A stretch of 64,000 nucleotides of DNA from a virus. Numbering within the stretch: the first letter of the stretch is position 1; every line of letters begins with the position of its first letter. The DNA is taken from positions 16,181 through 80,180 of IMG/VR virus record IMGVR_UViG_3300028844_005393. The stretch is one strand, 5' to 3'. This document shows, piece after piece, positions 1 through 64,000 of this stretch. The position numbers and the translations under genes are program-made. The notes under the pieces were generated by a model. It was not told the origin of the DNA. It worked only from the letters and a program-made list of their open reading frames with translations, and made no database searches.

Positions 1-2
1 CA

Positions 3-755
3 AGTGGAATGGTTCAGTTTGATCCACCCGAGTTTCAGTCTTCCGAAATTATTACTTTACCAAGTGGTGACACACAGGCCGTGAACAAAGATATCACATC
101 AGGATTATTCAAAACAGGATACACTTATTATGTTGAATCGTTTCCAATCAACAATGATCAACTGGCTGCAACAAATCAAACAACGGAACTTAGAAATTGT
201 ATATACGATTATGCTCCTGAAGAATTAAGTGAATTTTATAATCTCAAAGAAGACGAAAAGTTATCAGTTCTTGGTGAAAAACTTAAATCTGTGTGCGATG
301 GAACTTCTCCATTTAGAAATACAACAATAATTGATCCATTTGTGCGAGATCATACATCCGGTAAAGTATTATCATATTCAAAACCTGCATTTTATGCAGT
401 TTCTCCTAATAAAATTTTAATATTAAATCAACCACCGTATCCAAATCCAAAAGACAGGTGTAATGCAGTTGATCCCACGACATGGACTCCTTGTGCATAC
501 GAAAGTCGTGAAACTCAAAATTACACCATCAACAGGACACGTGAGTTCACAGGACAAACTGAACTTGAAAAGTTTTCAAGTGATTTTCTGAAAGTAGCAT
601 GGCCTGATGCAGGAACTAATGATAGAAGTGTAATTACATTTATTATAGAATACACACAGGATAACAAAGCAGTTACTAAATTTGAATCACACGAACTTGT
701 GCGACTTGATTCGGTTGATGGATCAAACTGGAACTATGTAAGGAAATTATCATAA
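3..755 (+). CDS. Unassigned structural-type protein, 5' end outside window
   Basis: The frame is open to the left edge. The first ATG is at 9, but codons at 3-8 are already in frame and no ribosome site is visible, so the true start is probably upstream. About 250 residues are present, with several Cys (NCIYDY, VCDGTS, DRCNAV, TPCAYES). The C-terminal 60 residues (FLKVAWPDAG, then a beta-rich stretch ending in HELVRL) resemble the same part of the next gene (FLDRVWPHKG ... YVYKRV), which suggests a shared small module. The stop overlaps the next ATG by one base, so the two are probably co-translated. I do not recognise a family. Position ahead of the 744-residue repeat-bearing protein suggests a tail or baseplate accessory role, which is inference. 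Confidence 0.6.
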   Translation, partial: SGMVQFDPPEFQSSEIITLPSGDTQAVNKDITSGLFKTGYTYYVESFPINNDQLAATNQTTELRNCIYDYAPEELSEFYNLKEDEKLSVLGEKLKSVCDGTSPFRNTTIIDPFVRDHTSGKVLSYSKPAFYAVSPNKILILNQPPYPNPKDRCNAVDPTTWTPCAYESRETQNYTINRTREFTGQTELEKFSSDFLKVAWPDAGTNDRSVITFIIEYTQDNKAVTKFESHELVRLDSVDGSNWNYVRKLS

Positions 756-1150
756 TGGGATCATTATACGATATCGGAAACTTTAGATATAAGCACTTTA
801 CATTCTTTTCATGTAAAACAAGTGAAGACGATAAAACGTGTGACGCCGCACCACCCAACTCAGTAGATAAAAACGGAGACACCATTGATGAGGTTATAGA
901 ATTTCTTGATCGTGTATGGCCACACAAAGGTATTTTTATTGGGGACAGCTCTGAAGGTGATTATAGTTTCGTAACATATGTGCATCAAAATACACAGAAA
1001 ATTGAAGTAAAACAAATTTATGTATACAAACGTGTTCGTGCAATAAATGTATCTGAAAGTACCGCATCAGCAACTAAGTATGTATTAGTATGGGAACGTG
1101 TAATGGACCCAGTTAAGTCACTTAAACCAGGAATTACACAGAATATTTAA
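755..1150 (+). CDS. Unassigned structural-type protein, possible paralogue of upstream module
   Basis: A 131-residue protein starting at the ATG that shares one base with the previous stop (TAATG). It is acidic in the middle, with a segment EVIEFLDRVWPHKG followed by predicted beta strands (YSFVTYVHQN, KIEVKQIYVYKRV) like the end of the upstream protein. There are no membrane segments or known catalytic motifs. It lies 14 bases before the next gene, which has its own AAAGG ribosome site. The function is unknown; a small accessory protein of the tail or fibre region is the most I would infer. Confidence 0.55.
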   Translation: MGSLYDIGNFRYKHFTFFSCKTSEDDKTCDAAPPNSVDKNGDTIDEVIEFLDRVWPHKGIFIGDSSEGDYSFVTYVHQNTQKIEVKQIYVYKRVRAINVSESTASATKYVLVWERVMDPVKSLKPGITQNI

Positions 1151-1164
1151 GGAAAGAAAAGGTT

Positions 1165-3399
1165 ATGTCAAACTCAGCATTCAATATGTCAAAGTGTGGT
1201 TCAAGTGGAGGACGAGGTGGTGCTTGTAATCCAAGTGGTTGGGCCAAAATACAAGACAAAGGTGGAAACGATTTAACAATCGTATCAGATGATAAATTAC
1301 GATCAGCACTTAGAGAAATCCACACCGAATATTATGGAGATAATAAAGAAGTAGGCGGTTTGAGTGCGGTTAAAGATCACGTTGACCTTGTGTACGATTG
1401 CCCCAAAGTAGGTGATGCGATCTTTTACAATCCTGATAAAAAGGGGTGGGACTTGGCATCGGCAGAACTAGATAACTCAAACTACTTTGACACAGAAAGA
1501 TTAATTGAATCACTTGCAGTTGTAGAGAAAGTGTTAGTTGAATGTAAGCAAGGGGACACAAGTTCCACAAACCAAAGACATCCAGCACGCGTTGTGTTTT
1601 TTGGAAAAATAACATTTTCAAGCGAAACCACCAAACTACAACCTGGGATCGTATATTACCTGGCAGATACAATTGCTTTATTAAACGAAGCACAAGAAAC
1701 AAGCAAACAATCCGCAACGGGTGGTTTAGTTGACACAGGAACCTGGAAACGAGTTGGGTCAAACGTAGTACATTCTAATTATGAACCAACTATAAGTAAA
1801 CCTGTTTTCGTTGCAACAGGTGAGCACACCGCAATTGTAACAAATTACAGACCCCTAACAGGATCACCAACGGGAGGTCGTGAACTTTCCGAAGAATATA
1901 AAATCAAAGTTGACCCACATCTATATACAGAATCGGGTACCGGTAAGATATTGTACACAGGATGGAAAATCAAGGTGGAAAACACAGGTACCGTTACAAG
2001 TAGAAATAATCTTGTTGTGGAAATTGCATACAATAAACTTGAAGGTACTCAAGAAAGAAGAGAGTATTCTGATAAAAATGTTCAACTTCCAACACTCATG
2101 GGTTCTGAAATTTATGTTTATCATGTGGATATTGGTGTATTGCACAATGAAGCAGAAGCAAATGTAAAAGATGATGATACAATTGTCTCTCACAAAACCG
2201 TTGATTTCATTCCAAATCAATTTCTCGAAAACACGGGTATCGGTGAAGTTACTGTAAAACTGAAAGTGATGACACAATCAACTGCAAATATTGACTTCAA
2301 CGATAGATACAATTCACCCGAAGTTCTGCTTGCTAATCAAGATGAAATGAAAAAGAGTAGAATTGTACCAACCCTTTCGTGGACAGGTAGTTGTGCTGAC
2401 AATCTTCAAAACGAAAACGACATATACGTAAAAGGAAGTACTGTCCTTCCTGCTAACAATGTTAAATACGAAGAAGGTTCTGTATTTGAAATTAAATTGG
2501 CAGACTCCCAAATACCGGGAGTTGGAACAGATAATGTATATAAATTTAAAGTACCAATGCCATATAACATTGGATTTAAAATTGACGCACTCGTTGAAAG
2601 TAATGATGGTCAATACACAAATGATAGTGAATGGTCACCTGTAACTGGAACATTTAAACTCTCACTTCCAAGCAAGGAAATGATAGAAATAATTCCAGTT
2701 ACATCGGGTGGACAAACCGTAGTGGAGAAAACACTAAGAATTTCAGCTGTAACCCTAGACGGAAAATCACTACCATCTACACACTGGGCAAATGAATACT
2801 CGGTTGAACTTTTAAAGAACAACAGAGTTGCTTGTCTGTCTAATTCATGTTGTATAGATGAATATGAACAATTTATACCAGAAAATTCTGCAAGTATATC
2901 AAAGAACATCACCCCAATTCTTACAAACGGTGACTCAGCACTTATTAACAATAAGAACGGAGCAAGATTTTATAGTAAATCGGTTAATGCTCAGTCATGG
3001 CAAGGTTCAAAATCAAGACTTGCTATATCGTGGAAGAACTTCAGAGAAAACACTGTATTCTGTTACCCACCAGTTGACACCGGAGATGAGGCTGCGTTTA
3101 TGACAATATATGCTGACGAGGCACGTGTAATTGAGTCTATTGAGAATCACGAGAAGACAGACAACGAGTCGGCATTCTACGACCCAAGATACACACTCAT
3201 GGAAATTGGTGCACAAAATACATTAAATGGACAACTTGTAAGAGTTACTGTAAATTCCGGATCGAAAGTAGCAAACGCACCTGAAACTTGTTATGTATTC
3301 AAGTTCAAAGGTAGTTTACTTGGTACACACTTTACAATCAAGGAACTTAAACACCTTGACACATCCTTTTCGGGACGAACAATAGTTAAAAAGTCGTAA
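1165..3399 (+). CDS. Large virion-type protein with C-terminal SWKNFREN module
   Basis: A 744-residue protein with a clear ribosome site (GGAAAGAAAAGGTT) before ATG 1165. The N-terminus is Gly/Ser/Cys rich (MSKCGSSGGRGGACNPSGW), and the middle is beta-rich with no motif I recognise. From about residue 565 to the end it carries one copy of an unusual module: FYSKS, then AISWKNFREN, MTIYADEA, then YDPRYTLMEIGAQNTLNG and GSLLGTHFTIKEL. The same module occurs eight times in the 3147-residue protein and once in the 3785-residue protein, so this gene belongs to the same adhesion or fibre system. A tail or fibre role is inferred from sharing the module and from context. The next gene begins at the base after the stop. 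Confidence 0.65.
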   Translation: MSNSAFNMSKCGSSGGRGGACNPSGWAKIQDKGGNDLTIVSDDKLRSALREIHTEYYGDNKEVGGLSAVKDHVDLVYDCPKVGDAIFYNPDKKGWDLASAELDNSNYFDTERLIESLAVVEKVLVECKQGDTSSTNQRHPARVVFFGKITFSSETTKLQPGIVYYLADTIALLNEAQETSKQSATGGLVDTGTWKRVGSNVVHSNYEPTISKPVFVATGEHTAIVTNYRPLTGSPTGGRELSEEYKIKVDPHLYTESGTGKILYTGWKIKVENTGTVTSRNNLVVEIAYNKLEGTQERREYSDKNVQLPTLMGSEIYVYHVDIGVLHNEAEANVKDDDTIVSHKTVDFIPNQFLENTGIGEVTVKLKVMTQSTANIDFNDRYNSPEVLLANQDEMKKSRIVPTLSWTGSCADNLQNENDIYVKGSTVLPANNVKYEEGSVFEIKLADSQIPGVGTDNVYKFKVPMPYNIGFKIDALVESNDGQYTNDSEWSPVTGTFKLSLPSKEMIEIIPVTSGGQTVVEKTLRISAVTLDGKSLPSTHWANEYSVELLKNNRVACLSNSCCIDEYEQFIPENSASISKNITPILTNGDSALINNKNGARFYSKSVNAQSWQGSKSRLAISWKNFRENTVFCYPPVDTGDEAAFMTIYADEARVIESIENHEKTDNESAFYDPRYTLMEIGAQNTLNGQLVRVTVNSGSKVANAPETCYVFKFKGSLLGTHFTIKELKHLDTSFSGRTIVKKS

Positions 3400-4125
3400 A
3401 TGGATATAGGGATTATAATTCCCATATATAACTTATGCGAATACAGACAACGAAGTCTCGCATTCAATTTACACCATTTGTCTAATTCTAAATTATACAG
3501 AAATGTAGTTATAGTTGAACAACACAGTCCATCAACCAATTCCTACGACATAATCCAAAGATTTCCAGGTATAGAACACAAGATTTTTCATATAGAATCT
3601 GATGTATTTAATAAGTCTGTATTATTAAATCGTTATATAAACGATTGTACCTTTTCATATATATGGATGTTAGATGTAGATGTTTATTTAGATGTAGATT
3701 ATGTAACATCTCAAGTACCAAGTAATTCACATTTGATTAGACCTTATGAATTTATTCAAAATTTAAATGAAAAAGAATCCGATCATTTGCTAAAAACAAC
3801 ATACATAAAATTTGATGAAGTCCGAAGGGAAGTAAACAATGCGTTTGGTAAATATAGTTTCATAATCAACACAGATTTAATTAAAAGTATAGGTGGGTAT
3901 GATGAAGCATACGAAGGGTGGGGATTTCAAGACCTAGACTTAATGAGCAGATTGCCCAAAGACATAGTGCACGGATACACTAAAAATATTGCATTTCATT
4001 TATACCACCCAACTGCTTCAAGAAAAAAATATAATAAAAACAAAGAATTATTTAACAAAAAAGGAAACTTTAAAAAACTTGTCCCTAGAAAAAAGAAAAT
4101 ACTTGATAAAAATAAAAATATATAA
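3400..4125 (+). CDS. Glycosyltransferase, GT-A fold (family 2 / Glyco_transf_7C type)
   Basis: A 241-residue protein. The N-terminus (MDIGIIIPIYNLCEYRQRSL) is the usual opening strand of GT-A transferases, DVD at residues 92-94 (MLDVDVYLD) fits the metal and nucleotide-sugar binding DxD, and GGYDEAYEGWGFQDLDL around 166-179 is the acceptor and catalytic motif of the galactosyltransferase C-terminal family. The C-terminus is Lys/Asn rich. It would transfer a sugar from a nucleotide sugar to an acceptor; substrate and target cannot be read from sequence. Possibilities are phage DNA or virion proteins, or the host surface. It starts directly after the previous stop without an obvious ribosome site, so translational coupling is likely. 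Confidence 0.8.
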   Translation: MDIGIIIPIYNLCEYRQRSLAFNLHHLSNSKLYRNVVIVEQHSPSTNSYDIIQRFPGIEHKIFHIESDVFNKSVLLNRYINDCTFSYIWMLDVDVYLDVDYVTSQVPSNSHLIRPYEFIQNLNEKESDHLLKTTYIKFDEVRREVNNAFGKYSFIINTDLIKSIGGYDEAYEGWGFQDLDLMSRLPKDIVHGYTKNIAFHLYHPTASRKKYNKNKELFNKKGNFKKLVPRKKKILDKNKNI

Positions 4126-4139
4126 TATAATTTTATATT

Positions 4140-4811
4140 ATGAAAAAATATACCGAATCACAACTAGAAGACAACTACAAGCAATACTTAAAATTTATAG
4201 ACGACACCTTTACTGGTGAACGTAAAGAAAAAATGCTCCATATGTTTGGAACAGATGACGGATGTTTGGGACTACGTGCTTTAATATCTCCTGCGAGTAG
4301 CATTGATCGTTTTCACAATGCTTATGACGGAGGATACATTGACCATGTACTCGGTGTATGTAAAACCGTTCGTGGAGTTAAGGTACTCTTACAAAGCATT
4401 GGGGCAAATGTTGATTTTACAGATGACGAAATGATGTTCTCTGCGTTTCACCACGATCTAGGAAAACTTGGTTCACTTGACGGAGAACAATATGTTCACA
4501 ACGAAAGTGAGTGGCATAGAAAAAATCAAGGAAAACTATACAATATAAACCCAGATATACATTGGATGTCTGTTACGGATAGAAGTGTTTGGTTGCTACA
4601 ACACTTTGATATTAAAATTACCGAGAAAGAATTTTTAGCAATTAAACTTTCAGACGGAATGTACGATGAAGCAAACCCACAATACCTTAAAGCATTTTCA
4701 AAGGAGGTTGGACTTAAAACAGAATTACCACGAGTGATTCATTGGGCTGACCACATGACCTGCCTTGCAGAAAAATCAAATATGGAAGACATAATGAAGT
4801 TTGATCCTTGA
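4140..4811 (+). CDS. HD-domain phosphohydrolase
   Basis: A 223-residue protein. HHDLGKLG at residues 104-111 supplies the HD doublet (H105, D106), and a later ADHMT (D204, H205) fits the C-terminal metal ligand. An earlier His in GYIDHVLGVC is in the usual place for the first ligand. HD proteins hydrolyse phosphate esters, often nucleotides or cyclic nucleotides; the substrate here is unknown. In a phage it could shape nucleotide pools or degrade a defence signal, which is inference. The ATG lies at the end of an AT-only palindrome (4123-4140) and has no Shine-Dalgarno sequence. It is followed by a 101-base gap holding a promoter-like element for the heat-shock gene. Confidence 0.75.
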   Translation: MKKYTESQLEDNYKQYLKFIDDTFTGERKEKMLHMFGTDDGCLGLRALISPASSIDRFHNAYDGGYIDHVLGVCKTVRGVKVLLQSIGANVDFTDDEMMFSAFHHDLGKLGSLDGEQYVHNESEWHRKNQGKLYNINPDIHWMSVTDRSVWLLQHFDIKITEKEFLAIKLSDGMYDEANPQYLKAFSKEVGLKTELPRVIHWADHMTCLAEKSNMEDIMKFDP

Positions 4812-4828
4812 AAAATGAAAATATAATA

Positions 4829-4836
4829 ATATTTAT
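4829..4836 (+). promoter_or_regulatory. ATATTTAT promoter-like element upstream of hsp20
   Basis: The octamer ATATTTAT, preceded by TATAATA, lies in the 101-base gap between the HD gene and hsp20, 76 bases before the ATG. The same octamer recurs in most intergenic gaps here. It resembles the A/T-only late boxes of T4-like phages, but no start site has been mapped. Confidence 0.4.
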
Positions 4837-4912
4837 CATTAGAATAATGCTCATCTGAGGTTATTCAACAAATGCTCAAAACGAGATTTGTAACTCAAAA
4901 AAGAAAAGTAAA

Positions 4913-5407
4913 ATGAAAAAGTATCAATATAAGTCCAATGGAACAGGACTAAATAAACACGTTCCAAATATGCGAGACGAATTCTTAACTCCATTTGATT
5001 CTCTGTTTGACAAAATGGTAAATCAAGCATTTCCAAATTTTGGTCAAGAATTTGGAGTTAATTTTTTTGGGAATAGTTCTTACCCACGAGTAAATGTAGC
5101 AGACCTAAGAGACGAAGTCTTGATAGAAGCAGAAATCGCAGGTCTAGGAAAAGATGATGTGTCTGTTGAATACGAAGATGGAATGCTTACCATTTCTGGA
5201 GAAAAAAAACCAGAATTAGAAAATCCTGAAATTAGGTATGTATACAAGGAACTAAAACGTTCATCTTTCAAACGTTCATTTAAAGTAGACGAGTCTACAT
5301 TGAATGTAGAAAAAATATCTGCTAAGTTTGATAACGGTATACTAAATGTTAGAATTCCTAAGAAAGAGGTAGTTGAAACTAAAGCAAAAAAAGTAAAAAT
5401 TTTGTAA
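4913..5407 (+). CDS. hsp20: Small heat-shock protein (Hsp20/alpha-crystallin family)
   Basis: A 164-residue protein with a complete alpha-crystallin domain at about residues 58-150: PRVNVADLRDEVLIEAEIAG, GLGKDDVSVEYEDGMLTISG, and the final strand FDNGILNVRIPKKE. The length is usual for the family. The N-terminal 55 residues are Asn/Phe rich, as in other sHsps. These proteins hold unfolding proteins as ATP-independent chaperones. Homologues are a recognised accessory gene of marine T4-like phages, where a role in virion protein folding or stress during infection has been proposed. It is followed by a strong terminator at 5437-5466, so it seems to end a transcription unit that begins at the promoter-like element near 4829. 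Confidence 0.95.
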   Translation: MKKYQYKSNGTGLNKHVPNMRDEFLTPFDSLFDKMVNQAFPNFGQEFGVNFFGNSSYPRVNVADLRDEVLIEAEIAGLGKDDVSVEYEDGMLTISGEKKPELENPEIRYVYKELKRSSFKRSFKVDESTLNVEKISAKFDNGILNVRIPKKEVVETKAKKVKIL

Positions 5408-5436
5408 AAAAACATTAAAAACCCATTATAATTTGA

Positions 5437-5466
5437 GGAGGTAAAGAAATTTACCTCCTTTTTTTA
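5437..5466 (+). terminator. Rho-independent terminator after hsp20
   Basis: A perfect 9-bp stem GGAGGTAAA / TTTACCTCC with loop GAAA (5437-5458) is followed at once by a T tract. It lies 30 bases after the hsp20 stop and just before the promoter-like element of the next gene. Confidence 0.92.
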
Positions 5467-5476
5467 TAATTATATT

Positions 5477-5484
5477 ATATTTAT
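5477..5484 (+). promoter_or_regulatory. ATATTTAT promoter-like element upstream of membrane-protein gene
   Basis: The octamer ATATTTAT, in the run TATTATATTTATATTT, lies directly after the terminator and 47 bases before ATG 5532. Its place between a terminator and a gene supports a promoter role. An in-frame TTG at 5487 is not favoured as start. Confidence 0.45.
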
Positions 5485-5531
5485 ATTTGCTAGGGTTTGG
5501 AGAATATTTTAAAGAAAGCATATATATTATT

Positions 5532-6626
5532 ATGAAGTTATTTACTGCTATAATCGGAGGACTTGCACTTGCAGTAGCAGGTACAGCTGCGTTCTTTTCC
5601 GTTAGAGGTATTGGGTTATTATTTGCAGGTGCAGCCATTGCAGCCATGGTTATGGCAGGAGTCCTTGAGGCAGGGAAACTTGCAATGACTTCTTTTTTGT
5701 ATCGTTATTGGGAAAGAATTCCAAGAATGTTAAAATGGTATTGCACACTTGCAGTTGTAGTTTTGATTGGAATTACCTCATTGGGTATTTATGGATTTTT
5801 AAGTGATGCATACGATGACACACGATCAAGAGTTGAAATGCACGAAAATAACATAGAAACACTTAATAAAGAAATAGTAGTTATTGAAACCGAAATTGAA
5901 ACACTTAAAAACACAGATGTAACGGTAGAAGATAAAAAGACTGAAACGATTGCAGGTTTTCAAAAAATTTATGATGATTTTGTAGCAGACGGAAGAAAAA
6001 GACAAGAAGCACTTGCCAATAGAAACAAAACCGACACAGAATCAAGGGTACTGCGTAGACAACAACTAATGAATCGCCTTGCAGTATTAGATAAATCAAA
6101 AAGTGAATTGGAATCTAAACCGGGTGGGTTGTTTAGTAACAACAAAAAGAAAATAGAAGAATTAAGGATAGCACAACAACCTGAAAGAGATTCTATTGCA
6201 AAATCACTATTAGCAATAACAGAAGAAGAAACTTCCGCAACAAAATCATATAACGATGCTCTTACAAAGATTGATGATCAAATTTCAAGTGAATACGATA
6301 AATTTGTGGAAAAAGTAAATGGTCTTCGTGATACAACAAACGATTTAGATAATGTAACTATCATAGAAGACAAGTATGATAAAATAAAAGAAAACCAAGC
6401 AGAGATATTAAAAGAAAAAGAAGGAATCCGTGCAACTGATATCGGTAGTTTTCGTTTTATTGCCGAATCATTTGGAATGCCAGTAGACCAAGTTGTAAAG
6501 TGGTTTATTATTGTAATTGTTTTGGTTTTTGATCCAGTTGCAGTTGCACTTGTACTTGCATATAATATCATGGTAGGTGGAAAACTGACTCGTAACGAAG
6601 AGTTACCGAAAAAAAAAATTGGGTAG
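5532..6626 (+). CDS. Four-helix membrane protein with central coiled coil (zero-frame product)
   Basis: The zero-frame product is 364 residues. Three hydrophobic segments lie at about 4-24, 26-47 and 70-90, then about 220 residues of charged heptad-like sequence (many Glu/Lys/Leu, e.g. [17 protein letters not shown]) likely to form a long coiled coil, and a fourth membrane segment at about 324-346. ATG 5532 is preferred over the in-frame TTG 5487 because the membrane segment begins directly after it. The frame ends at TAG 6624, shortly after an A10 run (6609-6618). In the -1 frame the sequence stays open to 7357, so a longer 608-residue product is likely. The topology resembles DUF4407-like proteins, but I cannot confirm the family. 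The role is unknown; an inner-membrane location is inferred. Confidence 0.75.
6609..6618 (+). other. A10 slippery run, probable -1 frameshift or slippage site
   Basis: Ten consecutive A lie at the end of the membrane-protein frame (codons AAA AAA AAA). The -1 frame is open from here to 7357 with no stop and no ATG until 7118. A one-base backward ribosomal slip, or polymerase slippage adding one A, would join the two frames as [15 protein letters not shown]. An undercalled homopolymer in the assembly is an equally simple explanation. Confidence 0.65.
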
Positions 6627-7357
6627 ATAACCTACCATTTGCCGAAAATTTCCAAGAAGACGGAGATTTTATAGAAGATACCCCAACCCCAACACCAACT
6701 CCAAGTCCAGTTGTTTTAGTACCAACTCCTACTCCAACACCAACTCCGACGCCGACTCCAACTCCGTATCCAACTCCTACTGAAACACCAAATCCGACTC
6801 CAACTCCGTCTCCAACTCCTACTGAAACACCCACCCAAACACCAACACCGTCTCCAACTCCTACTCCTACTGAAACACCAACTCCTACTCCAACACCGTC
6901 TCCAACTCCTACTCCTACTGAAACACCAACTCAAACACCAACTCCTACTCCAACGCCGTCTCCAACTCCTACTCCAACGCCGTCTCCAACTCCTACTCCA
7001 ACGCCGTCTCCCACTGAAACACCTGCCCCAACTCCATCCCCAAATAAACCTAAATTCGTAAGACCAACACCAGTACCAAATCGTCAAAATTTTAATGAAA
7101 ATGTAATATCAACTCCAATGTACAATACAGAAGAACCTGAATCAAAAGGACCTTACTATGTTCCTTGGAAAAAAACATCTATGGATTTTTACAATAAAAT
7201 AAAAGAATCAGACAACGATTCTCATTACGCAAACACACGATACAAGTCTTTAAACGGGTATATAACAGGAAGTACAATTGGAAATGTTCCTGTAAAAGAC
7301 ACGAAATCTGAGGAAAAGAAAGATGATAATAGTGCAAATACTGAAGATAATAAATAA
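6611..7357 (+). CDS. Thr-Pro-rich C-terminal extension of the membrane protein (-1 frame)
   Basis: This 248-codon stretch has no start of its own before ATG 7118 and is best read as the continuation of the upstream gene. It opens with [20 protein letters not shown], then about 125 residues of Pro-Thr-Pro-Ser repeats (about 6680-7054, units such as [12 protein letters not shown]) that would form a stiff extended linker. It ends with about 100 charged residues containing [15 protein letters not shown] and a very hydrophilic tail. Lack of stops over 370 bases of repetitive DNA shows selection on this frame. After the fourth membrane helix, the linker would hold the terminal segment away from the membrane. 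A shorter TP-rich linker also occurs in the 3785-residue protein. Confidence 0.7.
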
Positions 7358-7362
7358 TTTAG

Positions 7363-7391
7363 TTGACAATTATACTATTAACTGAGATATT
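7363..7391 (+). promoter_or_regulatory. Sigma70-type promoter upstream of small membrane protein
   Basis: TTGACA at 7363-7368, a 17-base spacer and GATATT at 7386-7391 (4 of 6 match to TATAAT). A start about 7 bases downstream would fall at or next to ATG 7399, giving an almost leaderless transcript. Confidence 0.45.
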
Positions 7392-7398
7392 TAGTCGG

Positions 7399-7683
7399 AT
7401 GAATATTGTTCTAAGTCCTTTAATAGTAGCAACTATCGCACTGATTGGTTTTATAATTATACTATTGTATATAATATATAATTTATATAAAAAAAATACC
7501 ATATATGAGAACTGGACAGAGAATACGGTTGACAAGATAAATAATCTACAATCTGATATTAAAAACATAGACGACCGTGGCATTTTTGAAAAAGATGATG
7601 AAGTTGGGTCTATATTCGAAGAAATATCTAATTTGATAAAAGATTTTGATCATGATGTAAAATCAAATAACAAGGAACTATGA
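7399..7683 (+). CDS. Small single-pass membrane protein
   Basis: 94 residues from ATG 7399. An in-frame TTG at 7363 overlaps the -35 hexamer and is unlikely to be used. Residues 6-30 (PLIVATIALIGFIIILLYII) form one strong membrane segment, followed by a Lys-rich border (NLYKKN, inside-positive) and a 60-residue acidic, helical cytoplasmic tail (DKINNLQSDIKNIDD). The stop is immediately followed by the GTG of the sigma factor gene, so the pair is probably translated together. I do not recognise a family. Size and topology would suit a membrane-anchored regulator or lysis-related protein, but nothing decides this. Confidence 0.6.
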   Translation: MNIVLSPLIVATIALIGFIIILLYIIYNLYKKNTIYENWTENTVDKINNLQSDIKNIDDRGIFEKDDEVGSIFEEISNLIKDFDHDVKSNNKEL

Positions 7684-8400
7684 GTGGAAACTGGTAAACG
7701 TAAACGAAAAAAGAAATCCAAAATATATTTTGGAAAAGATGCTGAAAACGCAATTATTAAATATAATCAAACTGAATGTGAGGTTGAACGGAATAAAATT
7801 TACAACGAGGGTATCTCGTATCCATTCGATAAACTTGCAGAAAATATATTAAATACATTTAAATTTTCATATTTTCAATGCAGTCACATCGAAGTTCAAC
7901 AAGAGGTAGTCAGCAATCTTGTCAGTAATATCCACAAATATAAACCTGATAACGGAAAGGCCTTTTCATATTTTAGTATAATTGCTAAAAACTTTTTGAT
8001 TCTATATAACAACGGAAATTACAGAAAATTCAAAAAACACGTAAGTGTAGATGATGACGAAACAACAAATGTTGACTTGGAATTGAGTTCTGTACCAACA
8101 AACCCCACCAATAAAAAAGAAATAACAGAGTTTTTTGGTCTAATGATTGATTTTTGGGATAATCATATAGAAAAGATATTTAAGAAAAAGAACGAACTCC
8201 AAATTGCGTATGCAGTTCTTGAGATATTCAGAAACTCAGATAGAATTGAAAACTTTAATAAAAAAGCACTGTATCTTTACATAAGAGAAATGACTAATTG
8301 TAAAACTCAAAATATTACAAAGGTTGTAAATAAAATGAAAGATATGCAAAAAAAGATACAAGTTGAATATAAAGAAACTGGATATGTAAAAAACGATTAG
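7684..8400 (+). CDS. gp55: Late transcription sigma factor, T4 gp55-like
   Basis: 238 residues starting at GTG 7684 directly after the previous stop. No ATG is available before the conserved part. After a basic N-terminus (KRKRKKKSKIYFG), the sequence has a sigma region 2-like core: KPDNGKAFSYFSIIAKNFLI, followed by NNGNYRKFKKHVSVDD, as in gp55 proteins. T4 gp55 is 185 residues; this one has extra sequence at the C-terminus. Known gp55 binds host RNA polymerase and recognises the single late box TATAAATA. Two exact copies of that box occur in this window (29497 and 31619), which agrees with the assignment. Its co-activators gp33 and clamp gp45 are not in this window. Confidence 0.8.
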   Translation: METGKRKRKKKSKIYFGKDAENAIIKYNQTECEVERNKIYNEGISYPFDKLAENILNTFKFSYFQCSHIEVQQEVVSNLVSNIHKYKPDNGKAFSYFSIIAKNFLILYNNGNYRKFKKHVSVDDDETTNVDLELSSVPTNPTNKKEITEFFGLMIDFWDNHIEKIFKKKNELQIAYAVLEIFRNSDRIENFNKKALYLYIREMTNCKTQNITKVVNKMKDMQKKIQVEYKETGYVKND

Positions 8401-8410
8401 TAGGAAATAA

Positions 8411-8438
8411 TATAAAAAATATGTATATTCATATTTAT
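8411..8438 (+). promoter_or_regulatory. AT-only promoter-like region upstream of 135-residue gene
   Basis: The 42-base gap after gp55 contains TATAAAAA (8411-8418, two mismatches to the T4 late box) and ATATTTAT (8431-8438). The latter ends four bases before ATG 8443, and there is no Shine-Dalgarno sequence. If the upstream box is used, the leader would be about 20 bases. Confidence 0.4.
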
Positions 8439-8442
8439 ATTT

Positions 8443-8850
8443 ATGGATACTGATAAAGAAATTTTTGACGGAAAAACATTTGCATCACTTGCAAAGGACA
8501 TTTATTTTAATTCAACTCGTAAATCCGCACAAATAGATCAGTTAATCAAGGATTTAAGAACCATGATTAAAGATGCAGGTAGTGCAACGGTAATTGCACC
8601 GATGATAAAAGACTATATTGATGTATCTGTAAAGAATGACGATCAACTTGTTAAGTTGTCCGCAGTTTTACAAAGATTTCTAGGTGGTTCTTCGTCATCT
8701 GAAGATGAAGGAGTTGGTTCGGGACTTACTGATAGTGAGAAAGAAGAACTTTTGAAAAGTGTAAAAAAAGAGGTGGGTGAGATAACTAAGATTGATACAT
8801 CCTTAGACACCGATATTACAAAAATCAAGAAAGAGTCCGATTCACTATAA
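8443..8850 (+). CDS. Unassigned baseplate-region protein
   Basis: 135 residues, mainly helical and charged. It has a Ser/Glu/Gly-rich hinge at about 83-95 (GGSSSSEDEGVGSG) and an acidic C-terminus likely to form a short coiled coil. Its stop overlaps the ATG of the gp5-like gene by one base (TAATGG). It opens the baseplate block (gp5-like, spike-associated protein, gp25, gp6), so a baseplate assembly or virion role is likely from position alone. I recognise no domain. Confidence 0.6.
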   Translation: MDTDKEIFDGKTFASLAKDIYFNSTRKSAQIDQLIKDLRTMIKDAGSATVIAPMIKDYIDVSVKNDDQLVKLSAVLQRFLGGSSSSEDEGVGSGLTDSEKEELLKSVKKEVGEITKIDTSLDTDITKIKKESDSL

Positions 8851-9899
8851 TGGCACACACCCAAACAAAACTAAATTCAAAGATTCAGAATCTAGAGAAA
8901 AAACAAGTATCTACGGTTCGTGGAGCTGAGTTATCGGGATCAGATTCATCTTTTTTTTATGAACTGGAGGCCGCAATAGTAATTGATGTAATACGAGACG
9001 AAACACATCCAATATTTTCATCATTAAATCCAGAAGTACCTGTTGTTGAACGTTCAACTTGGCCGGATACATACAACGACCCCAAGATAAAAGATTATTC
9101 ATGGATAGGTCGTGTAAGAGTCAGACTTATTAATAGTCAACAAACCACACCTGTAAGCAAACTTGACTGGGTTACTCCACTTGAAAGTGGTGTTTATGAA
9201 TATCCCCTTGTAAACGAAATAGTAATTGTTTCAACATACATGGGCAGACAATATTACACACGACGATTGAACTCAAGAAATTTTATTAATAATTGTGCTG
9301 ATTTTGCACACGAACATAGATACGGTGGACCTGGTGGTATAAATGAAACAAAAAGTCCTGGATCATTAAAAGGTGCAAGAAATTTATCTGATTTATGGCC
9401 AGCAACAAATAGATATGCTGATCCTGTTGGTAAAACATATTTGGGAAAATACTTTAAAGCAAACAATAAAATAAGACCACTTCGTCACTTCGAGGGTGAT
9501 ACCATAATACAAAGTAGATTTGGAAGTAGTGTAAGATTTGGTGCTTATGAAAACAATCCATCTGTTGATGTGGGAACTGCAAATGGATACGGAGAATCAT
9601 ATGCAGATAATTTAGGCAACCCAATGATTCTAATAAGAAACCGACAAAAAGTCACAAAGAAAGACGAAAAGTGGTTTCAATATAATATTTTAGAAGATGT
9701 AAATGAAGACGGTAGTTCTATACAAATAACTTCAGGACGAACTGTTTCAAAGTTTGTTCCAACACTTACACACAAATATGACAATGTTCCATACAGAAGA
9801 CGTGGGTGTGTTCACAAAACATACAACGGTATGGACGGAATCGCAAATAGCAACATAGGAAAACGTAGAGATATAATAGATACACGTTTTAGAAACTAA
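8850..9899 (+). CDS. gp5: Baseplate central spike / hub protein with OB-fold, gp5-like
   Basis: 349 residues. Residues about 85-145 read as the gp5-type OB fold: SWIGRVRVRLI, a PLESGVYEYPLVNEIVIV segment, then GRQYYTRRLN. Further on, HFEGDTIIQSRFGSSVRFGA and NPMILIRNRQ (about 213-265) match the conserved hub and spike sequence of marine T4-like phages, where they lead into the spike. T4 gp5 (575 residues) also has a lysozyme domain and a long beta-helix; no lysozyme catalytic motif is visible here, so host-wall digestion must lie elsewhere. The next gene ends in a beta-helix-like tip and may supply the missing spike. In the virion this protein would sit at the centre of the baseplate and pierce the outer membrane. 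Confidence 0.75.
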   Translation: MAHTQTKLNSKIQNLEKKQVSTVRGAELSGSDSSFFYELEAAIVIDVIRDETHPIFSSLNPEVPVVERSTWPDTYNDPKIKDYSWIGRVRVRLINSQQTTPVSKLDWVTPLESGVYEYPLVNEIVIVSTYMGRQYYTRRLNSRNFINNCADFAHEHRYGGPGGINETKSPGSLKGARNLSDLWPATNRYADPVGKTYLGKYFKANNKIRPLRHFEGDTIIQSRFGSSVRFGAYENNPSVDVGTANGYGESYADNLGNPMILIRNRQKVTKKDEKWFQYNILEDVNEDGSSIQITSGRTVSKFVPTLTHKYDNVPYRRRGCVHKTYNGMDGIANSNIGKRRDIIDTRFRN

Positions 9900-9900
9900 G

Positions 9901-12612
9901 ATGGCAAGTAAAGATTCAAATTGTAAGGCCTGTGAAAAGAACTCCGGGAGTTCATCGCAATCTCAAATTGCTGGATTTGCATCAAACAATAACATGACAG
10001 GTGCACTTACCGCATCATTCGGAATGGCAGTTGACGGTGGAACTGCGGGAAAACTTGGTTCTCACTTTGGAGGAAAGTCTTCGGGTGACTTAATGAAGTT
10101 CATAGAAACACCTGGGAGCAATAAACAAAAAAGAGGAATGTCATCTGGACAAAAAAGCAAACACCTCATAAACTCTGTGGGACTTGGTAACTTTGGATTA
10201 AACTCTACACTAGAAAAGGGTATAATCGGATCTGTGGGGTCTGCTCGTGGTAACTCTTCATCGTTTTTAAAAGGAGACGCAACGGGTGCCTCAATGATAG
10301 CTGCATCTGCATTGGGTGTGGATATACCAAACGCAGATATGTTAGGAATAGGACCAAACGACACCCCAATGTTTAAATTATTCAAACTTGCCGGTTTTGG
10401 ACTAAAGATGTTGTGTGGTCAATTAAAGGGAAAACAAAAAGGGGGTCCTGGGGGTTACACATCCGACACAGAATCCGCACTGGGTTTACTTCTATCCATT
10501 GGAATTAATTTAGATTTATTATTTAGACTAAAAGCAATCTTCGATAAATTGATGAACTTAAAACCAAACTTTGGAATGTTTGGAATTCAAGATTTAAACA
10601 TTGCAGATGGATTATTTAATTTATGTGATTGGGTTGAAAATATGGAATACGGTTCGGATACAGTTGATAGTTTCCGAAAAACTTTTTCTAATATGATGAC
10701 CAACAAGGGTTTGACTGAAGCAGTAGGAAAAAATCTAATTTCAAACGGAACATACGACACATACGCCGCAAATGATTTTGGGTTTGATCAACAATTCAAA
10801 TCAATTGCAGGTGATATTGATATGTTAAAATGCGATGCTTGTAACTTTGGTAAAACCGACATACAACTATCTCAAGGAAATGAAGCAATTGCTCAATTAG
10901 AATTTGATCCAAGAACAGGATTAAATAGAGACAAGGGATACAATATAACACCAACCGAGGAACTTGGAAAAACAATGAACACGGGTGGTGGTTCATCAAA
11001 TGATGTAACGGGTTCCATAAGTGCCTCCGCATCAGGGGGGGTTCAGTCATCAATTAGTAAAACAGGTATAACAGGACCAACTGGAAGTGCGGGTGTTTCT
11101 GGATCAACAGGATCGTCTATTAAAGGAAGAAGTACGACTAATATAACAGAAAAATCAGCAAGTCGTGGATACGATGGGTTTACGGGTTCTACTGAAAATC
11201 AATCTAACAACCAAGATGTATCAAATTTAAATAAATCATTGGGTGGTGGTAACACCGCATCTCAAACAAAATCTGGTATAAGTTATACATCAATTAATCC
11301 TTCAATTGAATTTGTTGATGATAAAAAAACGCAGAAAACTTTAAGTGATCAACAATCTCAACAAACTACGTCAACTGATAATATTAAAAAAGAAATTTCG
11401 GTTGAGGAAACTAAATACTCACAAAAATCAATTTCAACCCAGATTGGTGAATCTAATCAAAAAACAAAACCAACACAATCTTCGGAAAATAAAACGGATT
11501 CAAACAAACCAAAATCAATCAAAGAACAACTCGGTGAAGATTCTGATGAAGATGAAGAGGAAAGAATATCCACTTCAATAGATGAAACAAAAGTAAAATC
11601 AGACTCAAGTAAAATTGATAAAAGTTCAAATAAAACTTCATCGCAAAATGAAGACGAACTGGAGAGGGAAATTAAACAAGATAAAACAAGGTCACACCAA
11701 GTCAGAAAAGAAGAAAAAGAAACAGATGCAAGTGACGAAGATAAAAGTGATCCAAAAAACGCAAAGAAAAATGCCGGAGTAACTTATGAATCAGAAAACA
11801 AAAGTGTAGTATATGATACATACACAGATGATAGTGGTGACATCAAAGAAGATAAATATGAGAAAAAAGATGGAGATAAAAACTTTAAGAAAACTGAAAG
11901 CAAAACAATACAGAAAAAACCAGCAGGTGGTCCTCCTGCCGATGCAGATGCCGATGAAGTAACCTCGTTTCACACGGGAGAAACAATTAAACGAGAAGAA
12001 CTCAAAGGAACCGTTTTGGAAAATGCAGACATGAATGCGGTTGGTTTGATACACCCAAACGATTTAAAAAATCTAAAAGACACAGAGAAAGTGCAAAAAA
12101 CTCTAGCAGATGCGGAAAAGGTGTATGATAAAACATTTGCAACTGAAATTGAAAAAACAGAAAATCTGGTTTTATCGGAACAATCTGACGGAATTATATT
12201 CGGTGCTCAACTTCCAACACTAAACGGAAACCAAATAGTGATAAACTCAGAACGAGTTTTAATTTCCGCAAAAACACAAGAGTGTGGTATCTTTTCTAAA
12301 AGAAAGTTTTTTGTATCAACGGATGATGAAATTACAATGAATGCAAAGCAACGAATTGTTTTGAAAACTGATATGCACACATCAATAGAATCACCAACAA
12401 TTCACTTGGGTGTTTATACAACAAGAAACCACCCGTCACTTAAAGGTGATTGCACAGTTTGGTGGTTGCAAGATTTGTGCGATTGGTTAGCAGGTCATAC
12501 ACATAGTGACCCGTGGGTGACCACAGGAACACCAACTCAACAAGGTTCGCTGGCAGCTTTAAGAGCAAGAGCACCAACTTTATTGAGTGAACGAATATTT
12601 ATATCTGGATAG
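9901..12612 (+). CDS. Large spike-associated baseplate protein with low-complexity middle
   Basis: 903 residues. Residues 1-330 are Gly/Ser/Asn rich with a predicted helical patch (MFKLFKLAGFGLKMLC). Residues about 360-690 are low-complexity Ser/Lys/Glu/Thr (e.g. TGSAGVSGSTGSSIKGRS) and probably disordered. The last 150 residues return to ordered, short beta strands: SDGIIFGAQLPTLNGNQIVI, NSERVLISAK, MNAKQRIVLKTDMHTSIESP, typical of spike beta-helices, then WWLQDLCDWLAGHTHSD. It lies one base after the gp5-like gene, so I infer it completes the central spike or hub. A His-rich HTHSD near the tip could bind metal, as in other phage spikes; this is inference. Confidence 0.65.
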   Translation: MASKDSNCKACEKNSGSSSQSQIAGFASNNNMTGALTASFGMAVDGGTAGKLGSHFGGKSSGDLMKFIETPGSNKQKRGMSSGQKSKHLINSVGLGNFGLNSTLEKGIIGSVGSARGNSSSFLKGDATGASMIAASALGVDIPNADMLGIGPNDTPMFKLFKLAGFGLKMLCGQLKGKQKGGPGGYTSDTESALGLLLSIGINLDLLFRLKAIFDKLMNLKPNFGMFGIQDLNIADGLFNLCDWVENMEYGSDTVDSFRKTFSNMMTNKGLTEAVGKNLISNGTYDTYAANDFGFDQQFKSIAGDIDMLKCDACNFGKTDIQLSQGNEAIAQLEFDPRTGLNRDKGYNITPTEELGKTMNTGGGSSNDVTGSISASASGGVQSSISKTGITGPTGSAGVSGSTGSSIKGRSTTNITEKSASRGYDGFTGSTENQSNNQDVSNLNKSLGGGNTASQTKSGISYTSINPSIEFVDDKKTQKTLSDQQSQQTTSTDNIKKEISVEETKYSQKSISTQIGESNQKTKPTQSSENKTDSNKPKSIKEQLGEDSDEDEEERISTSIDETKVKSDSSKIDKSSNKTSSQNEDELEREIKQDKTRSHQVRKEEKETDASDEDKSDPKNAKKNAGVTYESENKSVVYDTYTDDSGDIKEDKYEKKDGDKNFKKTESKTIQKKPAGGPPADADADEVTSFHTGETIKREELKGTVLENADMNAVGLIHPNDLKNLKDTEKVQKTLADAEKVYDKTFATEIEKTENLVLSEQSDGIIFGAQLPTLNGNQIVINSERVLISAKTQECGIFSKRKFFVSTDDEITMNAKQRIVLKTDMHTSIESPTIHLGVYTTRNHPSLKGDCTVWWLQDLCDWLAGHTHSDPWVTTGTPTQQGSLAALRARAPTLLSERIFISG

Positions 12613-12625
12613 AAAGGTTACAAAA

Positions 12626-13039
12626 ATGAAAAAAAACGATCTAATAAAATTAATAAGAAGTGCAGTAAGAGCAGAACTCAACGAGTGCTTACCAAAAATG
12701 TTATCTGAAATAGTAGGCACACAAGCACCTGCCAAGAAAACTAAAGATGACCCACTTGAACTCACAAAAAGTGTTTTAAAGAATGTACAAACTGAAGAAG
12801 TTAAAGCAACTAAACCACAAAAAATCTTCAGTAAAAACGAAGCACTAAATCGTGTTTTAAATGAAACGGTGGGTGGGATACCAGCAGAGGGTTCTAAGGT
12901 TGGAAACGGAAATGGCATGACTGACCTGCAAGGAAACCAAGTAGATGTAAATGAACTACCTGATCATTTATCCAATGCATTAACTAGAAATTATAGTGAT
13001 GTATTAAAACTGGTTGATAAAAAACGAGGTAAAGTTTAA
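12626..13039 (+). CDS. Small protein with amphipathic KELxxxIR-type N-terminus
   Basis: 137 residues from ATG 12626, chosen over the in-frame ATG 12587 because GAAAGG stands 10 bases before it and the extended version would overlap the previous gene. The N-terminus MKKNDLIKLIRSAVRAELNE is the same kind of amphipathic helix that starts several head-region proteins here (58837, 60901, 61352, 62093). The middle is Lys/Thr rich and the C-terminus (LPDHLSNALTRNYSDVLKLV) is helical. The stop overlaps the gp25 start (TAATG). Function unknown; a virion or assembly role is likely by position. Confidence 0.6.
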   Translation: MKKNDLIKLIRSAVRAELNECLPKMLSEIVGTQAPAKKTKDDPLELTKSVLKNVQTEEVKATKPQKIFSKNEALNRVLNETVGGIPAEGSKVGNGNGMTDLQGNQVDVNELPDHLSNALTRNYSDVLKLVDKKRGKV

Positions 13040-13425
13040 TGAATAGTGATGTTCCATTGGGTATTAAAATTCCTTATGCAAGAGGTCAACGGGGTTTCTT
13101 TGATCAAACTTATTCTGATATAGAAAGAGCACACACTAATTTAAAAATGTTGCTAATGACTGCAAAGGGAGAAAGACCAATGATGCCAACATACGGAAGT
13201 GATTTAAGAAGTTTGTTGTTTAATCCTGCGGAAACTGAATATGATGAACTTTTAAAAGAAGCAGTATATGATGCAACCGAAAAGTGGATGCCAGAGGTAG
13301 TTATAAGAGATGTAGATGTGGAACGGGACTTATCCAGTGCACCAAACACCGCAATTCTTAAAATTAAATTTTCAATAAACTCAATACCAGACTCATACGA
13401 AATAATGGAACTAGAGGTAGCATAA
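13039..13425 (+). CDS. gp25: Baseplate wedge protein gp25 (GPW/gp25 family)
   Basis: 128 residues, close to T4 gp25 (132). The family core is present: a short N-terminal segment, SDIERAHTNLKMLLMTAKGE, then RPMMPTYGSDLRSLLFNPAE and a final pair of beta strands (TAILKIKFSINSIPD, YEIMELEVA). The PTYGSDL segment is the usual hallmark of contractile-tail gp25 proteins. In T4, gp25 forms the wedge core with gp6 and gp53 and nucleates the sheath. The neighbours fit: gp6 starts one base before this gene ends (ATAATGG). Confidence 0.93.
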   Translation: MNSDVPLGIKIPYARGQRGFFDQTYSDIERAHTNLKMLLMTAKGERPMMPTYGSDLRSLLFNPAETEYDELLKEAVYDATEKWMPEVVIRDVDVERDLSSAPNTAILKIKFSINSIPDSYEIMELEVA

Positions 13426-15395
13426 TGGCAAGTGAACTATACAAATCAGCATCGGCTGGAAAAAAAGATATTAAGTATACAGGAAAGGATTTTAATTCTT
13501 TTAGAAAAAACTTAGTTGAATATGCAAAATCATACTATTCTTCTAGTTATCGTGATTTTAGTGAAAATTCTACTGGTATGATGTTCATAGAACTTGCTAG
13601 TTATGTCGGTGATGTTTTATCTTATTATATTGACCATCAATTCAAGGAAGGTTTTTTACAATATGCGTCCGAGAGAAAAAACATTATAAGTTTAGCAAAT
13701 TATTTAGGATACAAAATAAGAACATCTGTATCAGCAACAACAGAATTAGAAGTGTTTCAACTCGTTCCTTCTAAAATAGGGTTTAGTGGAAAAATGGAAC
13801 CTGATTTTAGATATGCTCTAAATATTCAAGAGGGAATGGAAATTTCCTCAAGTGATGGAACTTCCCCATCATTTAGAACATTAAGTCAAATAAACTTTAA
13901 CGAAGATAAAAAAGACTCAATGCGTGAGGTAAGTGTATATGAACGAGATTCAATTGGCCAACCGACCTTTTATTTATTAAAGAAACGATGCTTGGCAAGT
14001 GCTGGAACTCTGATGACAAAAACAATAAGTGTAGGTGAACCAACTGAGTTTTTTGAAGTATTACTATCCGAAACAAATGTAATAGAAATTCTTTCAGTGG
14101 AAGATTCTACCGGAAACAAATATTATGAAGTTCCATATTTGGCACAAGATACAATTCCGATAGAAGAATCGAATGATTACAAAAATAACCCTTTGTATGC
14201 AAAATATTCCGACTCCATTCCTTATATCCTCAAATACATAAAAACTTCAAGAAGATTTACAACAATAGTAAATTCTGATAATACAACTACTTTAGAGTTT
14301 GGTGCTGGTAGTGATAAATTTGACGATGAAATTATAATTCCAAATTTAAATAATTTAGGTAAAACTGTGAATTCTGCAAAAAGTTTAGAACGTGGAATTG
14401 ATCCTAGTAATTTCCTTAAATCAAATAGTTATGGAACTGCACCTGCGAATACAAGATTGACTATTAAGTATTACATTGGTGGTGGGGTTTCCTCTAATGT
14501 AGGAGCAAATACTCTTAATACAATTCAAAGTATAAAGTTTCAAGAAACAACAGAATATTTAGATCTATCTGAACAAGCATCGGTTGACACAATTAAATCA
14601 AGTGTACAAGTAAACAACCCACTTCCTGCAACCGGAGGAAAGTCGGCCGAGACTGATGAAGAAATACGACAAAATGGTTTAGCATCATTTTCCTCACAGC
14701 ATCGTGCGGTTACACGAGATGATTATGTAATTCGTGCTATGTCCATGCCACCAAAGTTTGGAAGCATCGCAAAAGCATATGTTTCCAAAGACGGAATATT
14801 AGATACAAAGAGTCAAACAAACATATTCAAGGACGCATTTAATGACGAAGTAAAGGTATCACCCAATGGAATGAACATTGTTTATGGAGAATTAAACAAT
14901 CCACTTGCAATAAATCTTTATGTTTTGTCATATAATAAAAACAATCATCTAATAAGACCCAACGAACTAATTTTAAAAAATTTAAAAACTTATTTAGGTA
15001 AATATAGAATATTGACAGATGGAATTAATATAACAAATGCGTTTATAATAAATTTCGGAATAAACTTTGAAGTATCTGTTTTTGAGAATTTTAATAAAAA
15101 AGAAATTTTAATAAATTGTATTAACGAATTATCAGATATGTTTACAACTGACAAAGTTTCAATAATGCAACCAATAGAAATGGGTGAGATAGAACTAAAA
15201 CTATCTAAAGTGTCTGGAGTTAGATCGGTACTAGATGTACAAGTAAAAAACCTTACAACAGAAGATGGAGATTACTCCGAAAATGAATATGATATAGAAG
15301 CAGCCACCGTTGGTAAAACCATATATCCATCAATGGACCCTTCTATATTTGAATTAAAATTTCCAGAAAAGGATATAGTTGGAAGGATAATGTAA
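13425..15395 (+). CDS. gp6: Baseplate wedge protein gp6 (J-like)
   Basis: 656 residues, essentially the length of T4 gp6 (660). The N-terminus YTGKDFNSFRKNLVEYAKSY and the helix MMFIELASYVGDVLSYYIDH are conserved in gp6 proteins of marine T4-like phages. The central baseplate_J-like part contains PLPATGGKSAETDEEIRQNG, followed by HRAVTRDDYVIRAMSM, which are the diagnostic J-family motifs. gp6 dimers form the inner ring of the baseplate wedge and act with gp25 and gp7. It overlaps both neighbours by one base. No anomalies seen. Confidence 0.95.
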   Translation: MASELYKSASAGKKDIKYTGKDFNSFRKNLVEYAKSYYSSSYRDFSENSTGMMFIELASYVGDVLSYYIDHQFKEGFLQYASERKNIISLANYLGYKIRTSVSATTELEVFQLVPSKIGFSGKMEPDFRYALNIQEGMEISSSDGTSPSFRTLSQINFNEDKKDSMREVSVYERDSIGQPTFYLLKKRCLASAGTLMTKTISVGEPTEFFEVLLSETNVIEILSVEDSTGNKYYEVPYLAQDTIPIEESNDYKNNPLYAKYSDSIPYILKYIKTSRRFTTIVNSDNTTTLEFGAGSDKFDDEIIIPNLNNLGKTVNSAKSLERGIDPSNFLKSNSYGTAPANTRLTIKYYIGGGVSSNVGANTLNTIQSIKFQETTEYLDLSEQASVDTIKSSVQVNNPLPATGGKSAETDEEIRQNGLASFSSQHRAVTRDDYVIRAMSMPPKFGSIAKAYVSKDGILDTKSQTNIFKDAFNDEVKVSPNGMNIVYGELNNPLAINLYVLSYNKNNHLIRPNELILKNLKTYLGKYRILTDGINITNAFIINFGINFEVSVFENFNKKEILINCINELSDMFTTDKVSIMQPIEMGEIELKLSKVSGVRSVLDVQVKNLTTEDGDYSENEYDIEAATVGKTIYPSMDPSIFELKFPEKDIVGRIM

Positions 15396-16633
15396 TGATA
15401 AAATTTATTTACCCAGTCGCAAATTGCACAATGTATAGTAACTACGAAATATTAAATACAGGTGCAGACGAAATTATTGAAATTTCATCCGAGTTCACCC
15501 CGAGTTCAGGACCTATGGTAGCAAGAACTTTGATAAAATTTTCTGATGAAGATATTTTTACAAACTATAAAGAAACAAATTCATATATTCTTAATTTAAA
15601 GGTTGTAAAAAGTATAGAACTATCAGAAACATCAGAACTAGAAATATTTCCTGTAACACAAGAATGGGATGCCGGTGTTGGTAGATTTGCTGACAAGGAA
15701 ACAACTTATCCTGGTGCATCTTGGTTATACAGAAATGAAAAAAATGAACCTTGGGATGGTGGTCAAAATCAAGCCGAGTTTGATCAAGGTGGTGGTTCTT
15801 GGTTCTATAAATACTATGACACAGAACTTGAAATAGAGTCTGAATTAAACATGACATACTCTTTCAATAAAGTATCATCTGATGTAAAGGTTAATATCAC
15901 TAAACTTGTAGATTTTTGGAATGCAAATGCAATTGAAAATAATGGAATGTTATTAAAATTTAAAGATGACAAGAGTAAAAGAAACGGAAATGTTAAATTT
16001 TTCTCACAAAATACAAACACAATATATCGTCCTTACATAGAGATTGGAGTTGATGACTATAAGTTTAGTCCTTTTGTATATAAAACAAAAAATGTGTCGG
16101 GTTCTTCGAACACAGGATCACTAGAAACAGGATCACTAGAAACAGGATCACTAGAAACAGGATCACTAGAAACAGGATCACTAGAAACAGGATCACTAGA
16201 ATCTAGTTCATTGGACTCTGGTTCTGTAAAAATAAAATCACTACCAACTGATATAGAAGAAGTGGAAACCAATGACATAAATGTATTTGTAGAAAATGTA
16301 AATGAAACTTATTCTAAATCTGATATACATAAAATAGTGGTGGGTGTCCGTGAAAAGTATCCAAAGAAAAAATTTACAAACAGAATGAGGTACACAAGTA
16401 AAAATATAACTACAAAAAACATTTCTTTTTCAGTATTAGATGCTGAAACGCAAGAAGTAATTATAGATCACTCTGAATATACAAAAATTTCATGCGACAA
16501 AAACGGACATTATTTTAAATTTAATTTTGATTGCTTATCAAGAGGTCGTATGTATAAGTTTGTTTTACAACTAAATGATGAGGGATTTAGAGTAAAATAT
16601 GATGACACTAGAACATTTATGGTAATAAGTTAA
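15395..16633 (+). CDS. Baseplate-region protein with DNRLRE-like beta sandwich and TGSLE repeat linker
   Basis: 412 residues. The N-terminal 230 residues look like a beta sandwich of the DNRLRE type (ARTLIKFSDEDIF, YILNLKVVKSIEL, LEIFPVTQEWDAGVGRFAD), a fold often used as a carbohydrate-associated or adhesive module. The assignment is tentative. Residues about 235-275 are a linker holding six identical TGSLE units followed by degraded SSSLDSGS. The C-terminal 130 residues form a second beta domain (VVGVREKYPKKKFTNRM ... YKFVLQLND). It lies directly after gp6, where T4 has gp7, so a wedge-peripheral or fibre-attachment role is plausible. Confidence 0.55.
   Translation: MIKFIYPVANCTMYSNYEILNTGADEIIEISSEFTPSSGPMVARTLIKFSDEDIFTNYKETNSYILNLKVVKSIELSETSELEIFPVTQEWDAGVGRFADKETTYPGASWLYRNEKNEPWDGGQNQAEFDQGGGSWFYKYYDTELEIESELNMTYSFNKVSSDVKVNITKLVDFWNANAIENNGMLLKFKDDKSKRNGNVKFFSQNTNTIYRPYIEIGVDDYKFSPFVYKTKNVSGSSNTGSLETGSLETGSLETGSLETGSLETGSLESSSLDSGSVKIKSLPTDIEEVETNDINVFVENVNETYSKSDIHKIVVGVREKYPKKKFTNRMRYTSKNITTKNISFSVLDAETQEVIIDHSEYTKISCDKNGHYFKFNFDCLSRGRMYKFVLQLNDEGFRVKYDDTRTFMVIS
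16112..16201 (+). repeat. Six exact 15-bp tandem units (TGSLE)
   Basis: The unit ACAGGATCACTAGAA is repeated six times without a mismatch, in frame, encoding TGSLE. The flanking codons decay into related Ser/Leu/Asp sequence. The exact identity suggests recent expansion by slippage or recombination. Confidence 0.97.
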
Positions 16634-16634
16634 T

Positions 16635-17213
16635 ATGAGTGACGCAAGAAACATACCAGAGTATTTAAAAAACGAAGAATTTAATCAAGAAGAATTGATT
16701 AGAGTGTTTAAAGGTGACATCCAAATAAACGAAAATACAGATGACACCGGAAATCAAATTATTGACATGAACACAGATGACCTGGTTAATAATGTTTCAA
16801 TTATATCTCAAAGTAGAACCGAATACTCAAGTGATAAGATAGAACAATCATATGAAACAAATTTTAGTGAACTTTTAAACGAAAGTGAAATAAAAGAAAA
16901 TATTATGATTGAGGATGACATTAAGCAACTTAGTGAGGATCAACTAAAACGAGAAGCAGTTCTCGAAAATCAATTAGACGAACTTTCTAAGGTACTTGAA
17001 AGAGAGTCACAGAAAAACATAAAGATGCAGGAAGACGCAGAACAAAACTATAAATCAATGAAGTCTGTAATCGTAGAACAACGAATAAAAAACGGAGAAG
17101 GAAAGTCCGAGTCAGACTTTAAAGACTCATTTCCGTTTCTTCCCAAAAATTCATCCAACGCAAAAGACGATACTTCGTTCAATCCATCACCGTATGCAAT
17201 AGATACTACATAA
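16635..17213 (+). CDS. Acidic coiled-coil protein between wedge genes
   Basis: 192 residues, acidic and almost entirely helical. The central part (IKQLSEDQLKREAVLENQLD ... RESQKNIKMQEDAEQNY, about 95-145) has clear heptad spacing and should form a coiled coil. The C-terminus (FPFLPKNSSNAKDDTSFNPS) is a short unstructured tail. It begins one base after the previous stop and ends 17 bases before the first giant gene, which has its own AAAGGGTT ribosome site. I recognise no family. The context suggests a baseplate or fibre accessory, or a chaperone for the giant protein that follows. Confidence 0.55.
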   Translation: MSDARNIPEYLKNEEFNQEELIRVFKGDIQINENTDDTGNQIIDMNTDDLVNNVSIISQSRTEYSSDKIEQSYETNFSELLNESEIKENIMIEDDIKQLSEDQLKREAVLENQLDELSKVLERESQKNIKMQEDAEQNYKSMKSVIVEQRIKNGEGKSESDFKDSFPFLPKNSSNAKDDTSFNPSPYAIDTT

Positions 17214-17230
17214 TATAAAAACAAAGGGTT

Positions 17231-20200
17231 ATGACAAAGATTTTACAACATACATTTGCTTCATCGGCAGATAATGAAAATAATATACTAAGACATATTA
17301 GTTTAAGTTCGGATGACTTTAATAAAATTAAAGAATCCGAATCAAGTGGCGAGTTGTTTGGGGTAAACTCAAAAGATGTTATAGAGTTTTCTGCATTTAC
17401 CCAATCAAATGAACTTGTTGGTTGGAAAACCATTGAACAGGCACCGAGTTATTCAACCAAAAATATTACGCATCTAAATACATCAGGTGAACTAGAAAAT
17501 AAAACAATTTCTTACTTACAATCTTTGTATCCAAAAACAAAAAACGGAGAAGTAATAATTTCTCCTAAACACGAACTCGGTCTGCTTGGAATAGAACAGG
17601 GTGAGTATAAAATACGAATTTCGTACAAAAATGATATAGTTGGTTCGTTTGATAATCCATATAAATTTGAAATAAAAGAAATATCCAGTTCAAGAACAGA
17701 GATAAAAGCAGTAGCACAATCTTTTAAAAATTCAGTAAATCCGAACCAAGTTTCTTTGAATTTTGAATACTCAAACTTTATTAATAGACGAATTGTAGTA
17801 GCACATATACTTGAAAAAACTAAAGATTTACTTTTAACAAAATCATTCAAAGACGAACTTGAAACAAAAGAATTTTCAGCAAAAACATCTGACTATGAAT
17901 TGTATATTGAAAAAACCAAAAAAGCATTTTCTTTAAGTGAACTTGAGATTCTAACAGAGCTTGATTCAATTTATACAAATCTAAAAGATACATACACTAA
18001 TTTTTTATACGGAAGTTATAATGAGGTATTTACCGAAGGTAGATTTTATACCGAGTTCGTAAATTTAGTTGATTATACACTCAGCACCTTTTCTAGATTT
18101 GTACAAGAAGACAACAAAGATATTCGTCTTTTTTACAAGTTTATGTTGTTACAAATGTACGATGAAAGTGTAATAACTAATGTATACAAAAAAAGATTTG
18201 ATACATATCTCAACAATGGAATGAACTTTGGAAATGGTTTATATATTCCATTTTTAAGATATACGAGTTACACAGATGATTCTCTTGCGGAAAATTCAAA
18301 TGATGTATTACTAATAAAATTATTAACGCCCTTGGAGGACAATATAGAAGAGGGTGTAAACTTTTATATATCACAAACTCCGTATTCTGATGATATAATA
18401 AAAAGTTTGGTATTAAGAACAATAGCAGAAAAAAGTTCAAATACATTTAAACTAAGAGGACCGAATATATCCACAAAACTTACATCAAACTCAACAAAGA
18501 AATATTCACTCAGTGACGAAGAAAAAACCGAATCGTTAGGTAGAGATGAAACAAGTGCAGAAAACTTTTTTAAGACCACAAATACCGAAATAGAAAATCT
18601 TAATATTGATTATTCTGATTTTAAAAATTTTGTAAAATACTCATCTGCTCGTTCTAGGTTGGATAACTTTATATTAAAATTAACAAATATTTCTAAGTTA
18701 AAGTTTAAAATAAACGAAACAATTAGAAATATAAATAAATTAGACAGAGATGTTGCCGAGGGGTTGGTGGGTGCAAATGAAGCAGAGCGTTCCAAAGAAG
18801 TATTAAAAAACGAAGACATTAAAAAATATAATGAATCTATAATAGAAATATTTAAGTCATTTACTCCATACGATAAGTTTTTATACTTTGATGATAATGA
18901 AGCAGCCTGGCCACGAGAAACTTCATTTCAAATAAGTGGTTTTGTTGGTAAAAATAATTACTTAATTAAAAGTGCAAATGGTTTCTATAAACTTCATGCG
19001 TCAAGAAAATATGATATAGACAAAGTGTTTATAAACGAAGACAACCATTCGTGGCAAATACGATGGGACGCAATTGTATCCAAATGGAGATTATTCAACG
19101 AGGATTCGGATGACTACATTTACTCAAATAACTCAAACTTAAATTCAGGATTCACGGCATCAGAAACAAATCAAAGTGGATTTGATTCAGAATCTTCATT
19201 GTTTAAACTTGGAACACTTGAAGATGACTACACACAAGGAAAGGCGGTGTTTCCACCCGAATTAATACCGACTACGGTAATTGATTTTCAAAAAACAGAA
19301 GGATACAACTGGTATCAAATAAAAGCAAAAGAAGCAGATTTATACGATAGATATAACGATGATTCACTTAGAAATAGTATTCCTGAATTTTTGGTAAGAA
19401 CAAATGAAAATGATGAATTTACTTTGTTTTTAGATATGATAGGTGAGCAGTTTGATATATTGTCGGTGTATGCAGAAAATATGCGAGAAGTTTCATATGC
19501 AAGAAATTCATTAAACAAGGGAATTCCTAATCAGTTAGTATGGTTTGTTATGAACTCATTTGGAGTTCGTTTGTCGGGAAGAACCACCGACGACTCTACA
19601 ATAGGAAAGCAATTTGAAGAAAATCGTGATATAGTATGGAGACGTATATTAAACAACCTTCCTTATATATTAAAAACAACAGGTACAGAAAACTCAATAA
19701 GAGCATTATTTAGATGCTATGGTATACCCGATCACCTTTTCAAAATAAGAGAATATGGAGGAATAAACTATAATACAGACACAGAAGACTCAGATGCAAA
19801 TTTTAAAATAAGTACATTTGATTATTCACTCCAAGTTGACGAACCTGATCAGTATTTGCACATTCCAATTGACCTTGGTGAGACGAATACCAACTCGTGT
19901 GCATTTGAAATGAAACTAACAACACACGCAGAGTTTTTTGAACAAATTCAGGATACAGAAACATTTGACGAACTAAACTCAGGTACATTACCTGCAAATA
20001 CAGGAACATCAGTAAGTATTTCTAATTTAATAAACTCGGAAGATGATTACATAATAAACTCTACTTCACCTACATTTTATAGCAAACATAAAGATGAGGT
20101 TTCGTTTGTACCTGAAAAATGGAAACATACAAAAAGCACAATGGCAATTTCTTGGAAAAACTTCCGAGAAGGTGTTTCGTTTTCATACCCACAAGTAACC

Positions 20201-23200
20201 GCAGGTAAAGAAGCATCTTTCGTAACAATTTATTCTGATAGTGCAAAGAAAATAAGAAAAAACAAAGATGGTAAGGACGAATATTATTATGATCCATTAT
20301 ATACTCTTGCTGAAATTGGAGCACATGATACTCTCAACGGAGAAATTGTACGACTTTCGTTTGGATTATCTCATCAATCGGTTATTGATGATAGTCAATC
20401 TGATAAATTTAGAAATGATTTACATTCTGTTGATTTTAGATATGAAGGAAGTGTTGAAGGAGAACACTATACAATAAGTGAACTTAGAACAAGGCGATTT
20501 AGTAAAAACAATGGATTCTATCCAATTATACAATCAGACCGTTCGTGGGATTTTGGAATATATAAGAATGAAAATTTTCGTGATAACTATGGAAAGTTTT
20601 ATATAAATTTTTACAACACAGATGGTGTAATTTTATGTCCAGAGAAAAACTCAAATCCTATATACTTTGATAAAGATATTGAGTATGACATCTTGATTAA
20701 TTGTCGGACATCTAACATTGAAACGGACAGTAAAATATCAATTCATGTAAAAAGAGTATATGATTCTGAAGAAATATTTACAACAGAGATTGATATATTA
20801 GTATCAGAGTTTACTTCTTTACGTGTTTTTAAAACCAAAAACTTATATTTCGGAAACTATGAATCAGTTAATAAGTTCCGTGGAACACTTGACAAACTTA
20901 GAATATATTCGGATGAAGTTTCCGAAAGGCGATTTTTAAGTCACATAAATAACAACCAAGGATACGACTTGGATGATTATTTAAAACTAGAAAATTCATT
21001 ACACGTAAAGGTAAATTTTGATCACCCATATTCATTGGTAAATGATACAAAACATACTACTTTCAAATCTGCATTAATTGGTTCGGGTGTAGATAAAACT
21101 GGTAAAGGAGAATATTCAGGACAAATAGACTCCGAGGGTTTACGAGATTATACAGAAGGTTCTCGTGTAATAATAACATTTGAAAAAGACAATAAAGAAG
21201 AAGCAATAGAAACTGTAATAAACTCAAATACAGGAGTATTGCGTTTTAATTTACAAAAAGACTACAACATTGAGTTAATAAATAAACCAAGCATACGGTT
21301 ATCATCAACCACTAATTCAATAAAGAACTATGCACTTGCTGATAATGCCCAAGATATAACGGCATATAACTTTAACAAAACAGAGTATCCATATAACTTT
21401 GTTGGAAAAAATAGAACAGAAATAAGCAATTTACCCTCAATGGGGGCAAAGTCTTTTAACAACAATAAAATAAGAATTGAAACTCAAACAAAAGTGTCTC
21501 AATTAAGTCCTATTGCAAGGGCAACTAAAAAGTCTAAAGATAGGCATCCTGTTGATTCAAATAATTTAGGTGTGTACTTTAGTCCAACTGATATTGTAAA
21601 TCAAGAAATAATAAGATTTTTTGGACAAATAAATATGGGTGATTTTATCGGAGACCCACAAGAAACATACTCACATTATTACAAAAAGTTTGAAGGTTTG
21701 CGGCGTGTATTTTTTAAACACGGATTTGGAAAACTTGATATACAAAACTACTTTAATCTAATTAAGTCTTATATAGATCCTTCCTTGTTTGAAAACTTGG
21801 AAAAAATAGTTCCAGCAAGAGCAAATTTAATTTCTGGATTATTGGTAGAACCATCTTTACTTGAAAGAAACAAAATAATTCCACCACGGATACAGTCGGG
21901 AACATGGATTGATTTGGAAGAAAATGATGTTTCTGATAAAAAGAAAATACAAGAAATACTAAATATAGATTTTAAGATTGGCAACGGCCGAAACAACATA
22001 TCTACATTTGGAAACGAACGGTTGTATATCAAAAACAAAAATACAGATTACAAACTCACACATGAATCTAAAATAAAAGTATTTGATAATGAATCGGATT
22101 CTACATACAACTACAACTATAGTGGAAGTTTAATCGGAGAGGACATTAAAGATTATACTCGTGATTTATTTACAATAAATGGATTAACTGAGTATAAAGG
22201 AAAGTTGTGTCGTGTTGAAGAACTAAACGAAGAAAAAGAAATCGGAATTCAATACAGTGGCAAGTTAGTGAACTATGATATTTTCTTAAATGATGGAATT
22301 CAACTCATGGGACTCAAGTTTGGACTTGAATCAGCAAATGGGGTTTATGAATTTATATTTAAAGGAAACTCGGGTTTACCTGTATTTGCAAACCAAAACA
22401 GAAAGTGGTGGGTATTTTATTCATCACATAAAAATAGATGGATACTTGCATCAGACAATACGGTGGATGGAGGAAAGTATTTAGCACTGAATCGTAATAA
22501 AAAGTTTGAAAACTATACTTGGTTGGGTGGTAACAGAATAATAGACAGTAATACAAACTCACCCGAGTGGTTTAGCACCGGGTTCAATAATTCAATAGAG
22601 TCGGATAATTTACCAAATGAAAAAGCAGATTATTTTGGAAGAGTAAACTTTGTATCAAAGTATAATAGATTTATAGATTGCGATGCTTATTTACAAGGTT
22701 GGGTAAACGCGGAATTGTATGGAATATATGATGGAGAGTTAATAGAAAGAGTTTTTGTTGACTCCAATACATTTGAAAATATTAAGAAACCAAAACAAGA
22801 ATATATATTCTCGGGTGAAAAGAAGTATGTCTATTTCAACGGAAACTTCAGAGGAAAACTTCAAAACGGATGGGTGGGAAGTAAACAAATACAACAAGAA
22901 AATTCAAATAAGATAATAAGAATAATAGGATTTTTTGATGGAAAAAATCACGACTCATGTGAAAAACCATATTATACATCGGGTGAAATCAACTCACTTG
23001 TCAGTTTTGATAACCGTGACAAGTTGGTATTTGATTATAGAAATTTTGATAGCAATAATGTTAGGTATACTAAAAAGAATTTCAAGAACTTTAATTTAGT
23101 AAAAGTTCCCAATAAAATAAACTTTGATAACAAATTTGATTTCAAATTCGTATCTGATTTTAATATTAAGAACCAAGGAATTTCAGATTTAGTTGATCTA

Positions 23201-26200
23201 GCAAGTGGTGAGTTAAATAAAGATTACACAATAGAAACAACTGATATTTTTTATTCACCTTCATTATACAAGATTTCCACAAAATATAATTTAAATCTGA
23301 GAACAAATTCTATATTAGATGTAAAATTTATAGCAAAGAAAATAAGTTATAGAATCAAAAACTCTGATGTTATTTTAAAGTTAAAAAATTCTACCTTAAA
23401 ATTTAATTTTACAAATAATGAATTTAACGGAAATGAAATAATAAGTCGTGGAGAAGACTTTCAAGTAGGATCAATCTACAACCAAGCAGGAGAAAAACTT
23501 AGAGGAAATGCAAAAGAACTTATTGCAGATGTAAAGAAAAGCATCAATTACAAAGTGCACACAGAAACCGCAACTCAGGCAGATAAAGTAATTGAAAATG
23601 AAAACGATTTTTGCTTGGTAGTTGCAGGTGATTCTCTTGACAATTTTAATTTCATATTCATGGTTGTGCTTGGAAAGAAAGTAGAATTCCAAACAAGCAT
23701 GGATAATCAAAACTTTTTTAATAACACTTATATCAAAAAAGTTGAAAAGCAAACGTCACATGAACCAACTCCAATGCACATAAATAAAATACCGCAGTTC
23801 GTTAGAAAAATAGAATTCATAGAAAGTGGGTTGGGTTATATAGGTGATGAAATTGTAGAAGTATATGGTAAACGACCATTGAATTGGAAATCTTCATGGC
23901 CACAAAAGTTAAAAGCAGATAGTTTATTTAATATAGACAGAGATACGGGAGAAATTAAAGGAGTTAAATTTGATAACTTCTTAATATCTGGACTTAACTG
24001 GATTACAGATGAAACTATATCATATATTGATACACCTTTAATTAAAATAGAAAAACCAATTAAATCAGAACGTTTTACGAAAAGAGAACCTGCTGAACTT
24101 AGAATTGTGACAGGCGAACCAACACCACAAGTTTCTGCAAAAGTAACATTACAAAATTTTGTTAATTTAGAACTTGGTGATACAATAGGTAAGTCATTAA
24201 GATCAGCAAATATGTTCTTTGAAGGAAGTGAATTGATAAGATACGACACAGGACTAATTCATACTAAGAAAACAAACATCCAAACATCGGAGAAACGTTC
24301 TAGTAGAAGATTGAATTCCACAGAAGTTATTGTATTTTCAAACGAATCAATTTTGAATTTTGAAATGTATTTAGATAGCAAGATACGAGATATTATGCGG
24401 ATGGATATATGTGGAAATGAAACACCAATTACATCCGACACATATGATATTCAAATTAACAACTATATAAATGAAGATGATGACGAAGTAGATTATGATA
24501 TTTCATATGTAAAAAATCGTGAGGTAGTAAATAATTTCTTTGTTATATTAAATGAGCTGGAAGCAAAAGACCACGAGAAACAAATTGATGATGAACAATA
24601 TATCAACAAAATATCTAAAATAAATGAAAATAGATTTTCAAGTGGCTACATAAGAATAAATGGTTTTAATACAAACCAATCAACTGCAAACGGAATTTAT
24701 AGATTTAGAAATGATATATCGTATTGCGATAAGTTTGGTAGTAATAATGTACCAATTCCAACTTACACAAACGAAAATAAAGAGTGGATTATTACTTATG
24801 ATGAAGATATTAAAAAGTGGAAATTAAGAAACATAAAAACATTTGACTTTATTGTATCTAAAACAAAATTTATTGAAGACGGATTTCTTGCAAGTGAAAG
24901 TAACAACCAAGGTTTTTATACAGGTCGGGAAGTTATATTAAAACCAGAGTTTAAAGTTGATCGCAATGGAATAGTTTTTGATGAAGATGAAAATATCATT
25001 GGAAACACATTCCAAGAAGCAAATGTAAATGTAAGCAATAGGTTCAAGATAGTTCCAAACAAATTATTATTTAAACTCAATAAAGAAAACTTTAATAATT
25101 TTTTAATGTGGAAAGTTCAAATTACATCCAAGACAAATAAAAAATTTGTGTTTGAGATGCCAATTGTGTACATAAACTCAGATTCAAACGATGAGTTATT
25201 TTTAACAAAGTATAATAATTTAGAGGATAAATTAAAACAACTCAGTGTTACACAATTTCAAGAAACGAGTGAGTGTAGTTTAAATTTTCAAAATGCTATA
25301 TCATGGAAAATAAAGTTATATAATGAAAATAAAGGTGAGTTCTCTGCTACAAAGAAAATAAAAACACAAGGAGTCACTTATTTAAACTCAACTTGCTTTT
25401 CAAAGATAATAGATACTGATGCGGAAGGAAGGTATTCGTATGTTGCTGATAAAATTATTAATGACAAAAGTACATTACTGGAATATTCAGAGTATCACAA
25501 ACAATGGAAACTAAAAACCATAGACAGAAGTGTTACGTTGTCTATGAATAAAAAATACCCAAAATGTGGTGTTTACAAAACAACTACCAAAAACATATAC
25601 GGAATTTGTGAATACGAAAAAGCAGATGATTCAGGAAACCTAGCAATAAGATTTAGAAACTTTGATGAAGAATATGAAAACGCAAATGGTTTATATTTTT
25701 CATATGGTTATCTTGAGACTGGTGAACATTTATTTAGAAATGAAAACTCAAATTGGTTATTTTATACAACAGATGGTGGAAATACTTGGGATGTTAGGGA
25801 TGATAGAAACTATCCATCATTTAAGATTGAAATGTATAGTGAAATTGAACAAGTGGGTGTGTACACAGATAGTACAGAAAATATTAAAGTATTTCTTAAC
25901 TTTGAAGTTGATTTTGAGTTTGAAAATAAAAGAGATTTTCTAGATGTAGACAAAGATACATTGGCACTAAAAAGTAATTTAAATAAAATATTAGTGTACA
26001 ATAAAACAGGATATGAAAAAGATGTTTCTAATGACATGAACCTTGATGTAAGAATTGATATAGTTAATGCAAAAAAGAAATCAGAATATTGGTCATCAAT
26101 TCCGTGTAAAAATCAAAAAAACATAAATGATCTTTATATGCACAATAATCTGTTTCTAAAAACTACAAATGAAATTTTTGTTGATGAAGATGGAAACGAT

Positions 26201-28588
26201 AACTTCCAAATAGAATTAAATGTAAATAAGACCAAGAATGTGTTAGATGAATATAAACATTTTAAAACTAATTTATCAAACATAGAAGAAACAAAAACAA
26301 TAGATGTGGGTGAACTTTATTCAAATAAATTCAGTACATCCATAAAATACAAAGTTGGTGATATAGTATTTTTAAATGAAATGATGTGGGAATGTAAAAA
26401 AGATATTCCTGAAAACAGAAGTGTAATTCCTGGAATAGATTTTGATACGGGTAATCATTGGAAAATTATTAGTAAAAATTTCACAGAGTTACACATCACC
26501 ACTGAAATCCAAATAGAAAAGAAAAAGTATCGTGATATAACTAAAATTAACAACCATGATTTTCATTATACAAAAGAATTTGTTAAATTATTTAAATCAA
26601 AAAATCAGTTGGAAAGTGGTATAGATGAAGATTTTGAATCAAGTATATTTAAAAGATACAAAACTGATAAGAAGTATATGCCTTTTGATTTGGGCAATAT
26701 AGGAAAGCACAAAGATATAATACCTCATGGTAGGGTAAAAACACACACATACAATACCTATACAAGAAATATGGGTGTGTCTGATAACACAACCGATACA
26801 ACAATTGATAAAAGTGGATATTTGTGTGGAAAACCAACTATTGTAAGAACATACAAAAAGAACGAAGATAGGAAAGAGGAATATAGAAAAGATTCTTTTT
26901 GGTTTAACCAAGACAAAAAACACACACGAACAAGTGAACCTCAAAACTTGTACGAAAAACCAGAACAAGAACCAATTATTTCTTTTAGATTTGAGAAGTT
27001 TGATGTACTGAAAAATATATCACTTGTGGTAAGTGGGTTTACAACCGACCAAACCAAAGATTCAAATGGAAAATACGAGCAAATAAATAGTTCGTACAAT
27101 GATACAAATGTATATAAAAACGATAAAGGATACATCATATACAAAACAAATCAATGTTGGATTTTGATAAAATCAAATAAACCAATGGAACTTTCTGAAC
27201 TTATAGATTCAAATTCAGATTACACTACAAGTGAATCAAAGAAAATAGACGGTGAGTTGAATGGAAATTTTGGAAGTAGTGCAAATTTCACAAATCAGGT
27301 TGGGTTTGTAGAAATCTTAACGGATGAAATAATAGAAAAAACCCCAACTCCAACACCGGAAGTAACACCCACCCCAACTCAAACTCCGACTCCGAGTTTA
27401 TTGGATGATGAATCACCCGATGATCCAATTGCAAAGACAACACCTACACCCACACAAACAACCACACCTACACAAACTCCAAAAGAAAAAACACCGACAC
27501 CTGTGAGTAAAGAAGAAGAAAAATTATTTTTATATGAATTTAATGACCTTGCAATAACTTCAAAAAAATATGATTTATCCAAAAATCCAGAAGAAGTGGA
27601 AAAAGAAATAAAAGAAGATTTAGATAATAACAAAATAATTGTATCTGGTATAATGACAGTTGAAGAACTGTCGGAACGGGAAAGTGTTCTTACAAAAATA
27701 CCAACTTCAATAGAAAACTTTGGGGTAACGGTTGCGAGTTATTCAAAAATGATAGATAATGACTTAATAACAACAGATAATGTTACAAAGTATGGTTGGA
27801 CATCAACTGGTACGGTTTTAAAAGGAAAATTTAGATCATTTTATGTTTCAAGGAATAAAGCAGGAAGAACCCATAAATACGATAATCAAAATATATTTGC
27901 AGAATATGGTTATTATATAAAAAGTTGGTTTGGCCCACGCCCTGTTGTGGTAAAGTTGTTAAACCAAACAGCCGCAGTAACTGACCTAGAAGCAACAAGT
28001 GGGTTATCTGAAGGTGTTAAGCTAACATGGAAACCATCCTATAATGCCGTATACATTAGAATAGAATATAAAAATAAAAGTTCAAGTGAATGGAAAGTGT
28101 TAGAGGATAAAATTTCTCAAATCAGAGCAACGGGTGGATACGTTGACTCAGATATAAACTTAGATGAAGAACGAACATATCGTGTAATTTCCGTGGGGTT
28201 GTCCGGTAAAGAGACTATATCAGAAGAAGTTACTGGTTGGAAATTGGGAATACCAGCTTCTCCTGAATACGTAAATGCTTCTTATGATAAATTCGCAGAT
28301 AAAATTGAATTATCATGGGATGCGTCTGGATTAAACTCTCAGTTTAATAAGACAGATAATTATACAATTTTAAGATCAGAAACAAATGAATTTGAAGACT
28401 TCTCTACATATCAAGTTATAGCAACAGAGGTAACCAACTCAAATTATGTAGATGTTTTTAGTTTTACACCAAATAAAATCTTTTGGTATGTAGTTGTAGC
28501 AAACAACGAAAAAACAAAAATGATGACGTCAGAAGAATACAATAAAAAGAAGAACTGGTCAAAGTCAGCTGCCGGAAAAACAAAATAA
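17231..28588 (+). CDS. Giant multidomain baseplate/host-contact protein (3785 residues)
   Basis: A single uninterrupted frame of 3785 codons with ribosome site AAAGGGTT. The first 860 residues include a conserved baseplate-like part (LDMIGEQFDILSVYAENM, then WRRILNNLPYILKTTGTENS, at about 735-830) that marks gp7-position proteins of marine T4-like phages. A LamG/concanavalin-like domain follows (about 875-1240) with one SWKNFREN module inserted in it (about 917-1095). The rest contains at least six degenerate NGxY...W...W units (near residues 583, 1703, 2488, 2733, 2819, 3280), a CBM5/12-like segment (YKVGDIVFLNEMMWECKK, 3040-3083), Thr-Pro linkers (about 3370-3425) and two FN3-like domains at the end (about 3581-3765). 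It is therefore probably a wedge component carrying several glycan-binding modules. T4 gp7 has 1032 residues, so most of this protein is extra. Confidence 0.8.
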   Translation: MTKILQHTFASSADNENNILRHISLSSDDFNKIKESESSGELFGVNSKDVIEFSAFTQSNELVGWKTIEQAPSYSTKNITHLNTSGELENKTISYLQSLYPKTKNGEVIISPKHELGLLGIEQGEYKIRISYKNDIVGSFDNPYKFEIKEISSSRTEIKAVAQSFKNSVNPNQVSLNFEYSNFINRRIVVAHILEKTKDLLLTKSFKDELETKEFSAKTSDYELYIEKTKKAFSLSELEILTELDSIYTNLKDTYTNFLYGSYNEVFTEGRFYTEFVNLVDYTLSTFSRFVQEDNKDIRLFYKFMLLQMYDESVITNVYKKRFDTYLNNGMNFGNGLYIPFLRYTSYTDDSLAENSNDVLLIKLLTPLEDNIEEGVNFYISQTPYSDDIIKSLVLRTIAEKSSNTFKLRGPNISTKLTSNSTKKYSLSDEEKTESLGRDETSAENFFKTTNTEIENLNIDYSDFKNFVKYSSARSRLDNFILKLTNISKLKFKINETIRNINKLDRDVAEGLVGANEAERSKEVLKNEDIKKYNESIIEIFKSFTPYDKFLYFDDNEAAWPRETSFQISGFVGKNNYLIKSANGFYKLHASRKYDIDKVFINEDNHSWQIRWDAIVSKWRLFNEDSDDYIYSNNSNLNSGFTASETNQSGFDSESSLFKLGTLEDDYTQGKAVFPPELIPTTVIDFQKTEGYNWYQIKAKEADLYDRYNDDSLRNSIPEFLVRTNENDEFTLFLDMIGEQFDILSVYAENMREVSYARNSLNKGIPNQLVWFVMNSFGVRLSGRTTDDSTIGKQFEENRDIVWRRILNNLPYILKTTGTENSIRALFRCYGIPDHLFKIREYGGINYNTDTEDSDANFKISTFDYSLQVDEPDQYLHIPIDLGETNTNSCAFEMKLTTHAEFFEQIQDTETFDELNSGTLPANTGTSVSISNLINSEDDYIINSTSPTFYSKHKDEVSFVPEKWKHTKSTMAISWKNFREGVSFSYPQVTAGKEASFVTIYSDSAKKIRKNKDGKDEYYYDPLYTLAEIGAHDTLNGEIVRLSFGLSHQSVIDDSQSDKFRNDLHSVDFRYEGSVEGEHYTISELRTRRFSKNNGFYPIIQSDRSWDFGIYKNENFRDNYGKFYINFYNTDGVILCPEKNSNPIYFDKDIEYDILINCRTSNIETDSKISIHVKRVYDSEEIFTTEIDILVSEFTSLRVFKTKNLYFGNYESVNKFRGTLDKLRIYSDEVSERRFLSHINNNQGYDLDDYLKLENSLHVKVNFDHPYSLVNDTKHTTFKSALIGSGVDKTGKGEYSGQIDSEGLRDYTEGSRVIITFEKDNKEEAIETVINSNTGVLRFNLQKDYNIELINKPSIRLSSTTNSIKNYALADNAQDITAYNFNKTEYPYNFVGKNRTEISNLPSMGAKSFNNNKIRIETQTKVSQLSPIARATKKSKDRHPVDSNNLGVYFSPTDIVNQEIIRFFGQINMGDFIGDPQETYSHYYKKFEGLRRVFFKHGFGKLDIQNYFNLIKSYIDPSLFENLEKIVPARANLISGLLVEPSLLERNKIIPPRIQSGTWIDLEENDVSDKKKIQEILNIDFKIGNGRNNISTFGNERLYIKNKNTDYKLTHESKIKVFDNESDSTYNYNYSGSLIGEDIKDYTRDLFTINGLTEYKGKLCRVEELNEEKEIGIQYSGKLVNYDIFLNDGIQLMGLKFGLESANGVYEFIFKGNSGLPVFANQNRKWWVFYSSHKNRWILASDNTVDGGKYLALNRNKKFENYTWLGGNRIIDSNTNSPEWFSTGFNNSIESDNLPNEKADYFGRVNFVSKYNRFIDCDAYLQGWVNAELYGIYDGELIERVFVDSNTFENIKKPKQEYIFSGEKKYVYFNGNFRGKLQNGWVGSKQIQQENSNKIIRIIGFFDGKNHDSCEKPYYTSGEINSLVSFDNRDKLVFDYRNFDSNNVRYTKKNFKNFNLVKVPNKINFDNKFDFKFVSDFNIKNQGISDLVDLASGELNKDYTIETTDIFYSPSLYKISTKYNLNLRTNSILDVKFIAKKISYRIKNSDVILKLKNSTLKFNFTNNEFNGNEIISRGEDFQVGSIYNQAGEKLRGNAKELIADVKKSINYKVHTETATQADKVIENENDFCLVVAGDSLDNFNFIFMVVLGKKVEFQTSMDNQNFFNNTYIKKVEKQTSHEPTPMHINKIPQFVRKIEFIESGLGYIGDEIVEVYGKRPLNWKSSWPQKLKADSLFNIDRDTGEIKGVKFDNFLISGLNWITDETISYIDTPLIKIEKPIKSERFTKREPAELRIVTGEPTPQVSAKVTLQNFVNLELGDTIGKSLRSANMFFEGSELIRYDTGLIHTKKTNIQTSEKRSSRRLNSTEVIVFSNESILNFEMYLDSKIRDIMRMDICGNETPITSDTYDIQINNYINEDDDEVDYDISYVKNREVVNNFFVILNELEAKDHEKQIDDEQYINKISKINENRFSSGYIRINGFNTNQSTANGIYRFRNDISYCDKFGSNNVPIPTYTNENKEWIITYDEDIKKWKLRNIKTFDFIVSKTKFIEDGFLASESNNQGFYTGREVILKPEFKVDRNGIVFDEDENIIGNTFQEANVNVSNRFKIVPNKLLFKLNKENFNNFLMWKVQITSKTNKKFVFEMPIVYINSDSNDELFLTKYNNLEDKLKQLSVTQFQETSECSLNFQNAISWKIKLYNENKGEFSATKKIKTQGVTYLNSTCFSKIIDTDAEGRYSYVADKIINDKSTLLEYSEYHKQWKLKTIDRSVTLSMNKKYPKCGVYKTTTKNIYGICEYEKADDSGNLAIRFRNFDEEYENANGLYFSYGYLETGEHLFRNENSNWLFYTTDGGNTWDVRDDRNYPSFKIEMYSEIEQVGVYTDSTENIKVFLNFEVDFEFENKRDFLDVDKDTLALKSNLNKILVYNKTGYEKDVSNDMNLDVRIDIVNAKKKSEYWSSIPCKNQKNINDLYMHNNLFLKTTNEIFVDEDGNDNFQIELNVNKTKNVLDEYKHFKTNLSNIEETKTIDVGELYSNKFSTSIKYKVGDIVFLNEMMWECKKDIPENRSVIPGIDFDTGNHWKIISKNFTELHITTEIQIEKKKYRDITKINNHDFHYTKEFVKLFKSKNQLESGIDEDFESSIFKRYKTDKKYMPFDLGNIGKHKDIIPHGRVKTHTYNTYTRNMGVSDNTTDTTIDKSGYLCGKPTIVRTYKKNEDRKEEYRKDSFWFNQDKKHTRTSEPQNLYEKPEQEPIISFRFEKFDVLKNISLVVSGFTTDQTKDSNGKYEQINSSYNDTNVYKNDKGYIIYKTNQCWILIKSNKPMELSELIDSNSDYTTSESKKIDGELNGNFGSSANFTNQVGFVEILTDEIIEKTPTPTPEVTPTPTQTPTPSLLDDESPDDPIAKTTPTPTQTTTPTQTPKEKTPTPVSKEEEKLFLYEFNDLAITSKKYDLSKNPEEVEKEIKEDLDNNKIIVSGIMTVEELSERESVLTKIPTSIENFGVTVASYSKMIDNDLITTDNVTKYGWTSTGTVLKGKFRSFYVSRNKAGRTHKYDNQNIFAEYGYYIKSWFGPRPVVVKLLNQTAAVTDLEATSGLSEGVKLTWKPSYNAVYIRIEYKNKSSSEWKVLEDKISQIRATGGYVDSDINLDEERTYRVISVGLSGKETISEEVTGWKLGIPASPEYVNASYDKFADKIELSWDASGLNSQFNKTDNYTILRSETNEFEDFSTYQVIATEVTNSNYVDVFSFTPNKIFWYVVVANNEKTKMMTSEEYNKKKNWSKSAAGKTK

Positions 28589-29485
28589 ATGAATTCATTA
28601 CACAAATTATATTCAGAAGATACAACTAAAGTAAATGCAGTTTTGTATAATGGCAAGTTGATAAGTGCGGGTCCTGGTCGTGGATTCAAAACTGCAATTG
28701 AATTTAGTAACGATTCCTATTCATCTGATAGTTCAAAATCATTTGCTGATATTAATTGTGACTCATTCACAACAAACGAATTATCAATTGCATTTTGGAT
28801 ACACCCCAAAAATGAAAGTTATCGTGATGCACCCATTTTTATGAATGAGCATAACGATAAAACAACTGGAATATTTTACAATTGCGGATCAACCTCCGAA
28901 GGTCATCTTGGAATATGTTGGGATGACGATAAAAACACCACTCCACAGAAATTAGGAATAAATATAACCGATGTGGGGTGGGTTCATTTTGCTTTTATAT
29001 TTGAAAAAACTGGTATGGTAAAAGTATTCGGAAATGGTAAATATCTGCAAAAAGTTGATATGGGTCGTGGTTTTGAAAAAGTAAATTTTTCTAATATGAG
29101 AATTGGTGGATTTACGGGGTGGTTAGATGACTTTAAAGTATATCATTATCCACTAAAATACGGAAATGTTAATTTGAATGAAAATGCAACTCAAAACATT
29201 GCTTATATTTTTAATACAAGCAGAAAAACAGGAGAATTTTCTATTCCGGTTGACATTGATGCAAAAGAAAAAAATGAACCTTTTTATTATCTACAAGACG
29301 AAGAATATGTAAAATCACATCAAAGTTACAATCTAGAAACTCAAAATAATCAAGATTACTATAACGATGAATCACGGCATCCAATCATAGGTGGAGTAAA
29401 TGATGGTAAGTTACAACTTGCTGATGGTGATTTTAGAACTTTTTTGGGAAAGATTTATGCCGAACCACTTGAAGAAGATAAATAA
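28589..29485 (+). CDS. LamG-like (concanavalin A-type) virion protein
   Basis: 298 residues starting one base after the giant gene. Residues about 60-190 read as a LamG/laminin-G-like jelly roll: ELSIAFWIHPKNESYRDAPI, VGWVHFAFIFEKTGMVKVFG, and SNMRIGGFTGWLDDFKVYHY, the usual closing strand that carries the domain label. Such domains bind glycans or proteins and are common in marine phage tail proteins. The N-terminus SLHKLYSEDTTKVNAVLYNG and the C-terminal 90 residues show no known motif. Being adjacent to the giant wedge protein, it is probably part of the same host-contact assembly. Confidence 0.7.
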   Translation: MNSLHKLYSEDTTKVNAVLYNGKLISAGPGRGFKTAIEFSNDSYSSDSSKSFADINCDSFTTNELSIAFWIHPKNESYRDAPIFMNEHNDKTTGIFYNCGSTSEGHLGICWDDDKNTTPQKLGINITDVGWVHFAFIFEKTGMVKVFGNGKYLQKVDMGRGFEKVNFSNMRIGGFTGWLDDFKVYHYPLKYGNVNLNENATQNIAYIFNTSRKTGEFSIPVDIDAKEKNEPFYYLQDEEYVKSHQSYNLETQNNQDYYNDESRHPIIGGVNDGKLQLADGDFRTFLGKIYAEPLEEDK

Positions 29486-29496
29486 AAAATCTTATA

Positions 29497-29509
29497 TATA
29501 AATATTTAT
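29497..29509 (+). promoter_or_regulatory. T4-type late promoter (exact TATAAATA)
   Basis: TATAAATA at 29497-29504 matches the T4 late box exactly and overlaps ATATTTAT (29502-29509). A start 11-13 bases downstream of the box would give a leader of about 30 bases to ATG 29542. gp55, which reads this box, is encoded at 7684. Confidence 0.65.
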
Positions 29510-29541
29510 ATGAAATAATTTTAAATTAAATATATATTAGT

Positions 29542-30213
29542 ATGGGTTATTTAAATAATGAGACTATTACCGTTCATGCGGTACTCACTCGCAAAGGAAG
29601 AGAACTTCTTGCGTCGGAGAATGGATTGAATATAACAAGTTTTGCACTGGCAGATGATGAAGTTGATTATACATTGTATGATCCAAACCATCCCGAGGGA
29701 TCACAATACTATGATTCTGCATTAAGAAACATACCAGTTTTTGAACCACTTACAGACGAAACCCAATGTTTGAAATATAAATTAGTAACACTTCCACCTG
29801 GAACCGAGTACATTCCAACTATAAAACTTGGTCAGCAAAATATAATTGTTGATAAAACATACAATGGTGTTATTAACATCACACCTACCACAGAACCTGT
29901 GTATAATACAACACTTGGTTATACCGCAGTGTTATCAAATAGAAATGTTGGAACATTGACCGGAACTGGATTAGATGTAGAGTCATCACAAACTGCTTCT
30001 ATATTTTTAGGTGACACTTCAAGTGAAATGGCAACTACTGAAGTTGGATTTTCATTTACATTTAAACCAAACAAAAGCATCACCGCAGATCAAAGAGCAA
30101 CACTTACAATCATTGGAAATGAAAGTGGTGGTTCTACATCAATACCTGTGGTAGTCACCGTGGTTTCGTCAACAGAAACTTCGGAACAGGGAACTATTAA
30201 TACTTTCTTATGA
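29542..30213 (+). CDS. Structural-type protein with conserved N-terminal module
   Basis: 223 residues. The N-terminus GYLNNETITVHAVLTRKGRE followed by LASENGLNITSFALADDEVD and YTLYDPNHPEGS is a recognisable opening of marine T4-like structural proteins of unknown role. The C-terminal half is a run of Thr/Ser/Val-rich beta strands (TSIPVVVTVVSSTET), like an immunoglobulin-type domain. Its stop overlaps the next ATG (ATGA), indicating coupled translation. It has its own exact late promoter, consistent with a virion component. No enzymatic motif is seen. Confidence 0.65.
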   Translation: MGYLNNETITVHAVLTRKGRELLASENGLNITSFALADDEVDYTLYDPNHPEGSQYYDSALRNIPVFEPLTDETQCLKYKLVTLPPGTEYIPTIKLGQQNIIVDKTYNGVINITPTTEPVYNTTLGYTAVLSNRNVGTLTGTGLDVESSQTASIFLGDTSSEMATTEVGFSFTFKPNKSITADQRATLTIIGNESGGSTSIPVVVTVVSSTETSEQGTINTFL

Positions 30214-31610
30214 GCATATACAGAGAAATAGAACAAACTGATAAAGTGTTTGGTCGTGTAAGAAAAGTATCTTCTGGATTGTTTTCTTCCGGATTCGAGT
30301 GTACTGAATTTTTTATAGACCACTCTGAATTAAAAAGTAATATAAGTGGGTGGAAGCAACTAAACGCAGAAACTAAAAATTACGATTTAACAGAAACAAA
30401 TTTTGACGACTTTGGTAACTTAACAAATAAACCAATTGAAGAAGAATCGGGTGATGAATTTACTACAAACACTTTGAGTGAAAATAAAAAAAAATGGAAT
30501 GAAGTTGTTTTTGGTGACTACTATGTAAATATATATAATGAACCAACTTACATTGACGGAATTCCAAACGATAACTCAATTGCACAATTCTCAATTTCAT
30601 ACGGAAACAAACACGGATACGGATCACTAAATTCTGATTTGTCAACTTCTGTAACAAAAGCAGTATATAATCAATACAAAAATATTTTATTAGGACCCGG
30701 AGATTCTAGTTGGACATTTTCACTGGATTCAAATACAACTGCATTTAAAGATAGAGATTCTATTTATGTAATAAACTTTTCTTCATCTCAATTAAAAGAA
30801 AAATTTGATCCTGGTAATTTAGAATTTAGATTGACCGTTCAACACGAAGATATAACCGTGACCGAAACATTTCGTGATGATAGTCGTTTTGTTTCAAGTG
30901 CAAATAAAAACTCATCTACTGGTAAAGTATATCAAATTGTTACTGGTGCTATTGTTGATGAAATGACTGACGAAAAACGATATGCAAGTGGTTCAGGTGA
31001 GGGGTCTGGGGAAAGTTTTGGATTTGCTTATCCTGACTTGGGAATTCTTGTATTAAATCCGTATGCTTTATCTTGTCACTTTGGAAGTAAAATCGAAGAG
31101 GAATTGATAAGTCGTGGGGATTCCGAACAAGCATCGAGAAAAGACAATAAAGGAAGACAATTAAGTTGGTATGGATTTAGTGATCCAAATGAACTCAATG
31201 AATCAAACGATCAGTTATTTGGTACAGAAAGAAACCATCAAAACTTTATGAAAATATTCAACGCAATAAAGTTGGGTGGGTCTTTCAAAGCAAGAAGTAC
31301 CGAATTTGTTCCATCTAAACACTATTTTATACGAGTAAAAAATACCGACTTTAATTATAGTAACAACCCATCGTTTGTTTATTCCGGAAAAGAAGCAACC
31401 CAAATACATGAAGAAGGATCAGGACCAAACAGAGATTATTGGGTGGGTAGACTGCGACATGAAGATTTCATAGATGATCCAAAGTCTTATATAACAACTA
31501 TAGGTTTATATAATGAAAACAATGAATTGGTCGCAGTTGCAAAGTGTAGTGTACCTATACTAAAAAGTTTTGATACAGAGACATTGATAAAAGTAAAATT
31601 AGACTTCTAA
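30210..31610 (+). CDS. Structural-type protein with shared C-terminal module
   Basis: 466 residues. The N-terminus (MSIYREIEQTDKVFGRVRKV) and the central DLGILVLNPYALSCHFG are typical of marine T4-like tail structural proteins without assigned function. The last 45 residues (SYITTIGLYNENNELVAVAK ... LIKVKLDF) closely resemble the end of the 3147-residue protein (YATTIGLYSGLDLVMVAK ... FLIKFDN), so both probably share a C-terminal attachment or assembly module. It overlaps the previous gene by four bases and is followed by a second exact late box. I infer a tail or fibre-base role. Confidence 0.65.
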   Translation: MSIYREIEQTDKVFGRVRKVSSGLFSSGFECTEFFIDHSELKSNISGWKQLNAETKNYDLTETNFDDFGNLTNKPIEEESGDEFTTNTLSENKKKWNEVVFGDYYVNIYNEPTYIDGIPNDNSIAQFSISYGNKHGYGSLNSDLSTSVTKAVYNQYKNILLGPGDSSWTFSLDSNTTAFKDRDSIYVINFSSSQLKEKFDPGNLEFRLTVQHEDITVTETFRDDSRFVSSANKNSSTGKVYQIVTGAIVDEMTDEKRYASGSGEGSGESFGFAYPDLGILVLNPYALSCHFGSKIEEELISRGDSEQASRKDNKGRQLSWYGFSDPNELNESNDQLFGTERNHQNFMKIFNAIKLGGSFKARSTEFVPSKHYFIRVKNTDFNYSNNPSFVYSGKEATQIHEEGSGPNRDYWVGRLRHEDFIDDPKSYITTIGLYNENNELVAVAKCSVPILKSFDTETLIKVKLDF

Positions 31611-31618
31611 AGAATACG

Positions 31619-31647
31619 TATAAATATTTTAAAATAAATATATTTAT
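31619..31647 (+). promoter_or_regulatory. T4-type late promoter (exact TATAAATA) upstream of second giant gene
   Basis: TATAAATA at 31619-31626 is an exact T4 late box. ATATTTAT follows at 31640-31647, ending five bases before the GTG start. A start near 31632 would leave a leader of about 20 bases. No Shine-Dalgarno sequence is present. Confidence 0.65.
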
Positions 31648-31652
31648 ATATT

Positions 31653-34600
31653 GTGATAAAAGTATTGAAATTATCAAATAAGTCGGTCACACGATTTAGC
31701 ACAAATAAAAAATGGAATTATAGTACACTTGATTCGGGAAGTAATATAATACTAGAACAGGGTGATAATGTTCCTTTATTCTCTTCGTCTGTAAATAAAT
31801 TATCAACCGAACAAAATTCTTCTGAATTTCAATTAAACATGAGATTTGGAAAAAAGATTTCTGGTACATTTTTTAGCAAAAATAGTAAACACTTTGATGA
31901 AACCAAAGAACCATTAAATTACGATGGCTCTTATCAAAGAGTTGTGTTTAATAGTATAAAGCATTTATTTTACAACGATTATGGTACCGTGGGTGGTAAT
32001 GATGAATTAAACAGTTTTTACAAAAACCCATTAAATTTATTTGGAAGTGAAACTGGAATTTACTCATCATCAAGTTTTAACTCCAAAACACTTGAAGAAG
32101 ACCCACGAAGTGAAAGAAGAGTTTTAAAAGACGAAGTAACTGTCCTTGAAGTACCGTCTAATGTATTTGGTGAAAAAATAAAACCAGGTACATTAAAAAT
32201 AACAGATAATAGTTCGGATTATGATTCTATTGAAATTGTTGACGATGGAAACACTAACTTAATAATAGGTAGTGGTAACTTTAATAATGTAAATGAAATG
32301 AACTTGAATAATAATTTATTTAGTTCAATTTCAGAAACATCATCTTCGGATAACAAGATAAATATAGATTATACAGATTTAAGTTATGGATATACAATAG
32401 ATACTCATGGAGATTTTTTATTATCAGGAGCACCTATTTTATCAGACTCGGTTTCTGAAAATCAATCTGGTCGTGCGTGTTTACACAAATATAATCCAAA
32501 AACTAAAAAGCACGAAATAATCAAAAACTTTTATTGTCCATTTACACAAAATGGAATTGCACACGAAAATAGAAATGATAATTGTGAATTCATCTTAACT
32601 GAACTCGGTGGTATTGTATCAAGTGAAGATTTTTTGGTAAATGACGACTTCGGAAAATCGGTTTCAATTAATGATACCATATGTGCGATTGGTTCTCCTG
32701 GTTCTCATATAAACGGAAGACATACTGAGCAAGCAACGGGTCATATTTTTGTTTATCACAAAGATAAGGGTGGTAAAGAAAATTGGGGAATTGTAAATGT
32801 ATTTGAGGGTACACCCAATTCTGAATTTGGTCATTCGGTATCAATAAACGAAGAGTTTATAGCAGTTGGTTCTCCAAACTTTGAAGATGGAATTGGTTGT
32901 GTTTACTTGTTCAAGAAAACAAAACGAACAAAAGAACATCCTTGGATAAAAACATCATCTGTATATGATTCGTATAAGTGGAACGATCTACTGGAAAAGT
33001 ATGAAGGAATTCCTAAACAGGATGATACAAAATACAAAGAGTATATTAAAATACGAGATAGTATTGTATCTCGCAGAATAGAAAAAATCAGAACAGAACT
33101 TAAAAAAATAAAAGAATCAGGGGTCATTTCCGAACTCGAATATTTAGATAGACTACCAACCAAGGATGATTTTAGTGAGATTTTTCCATTTGAGTATTTA
33201 TACACAACATCAAACGAATGTAATGATTCCGACACTCCTTGGTTTAAAGAAAAAATCTGGAATAAAAATACTCATCCTGCAACAAGATGTAATTCTAAAA
33301 ATTCTGACAAACATTTTAATAAATCAATGTGGCCTGGATACATGACCGATGAAAAAACTGATTTGTACATCCCCAACCCAGAACATGAACAAAACAAGGA
33401 TAACAAATGGGCATATAGATGGAAACTGCAAAATGTAGAGGGTGGTTCTGAGTCTATACATTTGTTCGGAGAGGATATAGAGTGTGAGTTAGATATATTT
33501 ACTACATTTGAAGACTCAACTCTGGGGTCGTTCGGAGACTCAAAACTACCATTAGTAGAATACTCAGAATCTCCAAAATATGCAATTGGTGATGTAACAT
33601 TTGATTTAGTTGGAGTAATAAAATCTCCTGATAAAGAAATCAGAAGATTTGGTGAAAAGGTAGTTTTAAATAAAAATAAATTATACATTTCATCTCATTC
33701 CACAACTAACCCAAAATGCTTTATGTTTCAAAAAACAACAAATGAGTTTGGTTGTGAAGTGTGGAACTTAAAAAATACAATTTCAGAAACTCAGTTATTG
33801 GGTCACGCTTCAAACTCTAAAATTGACGATTCATTGAATTATGCTCAAATCAATCATTATGATTCTTTTTTTGAAATTGAAATATGCCCAAAACACGACA
33901 ACTACGATAAGTGGATATATAGTTTTGATAAACCAATATTAAATTCAGAAAAGGTTGTAGTAAGTGGAACTCGGATTGATAAGTGTGATTCAAAATGCAT
34001 AGACACGGGATCATATAATTATTATTCAAGATTTAGGCATATAGGATTAAAAGAAGCAGGACACCTAAAACACAATTATGGAGAATCCACAGAAGTGATT
34101 TCAGGAGAAACTGGTAAGTTCTATAAACGTCCGAGTAATTATGATCCATATACACAACCATTGTTAATGTCCCAAAACGAAACAATGGAGTTATCCTGGA
34201 AACGTTTTCGTGAAAATGTTTCATTTGCTTATACAAATGTTCCACCTGGGAAGCATAAGTCAAAAATGACAATATACTCAAATAAAGCAAAATTAAAAGA
34301 TGGAACTTATGATGAAAAAGAAACACTTGCTGAAATTGAAGCAAATGAAACATTAAATAATAAAAAAGTTAGATTGATTTTAAATAGTGGGTTGGGAGAG
34401 TCTGAATACTTTTACGAGTTTTTATTTCGTGGATCGCTAGACGGAACACATTATACACTAAATGAACTTGTAGATAAAATTGATTATGCGTGTACACTAC
34501 CACCCAACATTGGTTCGTTTGTAGATATAAGTGACAAATTAGATGATACTTTACATAATCATGGAAATTGTAAATTTTTCTCAAAAGAAAAATCAGCAAG

Positions 34601-37600
34601 TTCGTATATTGAACCTTGGAGTGCAGACGATACAATTGCTATTTCATGGAAGAACTTTCGTGAGAATGTATCTTTTTCATATCCAGCAGTAAAAAGTGGA
34701 AGTCAACCATCGTTTATGACAATTTATGCAAACGAAGCAAAACTAAAAGATGGAACATATGATCCAATTCACACACTTGCTGAAATTGGAGCACACGAAA
34801 CATTAAATGGAGAAATTGTGCGTTTGACATTTAATAGTGGTTTTGTGAACGGAGATGAATATTATTATGAATTTCTATATTGTGGGTCAATAGAAGGAAC
34901 TCATTTTACATTAAACGAATTAAAACAATCATTAGATTACGAATGTACATTGCCACCAAATCAAGGTGAGTCTATATCAATCGCAGAAGAACACTTTGAC
35001 GATCCTTTAAAAAATAAGCAATATGCAAGATTCTTTTCTAAAGGATTGGATTCATTGTCATATGTAGAGCCGTGGAGTGCAGATGATACAATTGCATTGT
35101 CATGGAAAAATGTTCGTGAGAATGTATCTTTTTCATATCCAGCAGTTAAAAGTGGAAAGCAACCATCATTTATGACGATTTATGCTAACGAGGCAAAACA
35201 AGACGATGGAACATACAACCCACTTTATACAATTGCCGAGATAGGAGCACATGAAACTTTAAATGGTAAAAAAGTAAGACTCACATTTAATACCGGATTT
35301 GCGGGTGGAGACGAATACTATTACGAATTTATATATCGTGGGTCAATAGAAGGAACACATTTTACACTAAATGAACTTAGAACTAAATTAGATGACGGTT
35401 ATGCAGAAACGCAGATAAACTCGGGTGATATTCGTTATATCAAAAATTATGATAAGTTAAATATCCACAAACGTTGTAGGTTACCAAAGTTTTATACCAA
35501 GTTTGAAAGTCAATTATCATATGTTGAACCTTATTCAAGTGATGATCACATAGCAATATCTTGGAAAAACTTCCGTGAAAATATTTCATTTTCATATCCA
35601 AACATAAAGACCGGTTCTGAACCAAGTTTCATGACGATTTATTCTAACGAAGCAAAACAAGTTGACGGAACATACGATCCGATTTACACTCTTGCAGAGA
35701 TTGGTGCAGATAACGCATTGAATGGTCAAAACGTAAAATTATATATAAATGCCGATAATTGTGAACATGATAACACATATTATTATGAATTTATTTATAA
35801 TGGTTCGGTAAATGGAACTCACTATACACTAAACGAATTAAAACCAAAATTTGATTATGAGTGCAATTTTCCACCAAATTTAGGAAAGTCAGTTGAATTA
35901 AAAACACTGGATGGTAGATTTAAGGAAAACAACGGTGCTAGGTTTTTTAGTAAATCCGAAGATTCGTTGTCATTTCTAGGCACACACTCCACCGAAGATA
36001 CAATGGGTTTATCTTGGAAGAATTTCCGAGAGAATGTATCTTTTTCTTACCCAAGAGTAAAACAGGGAACTAAACCTTCGTTTATGGCAATTTATTCCAA
36101 CGATGCAAAGAGGTCAGACGGAACATACGACCCAATGTATATGTTAGCAGAAATTGGTGCACATGAAACCCTTAACAATAAAATGGTTAGATTAACACTA
36201 AATAGTGGGTTTGTAAATGGAGACGAGCACTACTATGAATTTCTATATCGTGGGTCAGTACAAGGAACTCACTTTACTTTAAATGAACTAAAAACATCAC
36301 ACGAATATGATTGTACACTTCCACCAAACCAAGGTGGGTATGTGTCAATCTCAGATAAAAACTTCAAAGACGCACTTAACAATAAATCTAGGGCAAAATT
36401 CTACTCAAAGAGTGAAGATGGATTATCATATGTTGAACCTTGGAGTGATGATAAAACAATTGCAATATCTTGGAAGAACTTTCGTGAGAATGTATCTTTT
36501 TCATATCCAGCAGTTAAAAGTGGAAGTCAACCATCGTTTATGACAATTTATTCAAACGAAGCAAAGAGTGTAGATGGAACATATGACCCAATCCATACAC
36601 TTGCTGAGATTGGAGCACATGATACTTTAAATGGCAAGAAAGTAAGACTCACATTCAACACAGGATTTGTTGGTGGGTCCGAGTATTATTATGAATTTAT
36701 ATATACAGGCAGTGTACACGGAACTCACTATACATTAAATGAACTAAAAGAATCTTTTGATTACGAATGCACACTACCACCTAATATGGGAAAGTATGTA
36801 TCTTTGTCAAAAATAGAATTTGATGATTATTTAGATAATAACGACAAAGCAAAGTTTTATACAAAGAGTGTTGAACAATCCGCATACATACAGAACCCAA
36901 CATCTAAAGATGAAATTGCTATTAGTTGGAAAAATTTCAGAGAAAATGTTTCTTTTTCATATCCTAACGTAAAATCTGGAAACGAACCAAGTTTTATGTC
37001 AATTTATTCAAATGACGCAAAGGATAAAAAGGGAAGATATGATCCCATCAAAGCACTTGCGGAGATAGGTGCAGATGTGGGTTTAAATGGCAAAATAGTT
37101 AGATTAACATTTAATACAGGTTCAACTAATGATGACGAGTTTTATTATGAATTTAAATATGACGGATCGTTGACTGGTAAAAATTATACATTAAATGAAT
37201 TAGCTGAAAACGATTTACTACATAAAGTTGAGTCTGGAAATCACATACAAAGAAAAAACAATTCTGTAATTGAATTTAAGGTGTCGGAAAAAATACATAG
37301 AATAAAAGTTGAGAAGGTACAAAAAGAAAAATCAAATAAAATAACTACAACAAAAAATAAAAAGTTAAATACAATTAAGTCGTTTGGTTTGTTAGAAAAA
37401 AACAAGGGAAAATTAGAAGTAATTGATATTAAATTACGAGATGATATATTACAGTCATCCGAATCATTAAACTTTTATAGTCGTGATGATGATGATGAAT
37501 TATATACAGAGAATACCAAATTAAAAAACGAAGTTCAAATTGATTGGAGGAATTTTAGAGACGGTGTTAGTTTTTATTATCCTATTGTTTTAAAAGAAGA

Positions 37601-40600
37601 TAACAATACACCTGTAAAAATGACAATTTATAGTGACCACGAGAATGTAGATGGGTATGATAAACATAGAAAACTTGCAGAGATTATTACAAATTCTGGA
37701 TTAAACGGTGAGGTTGTTCGTCTTAGTTTAGAACCAAAGGAGACGAATTCTATATTCTATGAGTTTATGTTCGATGGTCAACCCGAAGAAGGTTCGCATT
37801 ATACATTAGCAGAATTAAGTACAAAAATACCAAATAATCGTTTATTCAAAAGTAATGATACAACACCAACGACAGAGGGTGGGACTATAAAAAATCAAGC
37901 AAGAGAAAGCTTTATTCCACCGATTGTATACTCAAGTGACTTAGAAAGTTGTAAGGTAAAACTTGATAAAAGTAAAATTACAAGTGGACGACATAATTTA
38001 TATATTTTATTGGTTGATTCTAAATTAAAACCACTTGGAGAAGAAACGAAAATAGAAATGTACAACAATCCAAGTTTTTACAATTTAGAAGATAGAAGAA
38101 ATTTGGTAAAAAAATCATACGGTTACTCTGATAATATAAAATCTGAGTTTGGACGGGGTATTGATGCTTCCGACAAATATGTGGTAATAGGAAATCCTTC
38201 GGATAGAGTATATTACCTAAATTCAACAAAGTCATGTGTTGCTGGAAGTGCTTTTGTATATAGAGTAAATGATGATGATTTGAATTTCATTGAAAAGATA
38301 TATGGTGAAGATGACTACGAAAACAATTTTAGTTCTGGATTTGGAAATGATGTTTCTATTTTAGGAAGTAACTTTTTAGTGGGAAGTTATTCACATGAAA
38401 TATCAGATATGACTCTTACGGAAACTAATTCTGCAAAACGACTAGATATTGAAGACTTAGAGTTTGGTGTATCCAAGTTTACAGATGAAGTATATACTAC
38501 AACCGATGCACTTATTACCGACTATGAAGTGGATTTAAGCAGTGAGTTTGGTGACGCATTAATAAAAGTAAAACTGGATGGTTTAAATATAGACAAATCA
38601 TTAATTTCAGAGTCCACATTAAGAGCAAATTTTATAGATACAGGAAACGAGACGATTCGTATTACACAGGTAGAAGGAGAAAGTACAGAGTCAATAAACG
38701 GAACATATCGTTTAGTTAAATCTCCTATACAAATAAAATCTGGATGTGAAATTGATTTTAATGAAAATTATCGTGTTTACATTAACAAAAACAATTGGTC
38801 AATATTTTTTGACAAACTAAGAGGTGCGTGGATTCTCACCGATACTCCAAATGTCTCTGTTGAATATGAAATTCCAAGTGAATGGACCGATGTATTAAAA
38901 CACTTTGAAAGAATAAACTTACTAGATAAGTTTAATATATTGACAGAAGAAATGATAAATACTGCATTAAGTTTATATAATATAATAGATGAAGATATAA
39001 CAACAACTTGGAGATCACGAAAGCAAAAACAAATTCCAAAAAATAACATAAGATACGCAGATTTATTTAGAGAGTTGGAATCTGTAACTAAACTAAAATT
39101 AAATCCTACTATAATTGAAAGATTATTTTATTTGTATAGTTCTAATTCACGAAAAAAAATTGATATATCTATTTTAAACAGATGGAAAAACTCAAACCAA
39201 AATATAGGGGTTCTTCCTTTTATATATGAACTAGATTCTGTCAATCCTATATCTCTTAATTTTGATTTATTGATAAAGACACTTGAGGTATATAATTTAA
39301 AAGATTATGAAATCGCAAAAACATGGTCAGTTAAATTGGGATATGAATATTTGCTCGGTGACTTGATAGATGATATTCGTCCTAAATACCATGATAATTT
39401 ATCATTATACAACCTAAGACTTATTAGCAAAATTGCATTTGATTTTATTAATGACCGAAACTATTCTGATTCTGATATTAGTAAAAATTATTTTAGAAAT
39501 TTAGTAAAACAAGACATTGCAATATATCTTGATAAATGGAAATCCCAGGTGGAAAACGGATTTTTATTAAGTGATGCGTTTAAGGATATAAATGAAAATA
39601 TAAATATAAACTTTTCAATATCAGACGAAGCATCAGAAGATGACCTACCAACAAAATTTAGCTATGGGGTTGGTACATTAAGCAATATGGAAATAAAAGT
39701 ATTTTCAAATAACGACACATCTGGTAACAATTCATCACTTACATGGGGAGTTTATCGTGATGCCACAAAGATAGTTGGTAATCAAATATATTTTTATGTA
39801 AATTTACTACCAGATACACAGTTAGATGACACCGTTGTGTTCGTTTACAACTCTGTAAAATCAGCAATAAATGGATATACCTATTATTACTCAATTGAGA
39901 ATGAAACTGGTAAGTGTAAGCAAATGAAGAGAATGAAAACAAATAAAAAGAAATACTCTTGCAAAAAGCAATATGGATTTGCAGTAAGTTTGAGTAACAA
40001 TTTTATATGTGTGGGTTCTCCTGTTCTTGGTAATTTTAATATAGACGAACTAATTACATTCGGAGGAAGTTCGGTAGTATCATTCGGAACATCCGAGAAA
40101 ATGTACATTGAGTATAATGCAATACATCCCTCTTATATAAATGAACTTGGTAAAAATATTGTAGGAACAATTATAACATACGATCACTCTGCGATAAAAG
40201 ATAACAAAAAACATTATATAGGAAATGTATTTTACAAAAATGGTGTCATTACACTTACAGACAGAGCAGGATATTTTACAAATGTATTAAGCAACAGTGG
40301 AGTTTCTGGATTTGAATTAGAATTTAAATCAATGCACACTTTATATGAAAATGAAATTTTATGCAAAATTGAACCACATGAATTTAATTTTAGTACCAAC
40401 CCAACCGCAGTCGTAGCTGGTGGAATCAACTATGATATAAACAACGATGGAAGATTTGATATAATAGATGCTTCCTACATTTACAAATATATAATGGGAG
40501 AAATTGGTCCAATTGAAAAATCCGATGAAGAAATAATAGAAGAACACAACGCAATTAAATTAGGTTCTAATGATAATTGGCCAAAACAAGATTTATTAAT

Positions 40601-41096
40601 GACCGAGTCAGAAGATGCTTTATTAATGGATTTATTCGTAAACTCAGAAATACTAGAAAAACGACCTGATTATGAAAAGGTTCTTATTAATTTAAAAGAA
40701 AAGTACGATAATGGAGATTTTGACATAAACGGAGATGGTAAAACAGATGAAGTTGATGCGAATTTACTGCTAAGATACTTCTTGGGAAGACGGGGAAACT
40801 ATCTTACACGAAATTTAATAAGTAAATATGATGACTCAACAAGAAAAGATTCTAGTAGTATAATTAAATACCTAGACGAACAAACTGGAAAAAATCTAGG
40901 AAAAAAAATATTAAAAGATTTCCAAGATTTTTCTGAGAATGATAAAAAAGATTCGGTGGGAAGTTATTTAGCACCATATGCCACAACCATAGGTCTTTAT
41001 AGTGGTTTAGATTTAGTAATGGTTGCAAAATTAGGCAAACCCGTAAAGATATTACCCAACTACCCAATAAACTTTTTAATAAAATTTGATAATTAA
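31653..41096 (+). CDS. Giant propeller/repeat adhesin-like virion protein (3147 residues)
   Basis: One frame of 3147 codons starting at GTG 31653; the next Met is far downstream. Seven FG-GAP-like blades can be traced by their FGxxV...GxP pattern, beginning near residues 243, 330, 391, 663, 2164, 2228 and 2772, i.e. a probable seven-bladed propeller with very large insertions. Between blades four and five lie seven regular SWKNFREN modules of about 152 residues and an eighth, diverged one (about 810-2060). A helical insertion (about 2415-2640) and an NGTY-W unit (about 2348) follow blade six. Residues 2928-3045 hold a dockerin-like pair, DINNDGRFDIIDAS and DINGDGKTDEVDAN. The end matches the end of the previous protein. 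I infer a long host-recognition or adhesion protein. Confidence 0.8.
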   Translation: MIKVLKLSNKSVTRFSTNKKWNYSTLDSGSNIILEQGDNVPLFSSSVNKLSTEQNSSEFQLNMRFGKKISGTFFSKNSKHFDETKEPLNYDGSYQRVVFNSIKHLFYNDYGTVGGNDELNSFYKNPLNLFGSETGIYSSSSFNSKTLEEDPRSERRVLKDEVTVLEVPSNVFGEKIKPGTLKITDNSSDYDSIEIVDDGNTNLIIGSGNFNNVNEMNLNNNLFSSISETSSSDNKINIDYTDLSYGYTIDTHGDFLLSGAPILSDSVSENQSGRACLHKYNPKTKKHEIIKNFYCPFTQNGIAHENRNDNCEFILTELGGIVSSEDFLVNDDFGKSVSINDTICAIGSPGSHINGRHTEQATGHIFVYHKDKGGKENWGIVNVFEGTPNSEFGHSVSINEEFIAVGSPNFEDGIGCVYLFKKTKRTKEHPWIKTSSVYDSYKWNDLLEKYEGIPKQDDTKYKEYIKIRDSIVSRRIEKIRTELKKIKESGVISELEYLDRLPTKDDFSEIFPFEYLYTTSNECNDSDTPWFKEKIWNKNTHPATRCNSKNSDKHFNKSMWPGYMTDEKTDLYIPNPEHEQNKDNKWAYRWKLQNVEGGSESIHLFGEDIECELDIFTTFEDSTLGSFGDSKLPLVEYSESPKYAIGDVTFDLVGVIKSPDKEIRRFGEKVVLNKNKLYISSHSTTNPKCFMFQKTTNEFGCEVWNLKNTISETQLLGHASNSKIDDSLNYAQINHYDSFFEIEICPKHDNYDKWIYSFDKPILNSEKVVVSGTRIDKCDSKCIDTGSYNYYSRFRHIGLKEAGHLKHNYGESTEVISGETGKFYKRPSNYDPYTQPLLMSQNETMELSWKRFRENVSFAYTNVPPGKHKSKMTIYSNKAKLKDGTYDEKETLAEIEANETLNNKKVRLILNSGLGESEYFYEFLFRGSLDGTHYTLNELVDKIDYACTLPPNIGSFVDISDKLDDTLHNHGNCKFFSKEKSASSYIEPWSADDTIAISWKNFRENVSFSYPAVKSGSQPSFMTIYANEAKLKDGTYDPIHTLAEIGAHETLNGEIVRLTFNSGFVNGDEYYYEFLYCGSIEGTHFTLNELKQSLDYECTLPPNQGESISIAEEHFDDPLKNKQYARFFSKGLDSLSYVEPWSADDTIALSWKNVRENVSFSYPAVKSGKQPSFMTIYANEAKQDDGTYNPLYTIAEIGAHETLNGKKVRLTFNTGFAGGDEYYYEFIYRGSIEGTHFTLNELRTKLDDGYAETQINSGDIRYIKNYDKLNIHKRCRLPKFYTKFESQLSYVEPYSSDDHIAISWKNFRENISFSYPNIKTGSEPSFMTIYSNEAKQVDGTYDPIYTLAEIGADNALNGQNVKLYINADNCEHDNTYYYEFIYNGSVNGTHYTLNELKPKFDYECNFPPNLGKSVELKTLDGRFKENNGARFFSKSEDSLSFLGTHSTEDTMGLSWKNFRENVSFSYPRVKQGTKPSFMAIYSNDAKRSDGTYDPMYMLAEIGAHETLNNKMVRLTLNSGFVNGDEHYYEFLYRGSVQGTHFTLNELKTSHEYDCTLPPNQGGYVSISDKNFKDALNNKSRAKFYSKSEDGLSYVEPWSDDKTIAISWKNFRENVSFSYPAVKSGSQPSFMTIYSNEAKSVDGTYDPIHTLAEIGAHDTLNGKKVRLTFNTGFVGGSEYYYEFIYTGSVHGTHYTLNELKESFDYECTLPPNMGKYVSLSKIEFDDYLDNNDKAKFYTKSVEQSAYIQNPTSKDEIAISWKNFRENVSFSYPNVKSGNEPSFMSIYSNDAKDKKGRYDPIKALAEIGADVGLNGKIVRLTFNTGSTNDDEFYYEFKYDGSLTGKNYTLNELAENDLLHKVESGNHIQRKNNSVIEFKVSEKIHRIKVEKVQKEKSNKITTTKNKKLNTIKSFGLLEKNKGKLEVIDIKLRDDILQSSESLNFYSRDDDDELYTENTKLKNEVQIDWRNFRDGVSFYYPIVLKEDNNTPVKMTIYSDHENVDGYDKHRKLAEIITNSGLNGEVVRLSLEPKETNSIFYEFMFDGQPEEGSHYTLAELSTKIPNNRLFKSNDTTPTTEGGTIKNQARESFIPPIVYSSDLESCKVKLDKSKITSGRHNLYILLVDSKLKPLGEETKIEMYNNPSFYNLEDRRNLVKKSYGYSDNIKSEFGRGIDASDKYVVIGNPSDRVYYLNSTKSCVAGSAFVYRVNDDDLNFIEKIYGEDDYENNFSSGFGNDVSILGSNFLVGSYSHEISDMTLTETNSAKRLDIEDLEFGVSKFTDEVYTTTDALITDYEVDLSSEFGDALIKVKLDGLNIDKSLISESTLRANFIDTGNETIRITQVEGESTESINGTYRLVKSPIQIKSGCEIDFNENYRVYINKNNWSIFFDKLRGAWILTDTPNVSVEYEIPSEWTDVLKHFERINLLDKFNILTEEMINTALSLYNIIDEDITTTWRSRKQKQIPKNNIRYADLFRELESVTKLKLNPTIIERLFYLYSSNSRKKIDISILNRWKNSNQNIGVLPFIYELDSVNPISLNFDLLIKTLEVYNLKDYEIAKTWSVKLGYEYLLGDLIDDIRPKYHDNLSLYNLRLISKIAFDFINDRNYSDSDISKNYFRNLVKQDIAIYLDKWKSQVENGFLLSDAFKDINENININFSISDEASEDDLPTKFSYGVGTLSNMEIKVFSNNDTSGNNSSLTWGVYRDATKIVGNQIYFYVNLLPDTQLDDTVVFVYNSVKSAINGYTYYYSIENETGKCKQMKRMKTNKKKYSCKKQYGFAVSLSNNFICVGSPVLGNFNIDELITFGGSSVVSFGTSEKMYIEYNAIHPSYINELGKNIVGTIITYDHSAIKDNKKHYIGNVFYKNGVITLTDRAGYFTNVLSNSGVSGFELEFKSMHTLYENEILCKIEPHEFNFSTNPTAVVAGGINYDINNDGRFDIIDASYIYKYIMGEIGPIEKSDEEIIEEHNAIKLGSNDNWPKQDLLMTESEDALLMDLFVNSEILEKRPDYEKVLINLKEKYDNGDFDINGDGKTDEVDANLLLRYFLGRRGNYLTRNLISKYDDSTRKDSSSIIKYLDEQTGKNLGKKILKDFQDFSENDKKDSVGSYLAPYATTIGLYSGLDLVMVAKLGKPVKILPNYPINFLIKFDN
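34081..37840 (+). repeat. Eight tandem SWKNFREN modules
   Basis: The core Trp codons of the module lie at 34197, 34647, 35103, 35562, 36015, 36471, 36927 and 37545, i.e. spacings of 450-459 bases and then 618 for the diverged last copy. Copies 2, 3 and 6 are nearly identical in DNA around the core, while copies 1, 4 and 8 have drifted. Confidence 0.95.
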
Positions 41097-41109
41097 GGAA
41101 AACTACTTA

Positions 41110-41117
41110 ATATTTAT
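41110..41117 (+). promoter_or_regulatory. ATATTTAT promoter-like element upstream of Gly-rich protein gene
   Basis: ATATTTAT stands in the 53-base gap after the second giant gene, 32 bases before ATG 41150. A good ribosome site (GGAG, 41137-41140) lies between, so a transcript starting near the element would have a normal leader. Confidence 0.45.
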
Positions 41118-41149
41118 GAATAACAACCAAATAACTGGAGAAACTTAAA

Positions 41150-41695
41150 ATGGATATAGATCAAGCAAGAACAGCATCACAACAAACAGGAGCTCATAGA
41201 TGGACTCTCACGACAAATTTAAACAAATTGTATAAAAACGGCGAAGGAAGTGTTTATACAGGTAGAAAAGCTCCAAACGTTCCCACATCATCCAAAGCAC
41301 CACCTTTGAACAAGCAGATTTCTGAAGGTGTTAAGTTTTTTGGTTATGGTCGTGGTAATGTATCAAAGCGTCTTGGGGAAATGGGCAAAGATAAAGATTT
41401 AGGTACAATGGCCGTAGGAGGTGGAGCAGAAGGTGCATTCAGACAGGGTGATACATCATTCCTCGGTGGATTTAATACTTTCAGAGCACCACGTTCAGGT
41501 GAAAGTGATTTCGGTACAAACTTAATCACGTCTCGTGACGCAAGTTGGTACACCCAAGGTCTCACGGGTATCAAGAAGTACGGAAATGAGATTGCCGGAA
41601 TGGTAGGCAAGAACTTTGGAGCACGTGGTGGGGCATCTGAATCCCGTGGTGCTGATGGTTCTGGTGCAGGTGGTGTCGCTGGCAATCGCGCATAA
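41150..41695 (+). CDS. Gly/Ala-rich basic protein, unassigned
   Basis: 181 residues, rich in Gly, Arg, Ser and Ala, with little predicted secondary structure. Segments such as KFFGYGRGNVSKRLGEMGKD and MAVGGGAEGAFRQGDTSFLG are interspersed with Gly runs, and the end is SRGADGSGAGGVAGNRA. A GGAG ribosome site lies 10 bases before the ATG. Base composition is less AT-rich than the neighbours because of the Gly/Arg codons. It has its own promoter-like element and is followed by a run of T (41713-41720) without a clear stem. I do not recognise it. Its place at the end of the tail block suggests an abundant small virion protein, but this is inference only. Confidence 0.6.
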   Translation: MDIDQARTASQQTGAHRWTLTTNLNKLYKNGEGSVYTGRKAPNVPTSSKAPPLNKQISEGVKFFGYGRGNVSKRLGEMGKDKDLGTMAVGGGAEGAFRQGDTSFLGGFNTFRAPRSGESDFGTNLITSRDASWYTQGLTGIKKYGNEIAGMVGKNFGARGGASESRGADGSGAGGVAGNRA

Positions 41696-41729
41696 CTCCC
41701 ATTAAATACTTGCTTTTTTTCTTTAGAAC

Positions 41730-41749
41730 GCATAACATATAGGTTATGC
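41730..41749 (+). promoter_or_regulatory. Hairpin covering the ruvC-like start codon
   Basis: A 7-bp perfect inverted repeat GCATAAC / GTTATGC encloses ATATAG; the start codon ATG 41746 lies in the 3' arm, and the AGG of the ribosome site straddles the loop and the arm. Folding would hide the start, so translation could depend on unwinding or on protein binding. Confidence 0.45.
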
Positions 41750-42276
41750 AAAATAAATCCTATTGTTTGGGGTTGGATATTAGTTCTACGGTGGTTGGTT
41801 ATTGTGTATCTACTTCTAAAGAAAAAGTAACCAATGCCGGTTATATAGATGTTCGCAAAGAAACGAGCATCAAAGAAAAAGCACATAAAGTTGCGAACGA
41901 ACTTGATAAATTAAATCTAGAACCCTCTGAGATTATCGTAGAAGATACATTAAGTGGGTTCGGTGGTGGACGAACAAGTCAACAGACCATTGTAAAGCTA
42001 TCAAAGTGCAATGCGGTAATTAGTTATGTCATCGAAGCACTGTATGAACTAGACGTGGAACACGTTAATGTGTCGTCTCTGCGTAAAGTAGTATTCGGTA
42101 AAAGTCGTGAACAAGGAGTTGATAGTAAAACTTTTGTACGTGAACAACTTGAGAAAAAGATTGATTTAAATCAATTTATTGTCTATAATAGTAGAAAAAA
42201 TTATGATAAAAGGAACTATGATATGTTAGACGCAACCGTGGCATCCTTGTATCATTGGTATACTATTGACAATTAA
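41746..42276 (+). CDS. ruvC: RuvC-like Holliday junction resolvase
   Basis: 176 residues with an RNase H-like RuvC fold. The catalytic acids can be placed: D in CLGLDISSTVVGYCV near the N-terminus, E in IIVEDTLSGFGGG at about residue 65, and a C-terminal D pair in NYDMLDATVASLYHW. The spacing and length are typical of RuvC-family resolvases of marine T4-like phages, which use this enzyme in place of T4 endonuclease VII. It would resolve branched replication and recombination DNA before packaging. It begins an operon-like run with a primase, gp47 and gp46 (TAATGG overlap with the next gene). Its start is inside a hairpin. Confidence 0.85.
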   Translation: MQNKSYCLGLDISSTVVGYCVSTSKEKVTNAGYIDVRKETSIKEKAHKVANELDKLNLEPSEIIVEDTLSGFGGGRTSQQTIVKLSKCNAVISYVIEALYELDVEHVNVSSLRKVVFGKSREQGVDSKTFVREQLEKKIDLNQFIVYNSRKNYDKRNYDMLDATVASLYHWYTIDN

Positions 42277-43202
42277 TGGGGATTTCGGAGCAAAAACTAC
42301 TTGCCTTGTTGCAGAAGGTATTAGGTGAAGGTAAAATCGTCTCTAAAGACGAAGCTATGTTTGTGTGTCCGTTTTCTCATCACAGAAAACCAAAGTTAGC
42401 AGTAAATCTATCTACACAACGATGGCAAAGTTGGATTGACACAAATGCTAAAGGTCGTAGTATCTTTTCGTTATTCAAAAGATTACAAGTTCCAAGCAAC
42501 TATTTTGATGAATTATCTCGTATTGTAAAACTTCCCAAAAGTTCACAAACACAAGAAACAAAAGAAGAATATGTTTCATTGCCTTATGAGTATAAAAAAT
42601 TAACCGAAACGCATACGGATTTTTCATATTCAAAAGCAATGAAGTATTTAAAAAATCGTGGAATTGAATCTTATGATATAGAACGATACGATATTGGATA
42701 TTGTGACAAAGGAGATTATGTTGGAAGAATTATTGTTCCATCGTATGATGCAGATAATAAATTAAATTATTTTCTAGCAAGAGATTTTACAGGTAATGCT
42801 TATTTGAAATACAAAAATCCTCCTGTTAGTAAAGATGTGGTTGTATTTGAAAATCAAATTGATTTCTCTGAACCACTTATTTTATGTGAGGGTGTATTTG
42901 ATGCGATTGCAATTCGTAGAAATGCTATTGCTTTACTTGGAAAGAATATTCCAAACAAATTAAAAATGCGACTTGTTCAACATGGTGTAAAAGAAGTCAG
43001 TATTGTTTTGGATAATGATGCGTTTAAAAATGCGTTGTATTTATCAGAATCACTTATGAATGATAACATCAAAGTGAGATTAGTCAGAATGGGATCAGAA
43101 GATGCCGCTGACTTGGGTTTTAAAAAGGTTATAGAAAGAATCAACTCAACCGACATTTTAGATTTTGGTCAGTTGATGCAACAGAAGTTATGCTTGAATT
43201 AA
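42276..43202 (+). CDS. DNA primase-like Toprim protein with degenerate zinc ribbon
   Basis: 308 residues. The N-terminus has CPFSHHRKPKLAVNLSTQRW followed by SWIDTNAKGRSIFSLFKRL, where related phage primases have a CPFC...CWVC zinc ribbon. Here three of the four Cys positions read Ser, Ser and Asp, so the zinc site looks lost. A Toprim domain follows: ILCEGVFDAIAIRR (catalytic Glu at about residue 207), and IVLDNDAFKNAL (DND at about 247-249). The best family match is the DnaG/gp61 type primase that primes lagging strands with the gp41 helicase. It overlaps RuvC by one base and the Mre11-like gene by 13, so it belongs to the same transcript. Confidence 0.75.
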   Translation: MGISEQKLLALLQKVLGEGKIVSKDEAMFVCPFSHHRKPKLAVNLSTQRWQSWIDTNAKGRSIFSLFKRLQVPSNYFDELSRIVKLPKSSQTQETKEEYVSLPYEYKKLTETHTDFSYSKAMKYLKNRGIESYDIERYDIGYCDKGDYVGRIIVPSYDADNKLNYFLARDFTGNAYLKYKNPPVSKDVVVFENQIDFSEPLILCEGVFDAIAIRRNAIALLGKNIPNKLKMRLVQHGVKEVSIVLDNDAFKNALYLSESLMNDNIKVRLVRMGSEDAADLGFKKVIERINSTDILDFGQLMQQKLCLN

Positions 43203-43894
43203 AAAATAAGTTAAAGAATGTAGAAAAAATATATCATCTAGCAGACATTCATATTCGCAATGTAAAACGTCACACCGAATATACAACCGTGTTTGACAAT
43301 TTCTATGAACAAGTAAAATCTGACAACTACGAAAATGCTATTATTTTCATTGGTGGGGATATTGCTCATGCAAAAACAGAAATGTCTCCTGAACTTATTA
43401 AGCAAATATCAAACTTTCTACGAAAGTGTGCCACGTTACACCCTACGGTTGTAATTGCAGGTAATCACGATTGTAATTTAAATAACCCTGACCGACTTGA
43501 TGTATTATCTCCTATTATGGATATGATGGACGATGATAATTTATATTATTTAAAAGATACAGGTGTATATAAAATCGGTGATGTTGCAATAAGTGTATTT
43601 GGTATATTTGAAGAACCAACCGAATATATACATGGAAATAAAATTGATGATCCGTCAATTAACACAAAGATTGCAGTTTATCACGGAGCAATACGAAGAA
43701 GCACAACCGATATTGGGTATATTGTGGTTGGAGGTGATTTAACTCTTCCTCAGTTTGATGGATATGATATTGTTATGCTTGGTGATATTCACAAGTACCA
43801 AGTGTTACAAGAATATAAAACTGAACATAGATTTATACCGGAAAGTAAACTTGATAAGTATAAACTTGATGGGTGGGACATTTGCAATGACTAA
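43190..43894 (+). CDS. gp47: Mre11/gp47-like nuclease, N-terminal phosphoesterase part only
   Basis: 234 residues. All five calcineurin-like metal motifs are visible: DIH (19-21), GGD (55-57), GNHD (91-94), YHG (164-166) and GDIH (198-201). In complete Mre11 homologues the GDIH motif is soon followed by the capping domain, which opens with a YxGSxIQQNxGE segment. Here the ORF instead ends 33 residues later, after a Lys-rich ESKLDKYKLDGWD tail, and the YSGSMIQQNHGE segment appears at the start of the ORF at 44776. T4 gp47 has about 340 residues, so this is a truncated, probably split, nuclease. The stop overlaps the next ATG (ATGACTAA). Confidence 0.85.
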   Translation: MLELKNKLKNVEKIYHLADIHIRNVKRHTEYTTVFDNFYEQVKSDNYENAIIFIGGDIAHAKTEMSPELIKQISNFLRKCATLHPTVVIAGNHDCNLNNPDRLDVLSPIMDMMDDDNLYYLKDTGVYKIGDVAISVFGIFEEPTEYIHGNKIDDPSINTKIAVYHGAIRRSTTDIGYIVVGGDLTLPQFDGYDIVMLGDIHKYQVLQEYKTEHRFIPESKLDKYKLDGWDICND

Positions 43895-44786
43895 GTTTTT
43901 AATAAGATGTAGAGATATTGACATCGGAGATGTTTTGTTTGCAAGTAGTATTGCAAAAAAACTTAAAGATGAAACTCCGTGGGAAACACCATGTCATATT
44001 GATTTTGATTCTAATTATTTACAAACTCTTGAACTATTAGATAACAATCCTTACATTGACAATGTTTTCTACAAAGATAGTGATGATGATTATACCAAAA
44101 TTTTTGATATAAATAAAAGTAGTCATGTCTTGGATGTATCTACTTCTGTTGTATCACAATATCAACAAATGTGTGGAATAAAAAGTTTCGACGATACCTT
44201 TGAAGTTTTTACAAATTCAATAAGTGACTACTCAATTAAATCTAGTATGAAAGAATTAATTGAGATAGATTATTGGACTAATGATTTAATAAAAATTTGT
44301 TATGTAATGGATTGGGACAGAAAAGGTTATCTATTAGACGAGCACGATTCAATTGTTATTGGAAATGAAATAAACAAAAGAGATACGCATTCAATAGTTG
44401 ATCCACTAAAAGAAACTAATAATATAATGTTATTTGCCATTGGAATTGAATCCCGTGAATCAAAAAACTTTCCTAGTATAAACTCGGCAAGTAAATTTAG
44501 TTTTACTGCTAGTTTAATTAAAAACTCTGATTATGTAATAGGTCCCGAGGGGTGTCTTACTAATATATCATCTGCACTGGGAACTCCTACAATAATCACC
44601 ACTGATTATATTCACCACACTTATGGTCCAAACGGAGTTAGAACAGATAAATCTAAAAAATACACTCCTCCGTTTTTAGGTCCTTGTAAGTATTTTCCAA
44701 ATGGAAATCATACACATTTAGATCCATATCTTAGTGATCGTGAAGTTGGAAACGAAATTTTAAAAATTGTGACAAATGGAAGATAA
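43887..44786 (+). CDS. Glycosyltransferase, GT9-like (GT-B), inserted between gp47 parts
   Basis: 299 residues from ATG 43887, overlapping the gp47 N-part by eight bases. The N-terminus FLIRCRDIDIGDVLFASSIA is the usual opening of heptosyltransferase-type (GT9) enzymes, followed by the second Rossmann strand CHIDFD. The C-terminal domain has SDYVIGPEGCLTNISSALGT followed by PTIITTDYIHHTYGPNGVR, the family's nucleotide-sugar site. The substrate is not readable; GT9 members add heptose or related sugars. The end overlaps the gp46 fusion ORF by 11 bases. It contains no homing-endonuclease or intein motifs, so it looks like a cargo gene placed inside a recombination gene. I am less sure of the exact family than of the fold. 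Confidence 0.65.
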   Translation: MTKFLIRCRDIDIGDVLFASSIAKKLKDETPWETPCHIDFDSNYLQTLELLDNNPYIDNVFYKDSDDDYTKIFDINKSSHVLDVSTSVVSQYQQMCGIKSFDDTFEVFTNSISDYSIKSSMKELIEIDYWTNDLIKICYVMDWDRKGYLLDEHDSIVIGNEINKRDTHSIVDPLKETNNIMLFAIGIESRESKNFPSINSASKFSFTASLIKNSDYVIGPEGCLTNISSALGTPTIITTDYIHHTYGPNGVRTDKSKKYTPPFLGPCKYFPNGNHTHLDPYLSDREVGNEILKIVTNGR

Positions 44787-47376
44787 CGAAAAGTACATAA
44801 AAGTAAAAAGACACAATACCAATAAACCTGTCGTGGTTTATTCCGGTAGCATGATTCAACAAAACCACGGAGAAAAACCACATGGACATGGGTATGTATT
44901 ATGGGATGTGGCAAATCGTACACACGTGCACCACGAAGTTGTAAATGATTACGGATATTATACAATAGAAGTACGTGACGGAACGTGTGTTAGTGATTTA
45001 AGTAAACTTCCAAAAAAAGCAAGACTTCGTGTAAAGGTGTTTAACACAACTGCAACAGAAACAAAAGAAATTATTGCGGAAATCCGAAAACAAACAAGTA
45101 TAACAGATTTAAATGTAACACGATGTGATGCTATATCTGAAGCAAAAAAGTTTGATCGTGATAATAAATTTGATTTTGGTGATATATCTTCTATACAAAT
45201 ACAAAATGATTTAATAGAAGATTATCTTCGTAGGAATTTTGTTGTTGATGATGAACAAGTAAAAACTGCTCTTGATATTAACAAAGAAACAAACGACAAA
45301 CTTATTGTAAAAGAAGTTCTTCGTAATTGTATTTGGAAACCAAAGAAGTTTGAGTTTGGAAATATGTTCAGTTACGGAGATGGAAATGTAATAGACTTTT
45401 CAAATATGAAAAGTGTTATGGGATTATTTGCATCTAACGCAAGTGGTAAAAGCAGTGTTATGAGTGCATTAAGTTTTTGTTTGTTTGATAAATGTGATCG
45501 TGCGTTTAAGGCTGCTCATGTACTGAATACACAAACAGAATCTTTTTATTGTAAATTAAACTTTGAAATATCGGGAGTAAACTATTTCATAGACAGAACT
45601 GCAACTACCAAAAAGAATGGTGATGTAACTGTTGTAGTTGACTTTTGGAAGTTAGATGAAGATGGTCAACAACTATCATTAAACGGAGAACAACGAGCAG
45701 GAACTAATGCAATTATCCGTGACCATGTTGGTTCTTATGATGACTTTGTTTTAACAACATTAAGTTTACAAAACAACAATGCTATTTTTATTGATAAAAG
45801 TCAAAGTGAACGAAAAGACTTACTTGCTCAATTTATGGGCATTGATACATTTGATCAATTGCATACAACTGCATCTGAAGATGTTAAAGAAATTAATGCT
45901 TTATTAAAACGATTTAATCGTGAAGATTTTGATGAAACATTAGCAGATGTAAAAGAAAAACTTGAAAAAATAAATGAACAATATAATAAGCAAGATAGTA
46001 AAACAAATATAGCACTACTTGAGCAAAAAAGATTAAACAAAGAACTTGCTGATAAAAATTCTTTATTTAAAACTTGTTCATTTGATGAAACTGCGGTTGA
46101 TATAGATAAACTTGAATTTACAAAAAATAATTTAAAAGAACGACTGAATACCGCCGAGGAAAACAGAGAATCTGAATCTGAACGAAAAAAACAACTTGCA
46201 AACGAAAAGAAAATGTGTGTACGCAAAATGTCTGATCTTGAGGGGGTCAGTGATAGTTATGTTTATGTTTTAAAAGTTCGTGAAGAAATAACAAAAGTAG
46301 ATAAAGACCTTGCGGTTTTACGCACTTCTGTAAATGCAAAGTTAGATAAATTAAAGCAATATGATAGTCACGAATATGATCCAAAATGTAAGTTTTGCGT
46401 AAACAATTCAAAGAACTTAATTGAAAGTGCAGAGCAAACAAAAACTGAATTGGATAAAGACAAAGCAGCTGCAGATGATCTTGTTGATCAAAAAACTGAT
46501 TTAGCAAATATACTCGATGATAATAAAGATGTAGAAAAAAACTACGAATTATTAAATGAATTAAAAAACAAATCAAGTCAACTTGTATACGAAATAAACG
46601 AAGCAGATTCCAAAGTTTTGGCACTATCTAGCATGATTCAATCACTTGGAAAAGATATAGTAATAAATGATAAAAATATAAAAGAATTTTACGAGTGTAA
46701 AGATATAATTGAATACAATCAAAAACTTCAAATAGAAGTAGATGAATTACAAGCAAAATTATTAAAAGTAAACTCAATAGCAAATACAGAAAGTACTAAA
46801 TTACAAACTTTGTTTGGTGAAGTAAAAATTATAGAAAAAGAACACGAAGATGTTCTTGTGTCAATTGAAGAAGCAAAAAATTATGAAAGAAAGAAACGAG
46901 GATACGAATTATACCTTGATGCAGTAAAACGGGATGGTATTTCATATGAATTAATTTCCAAAACAATTCCGAGTATTGAAAGTGAAGTTAATAACATTCT
47001 TTCTCAAATTGTTGACTTTGGTATGAATCTTGAAATGGATGGAAAGCACATTTACTCAAAGATTACATACGAAGATCGTCATTGGCCACTTGAAATGTGT
47101 AGTGGTATGGAACGGTTCATAAGTAGTATTGCTATGCGTGTAGCACTTATCAATGTAAGCAGTCTTCCTCGTTCTAATTTCCTCGTTATTGACGAGGGTT
47201 GGGGTTCACTTGACGGTGATAATATCAGTAGTGTATTTAATCTCTTTACATACCTCAAAGGTCAGTTTGAGTTTATATTAGTTATCAGTCATTTGGATGT
47301 TATGCGTGATATGGTAGATGAAATTATAGAAATTCAAAAGGACGGATCATTTAGTAAGATAAAATACGGAGCATAA
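44776..47376 (+). CDS. gp46: Fusion of Mre11/gp47 C-terminal part with Rad50/gp46 ATPase
   Basis: 866 residues. Residues 22-33 (YSGSMIQQNHGE) and the following HGYVLWDVANRTHVHHEVVN to about 180 are the capping and C-terminal part of an Mre11/gp47 nuclease. From about 180 the Rad50/gp46 ATPase begins: Walker A ASNASGKSS (K225), a long coiled coil, a zinc-hook CKFC (C538, C541) in its middle, the ABC signature MCSGMERF at about 775, Walker B FLVIDEGW (D806, E807) and an H-loop VISHLD. The pair processes DNA ends for recombination-dependent replication. In giant viruses the two are one chain; here the first half of the nuclease is in another ORF, and both ORFs probably assemble. The first Gly of Walker A is Ala. 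Confidence 0.85.
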   Translation: MEDNEKYIKVKRHNTNKPVVVYSGSMIQQNHGEKPHGHGYVLWDVANRTHVHHEVVNDYGYYTIEVRDGTCVSDLSKLPKKARLRVKVFNTTATETKEIIAEIRKQTSITDLNVTRCDAISEAKKFDRDNKFDFGDISSIQIQNDLIEDYLRRNFVVDDEQVKTALDINKETNDKLIVKEVLRNCIWKPKKFEFGNMFSYGDGNVIDFSNMKSVMGLFASNASGKSSVMSALSFCLFDKCDRAFKAAHVLNTQTESFYCKLNFEISGVNYFIDRTATTKKNGDVTVVVDFWKLDEDGQQLSLNGEQRAGTNAIIRDHVGSYDDFVLTTLSLQNNNAIFIDKSQSERKDLLAQFMGIDTFDQLHTTASEDVKEINALLKRFNREDFDETLADVKEKLEKINEQYNKQDSKTNIALLEQKRLNKELADKNSLFKTCSFDETAVDIDKLEFTKNNLKERLNTAEENRESESERKKQLANEKKMCVRKMSDLEGVSDSYVYVLKVREEITKVDKDLAVLRTSVNAKLDKLKQYDSHEYDPKCKFCVNNSKNLIESAEQTKTELDKDKAAADDLVDQKTDLANILDDNKDVEKNYELLNELKNKSSQLVYEINEADSKVLALSSMIQSLGKDIVINDKNIKEFYECKDIIEYNQKLQIEVDELQAKLLKVNSIANTESTKLQTLFGEVKIIEKEHEDVLVSIEEAKNYERKKRGYELYLDAVKRDGISYELISKTIPSIESEVNNILSQIVDFGMNLEMDGKHIYSKITYEDRHWPLEMCSGMERFISSIAMRVALINVSSLPRSNFLVIDEGWGSLDGDNISSVFNLFTYLKGQFEFILVISHLDVMRDMVDEIIEIQKDGSFSKIKYGA

Positions 47377-47391
47377 AACATATTTAGATAT

Positions 47392-47399
47392 ATATTTAT
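47392..47399 (+). promoter_or_regulatory. ATATTTAT promoter-like element upstream of kinase gene
   Basis: ATATTTAT within TATATATTTATTATA lies in the 43-base gap after gp46, 20 bases before ATG 47420. The surrounding 30 bases are almost pure A/T. Confidence 0.4.
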
Positions 47400-47419
47400 T
47401 ATATACCTGAAATGTATTT

Positions 47420-48463
47420 ATGAAAAATTCCGAAGAAAGACAAACACAAGAAGAAACCCTTATTAAAGCAGGATTGCGTAAAGGGTATTTTACACTCGTA
47501 GAAGGAGTATACGATCCTGGTATTTTAAAAGCAGTATTTTTAGCAGGTGGTCCGGGTTCTGGTAAATCTGCTACGGTTGATACAATATTTGATTTTCCAC
47601 CCGAGACAACCAATTTGTCTCCAAGTGGATTAAAAATAGTTAATAGTGATCCTGCGTTTGAAATACTCCTAAAGAAAGCAGGACACGATTTAAATTTATC
47701 TAAAATGGATGATGAAACTTTTAGTAAAGTAACGAGTGATGATCCAAATAGTATTCGTTCTCGTGCAAAGAAAATTATGTTAAAGCAATTTGAGATGTTT
47801 AAATACAATCGTCTTGGTGTTATTGTTGATGGAACTGGTGATAACTATAACAAAATATCCAAACAAAAGAAAGAACTAGAAAAACTAGGATACGATTGTT
47901 ATATGGTGTTTGTTAATACAACACTTGATGTAGCACAACAGAGAAACGCAATGCGTAAAAGAAAACTTCCAAGAAAAATAGTAAAAGATATTTGGACAGA
48001 TGTACAAAAAAATATAGGTAAGTTGCAAGGTGCATTTGGATCAAATTTTACAATTGTAGATAACTCAGAAGATACTCGCAGTAAAAAGAAACCAGGAAGA
48101 CTAGATTTAGTTCCAGTTGTTTTAAAACAAACTGCAAGATTTATTTCAAAACCAGTCCGCAATCCAATTGGCAAGAATTGGATTAAAATGATGATGGCAC
48201 ATGATAAAATGAGTAAAAGTGGTGACAAAATAAATCGTATGAACGAAGAACTCGATATGGTTTCAATGGAAGATGTAGTTCTTCCTATGGATTTAGAAAG
48301 ACATTTAAGTAGATCAATATATGTTATCAAAAAGTTTAATTTAAATGAAAAAAAGAACTTAGCAGTATTATCAAGATTAGTTGAAAGTTTAGAATTAGAC
48401 AGAGGTCAAGTAAACAAATATTTTCACAAAATTAGAACACTAAAGTTTAAAGGAGAAAAATGA
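47420..48463 (+). CDS. Zeta-toxin/polynucleotide kinase-like P-loop kinase
   Basis: 347 residues. Walker A is GGPGSGKSATV at about residues 48-58, followed by IVNSDPAFEILLKKAG, the Asp that places the substrate in zeta-toxin and chloramphenicol-kinase-like folds. VIVDGTGDNYNKISKQKKEL gives the following strand and catalytic region, and RNAMRKRKLPRKIV provides a lid rich in Arg/Lys. This family is frequent in marine T4-like phages, usually annotated as AAA or zeta-toxin kinase. The substrate is unknown: nucleic acid 5' ends or a UDP-sugar are the two options from relatives. It leads a short operon that includes a ligase-like protein, which would fit RNA or DNA end repair. The C-terminal 100 residues are not recognised. 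Confidence 0.7.
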   Translation: MKNSEERQTQEETLIKAGLRKGYFTLVEGVYDPGILKAVFLAGGPGSGKSATVDTIFDFPPETTNLSPSGLKIVNSDPAFEILLKKAGHDLNLSKMDDETFSKVTSDDPNSIRSRAKKIMLKQFEMFKYNRLGVIVDGTGDNYNKISKQKKELEKLGYDCYMVFVNTTLDVAQQRNAMRKRKLPRKIVKDIWTDVQKNIGKLQGAFGSNFTIVDNSEDTRSKKKPGRLDLVPVVLKQTARFISKPVRNPIGKNWIKMMMAHDKMSKSGDKINRMNEELDMVSMEDVVLPMDLERHLSRSIYVIKKFNLNEKKNLAVLSRLVESLELDRGQVNKYFHKIRTLKFKGEK

Positions 48464-48813
48464 TGTTTGACAAGATTTTTGACGAACTAATCAAAGAAGA
48501 TAAGTTGGGTGAAACTTGGAAACTTGAATTAGCACCCAATCATGCTAGATATAGTTTTTCGTCAAAAAAATCCGGAAATGAAAATTGGGCAAAATCACTT
48601 GCGAGTAAAATATCAAATAAAGAAAAAGAAGATTACAAATTTATTGGAATTTATAGTGAAGGAGAAACAACCGAGGGTCCTATCGTAGATGGATATATCT
48701 ATCATTGTACAGATGAGTACCTCAGTAAAGTTCCACATCTACATCGTGAAAAACGAAAAGCCTGCAAAGCACATATTAAAACAGGAAAAGTAATTGAATA
48801 CTTTGAAGATTGA
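48460..48813 (+). CDS. Small unassigned protein downstream of kinase
   Basis: 117 residues; its ATG overlaps the stop of the kinase gene (AAATGATG, with a second ATG directly after). The sequence is mixed: an acidic N-terminal helix (DKIFDELIKEDKLGE), Lys-rich middle, and a strand pair DYKFIGIYSEGETTEGPIVD. The end HLHREKRKACKAHIKTGK is basic. No motif is recognised. Coupling suggests it works with the kinase or is part of the same end-processing set. Confidence 0.55.
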   Translation: MMFDKIFDELIKEDKLGETWKLELAPNHARYSFSSKKSGNENWAKSLASKISNKEKEDYKFIGIYSEGETTEGPIVDGYIYHCTDEYLSKVPHLHREKRKACKAHIKTGKVIEYFED

Positions 48814-48814
48814 C

Positions 48815-49345
48815 ATGAATAAAATTAAAGAATATAAAAAATACAAAGATGATCCGTTTTGGATGAAGTCAAAATATGATGGTGTTTCTGGTGAGCAAAG
48901 ATTACCCGTTCAAAGAAGACTCAGAAAAGGTGGAGTTAAATTTAAAAAAGGAGATGAAATACTTTACTTCCCAAGAGGAAAAGTAATTTTAGTAGGAAAG
49001 GAAGCAAATCAGGCGTACAGAGATTTTCAATCGGCAGCCGCAGATGAAGATTTTTATATGTCGCAATACGAAGAATCTAAGATGGAAAAAACAAACGAAA
49101 TCAAAATAACAAGTAAAGAGTACAGAAAGGCAGTAAATTTTATGTCAGGTTTACATTCAAGTATTCTAAAGGCAAAAGATAAGGTTATTTCATTTTTATC
49201 AAGAAAAGGATTTGATGAAATGGCAGATCATATATCTAACATGGATAAAAGACAATTTAATAAATTTATTCAAGGTAAGGTATTTGAAGAAAAATTAAGA
49301 ACGCAAATAAGAAGTATTCTTACTGAGTTATTAAAATCTAAATGA
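48815..49345 (+). CDS. Unassigned basic helical protein
   Basis: 176 residues from ATG 48815, which is two bases after the previous stop; the in-frame TTG 48794 is rejected. Lys-rich throughout (KEYKKYKDDPFWMKSKYDG). A small beta stretch, FKKGDEILYFPRGKVILVGK, is followed by helices. The C-terminal EEKLRTQIRSILTELLKSK resembles the amphipathic LxxxIRxxLxE helix found at the N-termini of several other proteins in this window. It overlaps the following large ORF by four bases. Function not known. Confidence 0.55.
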   Translation: MNKIKEYKKYKDDPFWMKSKYDGVSGEQRLPVQRRLRKGGVKFKKGDEILYFPRGKVILVGKEANQAYRDFQSAAADEDFYMSQYEESKMEKTNEIKITSKEYRKAVNFMSGLHSSILKAKDKVISFLSRKGFDEMADHISNMDKRQFNKFIQGKVFEEKLRTQIRSILTELLKSK

Positions 49346-51852
49346 ATGATGAGTTCACAGATAAGTTATCTGAGTTTCTAGTAGACGATTTACTAAACGA
49401 AGATAATAACATAAGAAAGGTTATAGGAATTTATCCAGGTAGATTTCAACCTGCTGGTGTGCATCACTATAAAACATATAAATGGTTAGACGGTAAATTT
49501 GATAAAGCATATGTAGCAACTAGCAATAAAACCGATTCCTCTAAAAGTCCATTGAGTTTTAAAGAAAAGAAAATGATATGGACAAGGCACAAAGTCAAAA
49601 ATGTAGTTCAAGTTAAAAATCCATATGTTTGTGAAGAAATACTCAAAAAATATGATCCCAACACAACTGCGGTGATTTATATATTCGGAGAAAAAGATGC
49701 AGGTAGATTAAAAACAACAAAAGCAGATGGTTCTCCTGCTTATTATCAATCGTATGAAAAAAACAAAAACAATTTAAAACCATACGGAGAACATGGATAT
49801 TTTATTGTTGCTCCTCACGTAAGCATTAAAGTTCTGGGTAAAGAAGTAAGTGGAACACGAATTCGTGAATTACTTGGAAGTCCAAAATATTCCGATGAAC
49901 AAAGAAAAAAAGCATTTGAAGAATTGTTCGGTTGGTACGATGAAAAAATTTATGATTATTTAACAAAAAAGTTTGCAACCTTATTTGAAAACGAAGAAAT
50001 ATTTGAAAATTTCTTAACAGAGTATCCAAACTTTAAAAAGTTTGTAAACAATATACCGACACTATTAAGTGAAATAAGTTCAGTTGCAAGTCAAGGTCTT
50101 CCTTTTGTAGATGATGGACCCAGTATGTTTTATCCTGGTAAATCATACGAAGGGTACACCAATGAACGAGCACAACAATTGGGATATGATTTACTTGATT
50201 ATGTAGTAGGAAAGCATGGACTTGGTCGCAATGCTGACTATCGTGAATGGGGCAAGTATGCCGGTCCAGTTCCTGCCGTAAGTTTTTATCCTGCGGGTGA
50301 TATAGATGTAAAAACACCAATGAACCAAATTGATACAGATTCGTCCAAAACTGCACATGAACAATGGGTTGGGTTTATTAACGGAGTTGCAGAAACTGCT
50401 GGATACAAACTTGTTGATTTTCTTGGTTCTGATAAGTCAATTCGTAAGAAAGATGAACAAGGAAATGAAGATCTAAGATCAGGAACAAATACCATAGACA
50501 CCAATAAATCGGAAGATGGGGAAGAAGTGGATAAAGGTGTAGAAGGTCATGCTATCAAAGAAGTATTATTAACAGAAGGAGGTGCGGCTGGTCATATGAG
50601 TCATCCTTTTGATGATCGTGATTTAACATTTGGAGATTTAAAAGAAATGATTCGGAGGTCATTATCAGGTGAATTAAATGTCGAGAAAGAAGTTACTGAA
50701 AAACTTGATGGTCAAAATTTAATGTTTTCTTGGAAGAATGATCAATTAGTGGCTGCAAGAAATCAAGGCCATTTAAAAAACGCAGGTGCAGCTGCTCCTA
50801 ATGTAAAAGAATTTGAAAGTATATTTGCTGATCGTCCTGAAAATATTCGTGATGCATTTGTGGGGGCGGTTACGGATTTAGAATCTGCTATATCCAAGTT
50901 GAGTGAAAAACAACGAAGTAAGGTATTCAAAGAAGGTGAACGTTTTATGAATATAGAGGTAATGACACCTGCAACGCAAAATGTTATTCCTCAGAATGTA
51001 GATATGTTAGTATTTCACGGAACACAGGCATATGATTCCGCAGGAAAAGCAGTTAGTGAAGATTCCGATGGAAATGACATTACCTCAGAATTAAAAGACT
51101 CTGCTAGAATGCTTAAAGGTATGTTAAAGCAAGTAAATGCAGATGTTCAAAAAAGATATTCATTAAACGCACCAATTGTTGTGGAATTACCTAAAAGCAA
51201 AAGTTTTGGTGATTCGTTTGCGAAATATTCTGCAATGCTTGATAAATTAAAAAAGAAATTTAAATTAAAAGATAACGATAAAGTTATGAAATACCACGAT
51301 GCTTGGTGGAGAGATTTATTAAACAAACAACAAAATAAATCAAAAGAAATATTTCCACCAAAAGTGTTTGAAGCATTAATAGGTCGTTGGGCATACAACG
51401 ATAAATCAAATAAAATTACTACAATTCGTATGGATTTAGAAAAACAACCTAAATTAAAAGCATGGGTTAATAAATTTGACAAAGAAGATTTAGTAAAACA
51501 ATTTGAAGAAAATATGTGGCCATTTCAATTCATCTTTTTGAAATTAGGTGCGGAAGTTCTTCAAAATGTAAAAGGATTCGTTGCGGCCGGTGGAAGTGAT
51601 GATATAGCAAAAGCACTTGATGCTCATGTTAAAACACTTGAAGGTAAGAAACTAAGTTCGGTGGAATCTCCCGATAAGTTTAAAAAAGACATGGAGAAAC
51701 TAAATAAAAATCTTGCTCGTTTAAATGCTATTGGAGGAAGTAAGTCAATTGCACCAACAGAGGGTGTTGTATTTCAATACAAAGGTGGAACATATAAACT
51801 TACAGGTACATTTGCTCCTATAAATCAAATTATGGGAATAATGAGGTTTTAA
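49342..51852 (+). CDS. Fusion of NMNAT-like nucleotidyltransferase and ligase-like domain
   Basis: 836 residues. The N-terminal domain (about 25-200) is cytidylyltransferase-like: GIYPGRFQPAGVHHYKTYKW with H41-H42, where the usual HxGH reads GVHH, then IYIFGEKDAG and the distal motif VSGTRIRELLG. The C-terminal part (about 415-836) shows the signs of a covalent nucleotidyltransferase or ligase: EKLDGQNLMFSW with the K454-L-D-G motif, AARNQGH, FMNIEVMTPAT, EGVVFQYKGG (807-816) and YKLTG (818-822). The two domains are joined by an acidic low-complexity linker. A combined NAD-related or RNA/DNA end-joining enzyme is possible, and the neighbouring kinase would suit RNA repair. The substrate is not known. 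Confidence 0.7.
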   Translation: MNDEFTDKLSEFLVDDLLNEDNNIRKVIGIYPGRFQPAGVHHYKTYKWLDGKFDKAYVATSNKTDSSKSPLSFKEKKMIWTRHKVKNVVQVKNPYVCEEILKKYDPNTTAVIYIFGEKDAGRLKTTKADGSPAYYQSYEKNKNNLKPYGEHGYFIVAPHVSIKVLGKEVSGTRIRELLGSPKYSDEQRKKAFEELFGWYDEKIYDYLTKKFATLFENEEIFENFLTEYPNFKKFVNNIPTLLSEISSVASQGLPFVDDGPSMFYPGKSYEGYTNERAQQLGYDLLDYVVGKHGLGRNADYREWGKYAGPVPAVSFYPAGDIDVKTPMNQIDTDSSKTAHEQWVGFINGVAETAGYKLVDFLGSDKSIRKKDEQGNEDLRSGTNTIDTNKSEDGEEVDKGVEGHAIKEVLLTEGGAAGHMSHPFDDRDLTFGDLKEMIRRSLSGELNVEKEVTEKLDGQNLMFSWKNDQLVAARNQGHLKNAGAAAPNVKEFESIFADRPENIRDAFVGAVTDLESAISKLSEKQRSKVFKEGERFMNIEVMTPATQNVIPQNVDMLVFHGTQAYDSAGKAVSEDSDGNDITSELKDSARMLKGMLKQVNADVQKRYSLNAPIVVELPKSKSFGDSFAKYSAMLDKLKKKFKLKDNDKVMKYHDAWWRDLLNKQQNKSKEIFPPKVFEALIGRWAYNDKSNKITTIRMDLEKQPKLKAWVNKFDKEDLVKQFEENMWPFQFIFLKLGAEVLQNVKGFVAAGGSDDIAKALDAHVKTLEGKKLSSVESPDKFKKDMEKLNKNLARLNAIGGSKSIAPTEGVVFQYKGGTYKLTGTFAPINQIMGIMRF

Positions 51853-51854
51853 TC

Positions 51855-52694
51855 ATGGAAGAAAAAAAACTTTCCATCGCAACCAGAAGAAAGTTGGCAA
51901 GAGTCGCAAAAAGAACTGCGAAAAAACGACAACTTAAACGTAAGTTAATGGCAAAAAGACCAAAGACGGGTGAACGATTAAAAAAGGCCGCACAAAAAGC
52001 TGCCAAGAATGCGTTGGTAAAAAAGATGACAGGTGGTAAATCTTATTCCGATCTAAGCATGACCCAAAAACAAACACTTGATAATAAATTAAAACCTGCA
52101 ATTATTGCAAGAGTAGCAAAAAAAATGTTACCAAAAGTTCGTGCAAAAGAAAAAGAAAGATTAAAGAAAATGAGACAAAAAACAGATGAACAATTTGGTG
52201 TAAGTAAACATAAAGTAGGTGGTGGTGAAATGAATGTATCTGGTGTAAATAAAAATGGTAACATAGAACCATTAAAATTTGATAACAAAGAAAATGCAAA
52301 AAAACACTCAAAAGAAGTTGGTGGTAAAATAATCCAAGATAGTGATGGTACTTATTATGTAGAATTTACAAAAATAGATGGGCCTGTTAACAAAACTTTA
52401 AAAATGGAAGATAAAGAAAAAGAAGAAAATTTAAAAGATTTAAAAGCAATATTAGATGTTGCTAAAATGCTTAGTGATAAAAGTTCATATTTTAAAGGAC
52501 GTGGTAGCAAAAAAGAATATATTAAAATGCTTGTTCATAAAATTAGAAAGTTGTCCGAATCAAAGAAACAAAAATTAATGACAAGAATAGACGCATATAA
52601 TAAGGTTAGAAAAACTACATTACCTAAAAGTCGTCCAATGCAAAGTAAAAAGAAATATAATCGTGCTGACTTTAAAAAAGGTAAATATGATTAA
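51855..52694 (+). CDS. Lys/Arg-rich basic protein of marine T4-like phages
   Basis: 279 residues, very basic. The N-terminal 110 residues (LSIATRRKLARVAKRTAKKR ... MTGGKSYSDLSMTQKQTLDN) form a pattern I recognise from marine T4-like phages as a family without known function. A short beta-containing middle (IIQDSDGTYYVEFTKIDG) and a helical C-terminus follow. The charge suggests nucleic-acid binding, for example an internal DNA-condensing or packaging protein. It starts two bases after the ligase-like gene and overlaps the next gene by eight bases. Confidence 0.6.
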   Translation: MEEKKLSIATRRKLARVAKRTAKKRQLKRKLMAKRPKTGERLKKAAQKAAKNALVKKMTGGKSYSDLSMTQKQTLDNKLKPAIIARVAKKMLPKVRAKEKERLKKMRQKTDEQFGVSKHKVGGGEMNVSGVNKNGNIEPLKFDNKENAKKHSKEVGGKIIQDSDGTYYVEFTKIDGPVNKTLKMEDKEKEENLKDLKAILDVAKMLSDKSSYFKGRGSKKEYIKMLVHKIRKLSESKKQKLMTRIDAYNKVRKTTLPKSRPMQSKKKYNRADFKKGKYD

Positions 52695-53088
52695 ACTCAA
52701 TGGAAAGTTTTATTTAAAATATAACGAAGTTGAACAAGAAATATCTAATGTAGCAAGGAAATTTCGTACTTCACATCGTGCAGTTTTACCCCAACAAGTA
52801 ACTTATTTAGATAGAGAATTTGTACTTGCACTACAAGATGAAGCAAATAACCTTATATTATTTTGTAGTTATTTGTTTGGTAATGACGAAGAATATTGCT
52901 CGTCAACACAAGTTATACAGTGTGCACATGATAGATTGAGAAAAGAGGAACACTGCTCTTCACAATTAAGATTTATGCAATATGATTTAAGTGATAAGCA
53001 ACGAGAAAAATACAGAAATTTATATCTAAATTATCTGGTTAATGTTTTTTTAGATGAATGTATAAAAGATTTTGAAAAATTATCTTGA
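52687..53088 (+). CDS. Small unassigned protein before terminase region
   Basis: 133 residues from ATG 52687; an in-frame GTG at 52663 is not preferred because the ATG overlaps the previous stop (ATGATTAA). The protein is helical with a Cys-rich patch (EYCSSTQVIQCAHDRL, EEHCSSQ) that could bind metal. No family recognised. It ends six bases before a TTGACA hexamer that begins a new promoter, so it probably closes the operon that starts at 47420. Confidence 0.5.
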   Translation: MIKLNGKFYLKYNEVEQEISNVARKFRTSHRAVLPQQVTYLDREFVLALQDEANNLILFCSYLFGNDEEYCSSTQVIQCAHDRLRKEEHCSSQLRFMQYDLSDKQREKYRNLYLNYLVNVFLDECIKDFEKLS

Positions 53089-53094
53089 TAATAA

Positions 53095-53122
53095 TTGACA
53101 AATAACGTTTTAAATGTATTAT
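53095..53122 (+). promoter_or_regulatory. Sigma70-type promoter upstream of zinc-finger-like gene
   Basis: TTGACA (53095-53100), a 16-base spacer and TATTAT (53117-53122, one mismatch to TATAAT). The predicted start falls at 53129-53130, the base of ATG 53130 itself, so the transcript may be leaderless; no ribosome site is present. Confidence 0.6.
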
Positions 53123-53129
53123 TGATAAT

Positions 53130-53756
53130 ATGGCTAAAATGGATAAAGATGATTTGAAGTACGTGATTAAACGTTCACGTAAAGTATTTCAAGGAGAAGA
53201 ACTTCCAAAAGTTCATGGTTACGAAGGGGAAGTCGAAGACTTAGTAATTCGTCAACCTGGAGAAGTTTGGACAGACAAAGATGGAAAAGAGTGGAAGCAA
53301 GTTGGTGCTACTTCAAAAGTAAGAACTGAAACCTTGATGGACAAAGTAAGAAAGAGTTTACGAGAAGCACCTAATTGCCCAAAGGAAATGTGCTCCGTTG
53401 ACCCATCTAAATATTTAGATAAAAGAATGCTTGCGAAACGTGGAATGTGCTTTGATTGTGTTCAAGAGTTTGAGCAAAAACTAAAAGACGAGGATAAGTA
53501 CGAAGCATATGAAAAAAAGACTATGCTTGAAAACGAACTTAGTTTTCTATTAGACACTAAAACAAAACTGGTGGAATCAAAAGAACATATTACAAACGAT
53601 CCTAAGTTCTTAAATGAAGATGGTTCACTTGAGCAGTGGAACATTCCAAACAAAGAGCAAGTAATGGACGATTTAGAAAAAGACTTAGAAGAACTTGAAA
53701 CTCGTTTAAAAGAAGTTGAAGATAATCTACAAGAATATGCTGACATGACTTTTTAA
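53130..53756 (+). CDS. Zinc-binding-like coiled-coil protein upstream of terminase
   Basis: 208 residues. An N-terminal part (YVIKRSRKVFQGEELPKVHG, then VWTDKDGKEWKQVG) is followed by a Cys set CPKEMCSVD ... GMCFDCVQEFE at about 88-115 (two CxxC-type pairs: C88-x4-C93, C112-x2-C115) that should hold one zinc. From about 120 to the end a long coiled coil runs (ETRLKEVEDNLQEYADM). It lies directly before gp17, where T4 has the small terminase gp16. It could be a functional equivalent, but no sequence relation is visible. A terminator follows at once. Confidence 0.55.
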   Translation: MAKMDKDDLKYVIKRSRKVFQGEELPKVHGYEGEVEDLVIRQPGEVWTDKDGKEWKQVGATSKVRTETLMDKVRKSLREAPNCPKEMCSVDPSKYLDKRMLAKRGMCFDCVQEFEQKLKDEDKYEAYEKKTMLENELSFLLDTKTKLVESKEHITNDPKFLNEDGSLEQWNIPNKEQVMDDLEKDLEELETRLKEVEDNLQEYADMTF

Positions 53757-53789
53757 AAAAGTTTCGACGATACCTTGAAACTTTTTATA
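53756..53789 (+). terminator. Rho-independent-type terminator before terminase gene
   Basis: AAAAAGTTTC (53756-53765) and GAAACTTTTT (53777-53786) are exact inverted repeats with an 11-base loop. The 3' arm ends in five T. The stem is AT-rich, so efficiency may be moderate. Confidence 0.7.
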
Positions 53790-53812
53790 TTATAGAAAAT
53801 CTAAATAAATAT

Positions 53813-53820
53813 ATATTTAT
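53813..53820 (+). promoter_or_regulatory. Promoter-like element upstream of terminase gene
   Basis: CTAAATAAATATATATTTAT ends in ATATTTAT six bases before ATG 53827. It lies 24 bases after the terminator, so it probably starts the head-gene transcript. There is no ribosome site in the remaining leader. Confidence 0.45.
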
Positions 53821-53826
53821 CCTTTA

Positions 53827-55428
53827 ATGGCAGGTAATGAAAAAATTCCATTAAGGGAAATAATAAAGCAAGAATATACTGAATGTTTGAAATCTCCTGC
53901 ATACTTTATGAAAAAGTATTGCAAGATTCAACACCCAACACTTGGAACAATTCCATTTGCTTTATACGAATTCCAAACCAAGACATTGGAAAGTTTTCGT
54001 GACGAACAATTTAATATCGTATTAAAAGCACGACAAATGGGAATATCCACTCTTGTATCAGGATACGCACTGTGGTTAATGACCTTTTTTACAGATAAAA
54101 GTATTCTTTGTATTGCCATCAACCAAGAAACTGCAAAGAATATCGTTACTAAAGTAACTCATATGGCAGATTTTCTACCTTCGTGGTTACGAAGTGAGTG
54201 TACCGAGAAGAATAAACTTAGTATGCGTTTCAAAAATGGAAGTAATATTCGTGCAGCCTCAAGTAGTGTAGATGCTTCTCGTTCGTCCTCTCTGAGTTTA
54301 CTTATCGTGGACGAGTGTGCGTTTATTACAAACATGGAAGATATATGGACTGCATCACAATCTACGATTACAACTGGTGGTCGTTCTATTCTATTATCAA
54401 CTCCAAATGGTATCGGTAACTTTTTCCACAAAACTTGGGTTGGTACTATGGATGGATCAAATGACTTTAATCCAATTAATTTGCATTGGTCATTGCACCC
54501 TGATCGTGATCGAAAGTGGAGAGATTTGCAAACAAAAGTTCTTGGAGAAAAAGACGCAGCCCAAGAATGTGATTGTGACTTTATTAGCAGTGGTCGTTCG
54601 GTAGTAGATGCAAGTTTAATTGAGTGGTATAAAAAAACTATGATGAAACCACCTGTTGAAAAACGAGGTGCAAATAAAGAATATTGGATATGGGAGTATC
54701 CAAATCATAACAAAGATTATGTAGTTGCGGCCGACGTTGCCCGAGGTGACGGACGAGACAAAAGTGCATTTCATGTATTTGATGTAGAAAATGTTAAACA
54801 AGTTGCCGAATTTAAAGGTGAAGTGGAAACAAAAGACTTTGGTAATTTATTAGTAGCAGTTGCAAGTGAGTTTAATGGTGCATTGTTGGTGGTGGAAAAT
54901 GCAAATATAGGTTGGGCAGTATTGCAACAAATTATAGACAAAGGATATAGCAATTTATATTACACACAAAGAGATTATCAGTACATAGATGAATTTTCAC
55001 AACATACCAATAAACTAAATCGTATGGAGAAAAAACAAGTTCCTGGATTCACAACATCTATAAAAACTCGTCCACTCATTATTAGTAAGATGGAAAGTTA
55101 TGTTCGTGAAAAGGAGGTTGAAATTCAATCCGAACGAACACTTGATGAATTATTTACATTTGTGTGGAATGGTCAAAAAGCAGAAGCAATGCAAGGATAT
55201 AACGATGACTTGGTTATGAGTTTATGTATTTCATTGTGGGTGCGTGATACTGCACTAAGATTTAGGTCAGAAAACGTTCAATCGCAGAAATCATTGTTTG
55301 ATTATATGGGAAGTACAACAAATTTAAGTGTTGGCAAAAACTTTGCAAAGTCTGGATTAAAAACAAATCCATACGAAATGAAAAACCCACACGGTGGAAC
55401 AGAAAATTTAGATTGGTTATTACAATAG
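53827..55428 (+). CDS. gp17: Terminase large subunit, gp17-like
   Basis: 533 residues (T4 gp17: 610). ATPase part: Walker A-like region VLKARQMGISTLVSG at about residues 68-82, which lacks the canonical GKT but has an upstream Lys as in many terminases; Walker B LLIVDECAF at about 158-166; and coupling motif LLSTPNGIGNFF. Nuclease part: AADVARGDGRDKSAFHVFD at about 302-320 (catalytic Asp), LLVVENANIGWAV, and a C-terminal NDDLVMSL with the third acid. The enzyme drives DNA into the prohead through the portal and cuts concatemers at the headful point. It is the first of the head-assembly genes and is complete. Confidence 0.95.
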   Translation: MAGNEKIPLREIIKQEYTECLKSPAYFMKKYCKIQHPTLGTIPFALYEFQTKTLESFRDEQFNIVLKARQMGISTLVSGYALWLMTFFTDKSILCIAINQETAKNIVTKVTHMADFLPSWLRSECTEKNKLSMRFKNGSNIRAASSSVDASRSSSLSLLIVDECAFITNMEDIWTASQSTITTGGRSILLSTPNGIGNFFHKTWVGTMDGSNDFNPINLHWSLHPDRDRKWRDLQTKVLGEKDAAQECDCDFISSGRSVVDASLIEWYKKTMMKPPVEKRGANKEYWIWEYPNHNKDYVVAADVARGDGRDKSAFHVFDVENVKQVAEFKGEVETKDFGNLLVAVASEFNGALLVVENANIGWAVLQQIIDKGYSNLYYTQRDYQYIDEFSQHTNKLNRMEKKQVPGFTTSIKTRPLIISKMESYVREKEVEIQSERTLDELFTFVWNGQKAEAMQGYNDDLVMSLCISLWVRDTALRFRSENVQSQKSLFDYMGSTTNLSVGKNFAKSGLKTNPYEMKNPHGGTENLDWLLQ

Positions 55429-55437
55429 GAGATTTAT

Positions 55438-56043
55438 ATGAAAACATCAGTAAATATATTATTATCAGCAATATTACTTTTTAGTGGTGGGTGTGCAACT
55501 CAATCACTTTTACCCACACAAGGAATTTATACTGAATCCACATTTGAAACATATAATCAAGTAGAAACTGTTGTAAATAAAATTAAAATCGGTAAAACAA
55601 AATATTCTGATTTAGTTAAAATGGGACTAGATTTAGAAAAAATACCAAACGTAAAAAAACTAACTTATTTAGATGTTATGACTAAATTTAAATTGGATAG
55701 TCCATCCAGATATACAATTTTCAATGATATAGAATTACCTGAAGGTGTATTAAAAACATTATCTGCACGTGAAAACGGATTAGCATATGAAATTAATTTA
55801 GAAAGAATTACAAATCAAAGAGAAGGAAGTTTGATTTTAGATATGCTAAATTTTAGAAAAAATGTTCATATAACTGGATGGAATATTAGTGTTTTAATAT
55901 TAATTGTAGATGACACTGTAGAATATGTTTTGTATTCTGGTGAAAAGAATATAAACAAACGTGAACTTGAAAAGAACCCACTTGGTCCATTTCAAGGTTT
56001 TGATGGTGGTGATATAGTTGGGGTTGCCAGTGACTTGAACTAA
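55438..56043 (+). CDS. Predicted lipoprotein between terminase and portal
   Basis: 201 residues with ribosome site GGAG. The N-terminus MKTSVNILLSAILLFSGGCA is a signal peptide with the lipobox LFSGGC, so the mature protein would start at Cys19 and be anchored to a membrane. The remaining 180 residues are soluble-like with no known domain (KIKIGKTKYSDLVKMGLDLE, then YTIFNDIELPEGVL). A lipoprotein gene between gp17 and gp20 is not part of the T4 order. A superinfection-exclusion or host envelope-modifying role is conceivable, as for other phage lipoproteins, but not shown. It is followed by a strong promoter for the portal gene. Confidence 0.75.
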   Translation: MKTSVNILLSAILLFSGGCATQSLLPTQGIYTESTFETYNQVETVVNKIKIGKTKYSDLVKMGLDLEKIPNVKKLTYLDVMTKFKLDSPSRYTIFNDIELPEGVLKTLSARENGLAYEINLERITNQREGSLILDMLNFRKNVHITGWNISVLILIVDDTVEYVLYSGEKNINKRELEKNPLGPFQGFDGGDIVGVASDLN

Positions 56044-56053
56044 TATATATTTG

Positions 56054-56082
56054 TTGACAATAAGTTGTATATATTTTACAAT
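56054..56082 (+). promoter_or_regulatory. Sigma70-type promoter upstream of portal gene
   Basis: TTGACA (56054-56059), an exact 17-base spacer and TACAAT (56077-56082, one mismatch). A start near 56089 leaves a leader of about 17 bases that includes the AAGGTT ribosome site before ATG 56106. Confidence 0.7.
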
Positions 56083-56105
56083 CATTTAATTTATAAGGTT
56101 ATATC

Positions 56106-57260
56106 ATGGCAGACGAAACTAGAACAAAAAAACTATTACGTGGGTTGAAAAAATTATTTTCAACTGATGTAGTTGTTAGAAATGTAGGTGGAAAGAAGTT
56201 AAAAGTTGTAGATACTGATAACATCCAACACTCATCCAAGACCAAAGACAGATACGGTCGTATGCACACTTTGTATAGTGATTATGCGAGTAAATACAAT
56301 AACATAGGATTTGAAACTGCGAGACTTGAGTTGTTTTCGGACTACGATACAATGGAAAATGATCCTATTATTGCAAGTGCATTAGACATATACGCAGATG
56401 AATGTACAACCAGAAGTGAATTTGGTGATGTTTTGAGAATTTCAAGTCCGGATTCTAACATTAAAGGCATTCTTGAAAATTTATTTTATGAAATATTAAA
56501 TGTAGAGTTTAATTTATGGGGATGGACTCGTAATATGTGCAAATACGGTGATTTTTATTTAAATTTACAAATTGAACCAGAGTATGGTGTTTTAAATGTA
56601 AAACCTATATCTACCTATGAAATGACACGGATTGAAGATATGGATCCTGCAAATCCAAATTATGTTATTTTCAAACAAGAAGGTGAAGTCAAAGATCAAT
56701 ATGAAAATTATGAAATCGCACACTTTAGAATGCTAGGTGACAGTAACTTTTTACCCTATGGAAAAAGTGTAATTGAACCTGCTCGGAGAACATGGAAGCA
56801 ACTTCAACTTATGGAAGATGCTATGTTGATTCATCGTGTAATGAGAGCACCTGAGAAACGAATGTTTTATATAGATATCGGTAACATCCCACCGAACGAA
56901 GTTGATAACTTTATGCAGAAAGCAATCAACAAAATGAAAAAAGTTCCATTTGTTGATGAACAAACGGGAGATTATAACCTAAAATTCAATCTACAAAACA
57001 TGACTGAAGACTTTTTTATGCCAGTTCGTGGTGGTGATAGTGGTACACGGATTGAAAATTTAGGAGCAATGACATACGATGGAACAGAAGATATTGAGTA
57101 TTTAAAAAATAAAATGATGGCTGCATTAAAAGTACCAAAGGCATTTTTAGGTTATGATGAAAGTATAACTGGTAAAGCAACTTTGGCAGCAATTAACAAA
57201 AATTGCAGTAGTTCATCTGTATTCACAAGGTTACACAGATGCAAAACTTGTAGATTTTAG
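56106..57260 (+). CDS. gp20: Portal protein gp20, N-terminal part (frame broken)
   Basis: The frame gives 384 residues, but only about the first 362 are portal sequence. The core is clear: MENDPIIASALDIYADECTT, GWTRNMCKYGDFYLNLQIEP, PYGKSVIEPARRTWKQLQLM, and MMAALKVPKAFLGYDESITG just before the break. In other T4-like portals, the following KATLA is continued by an EDxRFARTIERIQRI helix. Here about 20 codons are missing and the frame changes near 57190; the last 22 residues (CSSSSVFTRLHRCKTC) are read out of frame. The portal forms the packaging vertex and is essential, so a real lesion would be lethal unless complemented; an assembly error is likely. Confidence 0.9.
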   Translation: MADETRTKKLLRGLKKLFSTDVVVRNVGGKKLKVVDTDNIQHSSKTKDRYGRMHTLYSDYASKYNNIGFETARLELFSDYDTMENDPIIASALDIYADECTTRSEFGDVLRISSPDSNIKGILENLFYEILNVEFNLWGWTRNMCKYGDFYLNLQIEPEYGVLNVKPISTYEMTRIEDMDPANPNYVIFKQEGEVKDQYENYEIAHFRMLGDSNFLPYGKSVIEPARRTWKQLQLMEDAMLIHRVMRAPEKRMFYIDIGNIPPNEVDNFMQKAINKMKKVPFVDEQTGDYNLKFNLQNMTEDFFMPVRGGDSGTRIENLGAMTYDGTEDIEYLKNKMMAALKVPKAFLGYDESITGKATLAAINKNCSSSSVFTRLHRCKTCRF

Positions 57261-57906
57261 TCTTCAATTAACTAATCCATCTACTATTTTTGAAGAAGAA
57301 CGCATACGAATATTCGGTGAGAAGTTAAATACCGCACGTGATATGGTTGATGCAAAGTTCTTTTCTAAAGAATGGATTTATAATAATATTTTCAATATAT
57401 CCAACGATGAACAAGAAGAAATTAGAAACTCATTTGTAGATGATGCAAAAGAATTTTATAGACTAGAAGCAATTCAAAACGAAGGAACTGATCCTGCTGA
57501 TCCAAATGCGGTTACTGATTCTGAAGAAGGTGATGAGGAAACTTGGGGGTTTGGTAAGTTTGAAAACATGACAGATGAAGAAAAAGCAAGAGTAAAAGAA
57601 CGAGAAAAGGAAGAAAAGAAACGCAGAAATGCGGATAAAGAATATGATCATCCTGACGATAAACCTATGGGTCGTGATCCACTTGGTAGAGACGAAAGAA
57701 AAGTATCTGGTAGATCATGGTCAGAAAGTCCTCTAAAGTTAGAGTCCGATTTACAACGACTGGATAAATTTTTAAATAAGAATTCAAATAAATCTGTGCA
57801 ACAGAAAAAGCAGATTATCTCCGAGTCTAAAGAAAAACGAGATATTAAAAAAGAACTTAATGATATAATGAATGATGATAAATCTAAAATAGAAGAATCA
57901 AAATAA
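57193..57906 (+). CDS. gp20: Portal protein gp20, C-terminal part (shifted frame)
   Basis: In the +1 frame relative to the upstream part, sequence from 57193 reads LTKIAVVHLYSQGYTDAKLV and then DFSLQLTNPSTIFEEERIRI, the direct continuation of T4-like portals. It runs to 57906 (237 residues); the first ATG is 57343, so an isolated start would remove 50 residues of conserved sequence. The C-terminal 140 residues are acidic and then basic (EETWGFGKFENMTDEEKARV, KEEKKRRNADKEYDHPDD) and end in a helical tail. With the upstream part it would make a portal of about 600 residues, somewhat longer than T4 gp20 (524). Confidence 0.85.
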   Translation, partial: LTKIAVVHLYSQGYTDAKLVDFSLQLTNPSTIFEEERIRIFGEKLNTARDMVDAKFFSKEWIYNNIFNISNDEQEEIRNSFVDDAKEFYRLEAIQNEGTDPADPNAVTDSEEGDEETWGFGKFENMTDEEKARVKEREKEEKKRRNADKEYDHPDDKPMGRDPLGRDERKVSGRSWSESPLKLESDLQRLDKFLNKNSNKSVQQKKQIISESKEKRDIKKELNDIMNDDKSKIEESK

Positions 57907-57935
57907 CAAATATTTTAAGAAAAAAATCAATAATT

Positions 57936-57955
57936 ATATTTATATCCATATTTAT
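57936..57955 (+). promoter_or_regulatory. Double ATATTTAT promoter-like element
   Basis: Two copies of ATATTTAT (57936-57943 and 57948-57955), 12 bases apart, lie in the 83-base gap between the portal gene and the next gene, 34 bases before its GTG. Confidence 0.45.
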
Positions 57956-57989
57956 GTTTGTATACATTTTATCTAGATAATAATTTCAC

Positions 57990-58856
57990 GTGAAAAAATT
58001 AAAGCATAGTAAGTTTAAAAACACAGGAATTCTGTTTGAGTTACTCATCAGACAGATAACTGCTGACATACTTGATAGTAGTGAATCTCCTGCTAATAAG
58101 TTGGTAAAAAAATACTTTGCTGAAGATACTGATTTAGGAAAAGAGCAACGTTTGTACCAAGTTTTACTTGAAGAAACATCTAAAACCGAAGGTTCTGCAT
58201 ATAAACTTGTGGATGCGGTTGTAACTGAGCATAAAAAACTTGATAGCAAAGTTTTATCTCGTCTTCGTTATGAATTAGTTAAAGAAATGAAAGATGTATA
58301 CCCAATCGATGACTTTTTTCGTTCTAAGATAAGAAACTACAAAACATACGCAAGTATCTACAAACTTTTTGAAGGAAGTAAAAATGATGTATTTTGTGAT
58401 CCACGTGAATTAGTTGAATCTAAAAATACTATCGTAGGTGGGTTATGTAGAAATAAAGTTGTCAATAACGAACTTGGTCAATTAGAAGATTATGTTCAAC
58501 ATAACGAAGATTTAAGACTTATTTCATATAAACTATTAGTAGATAGATTTAATGAAAAGTATAGTGAACTTAATGAAGATCAAAAATTATTACTCAAAAA
58601 CTATATTAATAATATTTCAAATACAAATAGTTTGAGAGAATACATCAACGAGCAACTTCCTGTAATTAAGACTAAAATTGATAAATTGAGTGCCAATATT
58701 GATGATGATGTAGTCAAAATCAAACTTAAAGAGGTAACTACACAACTCAATAAAGTCAGAGAAGGCCGTGTGGTGAAAGATTCACAAGTTTCTGCTGTAT
58801 TAATGTCGTATGAATTGATAAAGGAACTTGAAAAGAATGAGCAACCAACGAAATAA
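57990..58856 (+). CDS. Helical head-region protein, unassigned
   Basis: 288 residues starting at GTG 57990; the only other candidates are further inside. All-helical and charged: KFKNTGILFELLIRQITADI, then LRYELVKEMKDVYPIDDFFR and IKTKIDKLSANIDDDVVKIK. I recognise the start as a family that occurs between portal and protease genes of marine T4-like phages, with no known function. T4 has gp67 and gp68, small core proteins, in this interval, so a prohead core component or assembly chaperone is a reasonable inference. Confidence 0.6.
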   Translation: MKKLKHSKFKNTGILFELLIRQITADILDSSESPANKLVKKYFAEDTDLGKEQRLYQVLLEETSKTEGSAYKLVDAVVTEHKKLDSKVLSRLRYELVKEMKDVYPIDDFFRSKIRNYKTYASIYKLFEGSKNDVFCDPRELVESKNTIVGGLCRNKVVNNELGQLEDYVQHNEDLRLISYKLLVDRFNEKYSELNEDQKLLLKNYINNISNTNSLREYINEQLPVIKTKIDKLSANIDDDVVKIKLKEVTTQLNKVREGRVVKDSQVSAVLMSYELIKELEKNEQPTK

Positions 58857-59325
58857 ACTCAAGCAGTTAATTCGTTCAATTTTAGAAGAAATAATTTCGG
58901 AAGAAGATTCCGACATCATCGAAGTAAATACAACCGGTAACATTGAAGGTTACCAAACTCCCCGTGCGTTTGCAGGTACAGATGAAGATGAGCATAAAAA
59001 ACGCATAAAAGATAAAGCAGAGGTATTTGATTACAAATCTATTGAAAATGAAAAAACCAATACTGTAAAATTGAGTGAAGGTCGTAGTCTTTATCATATG
59101 TTTCGTGACCACCCGGATTTAACACCAAAACAAAAAATAGGTGTAACAATGCGACAAGTTAATAAAAGTTTGGCAGAGGTTGAGAAATTTTTAAATGTAG
59201 CATCAAAATTTAAAATGGAAAATGATGTATCCAGTAGTTCTTATTGGAAAACTACAAGTAAGTATCTTCTTAAATTAGACGAAAAGATACAAAGAATAAA
59301 TCAAAAACTAAAAGAATTAAAGTAA
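58837..59325 (+). CDS. Small head-region protein with LKQLIRSILEE N-terminus
   Basis: 162 residues from ATG 58837, 20 bases inside the previous gene; the in-frame TTG 58828 is rejected. The N-terminal NKLKQLIRSILEEIISEE is the amphipathic helix shared with several neighbours and ends in acidic residues suitable for gp21-type cleavage. The rest is helical (MRQVNKSLAEVEKFLNVASK). Its place between portal and protease matches T4 gp67/gp68, so a core or internal head protein is the best guess. Confidence 0.55.
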   Translation: MSNQRNKLKQLIRSILEEIISEEDSDIIEVNTTGNIEGYQTPRAFAGTDEDEHKKRIKDKAEVFDYKSIENEKTNTVKLSEGRSLYHMFRDHPDLTPKQKIGVTMRQVNKSLAEVEKFLNVASKFKMENDVSSSSYWKTTSKYLLKLDEKIQRINQKLKELK

Positions 59326-60218
59326 TGAATATCAACTTTGATGATCTTGATGACACGGGTGAAACAAAAGACCCAACTTTAGATGAGTTCAAACTTGCAA
59401 TAAAAAAATTAGCAGTAGCAACAAAGAACCTATCCAAGTCATCCGAAGGTAAAAAACTTCCATCTGATTATTGGGTTAGTATAGTTGATCTTATTAAGAA
59501 GTCTAAGGTAGGTGTATCCATGATTGAGTTGGGGATTGATGATCTTGAAAGTTTCAAGAATACACAAGAACCTGATGATTTAGAATTAAAGAAAACAGGT
59601 CCTATTACAAAATCCGATGATGCAGAACCTACAACTTCTGATGATTCAACTACTGCACAGGATAGTAAACCACAGAAACCTGTATCAAAACCAGTACCAC
59701 AAGAAGAACCAGAATCCGATGACGAGGATGAAGAAGACGAAGAAGTAAATGAAGAAGCAAAATCTAAATCACAACAAAGATTATTTGGACTGGTACACGC
59801 ATATAATAAAGGTGAGTTAAATAAAAGTGATATTGATCCTGATTTATATAGTAAGGTTAAGAAAATAGCAGGTGGTATGACTGACAAAGATGCAAAGAAA
59901 ATTGCCAAAACAAATCATGATGACTTACCTGAAAAAGTACCAACTGATGAATACTATGATACCTTAAATCATTTAGGCATATTACTTTCCGGTGAAATGT
60001 TTGATAAAGTAGAAGGAACTGGTACGGGATTTATAGTAGAAAAGGATGAACGTAAATTTACAATTGAGTTTGATCAAAGCTTTTATATGAAGTCAGATAA
60101 CTATAATTTTGATTTAGGTGATGACTACGATTTGACAGAAGTCGTTGATACATTTAAACGTTTATCAAAACATTCTGATAGAATTTTAAAAAAAGAATAC
60201 GAAACTCTGATAAAATAA
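59325..60218 (+). CDS. Head-region protein with DUF3008-like segment
   Basis: 297 residues; the ATG overlaps the previous stop (TAATGA). An acidic, disordered middle (about 95-145: QEEPESDDEDEEDEEVNEE) separates an N-terminal helical part from a segment at about 146-205 that matches DUF3008: SKSQQRLFGLVHAYNKGEL, VKKIAGGMTDKDAKKIAKTN, HDDLPEKVP. DUF3008 has no known function. The C-terminal part (YDTLNHLGILLSGEMFDKVE, FIVEKDERKFTIEFD) seems globular. It precedes the protease; a core or accessory head protein is inferred. Confidence 0.6.
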   Translation: MNINFDDLDDTGETKDPTLDEFKLAIKKLAVATKNLSKSSEGKKLPSDYWVSIVDLIKKSKVGVSMIELGIDDLESFKNTQEPDDLELKKTGPITKSDDAEPTTSDDSTTAQDSKPQKPVSKPVPQEEPESDDEDEEDEEVNEEAKSKSQQRLFGLVHAYNKGELNKSDIDPDLYSKVKKIAGGMTDKDAKKIAKTNHDDLPEKVPTDEYYDTLNHLGILLSGEMFDKVEGTGTGFIVEKDERKFTIEFDQSFYMKSDNYNFDLGDDYDLTEVVDTFKRLSKHSDRILKKEYETLIK

Positions 60219-60235
60219 TTCATTAGAAAAACTCT

Positions 60236-60263
60236 AATAAATAAAAAATATGTATATACTTAT
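60236..60263 (+). promoter_or_regulatory. Promoter-like AT element upstream of prohead protease
   Basis: AATAAATA (60236-60243) and ATACTTAT (60256-60263), each one mismatch from the late box or the local octamer. ATG 60272 follows eight bases later without a ribosome site. A weak 6-bp hairpin ATTAGA/TCTAAT lies at 60222-60238. Confidence 0.35.
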
Positions 60264-60271
60264 TTAATAAC

Positions 60272-60904
60272 ATGGGAAAGAATTTAATAGTATCCACACT
60301 GCCATTTGAGTTTACTCGTCAACAGATAAGTGAAAGTATTGAACAAAACTCTGGAAGATTAGTTGTAAAGGGCATTTTGCAAAAAGCATCTGAGCAAAAT
60401 CAAAATGGCAGAGTTTATTCTCGTAATTTATTAGAACGAGAAGCAACTAAATATAATGAACTTATAGACGATAGACGTGCACTCGGAGAACTTGATCATC
60501 CTGAAAGCAGTGTAGTCAATTTACAAAATGTAAGTCACAATGTTACTAAGATGTGGTGGGAAGATAATAATTTGGTGGGTGAAGTGGAAGTATTAAGTAC
60601 ACCATCCGGTAATATTTTAAAAGAACTTTTTAAAAGTGGAATCACACTTGGAATTAGTTCTCGTGGAATGGGAACAACACGTGAACATGAAGGAAAGACC
60701 CTAGTAAATGATGATTTTGAATTGGTTGCATTTGATTTTGTAAGCAATCCATCTACACGGGGTGCATTTCTCGAACCTGTGAATTTAAATGAATCAGTTT
60801 TATCTGACAAGAAAGTAATTACAAATGGTCGTGTATGCACAAAGTATTGCAAGGTTGAGGGAATTATTCACGAAATATTAGGAGAAATAGGAGACTCAAA
60901 ATGA
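60272..60904 (+). CDS. gp21: Prohead protease gp21
   Basis: 210 residues (T4 gp21: 212). The serine protease motifs are in place: ALGELDHPE with the catalytic His near residue 75, and GITLGISSRGMG with the catalytic Ser near 132. VVKGILQKASEQNQNGRVYS and FVSNPSTRGAFLE are further family signatures. The enzyme assembles in the prohead core, cleaves scaffold and shell proteins after (L/I)xE-type sites, and then itself. It overlaps the next gene by four bases (ATGA). Confidence 0.93.
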   Translation: MGKNLIVSTLPFEFTRQQISESIEQNSGRLVVKGILQKASEQNQNGRVYSRNLLEREATKYNELIDDRRALGELDHPESSVVNLQNVSHNVTKMWWEDNNLVGEVEVLSTPSGNILKELFKSGITLGISSRGMGTTREHEGKTLVNDDFELVAFDFVSNPSTRGAFLEPVNLNESVLSDKKVITNGRVCTKYCKVEGIIHEILGEIGDSK

Positions 60905-61365
60905 GCAAAAATTCTAGTATAAAAAGAGTTTTAAAAGAAGCAATCCTTGAAGTTCTTAACGAAGAAAAAGAATTGCTAAAAGAGTATGATCCACAAACTG
61001 ATAGATTTTCAGATGAGGGATTATCAACCGAGCAAAAAAAACTTGCTTCCGAAAAAATATCTAAATTTGGAAAGTATCAAAGATTTATTGCATTAGAAGC
61101 AAAAGACATGGATGTTGCTGAAGATATTTGTAATATCATTGAGAATGCTTCTCAGTGTATTTTAAATGAAACGGATGATTGGTTTGATGGAATTAGTGTT
61201 AAACGAAACTTAAAAGAAGTTAAAACACTTGCGAAAGATTTTTACAAAACTGCAAAAGAACGACAAGTTTATACACAACGAATGCAAAGTCTTTACGAAG
61301 ACATGGGTAACATTCTAAACAGATACTTTGAAATTTCAGGAGATACCGAACATGAACAAAAATGA
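60901..61365 (+). CDS. Small helical head-region protein
   Basis: 154 residues. The N-terminus SIKRVLKEAILEVLNEEKEL is another version of the amphipathic LxxxIxxxL(N)EE helix. The rest is helical and charged: EQKKLASEKISKFGKYQRFI, CNIIENASQCILNETDDWFD. The ATG overlaps the protease stop and the end overlaps the following ORF. Candidate internal or core protein; function unknown. Confidence 0.55.
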   Translation: MSKNSSIKRVLKEAILEVLNEEKELLKEYDPQTDRFSDEGLSTEQKKLASEKISKFGKYQRFIALEAKDMDVAEDICNIIENASQCILNETDDWFDGISVKRNLKEVKTLAKDFYKTAKERQVYTQRMQSLYEDMGNILNRYFEISGDTEHEQK

Positions 61366-62083
61366 TTTAAAAACATTCGTTAGAAAAGTTTTGTTGGAAA
61401 AACTTAACCAACAACCAAGGGTACACGGAAAACTTTTAAAAAAGACTATTAGTTTTAGTGGAATTCAACGAGAGTGTGTATGTGAAGGAACAGTTGAAGA
61501 TGTTAATGAATTTGCTTCGTCTAATAATTTAAAGTTTACATTGTCTGAAGATTCTTACTTCGGTGGCCATTATTTAGACGAAATGACTTCGTATGAATTT
61601 CAACCAAATCCTGAATTTTATGGTGAACTAATGGAAACTTCTATGTCTGCACGTGAGCAGTTGTCAAGAATTTGCGGAACAAACGACCAAGTATTAACCG
61701 AAGTAGATGCCAACTCAGTTGAAACCTTAGTTGACTATATATGTGAAGATACTGATTTTACCGACAATTACACATTTGTTGTATTTGAGCATATACAAGA
61801 AATGGTATCTGAAAAATTATACGATAAAACTCAATTTAAAAAACTATTTGAGTATTTAATTAATCGCTCATGTGCAACATATACTGATGCTGAACTGAGT
61901 TTATCGGAATCAGAACTTGAATATGCTACACAATTAGTATCAAGTAAATTTTTCGCAAATAGATTGCACGACACACAACCAACACATGAAACAAAAACAC
62001 AATGTGGAAAGAAATCTTTTACAACAGGTACTGCATTTGAAAATATGCAAAGAATAGTATCTGGACATAATATGTTTTTATAA
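61352..62083 (+). CDS. Unassigned protein with NDLKTFVRKVLLE N-terminus
   Basis: 243 residues from ATG 61352, which has AGGAGA eight bases before; the in-frame TTG 61328 is rejected. The N-terminal NKNDLKTFVRKVLLEKLNQQ fits the recurring helix. The body (RECVCEGTVEDVNEFASSNN, LVDYICEDTDFTDNYTFVVF) has several Cys and may be globular. No known domain. By its position it is likely a head or internal protein. Confidence 0.55.
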   Translation: MNKNDLKTFVRKVLLEKLNQQPRVHGKLLKKTISFSGIQRECVCEGTVEDVNEFASSNNLKFTLSEDSYFGGHYLDEMTSYEFQPNPEFYGELMETSMSAREQLSRICGTNDQVLTEVDANSVETLVDYICEDTDFTDNYTFVVFEHIQEMVSEKLYDKTQFKKLFEYLINRSCATYTDAELSLSESELEYATQLVSSKFFANRLHDTQPTHETKTQCGKKSFTTGTAFENMQRIVSGHNMFL

Positions 62084-62092
62084 GGAACTAAC

Positions 62093-62869
62093 ATGAAAAT
62101 CACAAAACAAGAACTTAGAGATATTATCAAAGAAGTCGCAGATGAAATGGGACTTTTTGAAGGACTTACTAAAGCACAAGAAAAACTTCCTGAACCACTC
62201 AAGAAGGCAATTCTTAAAAAACAAGGAAATTCTGATGATTCCGATGAAACGGAAGATGTGGAAGAAGGTCTTACCAAAGCACAAGAAAAACTTCCTGAAC
62301 CATTAAAGAAAGCAATTTTAAAGAAGCAAGGAAATTCTGATGATTCGTCCGAAGACGAAAAGGAGGATGTAGAAGAGGGTCTTACTAAAGCACAAGAAAA
62401 ACTTCCAGAACCATTAAAGAAAGCAATTTTGAAGAAGCAAGGCAACTCTGATGATTCATCTGAAGATGAAGATGAAAAAGAAGAAATTGATGAAGGTAAT
62501 GCTTTTGGTGCGGCTGTAAAGGCTGCACGTGAAAATGGGGAATCCGAGTTTCAAGTTGGTGGAAAAACTTATCAATTGCGAGAAAAGGTAACTGAAGAAG
62601 TTGAAGACACAGAAGAATTTACCGGAGAAGTAGAAGAAGAATGTGAAGAGTGCAATCAAGAACTTGCCGAATCATCATGTACATCCGAAGATGATGAGGA
62701 TGATGTAGAAGAAGGTAATGCGTTTGGTGCAGCTGTTAAGAAAGCAAAAGAAGACGGAGAAATTGAATTTGAAGTAGGTGGTAAAACCTATAAAGTCAGT
62801 GAAAACTGGAAAAAAATTACTTTAGCAGAAAAATTAAACAGAATTTTAGGAAATCGTAAAGTTTTGTAA
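62093..62869 (+). CDS. Repeat-containing candidate internal head protein
   Basis: 258 residues. After the N-terminal helix KITKQELRDIIKEVADEMG come three tandem units of about 35 residues (EGLTKAQEKLPEPLKKAILK plus KQGNSDDS and an acidic spacer), then two related units of another type (EGNAFGAAVKAARENGESEF, VGGKTYQL; and EGNAFGAAVKKAKEDGEIEF, VGGKTYKV). Each unit begins after a (V/I)xEG segment, which would suit cutting by the gp21 protease into several small peptides. This is inference; T4 makes small internal peptides this way from gp22 and gp67. A terminator follows. Confidence 0.65.
   Translation: MKITKQELRDIIKEVADEMGLFEGLTKAQEKLPEPLKKAILKKQGNSDDSDETEDVEEGLTKAQEKLPEPLKKAILKKQGNSDDSSEDEKEDVEEGLTKAQEKLPEPLKKAILKKQGNSDDSSEDEDEKEEIDEGNAFGAAVKAARENGESEFQVGGKTYQLREKVTEEVEDTEEFTGEVEEECEECNQELAESSCTSEDDEDDVEEGNAFGAAVKKAKEDGEIEFEVGGKTYKVSENWKKITLAEKLNRILGNRKVL
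62159..62484 (+). repeat. Three tandem units of 105-111 bp in the candidate internal protein
   Basis: Units begin at 62159, 62264 and 62375, each starting GAAGGNCTTAC or close to it. Protein identity is nearly complete over the first 28 residues of each, while many third positions differ, so the duplication is not very recent. Confidence 0.93.
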
Positions 62870-62896
62870 AATTTAATAAAAGTTTCTTAAAAATGA

Positions 62897-62925
62897 AAAA
62901 AAGAGTGGTTTTCCACTCTTTTTTT
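62897..62925 (+). terminator. Rho-independent terminator before scaffold gene
   Basis: AAAAAAGAGTGG / CCACTCTTTTTT form a 12-bp perfect stem around the loop TTTT (62909-62912), followed by further T. It ends the protease and small-protein transcript. Confidence 0.93.
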
Positions 62926-62968
62926 ATAATAATTTCTTTTTTTTTTTAATATTTTTGTATTTAAGTAT

Positions 62969-63070
62969 ATATTTATCTATCAAAATGCTTCCACAATTAT
63001 TGGAAACAACAAAGGTTTCAAGATTACATTAAAGTCCACAATGACTTTAGAAAACAGGAAAACAAAACAC
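62969..63070 (+). promoter_or_regulatory. Promoter-like element and structured leader of scaffold gene
   Basis: ATATTTAT at 62969-62976 follows the terminator. The 94-base leader contains TTCCA/TGGAA (62989-63005) overlapping an alternative GAAAC/GTTTC pair, and a 7-bp hairpin TAAAGTC/GACTTTA (63030-63049). A ribosome site AGGAAAAC precedes ATG 63071. Confidence 0.45.
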
Positions 63071-64000
63071 ATGAGTAAATTATTAAAAGAAGCTATTGCT
63101 GATGCGAAAGCAGTTCGTGAAACTGCACTTGCTAACGCACGTCTCGCTCTTGAAGAAGCATTTGCACCTAGACTGCAAAGTATGCTTACCAAGAAACTCC
63201 GTGAGGAAGAGGCAGAGTTAGATGGTGTAGAGGATGAAGAATCAATTGAAGACGAAGTCGAAATTGAAGAACCATCTGATGAAGTTGAGGAAGTATCATA
63301 CTCCGAAGACGATGAATCAGAAGACGAAGTTGCTGACGTAGATGCTGAAGAAGAAGCACCTGCTGAAGATTCAGTTGAAGACGAAGTTGAAGTTGACGAT
63401 GAAATTGAAGACGAAGAAGAAATTGAAGAAGATTCTTTTGACTTGGATTCTATCATTGCTGAACTTGAAAGTGAGTTGACAACTGAGGAAGAAGAAGGTG
63501 AGTCTGAAGAATCCGAAGAGGAAGAATCAGTTGAAGAACAATCTTGTTCATCAGAATTAGGTATTAAAGGTGAAGAACACGTAAACATTGCTGATAGTGA
63601 TGATGAGGAACTTCCAGATGATACTAAAGTTCAAAGTTCAGATGTTGGAAACGAAGATGACGAAATGCCAAAGGTTGCAGAAATTGACGAAGAAATTGAT
63701 ATTGAAATCGTTGACGAAGAAGCAAAGGCAGGAGAAGAGTCTGACGAACCAACTGCAACAGAGTCTGATGAAGAACTTGCTTTTCCAACAAACGAGTCCG
63801 AAGAAGCATCTGATAGTGAAGACGATTCATCTGAAGAAGATGAAGAAGTTAATCTTGAAGAAATTCTTAAAGAACTCGAAGATGAATCATCTTTGGAAGA
63901 CGAAGAAGCAGACTCGGAACTTGAGGAAATAAAGGCAACAAACAATAAGCTTCAAAAAGAAAACGAAGAATACCGCAAGGTCTACAAATATTTGCGTGGT
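63071..64000 (+). CDS. gp22: Prohead core scaffold protein gp22-like, 3' end outside window
   Basis: 310 codons are present and the frame is open at the right edge. The N-terminus SKLLKEAIADAKAVRETALA is a basic amphipathic helix followed by RLALEEAFAPRLQSMLTKKL, then about 230 residues that are mostly Glu/Asp/Ser (e.g. EVEVDDEIEDEEEIEEDSFD), and finally a return to a helix ENEEYRKVYKYLRG that leads out of the window. Extremely acidic core proteins with such a helical end are typical of marine T4-like gp22. The acidic part exceeds what T4 gp22 has (269 residues in total). Cleavage by gp21 would leave small acidic peptides in the head. Position after protease and start signals support the assignment. 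Confidence 0.75.
   Translation, partial: MSKLLKEAIADAKAVRETALANARLALEEAFAPRLQSMLTKKLREEEAELDGVEDEESIEDEVEIEEPSDEVEEVSYSEDDESEDEVADVDAEEEAPAEDSVEDEVEVDDEIEDEEEIEEDSFDLDSIIAELESELTTEEEEGESEESEEEESVEEQSCSSELGIKGEEHVNIADSDDEELPDDTKVQSSDVGNEDDEMPKVAEIDEEIDIEIVDEEAKAGEESDEPTATESDEELAFPTNESEEASDSEDDSSEEDEEVNLEEILKELEDESSLEDEEADSELEEIKATNNKLQKENEEYRKVYKYLRG

Follow-up and report, generated by a model that had tools for sequence, protein, structure and literature searches.

The locus described here raises the question of what purpose is served by a protein module of ~150 residues that is repeated eight times within one very large predicted phage protein. Phage tails are known to carry arrays of accessory domains, but to our knowledge the purpose of such arrays has rarely been testable. 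The relatives of this locus provide a natural experiment, in which the same two tail proteins carry nothing, one type of module or a second type not detectably related to it, and in which the copy number varies. The sequence analysed, referred to as the window, is a 64,000-nucleotide stretch corresponding to bases 16181-80180 of the 80,180-base virus record IMGVR_UViG_3300028844_005393.

Genome organization and relatives

The genome has T4-type features, including gp25-like and gp6-like baseplate wedge proteins, a terminase, a portal and a head protease. Among named phages, the terminase is best matched by Microcystis phage Mel-JY01 (53%) and the Flavobacterium phages immuto (52%), followed by the uncultured 484-kb record LR756508 (44%), and the same three come first again in a search with the gp6-like protein. 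Three genes designated A, B and C are central to this analysis. Gene B follows the baseplate wedge genes and gene C is flanked by gene B and a primase gene, a position at which immuto encodes proteins annotated as tail fibre and tail spike; the C-terminus of gene C has a homologue at the corresponding position in Mel-JY01. Judged by this synteny, the products of these genes are putative virion components. The records of Mel-JY01, immuto and LR756508 were searched for the module itself, and none contains it. An ORF with at least six LETGS repeats (window 15395-16633) adjoins the baseplate genes.

Ten module copies in three genes

An eightfold array had been noted in the initial annotation at 34081-37840, and translation together with a module HMM places it at window positions 34056-37820 within gene C.

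31653..41096, + strand: gene C, 3147 aa, with predicted FG-GAP propeller, array, dockerin-like pair and conserved C-terminus (ORF and Pfam)
34056..34472, + strand: module copy C1 (module HMM, as for all copies below)
34497..34925, + strand: module copy C2
34950..35381, + strand: module copy C3
35409..35843, + strand: module copy C4
35868..36293, + strand: module copy C5
36318..36749, + strand: module copy C6, the structure-prediction query
36774..37205, + strand: module copy C7
37392..37820, + strand: module copy C8, diverged and preceded by a longer linker

The tryptophans of the SWKNFRE motif in copies 1-7 are at 34197, 34647, 35103, 35562, 36015, 36471 and 36927, with spacings of 450, 456, 459, 453, 456 and 456 bases that agree with the annotated period of 450-459 bases, and the eighth copy is diverged as described, with its tryptophan at 37545, 618 bases past that of copy 7. 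The motifs quoted in the annotation are all present but with variants among the copies, such as SWKRFREN and AYTNV in copy 1 and DWRNFRDG and YYPIV in copy 8. The per-copy i-E values in gene C range from 9.9e-57 to 2.3e-79 and the direct repeats are detectable at the DNA level too, and the array is thus far beyond chance. Every copy is under purifying selection, with NG86 dN/dS values of 0.05-0.23 between close orthologues.

The annotated count is right for gene C but missed two copies, one in gene B (i-E 7.7e-42) and one in gene A (i-E 8.6e-35), so that the window contains ten in three genes. No further copy was found in the first 16.2 kb of the record among frames of at least 50 aa at the HMM threshold used.

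1165..3399, + strand: gene A, 744 aa, with one terminal module, the most widely conserved carrier (module HMM)
2875..3351, + strand: C-terminal module copy of gene A (module HMM)
17231..28588, + strand: gene B, 3785 aa, with one module, downstream of the gp25/gp6-like baseplate genes
19988..20488, + strand: module copy in gene B, in a predicted LamG/ConA-like loop (module HMM and empty-site alignment)
27341..27540, + strand: Thr/Pro-rich (mucin-like) tract in gene B

The module is a previously undescribed, predicted all-beta domain

As seen in these data, the module is previously undescribed and restricted to one group of uncultured contractile-tailed phages, being present in about 40 IMG/VR contigs (including gene A loci added later), all of them metagenomic and many fragmentary. 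The initial annotation could not name the family, whose novelty a strong match to a described repeat family would remove; profile searches for such a match found none, and the module has no counterpart in Pfam, NCBIfam, PHROGs or PDB sequences beyond a chance-like transketolase alignment in the PDB (E 0.011). It likewise has no match among the 50,697 phage records of INPHARED. A cellular origin was considered, and 84,980 prokaryote genomes, scanned twice with sequence patterns, yielded no relative. No homologue of known function was found in any of these searches.

The beta-rich pattern noted earlier is borne out by structure prediction. An AlphaFold2 model of a single module, built from 54 aligned modules with copy C6 as the query, is confidently all-beta (pLDDT 95.7, pTM 0.89), with ten strands and a short C-terminal helix, and the fold is probably a beta-sandwich. 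A two-copy model (pLDDT 89.3, pTM 0.82) is consistent with neighbouring copies that are fairly fixed relative to one another. Foldseek searches with the single module give no significant match, to carbohydrate-binding or Ig-like domains or otherwise (best PDB E 0.093, best BFVD E 0.062), a null result that does not by itself demonstrate a new fold as Foldseek aligns by 3Di plus sequence. The top PDB rows for the two-copy model are mostly two-domain Ig proteins, but with E values of at least 5.8e-3 and TM below 0.2 these are not evidence of homology. At the sequence level there is no match to known CBM families (Pfam and PDB sequences) or to Ig-like families (Pfam and other family profiles), and none of the 54 modules hits BACON in Pfam-A.

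Across the gene A, B and C contexts alike, conservation reaches 85% or more at twenty positions, which include W, Y, K, R, E, H and T residues, and few Ser/Thr positions are conserved. Residues conserved in all three contexts are compatible with a common binding site, although the conserved polar residues may have a structural role instead.

Modules occupy insertion sites in genes B and C

Gene C matches the Pfam families FG-GAP_2 (9.1e-13) and Dockerin_1 (2.2e-07) and contains seven FG-GAP motifs, four before the array and three after it, a count from which we infer a closed seven-bladed propeller.

32382..33716, + strand: FG-GAP motifs 1-4 of gene C, at aa 244, 333, 390 and 665 (motif search)
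38142..40085, + strand: FG-GAP motifs 5-7 of gene C, at aa 2164, 2228 and 2772 (motif search)
40431..40496, + strand: first dockerin-like Ca-binding motif of gene C, aa 2927-2948 (Pfam)
40563..41093, + strand: conserved C-terminal region of gene C, common to orthologues with and without arrays

The second dockerin-like motif, DINGDGKTDEVD, lies within the conserved C-terminal region, through which the gene C orthologues were collected. Many of these are array-free and about 1050-1480 aa in length (1482 aa in the array-free phage G001), and the complete arrays in relatives have 8, 6 or 5 copies. In a module tree made by a quick method from few columns, and unrooted, the gene A modules all group together (98), as do the gene B modules (94). 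Copies C4, C7 and C8 keep their position across relatives, and C2, C3, C5 and C6 mix between positions, which points to turnover of the central copies. Two of the orthologues also have a LysM domain between the two dockerin-like motifs (Pfam 5.7e-10 in L060/G001 and 1.4e-07 in L061/G004), which the gene C of the window is without, and this represents a third variable slot in the gene.

In gene B the empty slot is exact: residues 921-1098 of the window protein (P2) have no counterpart in G001, where the aligned blocks stop at residue 1087 of the gene B product and restart at 1091. The motif pattern and the empty-site alignments together predict that the insertion site is a loop of a LamG/ConA-like domain; Pfam gives no Laminin_G hit in window 20000-21300, which starts with the module and excludes the first LamG strand. 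A separate Laminin_G_3 protein (Pfam 3.3e-12) is encoded right after gene B at 28589-29485.

The same two proteins are filled in a sister lineage (G004, G012 and G013) by a second type of module (A4, ~100 aa), with one copy in the LamG loop of gene B and 5-6 copies in gene C, mostly between FG-GAP motifs 3 and 4 and one between motifs 6 and 7. This type 2 module is not detectably related to the SWKNFREN (type 1) module; homology is plausible to the eye from a W...SI...IY...LxxI...G pattern, but was rejected on an hhalign probability of 1.3%, obtained with a profile of only 6 rows. In each of the 19 contigs in which both sites are readable, genes B and C match in module type (nine with type 1 in both, the window included, three with type 2 in both, and seven with both empty), although these contigs are kin, with two near-identical in gene C, and do not represent 19 independent events.

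Gene A is linked to a glycosyltransferase

Gene A with its C-terminal module has the widest distribution of the carriers and includes phages that have no arrays. Directly downstream is a glycosyltransferase (GT) gene.

3400..4125, + strand: GT-A glycosyltransferase with WxxDxD and GWGFQDLDL motifs (Pfam)

The GT matches Glyco_tranf_2_2 (1.8e-07) and Glyco_transf_7C (1.5e-05) in Pfam, its nearest PDB sequences are of beta-1,4-galactosyltransferase 7, and the profile match and the DxD and GWGxxD motifs identify it as GT-A galactosyltransferase-like. All gene A loci examined have a GT-A enzyme immediately after gene A, with GTs down to about 30% identity. Conversely, the ORF just upstream of the GT contains the module in 35 of 45 GT loci. 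Among the ten module-free loci, eight have a Thr/Pro-rich mucin-like tract upstream, one has neither and one has no readable upstream ORF; such tracts (T+P over 0.55 in 60 aa) are present in 8/9 ORFs upstream of the GT and in 5/61 other ORFs of those loci (Fisher p 1.1e-06). The HD-domain gene that follows the GT in L196, L197, L199 and L204 is 57-86% identical to that of the window (86% in L199), and thus the position before the GT is taken by the module protein in some phages and by the mucin-like protein in others, in the same syntenic setting. Other mucin-like tracts, in gene B and in the ORF at 6596-7354, are also candidate substrates of the GT.

The ORF at 6596-7354 (+ strand) has an extreme Thr/Pro tract, with T+P of 0.87 over 60 aa, and is absent from ORF lists based on start codons at the length cut-offs applied; L194, L197, L199 and L204 have comparable frames. 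Upstream of gene A is a module-free protein of ~639 aa (L001:15016 to window 755) with homology to the N-terminal portion of gene A. It is a gene A paralogue, split by the window start, and the gene A profile matches it in most loci.

Possible roles of the module

Multivalent surface-binding decoration of the virion is the most likely of the roles we have considered, and we tentatively favour, while stopping just short of calling it probable, a lineage-specific, phage-private all-beta adhesion or decoration module that is displayed multivalently via the array. The single module at the C-terminus of gene A is the most widely distributed form; in one lineage the LamG-like loop of gene B and the site between propeller blades 4 and 5 of gene C also contain copies of it, or of a common source, which in gene C form a tandem array of 5-8. 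The conserved C-terminus would anchor the propeller head of gene C at the tail tip, each copy would bind a component of the host surface or an extracellular glycan of the host, and the array would provide avidity and reach from the head. The virion adhesin suggested in the initial annotation thus stands in so far as the protein is large, occupies the tail-fibre or tail-spike position of its relatives and has a multivalent layout; ligand binding we likewise infer, and surface exposure and the class of ligand are presumed with it. If host glycans are bound, the module would represent a new adhesin family without known relatives.

The annotation also offered a rigid stalk, and an array that sets the distance between two parts of the gene C protein would account for the regular 150-153-aa period and short linkers, for the pTM of the two-copy model and for a copy number that varies among relatives as in length-tuning stalks. 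However, the array is an insertion with both ends in the same predicted beta-propeller and should loop out, array-free orthologues are common, and the single copies at the gene A C-terminus and in the gene B loop have no obvious stalk role. The insertion topology and these single copies demote a plain stalk, which we consider improbable, and the placement of the module at a C-terminus and in a loop, together with the matched filling of two tail proteins, fits surface decoration better than a spacer. The array could also be largely neutral or structural padding, in which tail-protein loops tolerate insertions that intragenic recombination expands, with no specific binding role. The mixing of C2, C3, C5 and C6 is a sign of such turnover and the same proteins do accept a module of no detectable relation in another lineage, but neutral insertion does not predict the agreement in type between genes B and C, and the strong purifying selection on every copy and the polar residues conserved in all contexts also speak against it; we regard padding as similarly improbable.

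The constant linkage of gene A and the GT suggests another possible role, and it is this linkage that makes a glycan acceptor the strongest rival to adhesive decoration, albeit an unlikely one. The module would then be a folded glycan-display (acceptor) or docking domain for the neighbouring GT, the virion would be glycosylated there, and multiplying the modules would multiply the sugars displayed. The replacement of the module by mucin-like ORFs at most module-free GT loci, including the exchange at a syntenic place exemplified by L199, is in keeping with this, and virion glycosylation by phage-coded enzymes has precedent (Freeman et al. 2023, as cited in PMC12619734). Yet the gene order is perhaps merely inherited, the same GT is found in phages with and without arrays, and it could act on a small molecule, on DNA or on a host glycan; moreover, the scarcity of conserved Ser/Thr positions in the module does not favour it as a substrate, and the Thr/Pro tracts of gene B and ORF 6596-7354 are more ordinary candidates for O-glycosylation. 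A fuller version, in which the module is the folded acceptor of a dedicated, always-linked GT, replaces mucin-like tracts and is multiplied across three virion proteins to coat the tail in sugar, is more doubtful still. Were the module a substrate of the neighbouring GT, this would be a new form of virion glycosylation.

Comparison with other virion-associated domains

Adhesive decoration has parallels in several known systems. Tail-associated tandem repeats of BACON domains in crAss-like phages, for which a host-binding role has been proposed (de Jonge et al. 2019, PMC6949934), were also found by mining viral contigs and share with the module a tandem array of beta-domains in a large tail-associated protein (here by synteny) and a lineage-specific expansion by duplication. 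The module differs in matching neither BACON nor any other Pfam family, in its length of about 150 aa and in the lack of cellular relatives in the genomes scanned, and it is inserted between propeller blades and shared with two further proteins. Ig-like domains of phage virions (Fraser et al. 2006, as cited in PMC6949934) are, by that account, accessory beta-domains that have likewise spread among a number of structural proteins, either within or at the end of the chain, whereas the module has neither an Ig-family profile match nor a significant single-copy Foldseek match. In the 936 lactococcal phages, virion proteins carry CBMs whose binding to the host has been shown (PMC6669499), and these phages resemble those described here as a single group with binding modules in several virion proteins and a presumed gain in avidity; their CBMs have structural homologues of known CBM type as well as shown binding, and the module has neither. 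By analogy with BACON arrays and CBM-decorated virions, both thought to serve host-binding display, the module may have a similar role. Elsewhere in the window, a protein encoded at 62093-62869 has acidic stretches with about three direct EEGLTKAQEKLPEPLKKAILKKQGNSDDSSEDE repeats lying between them.
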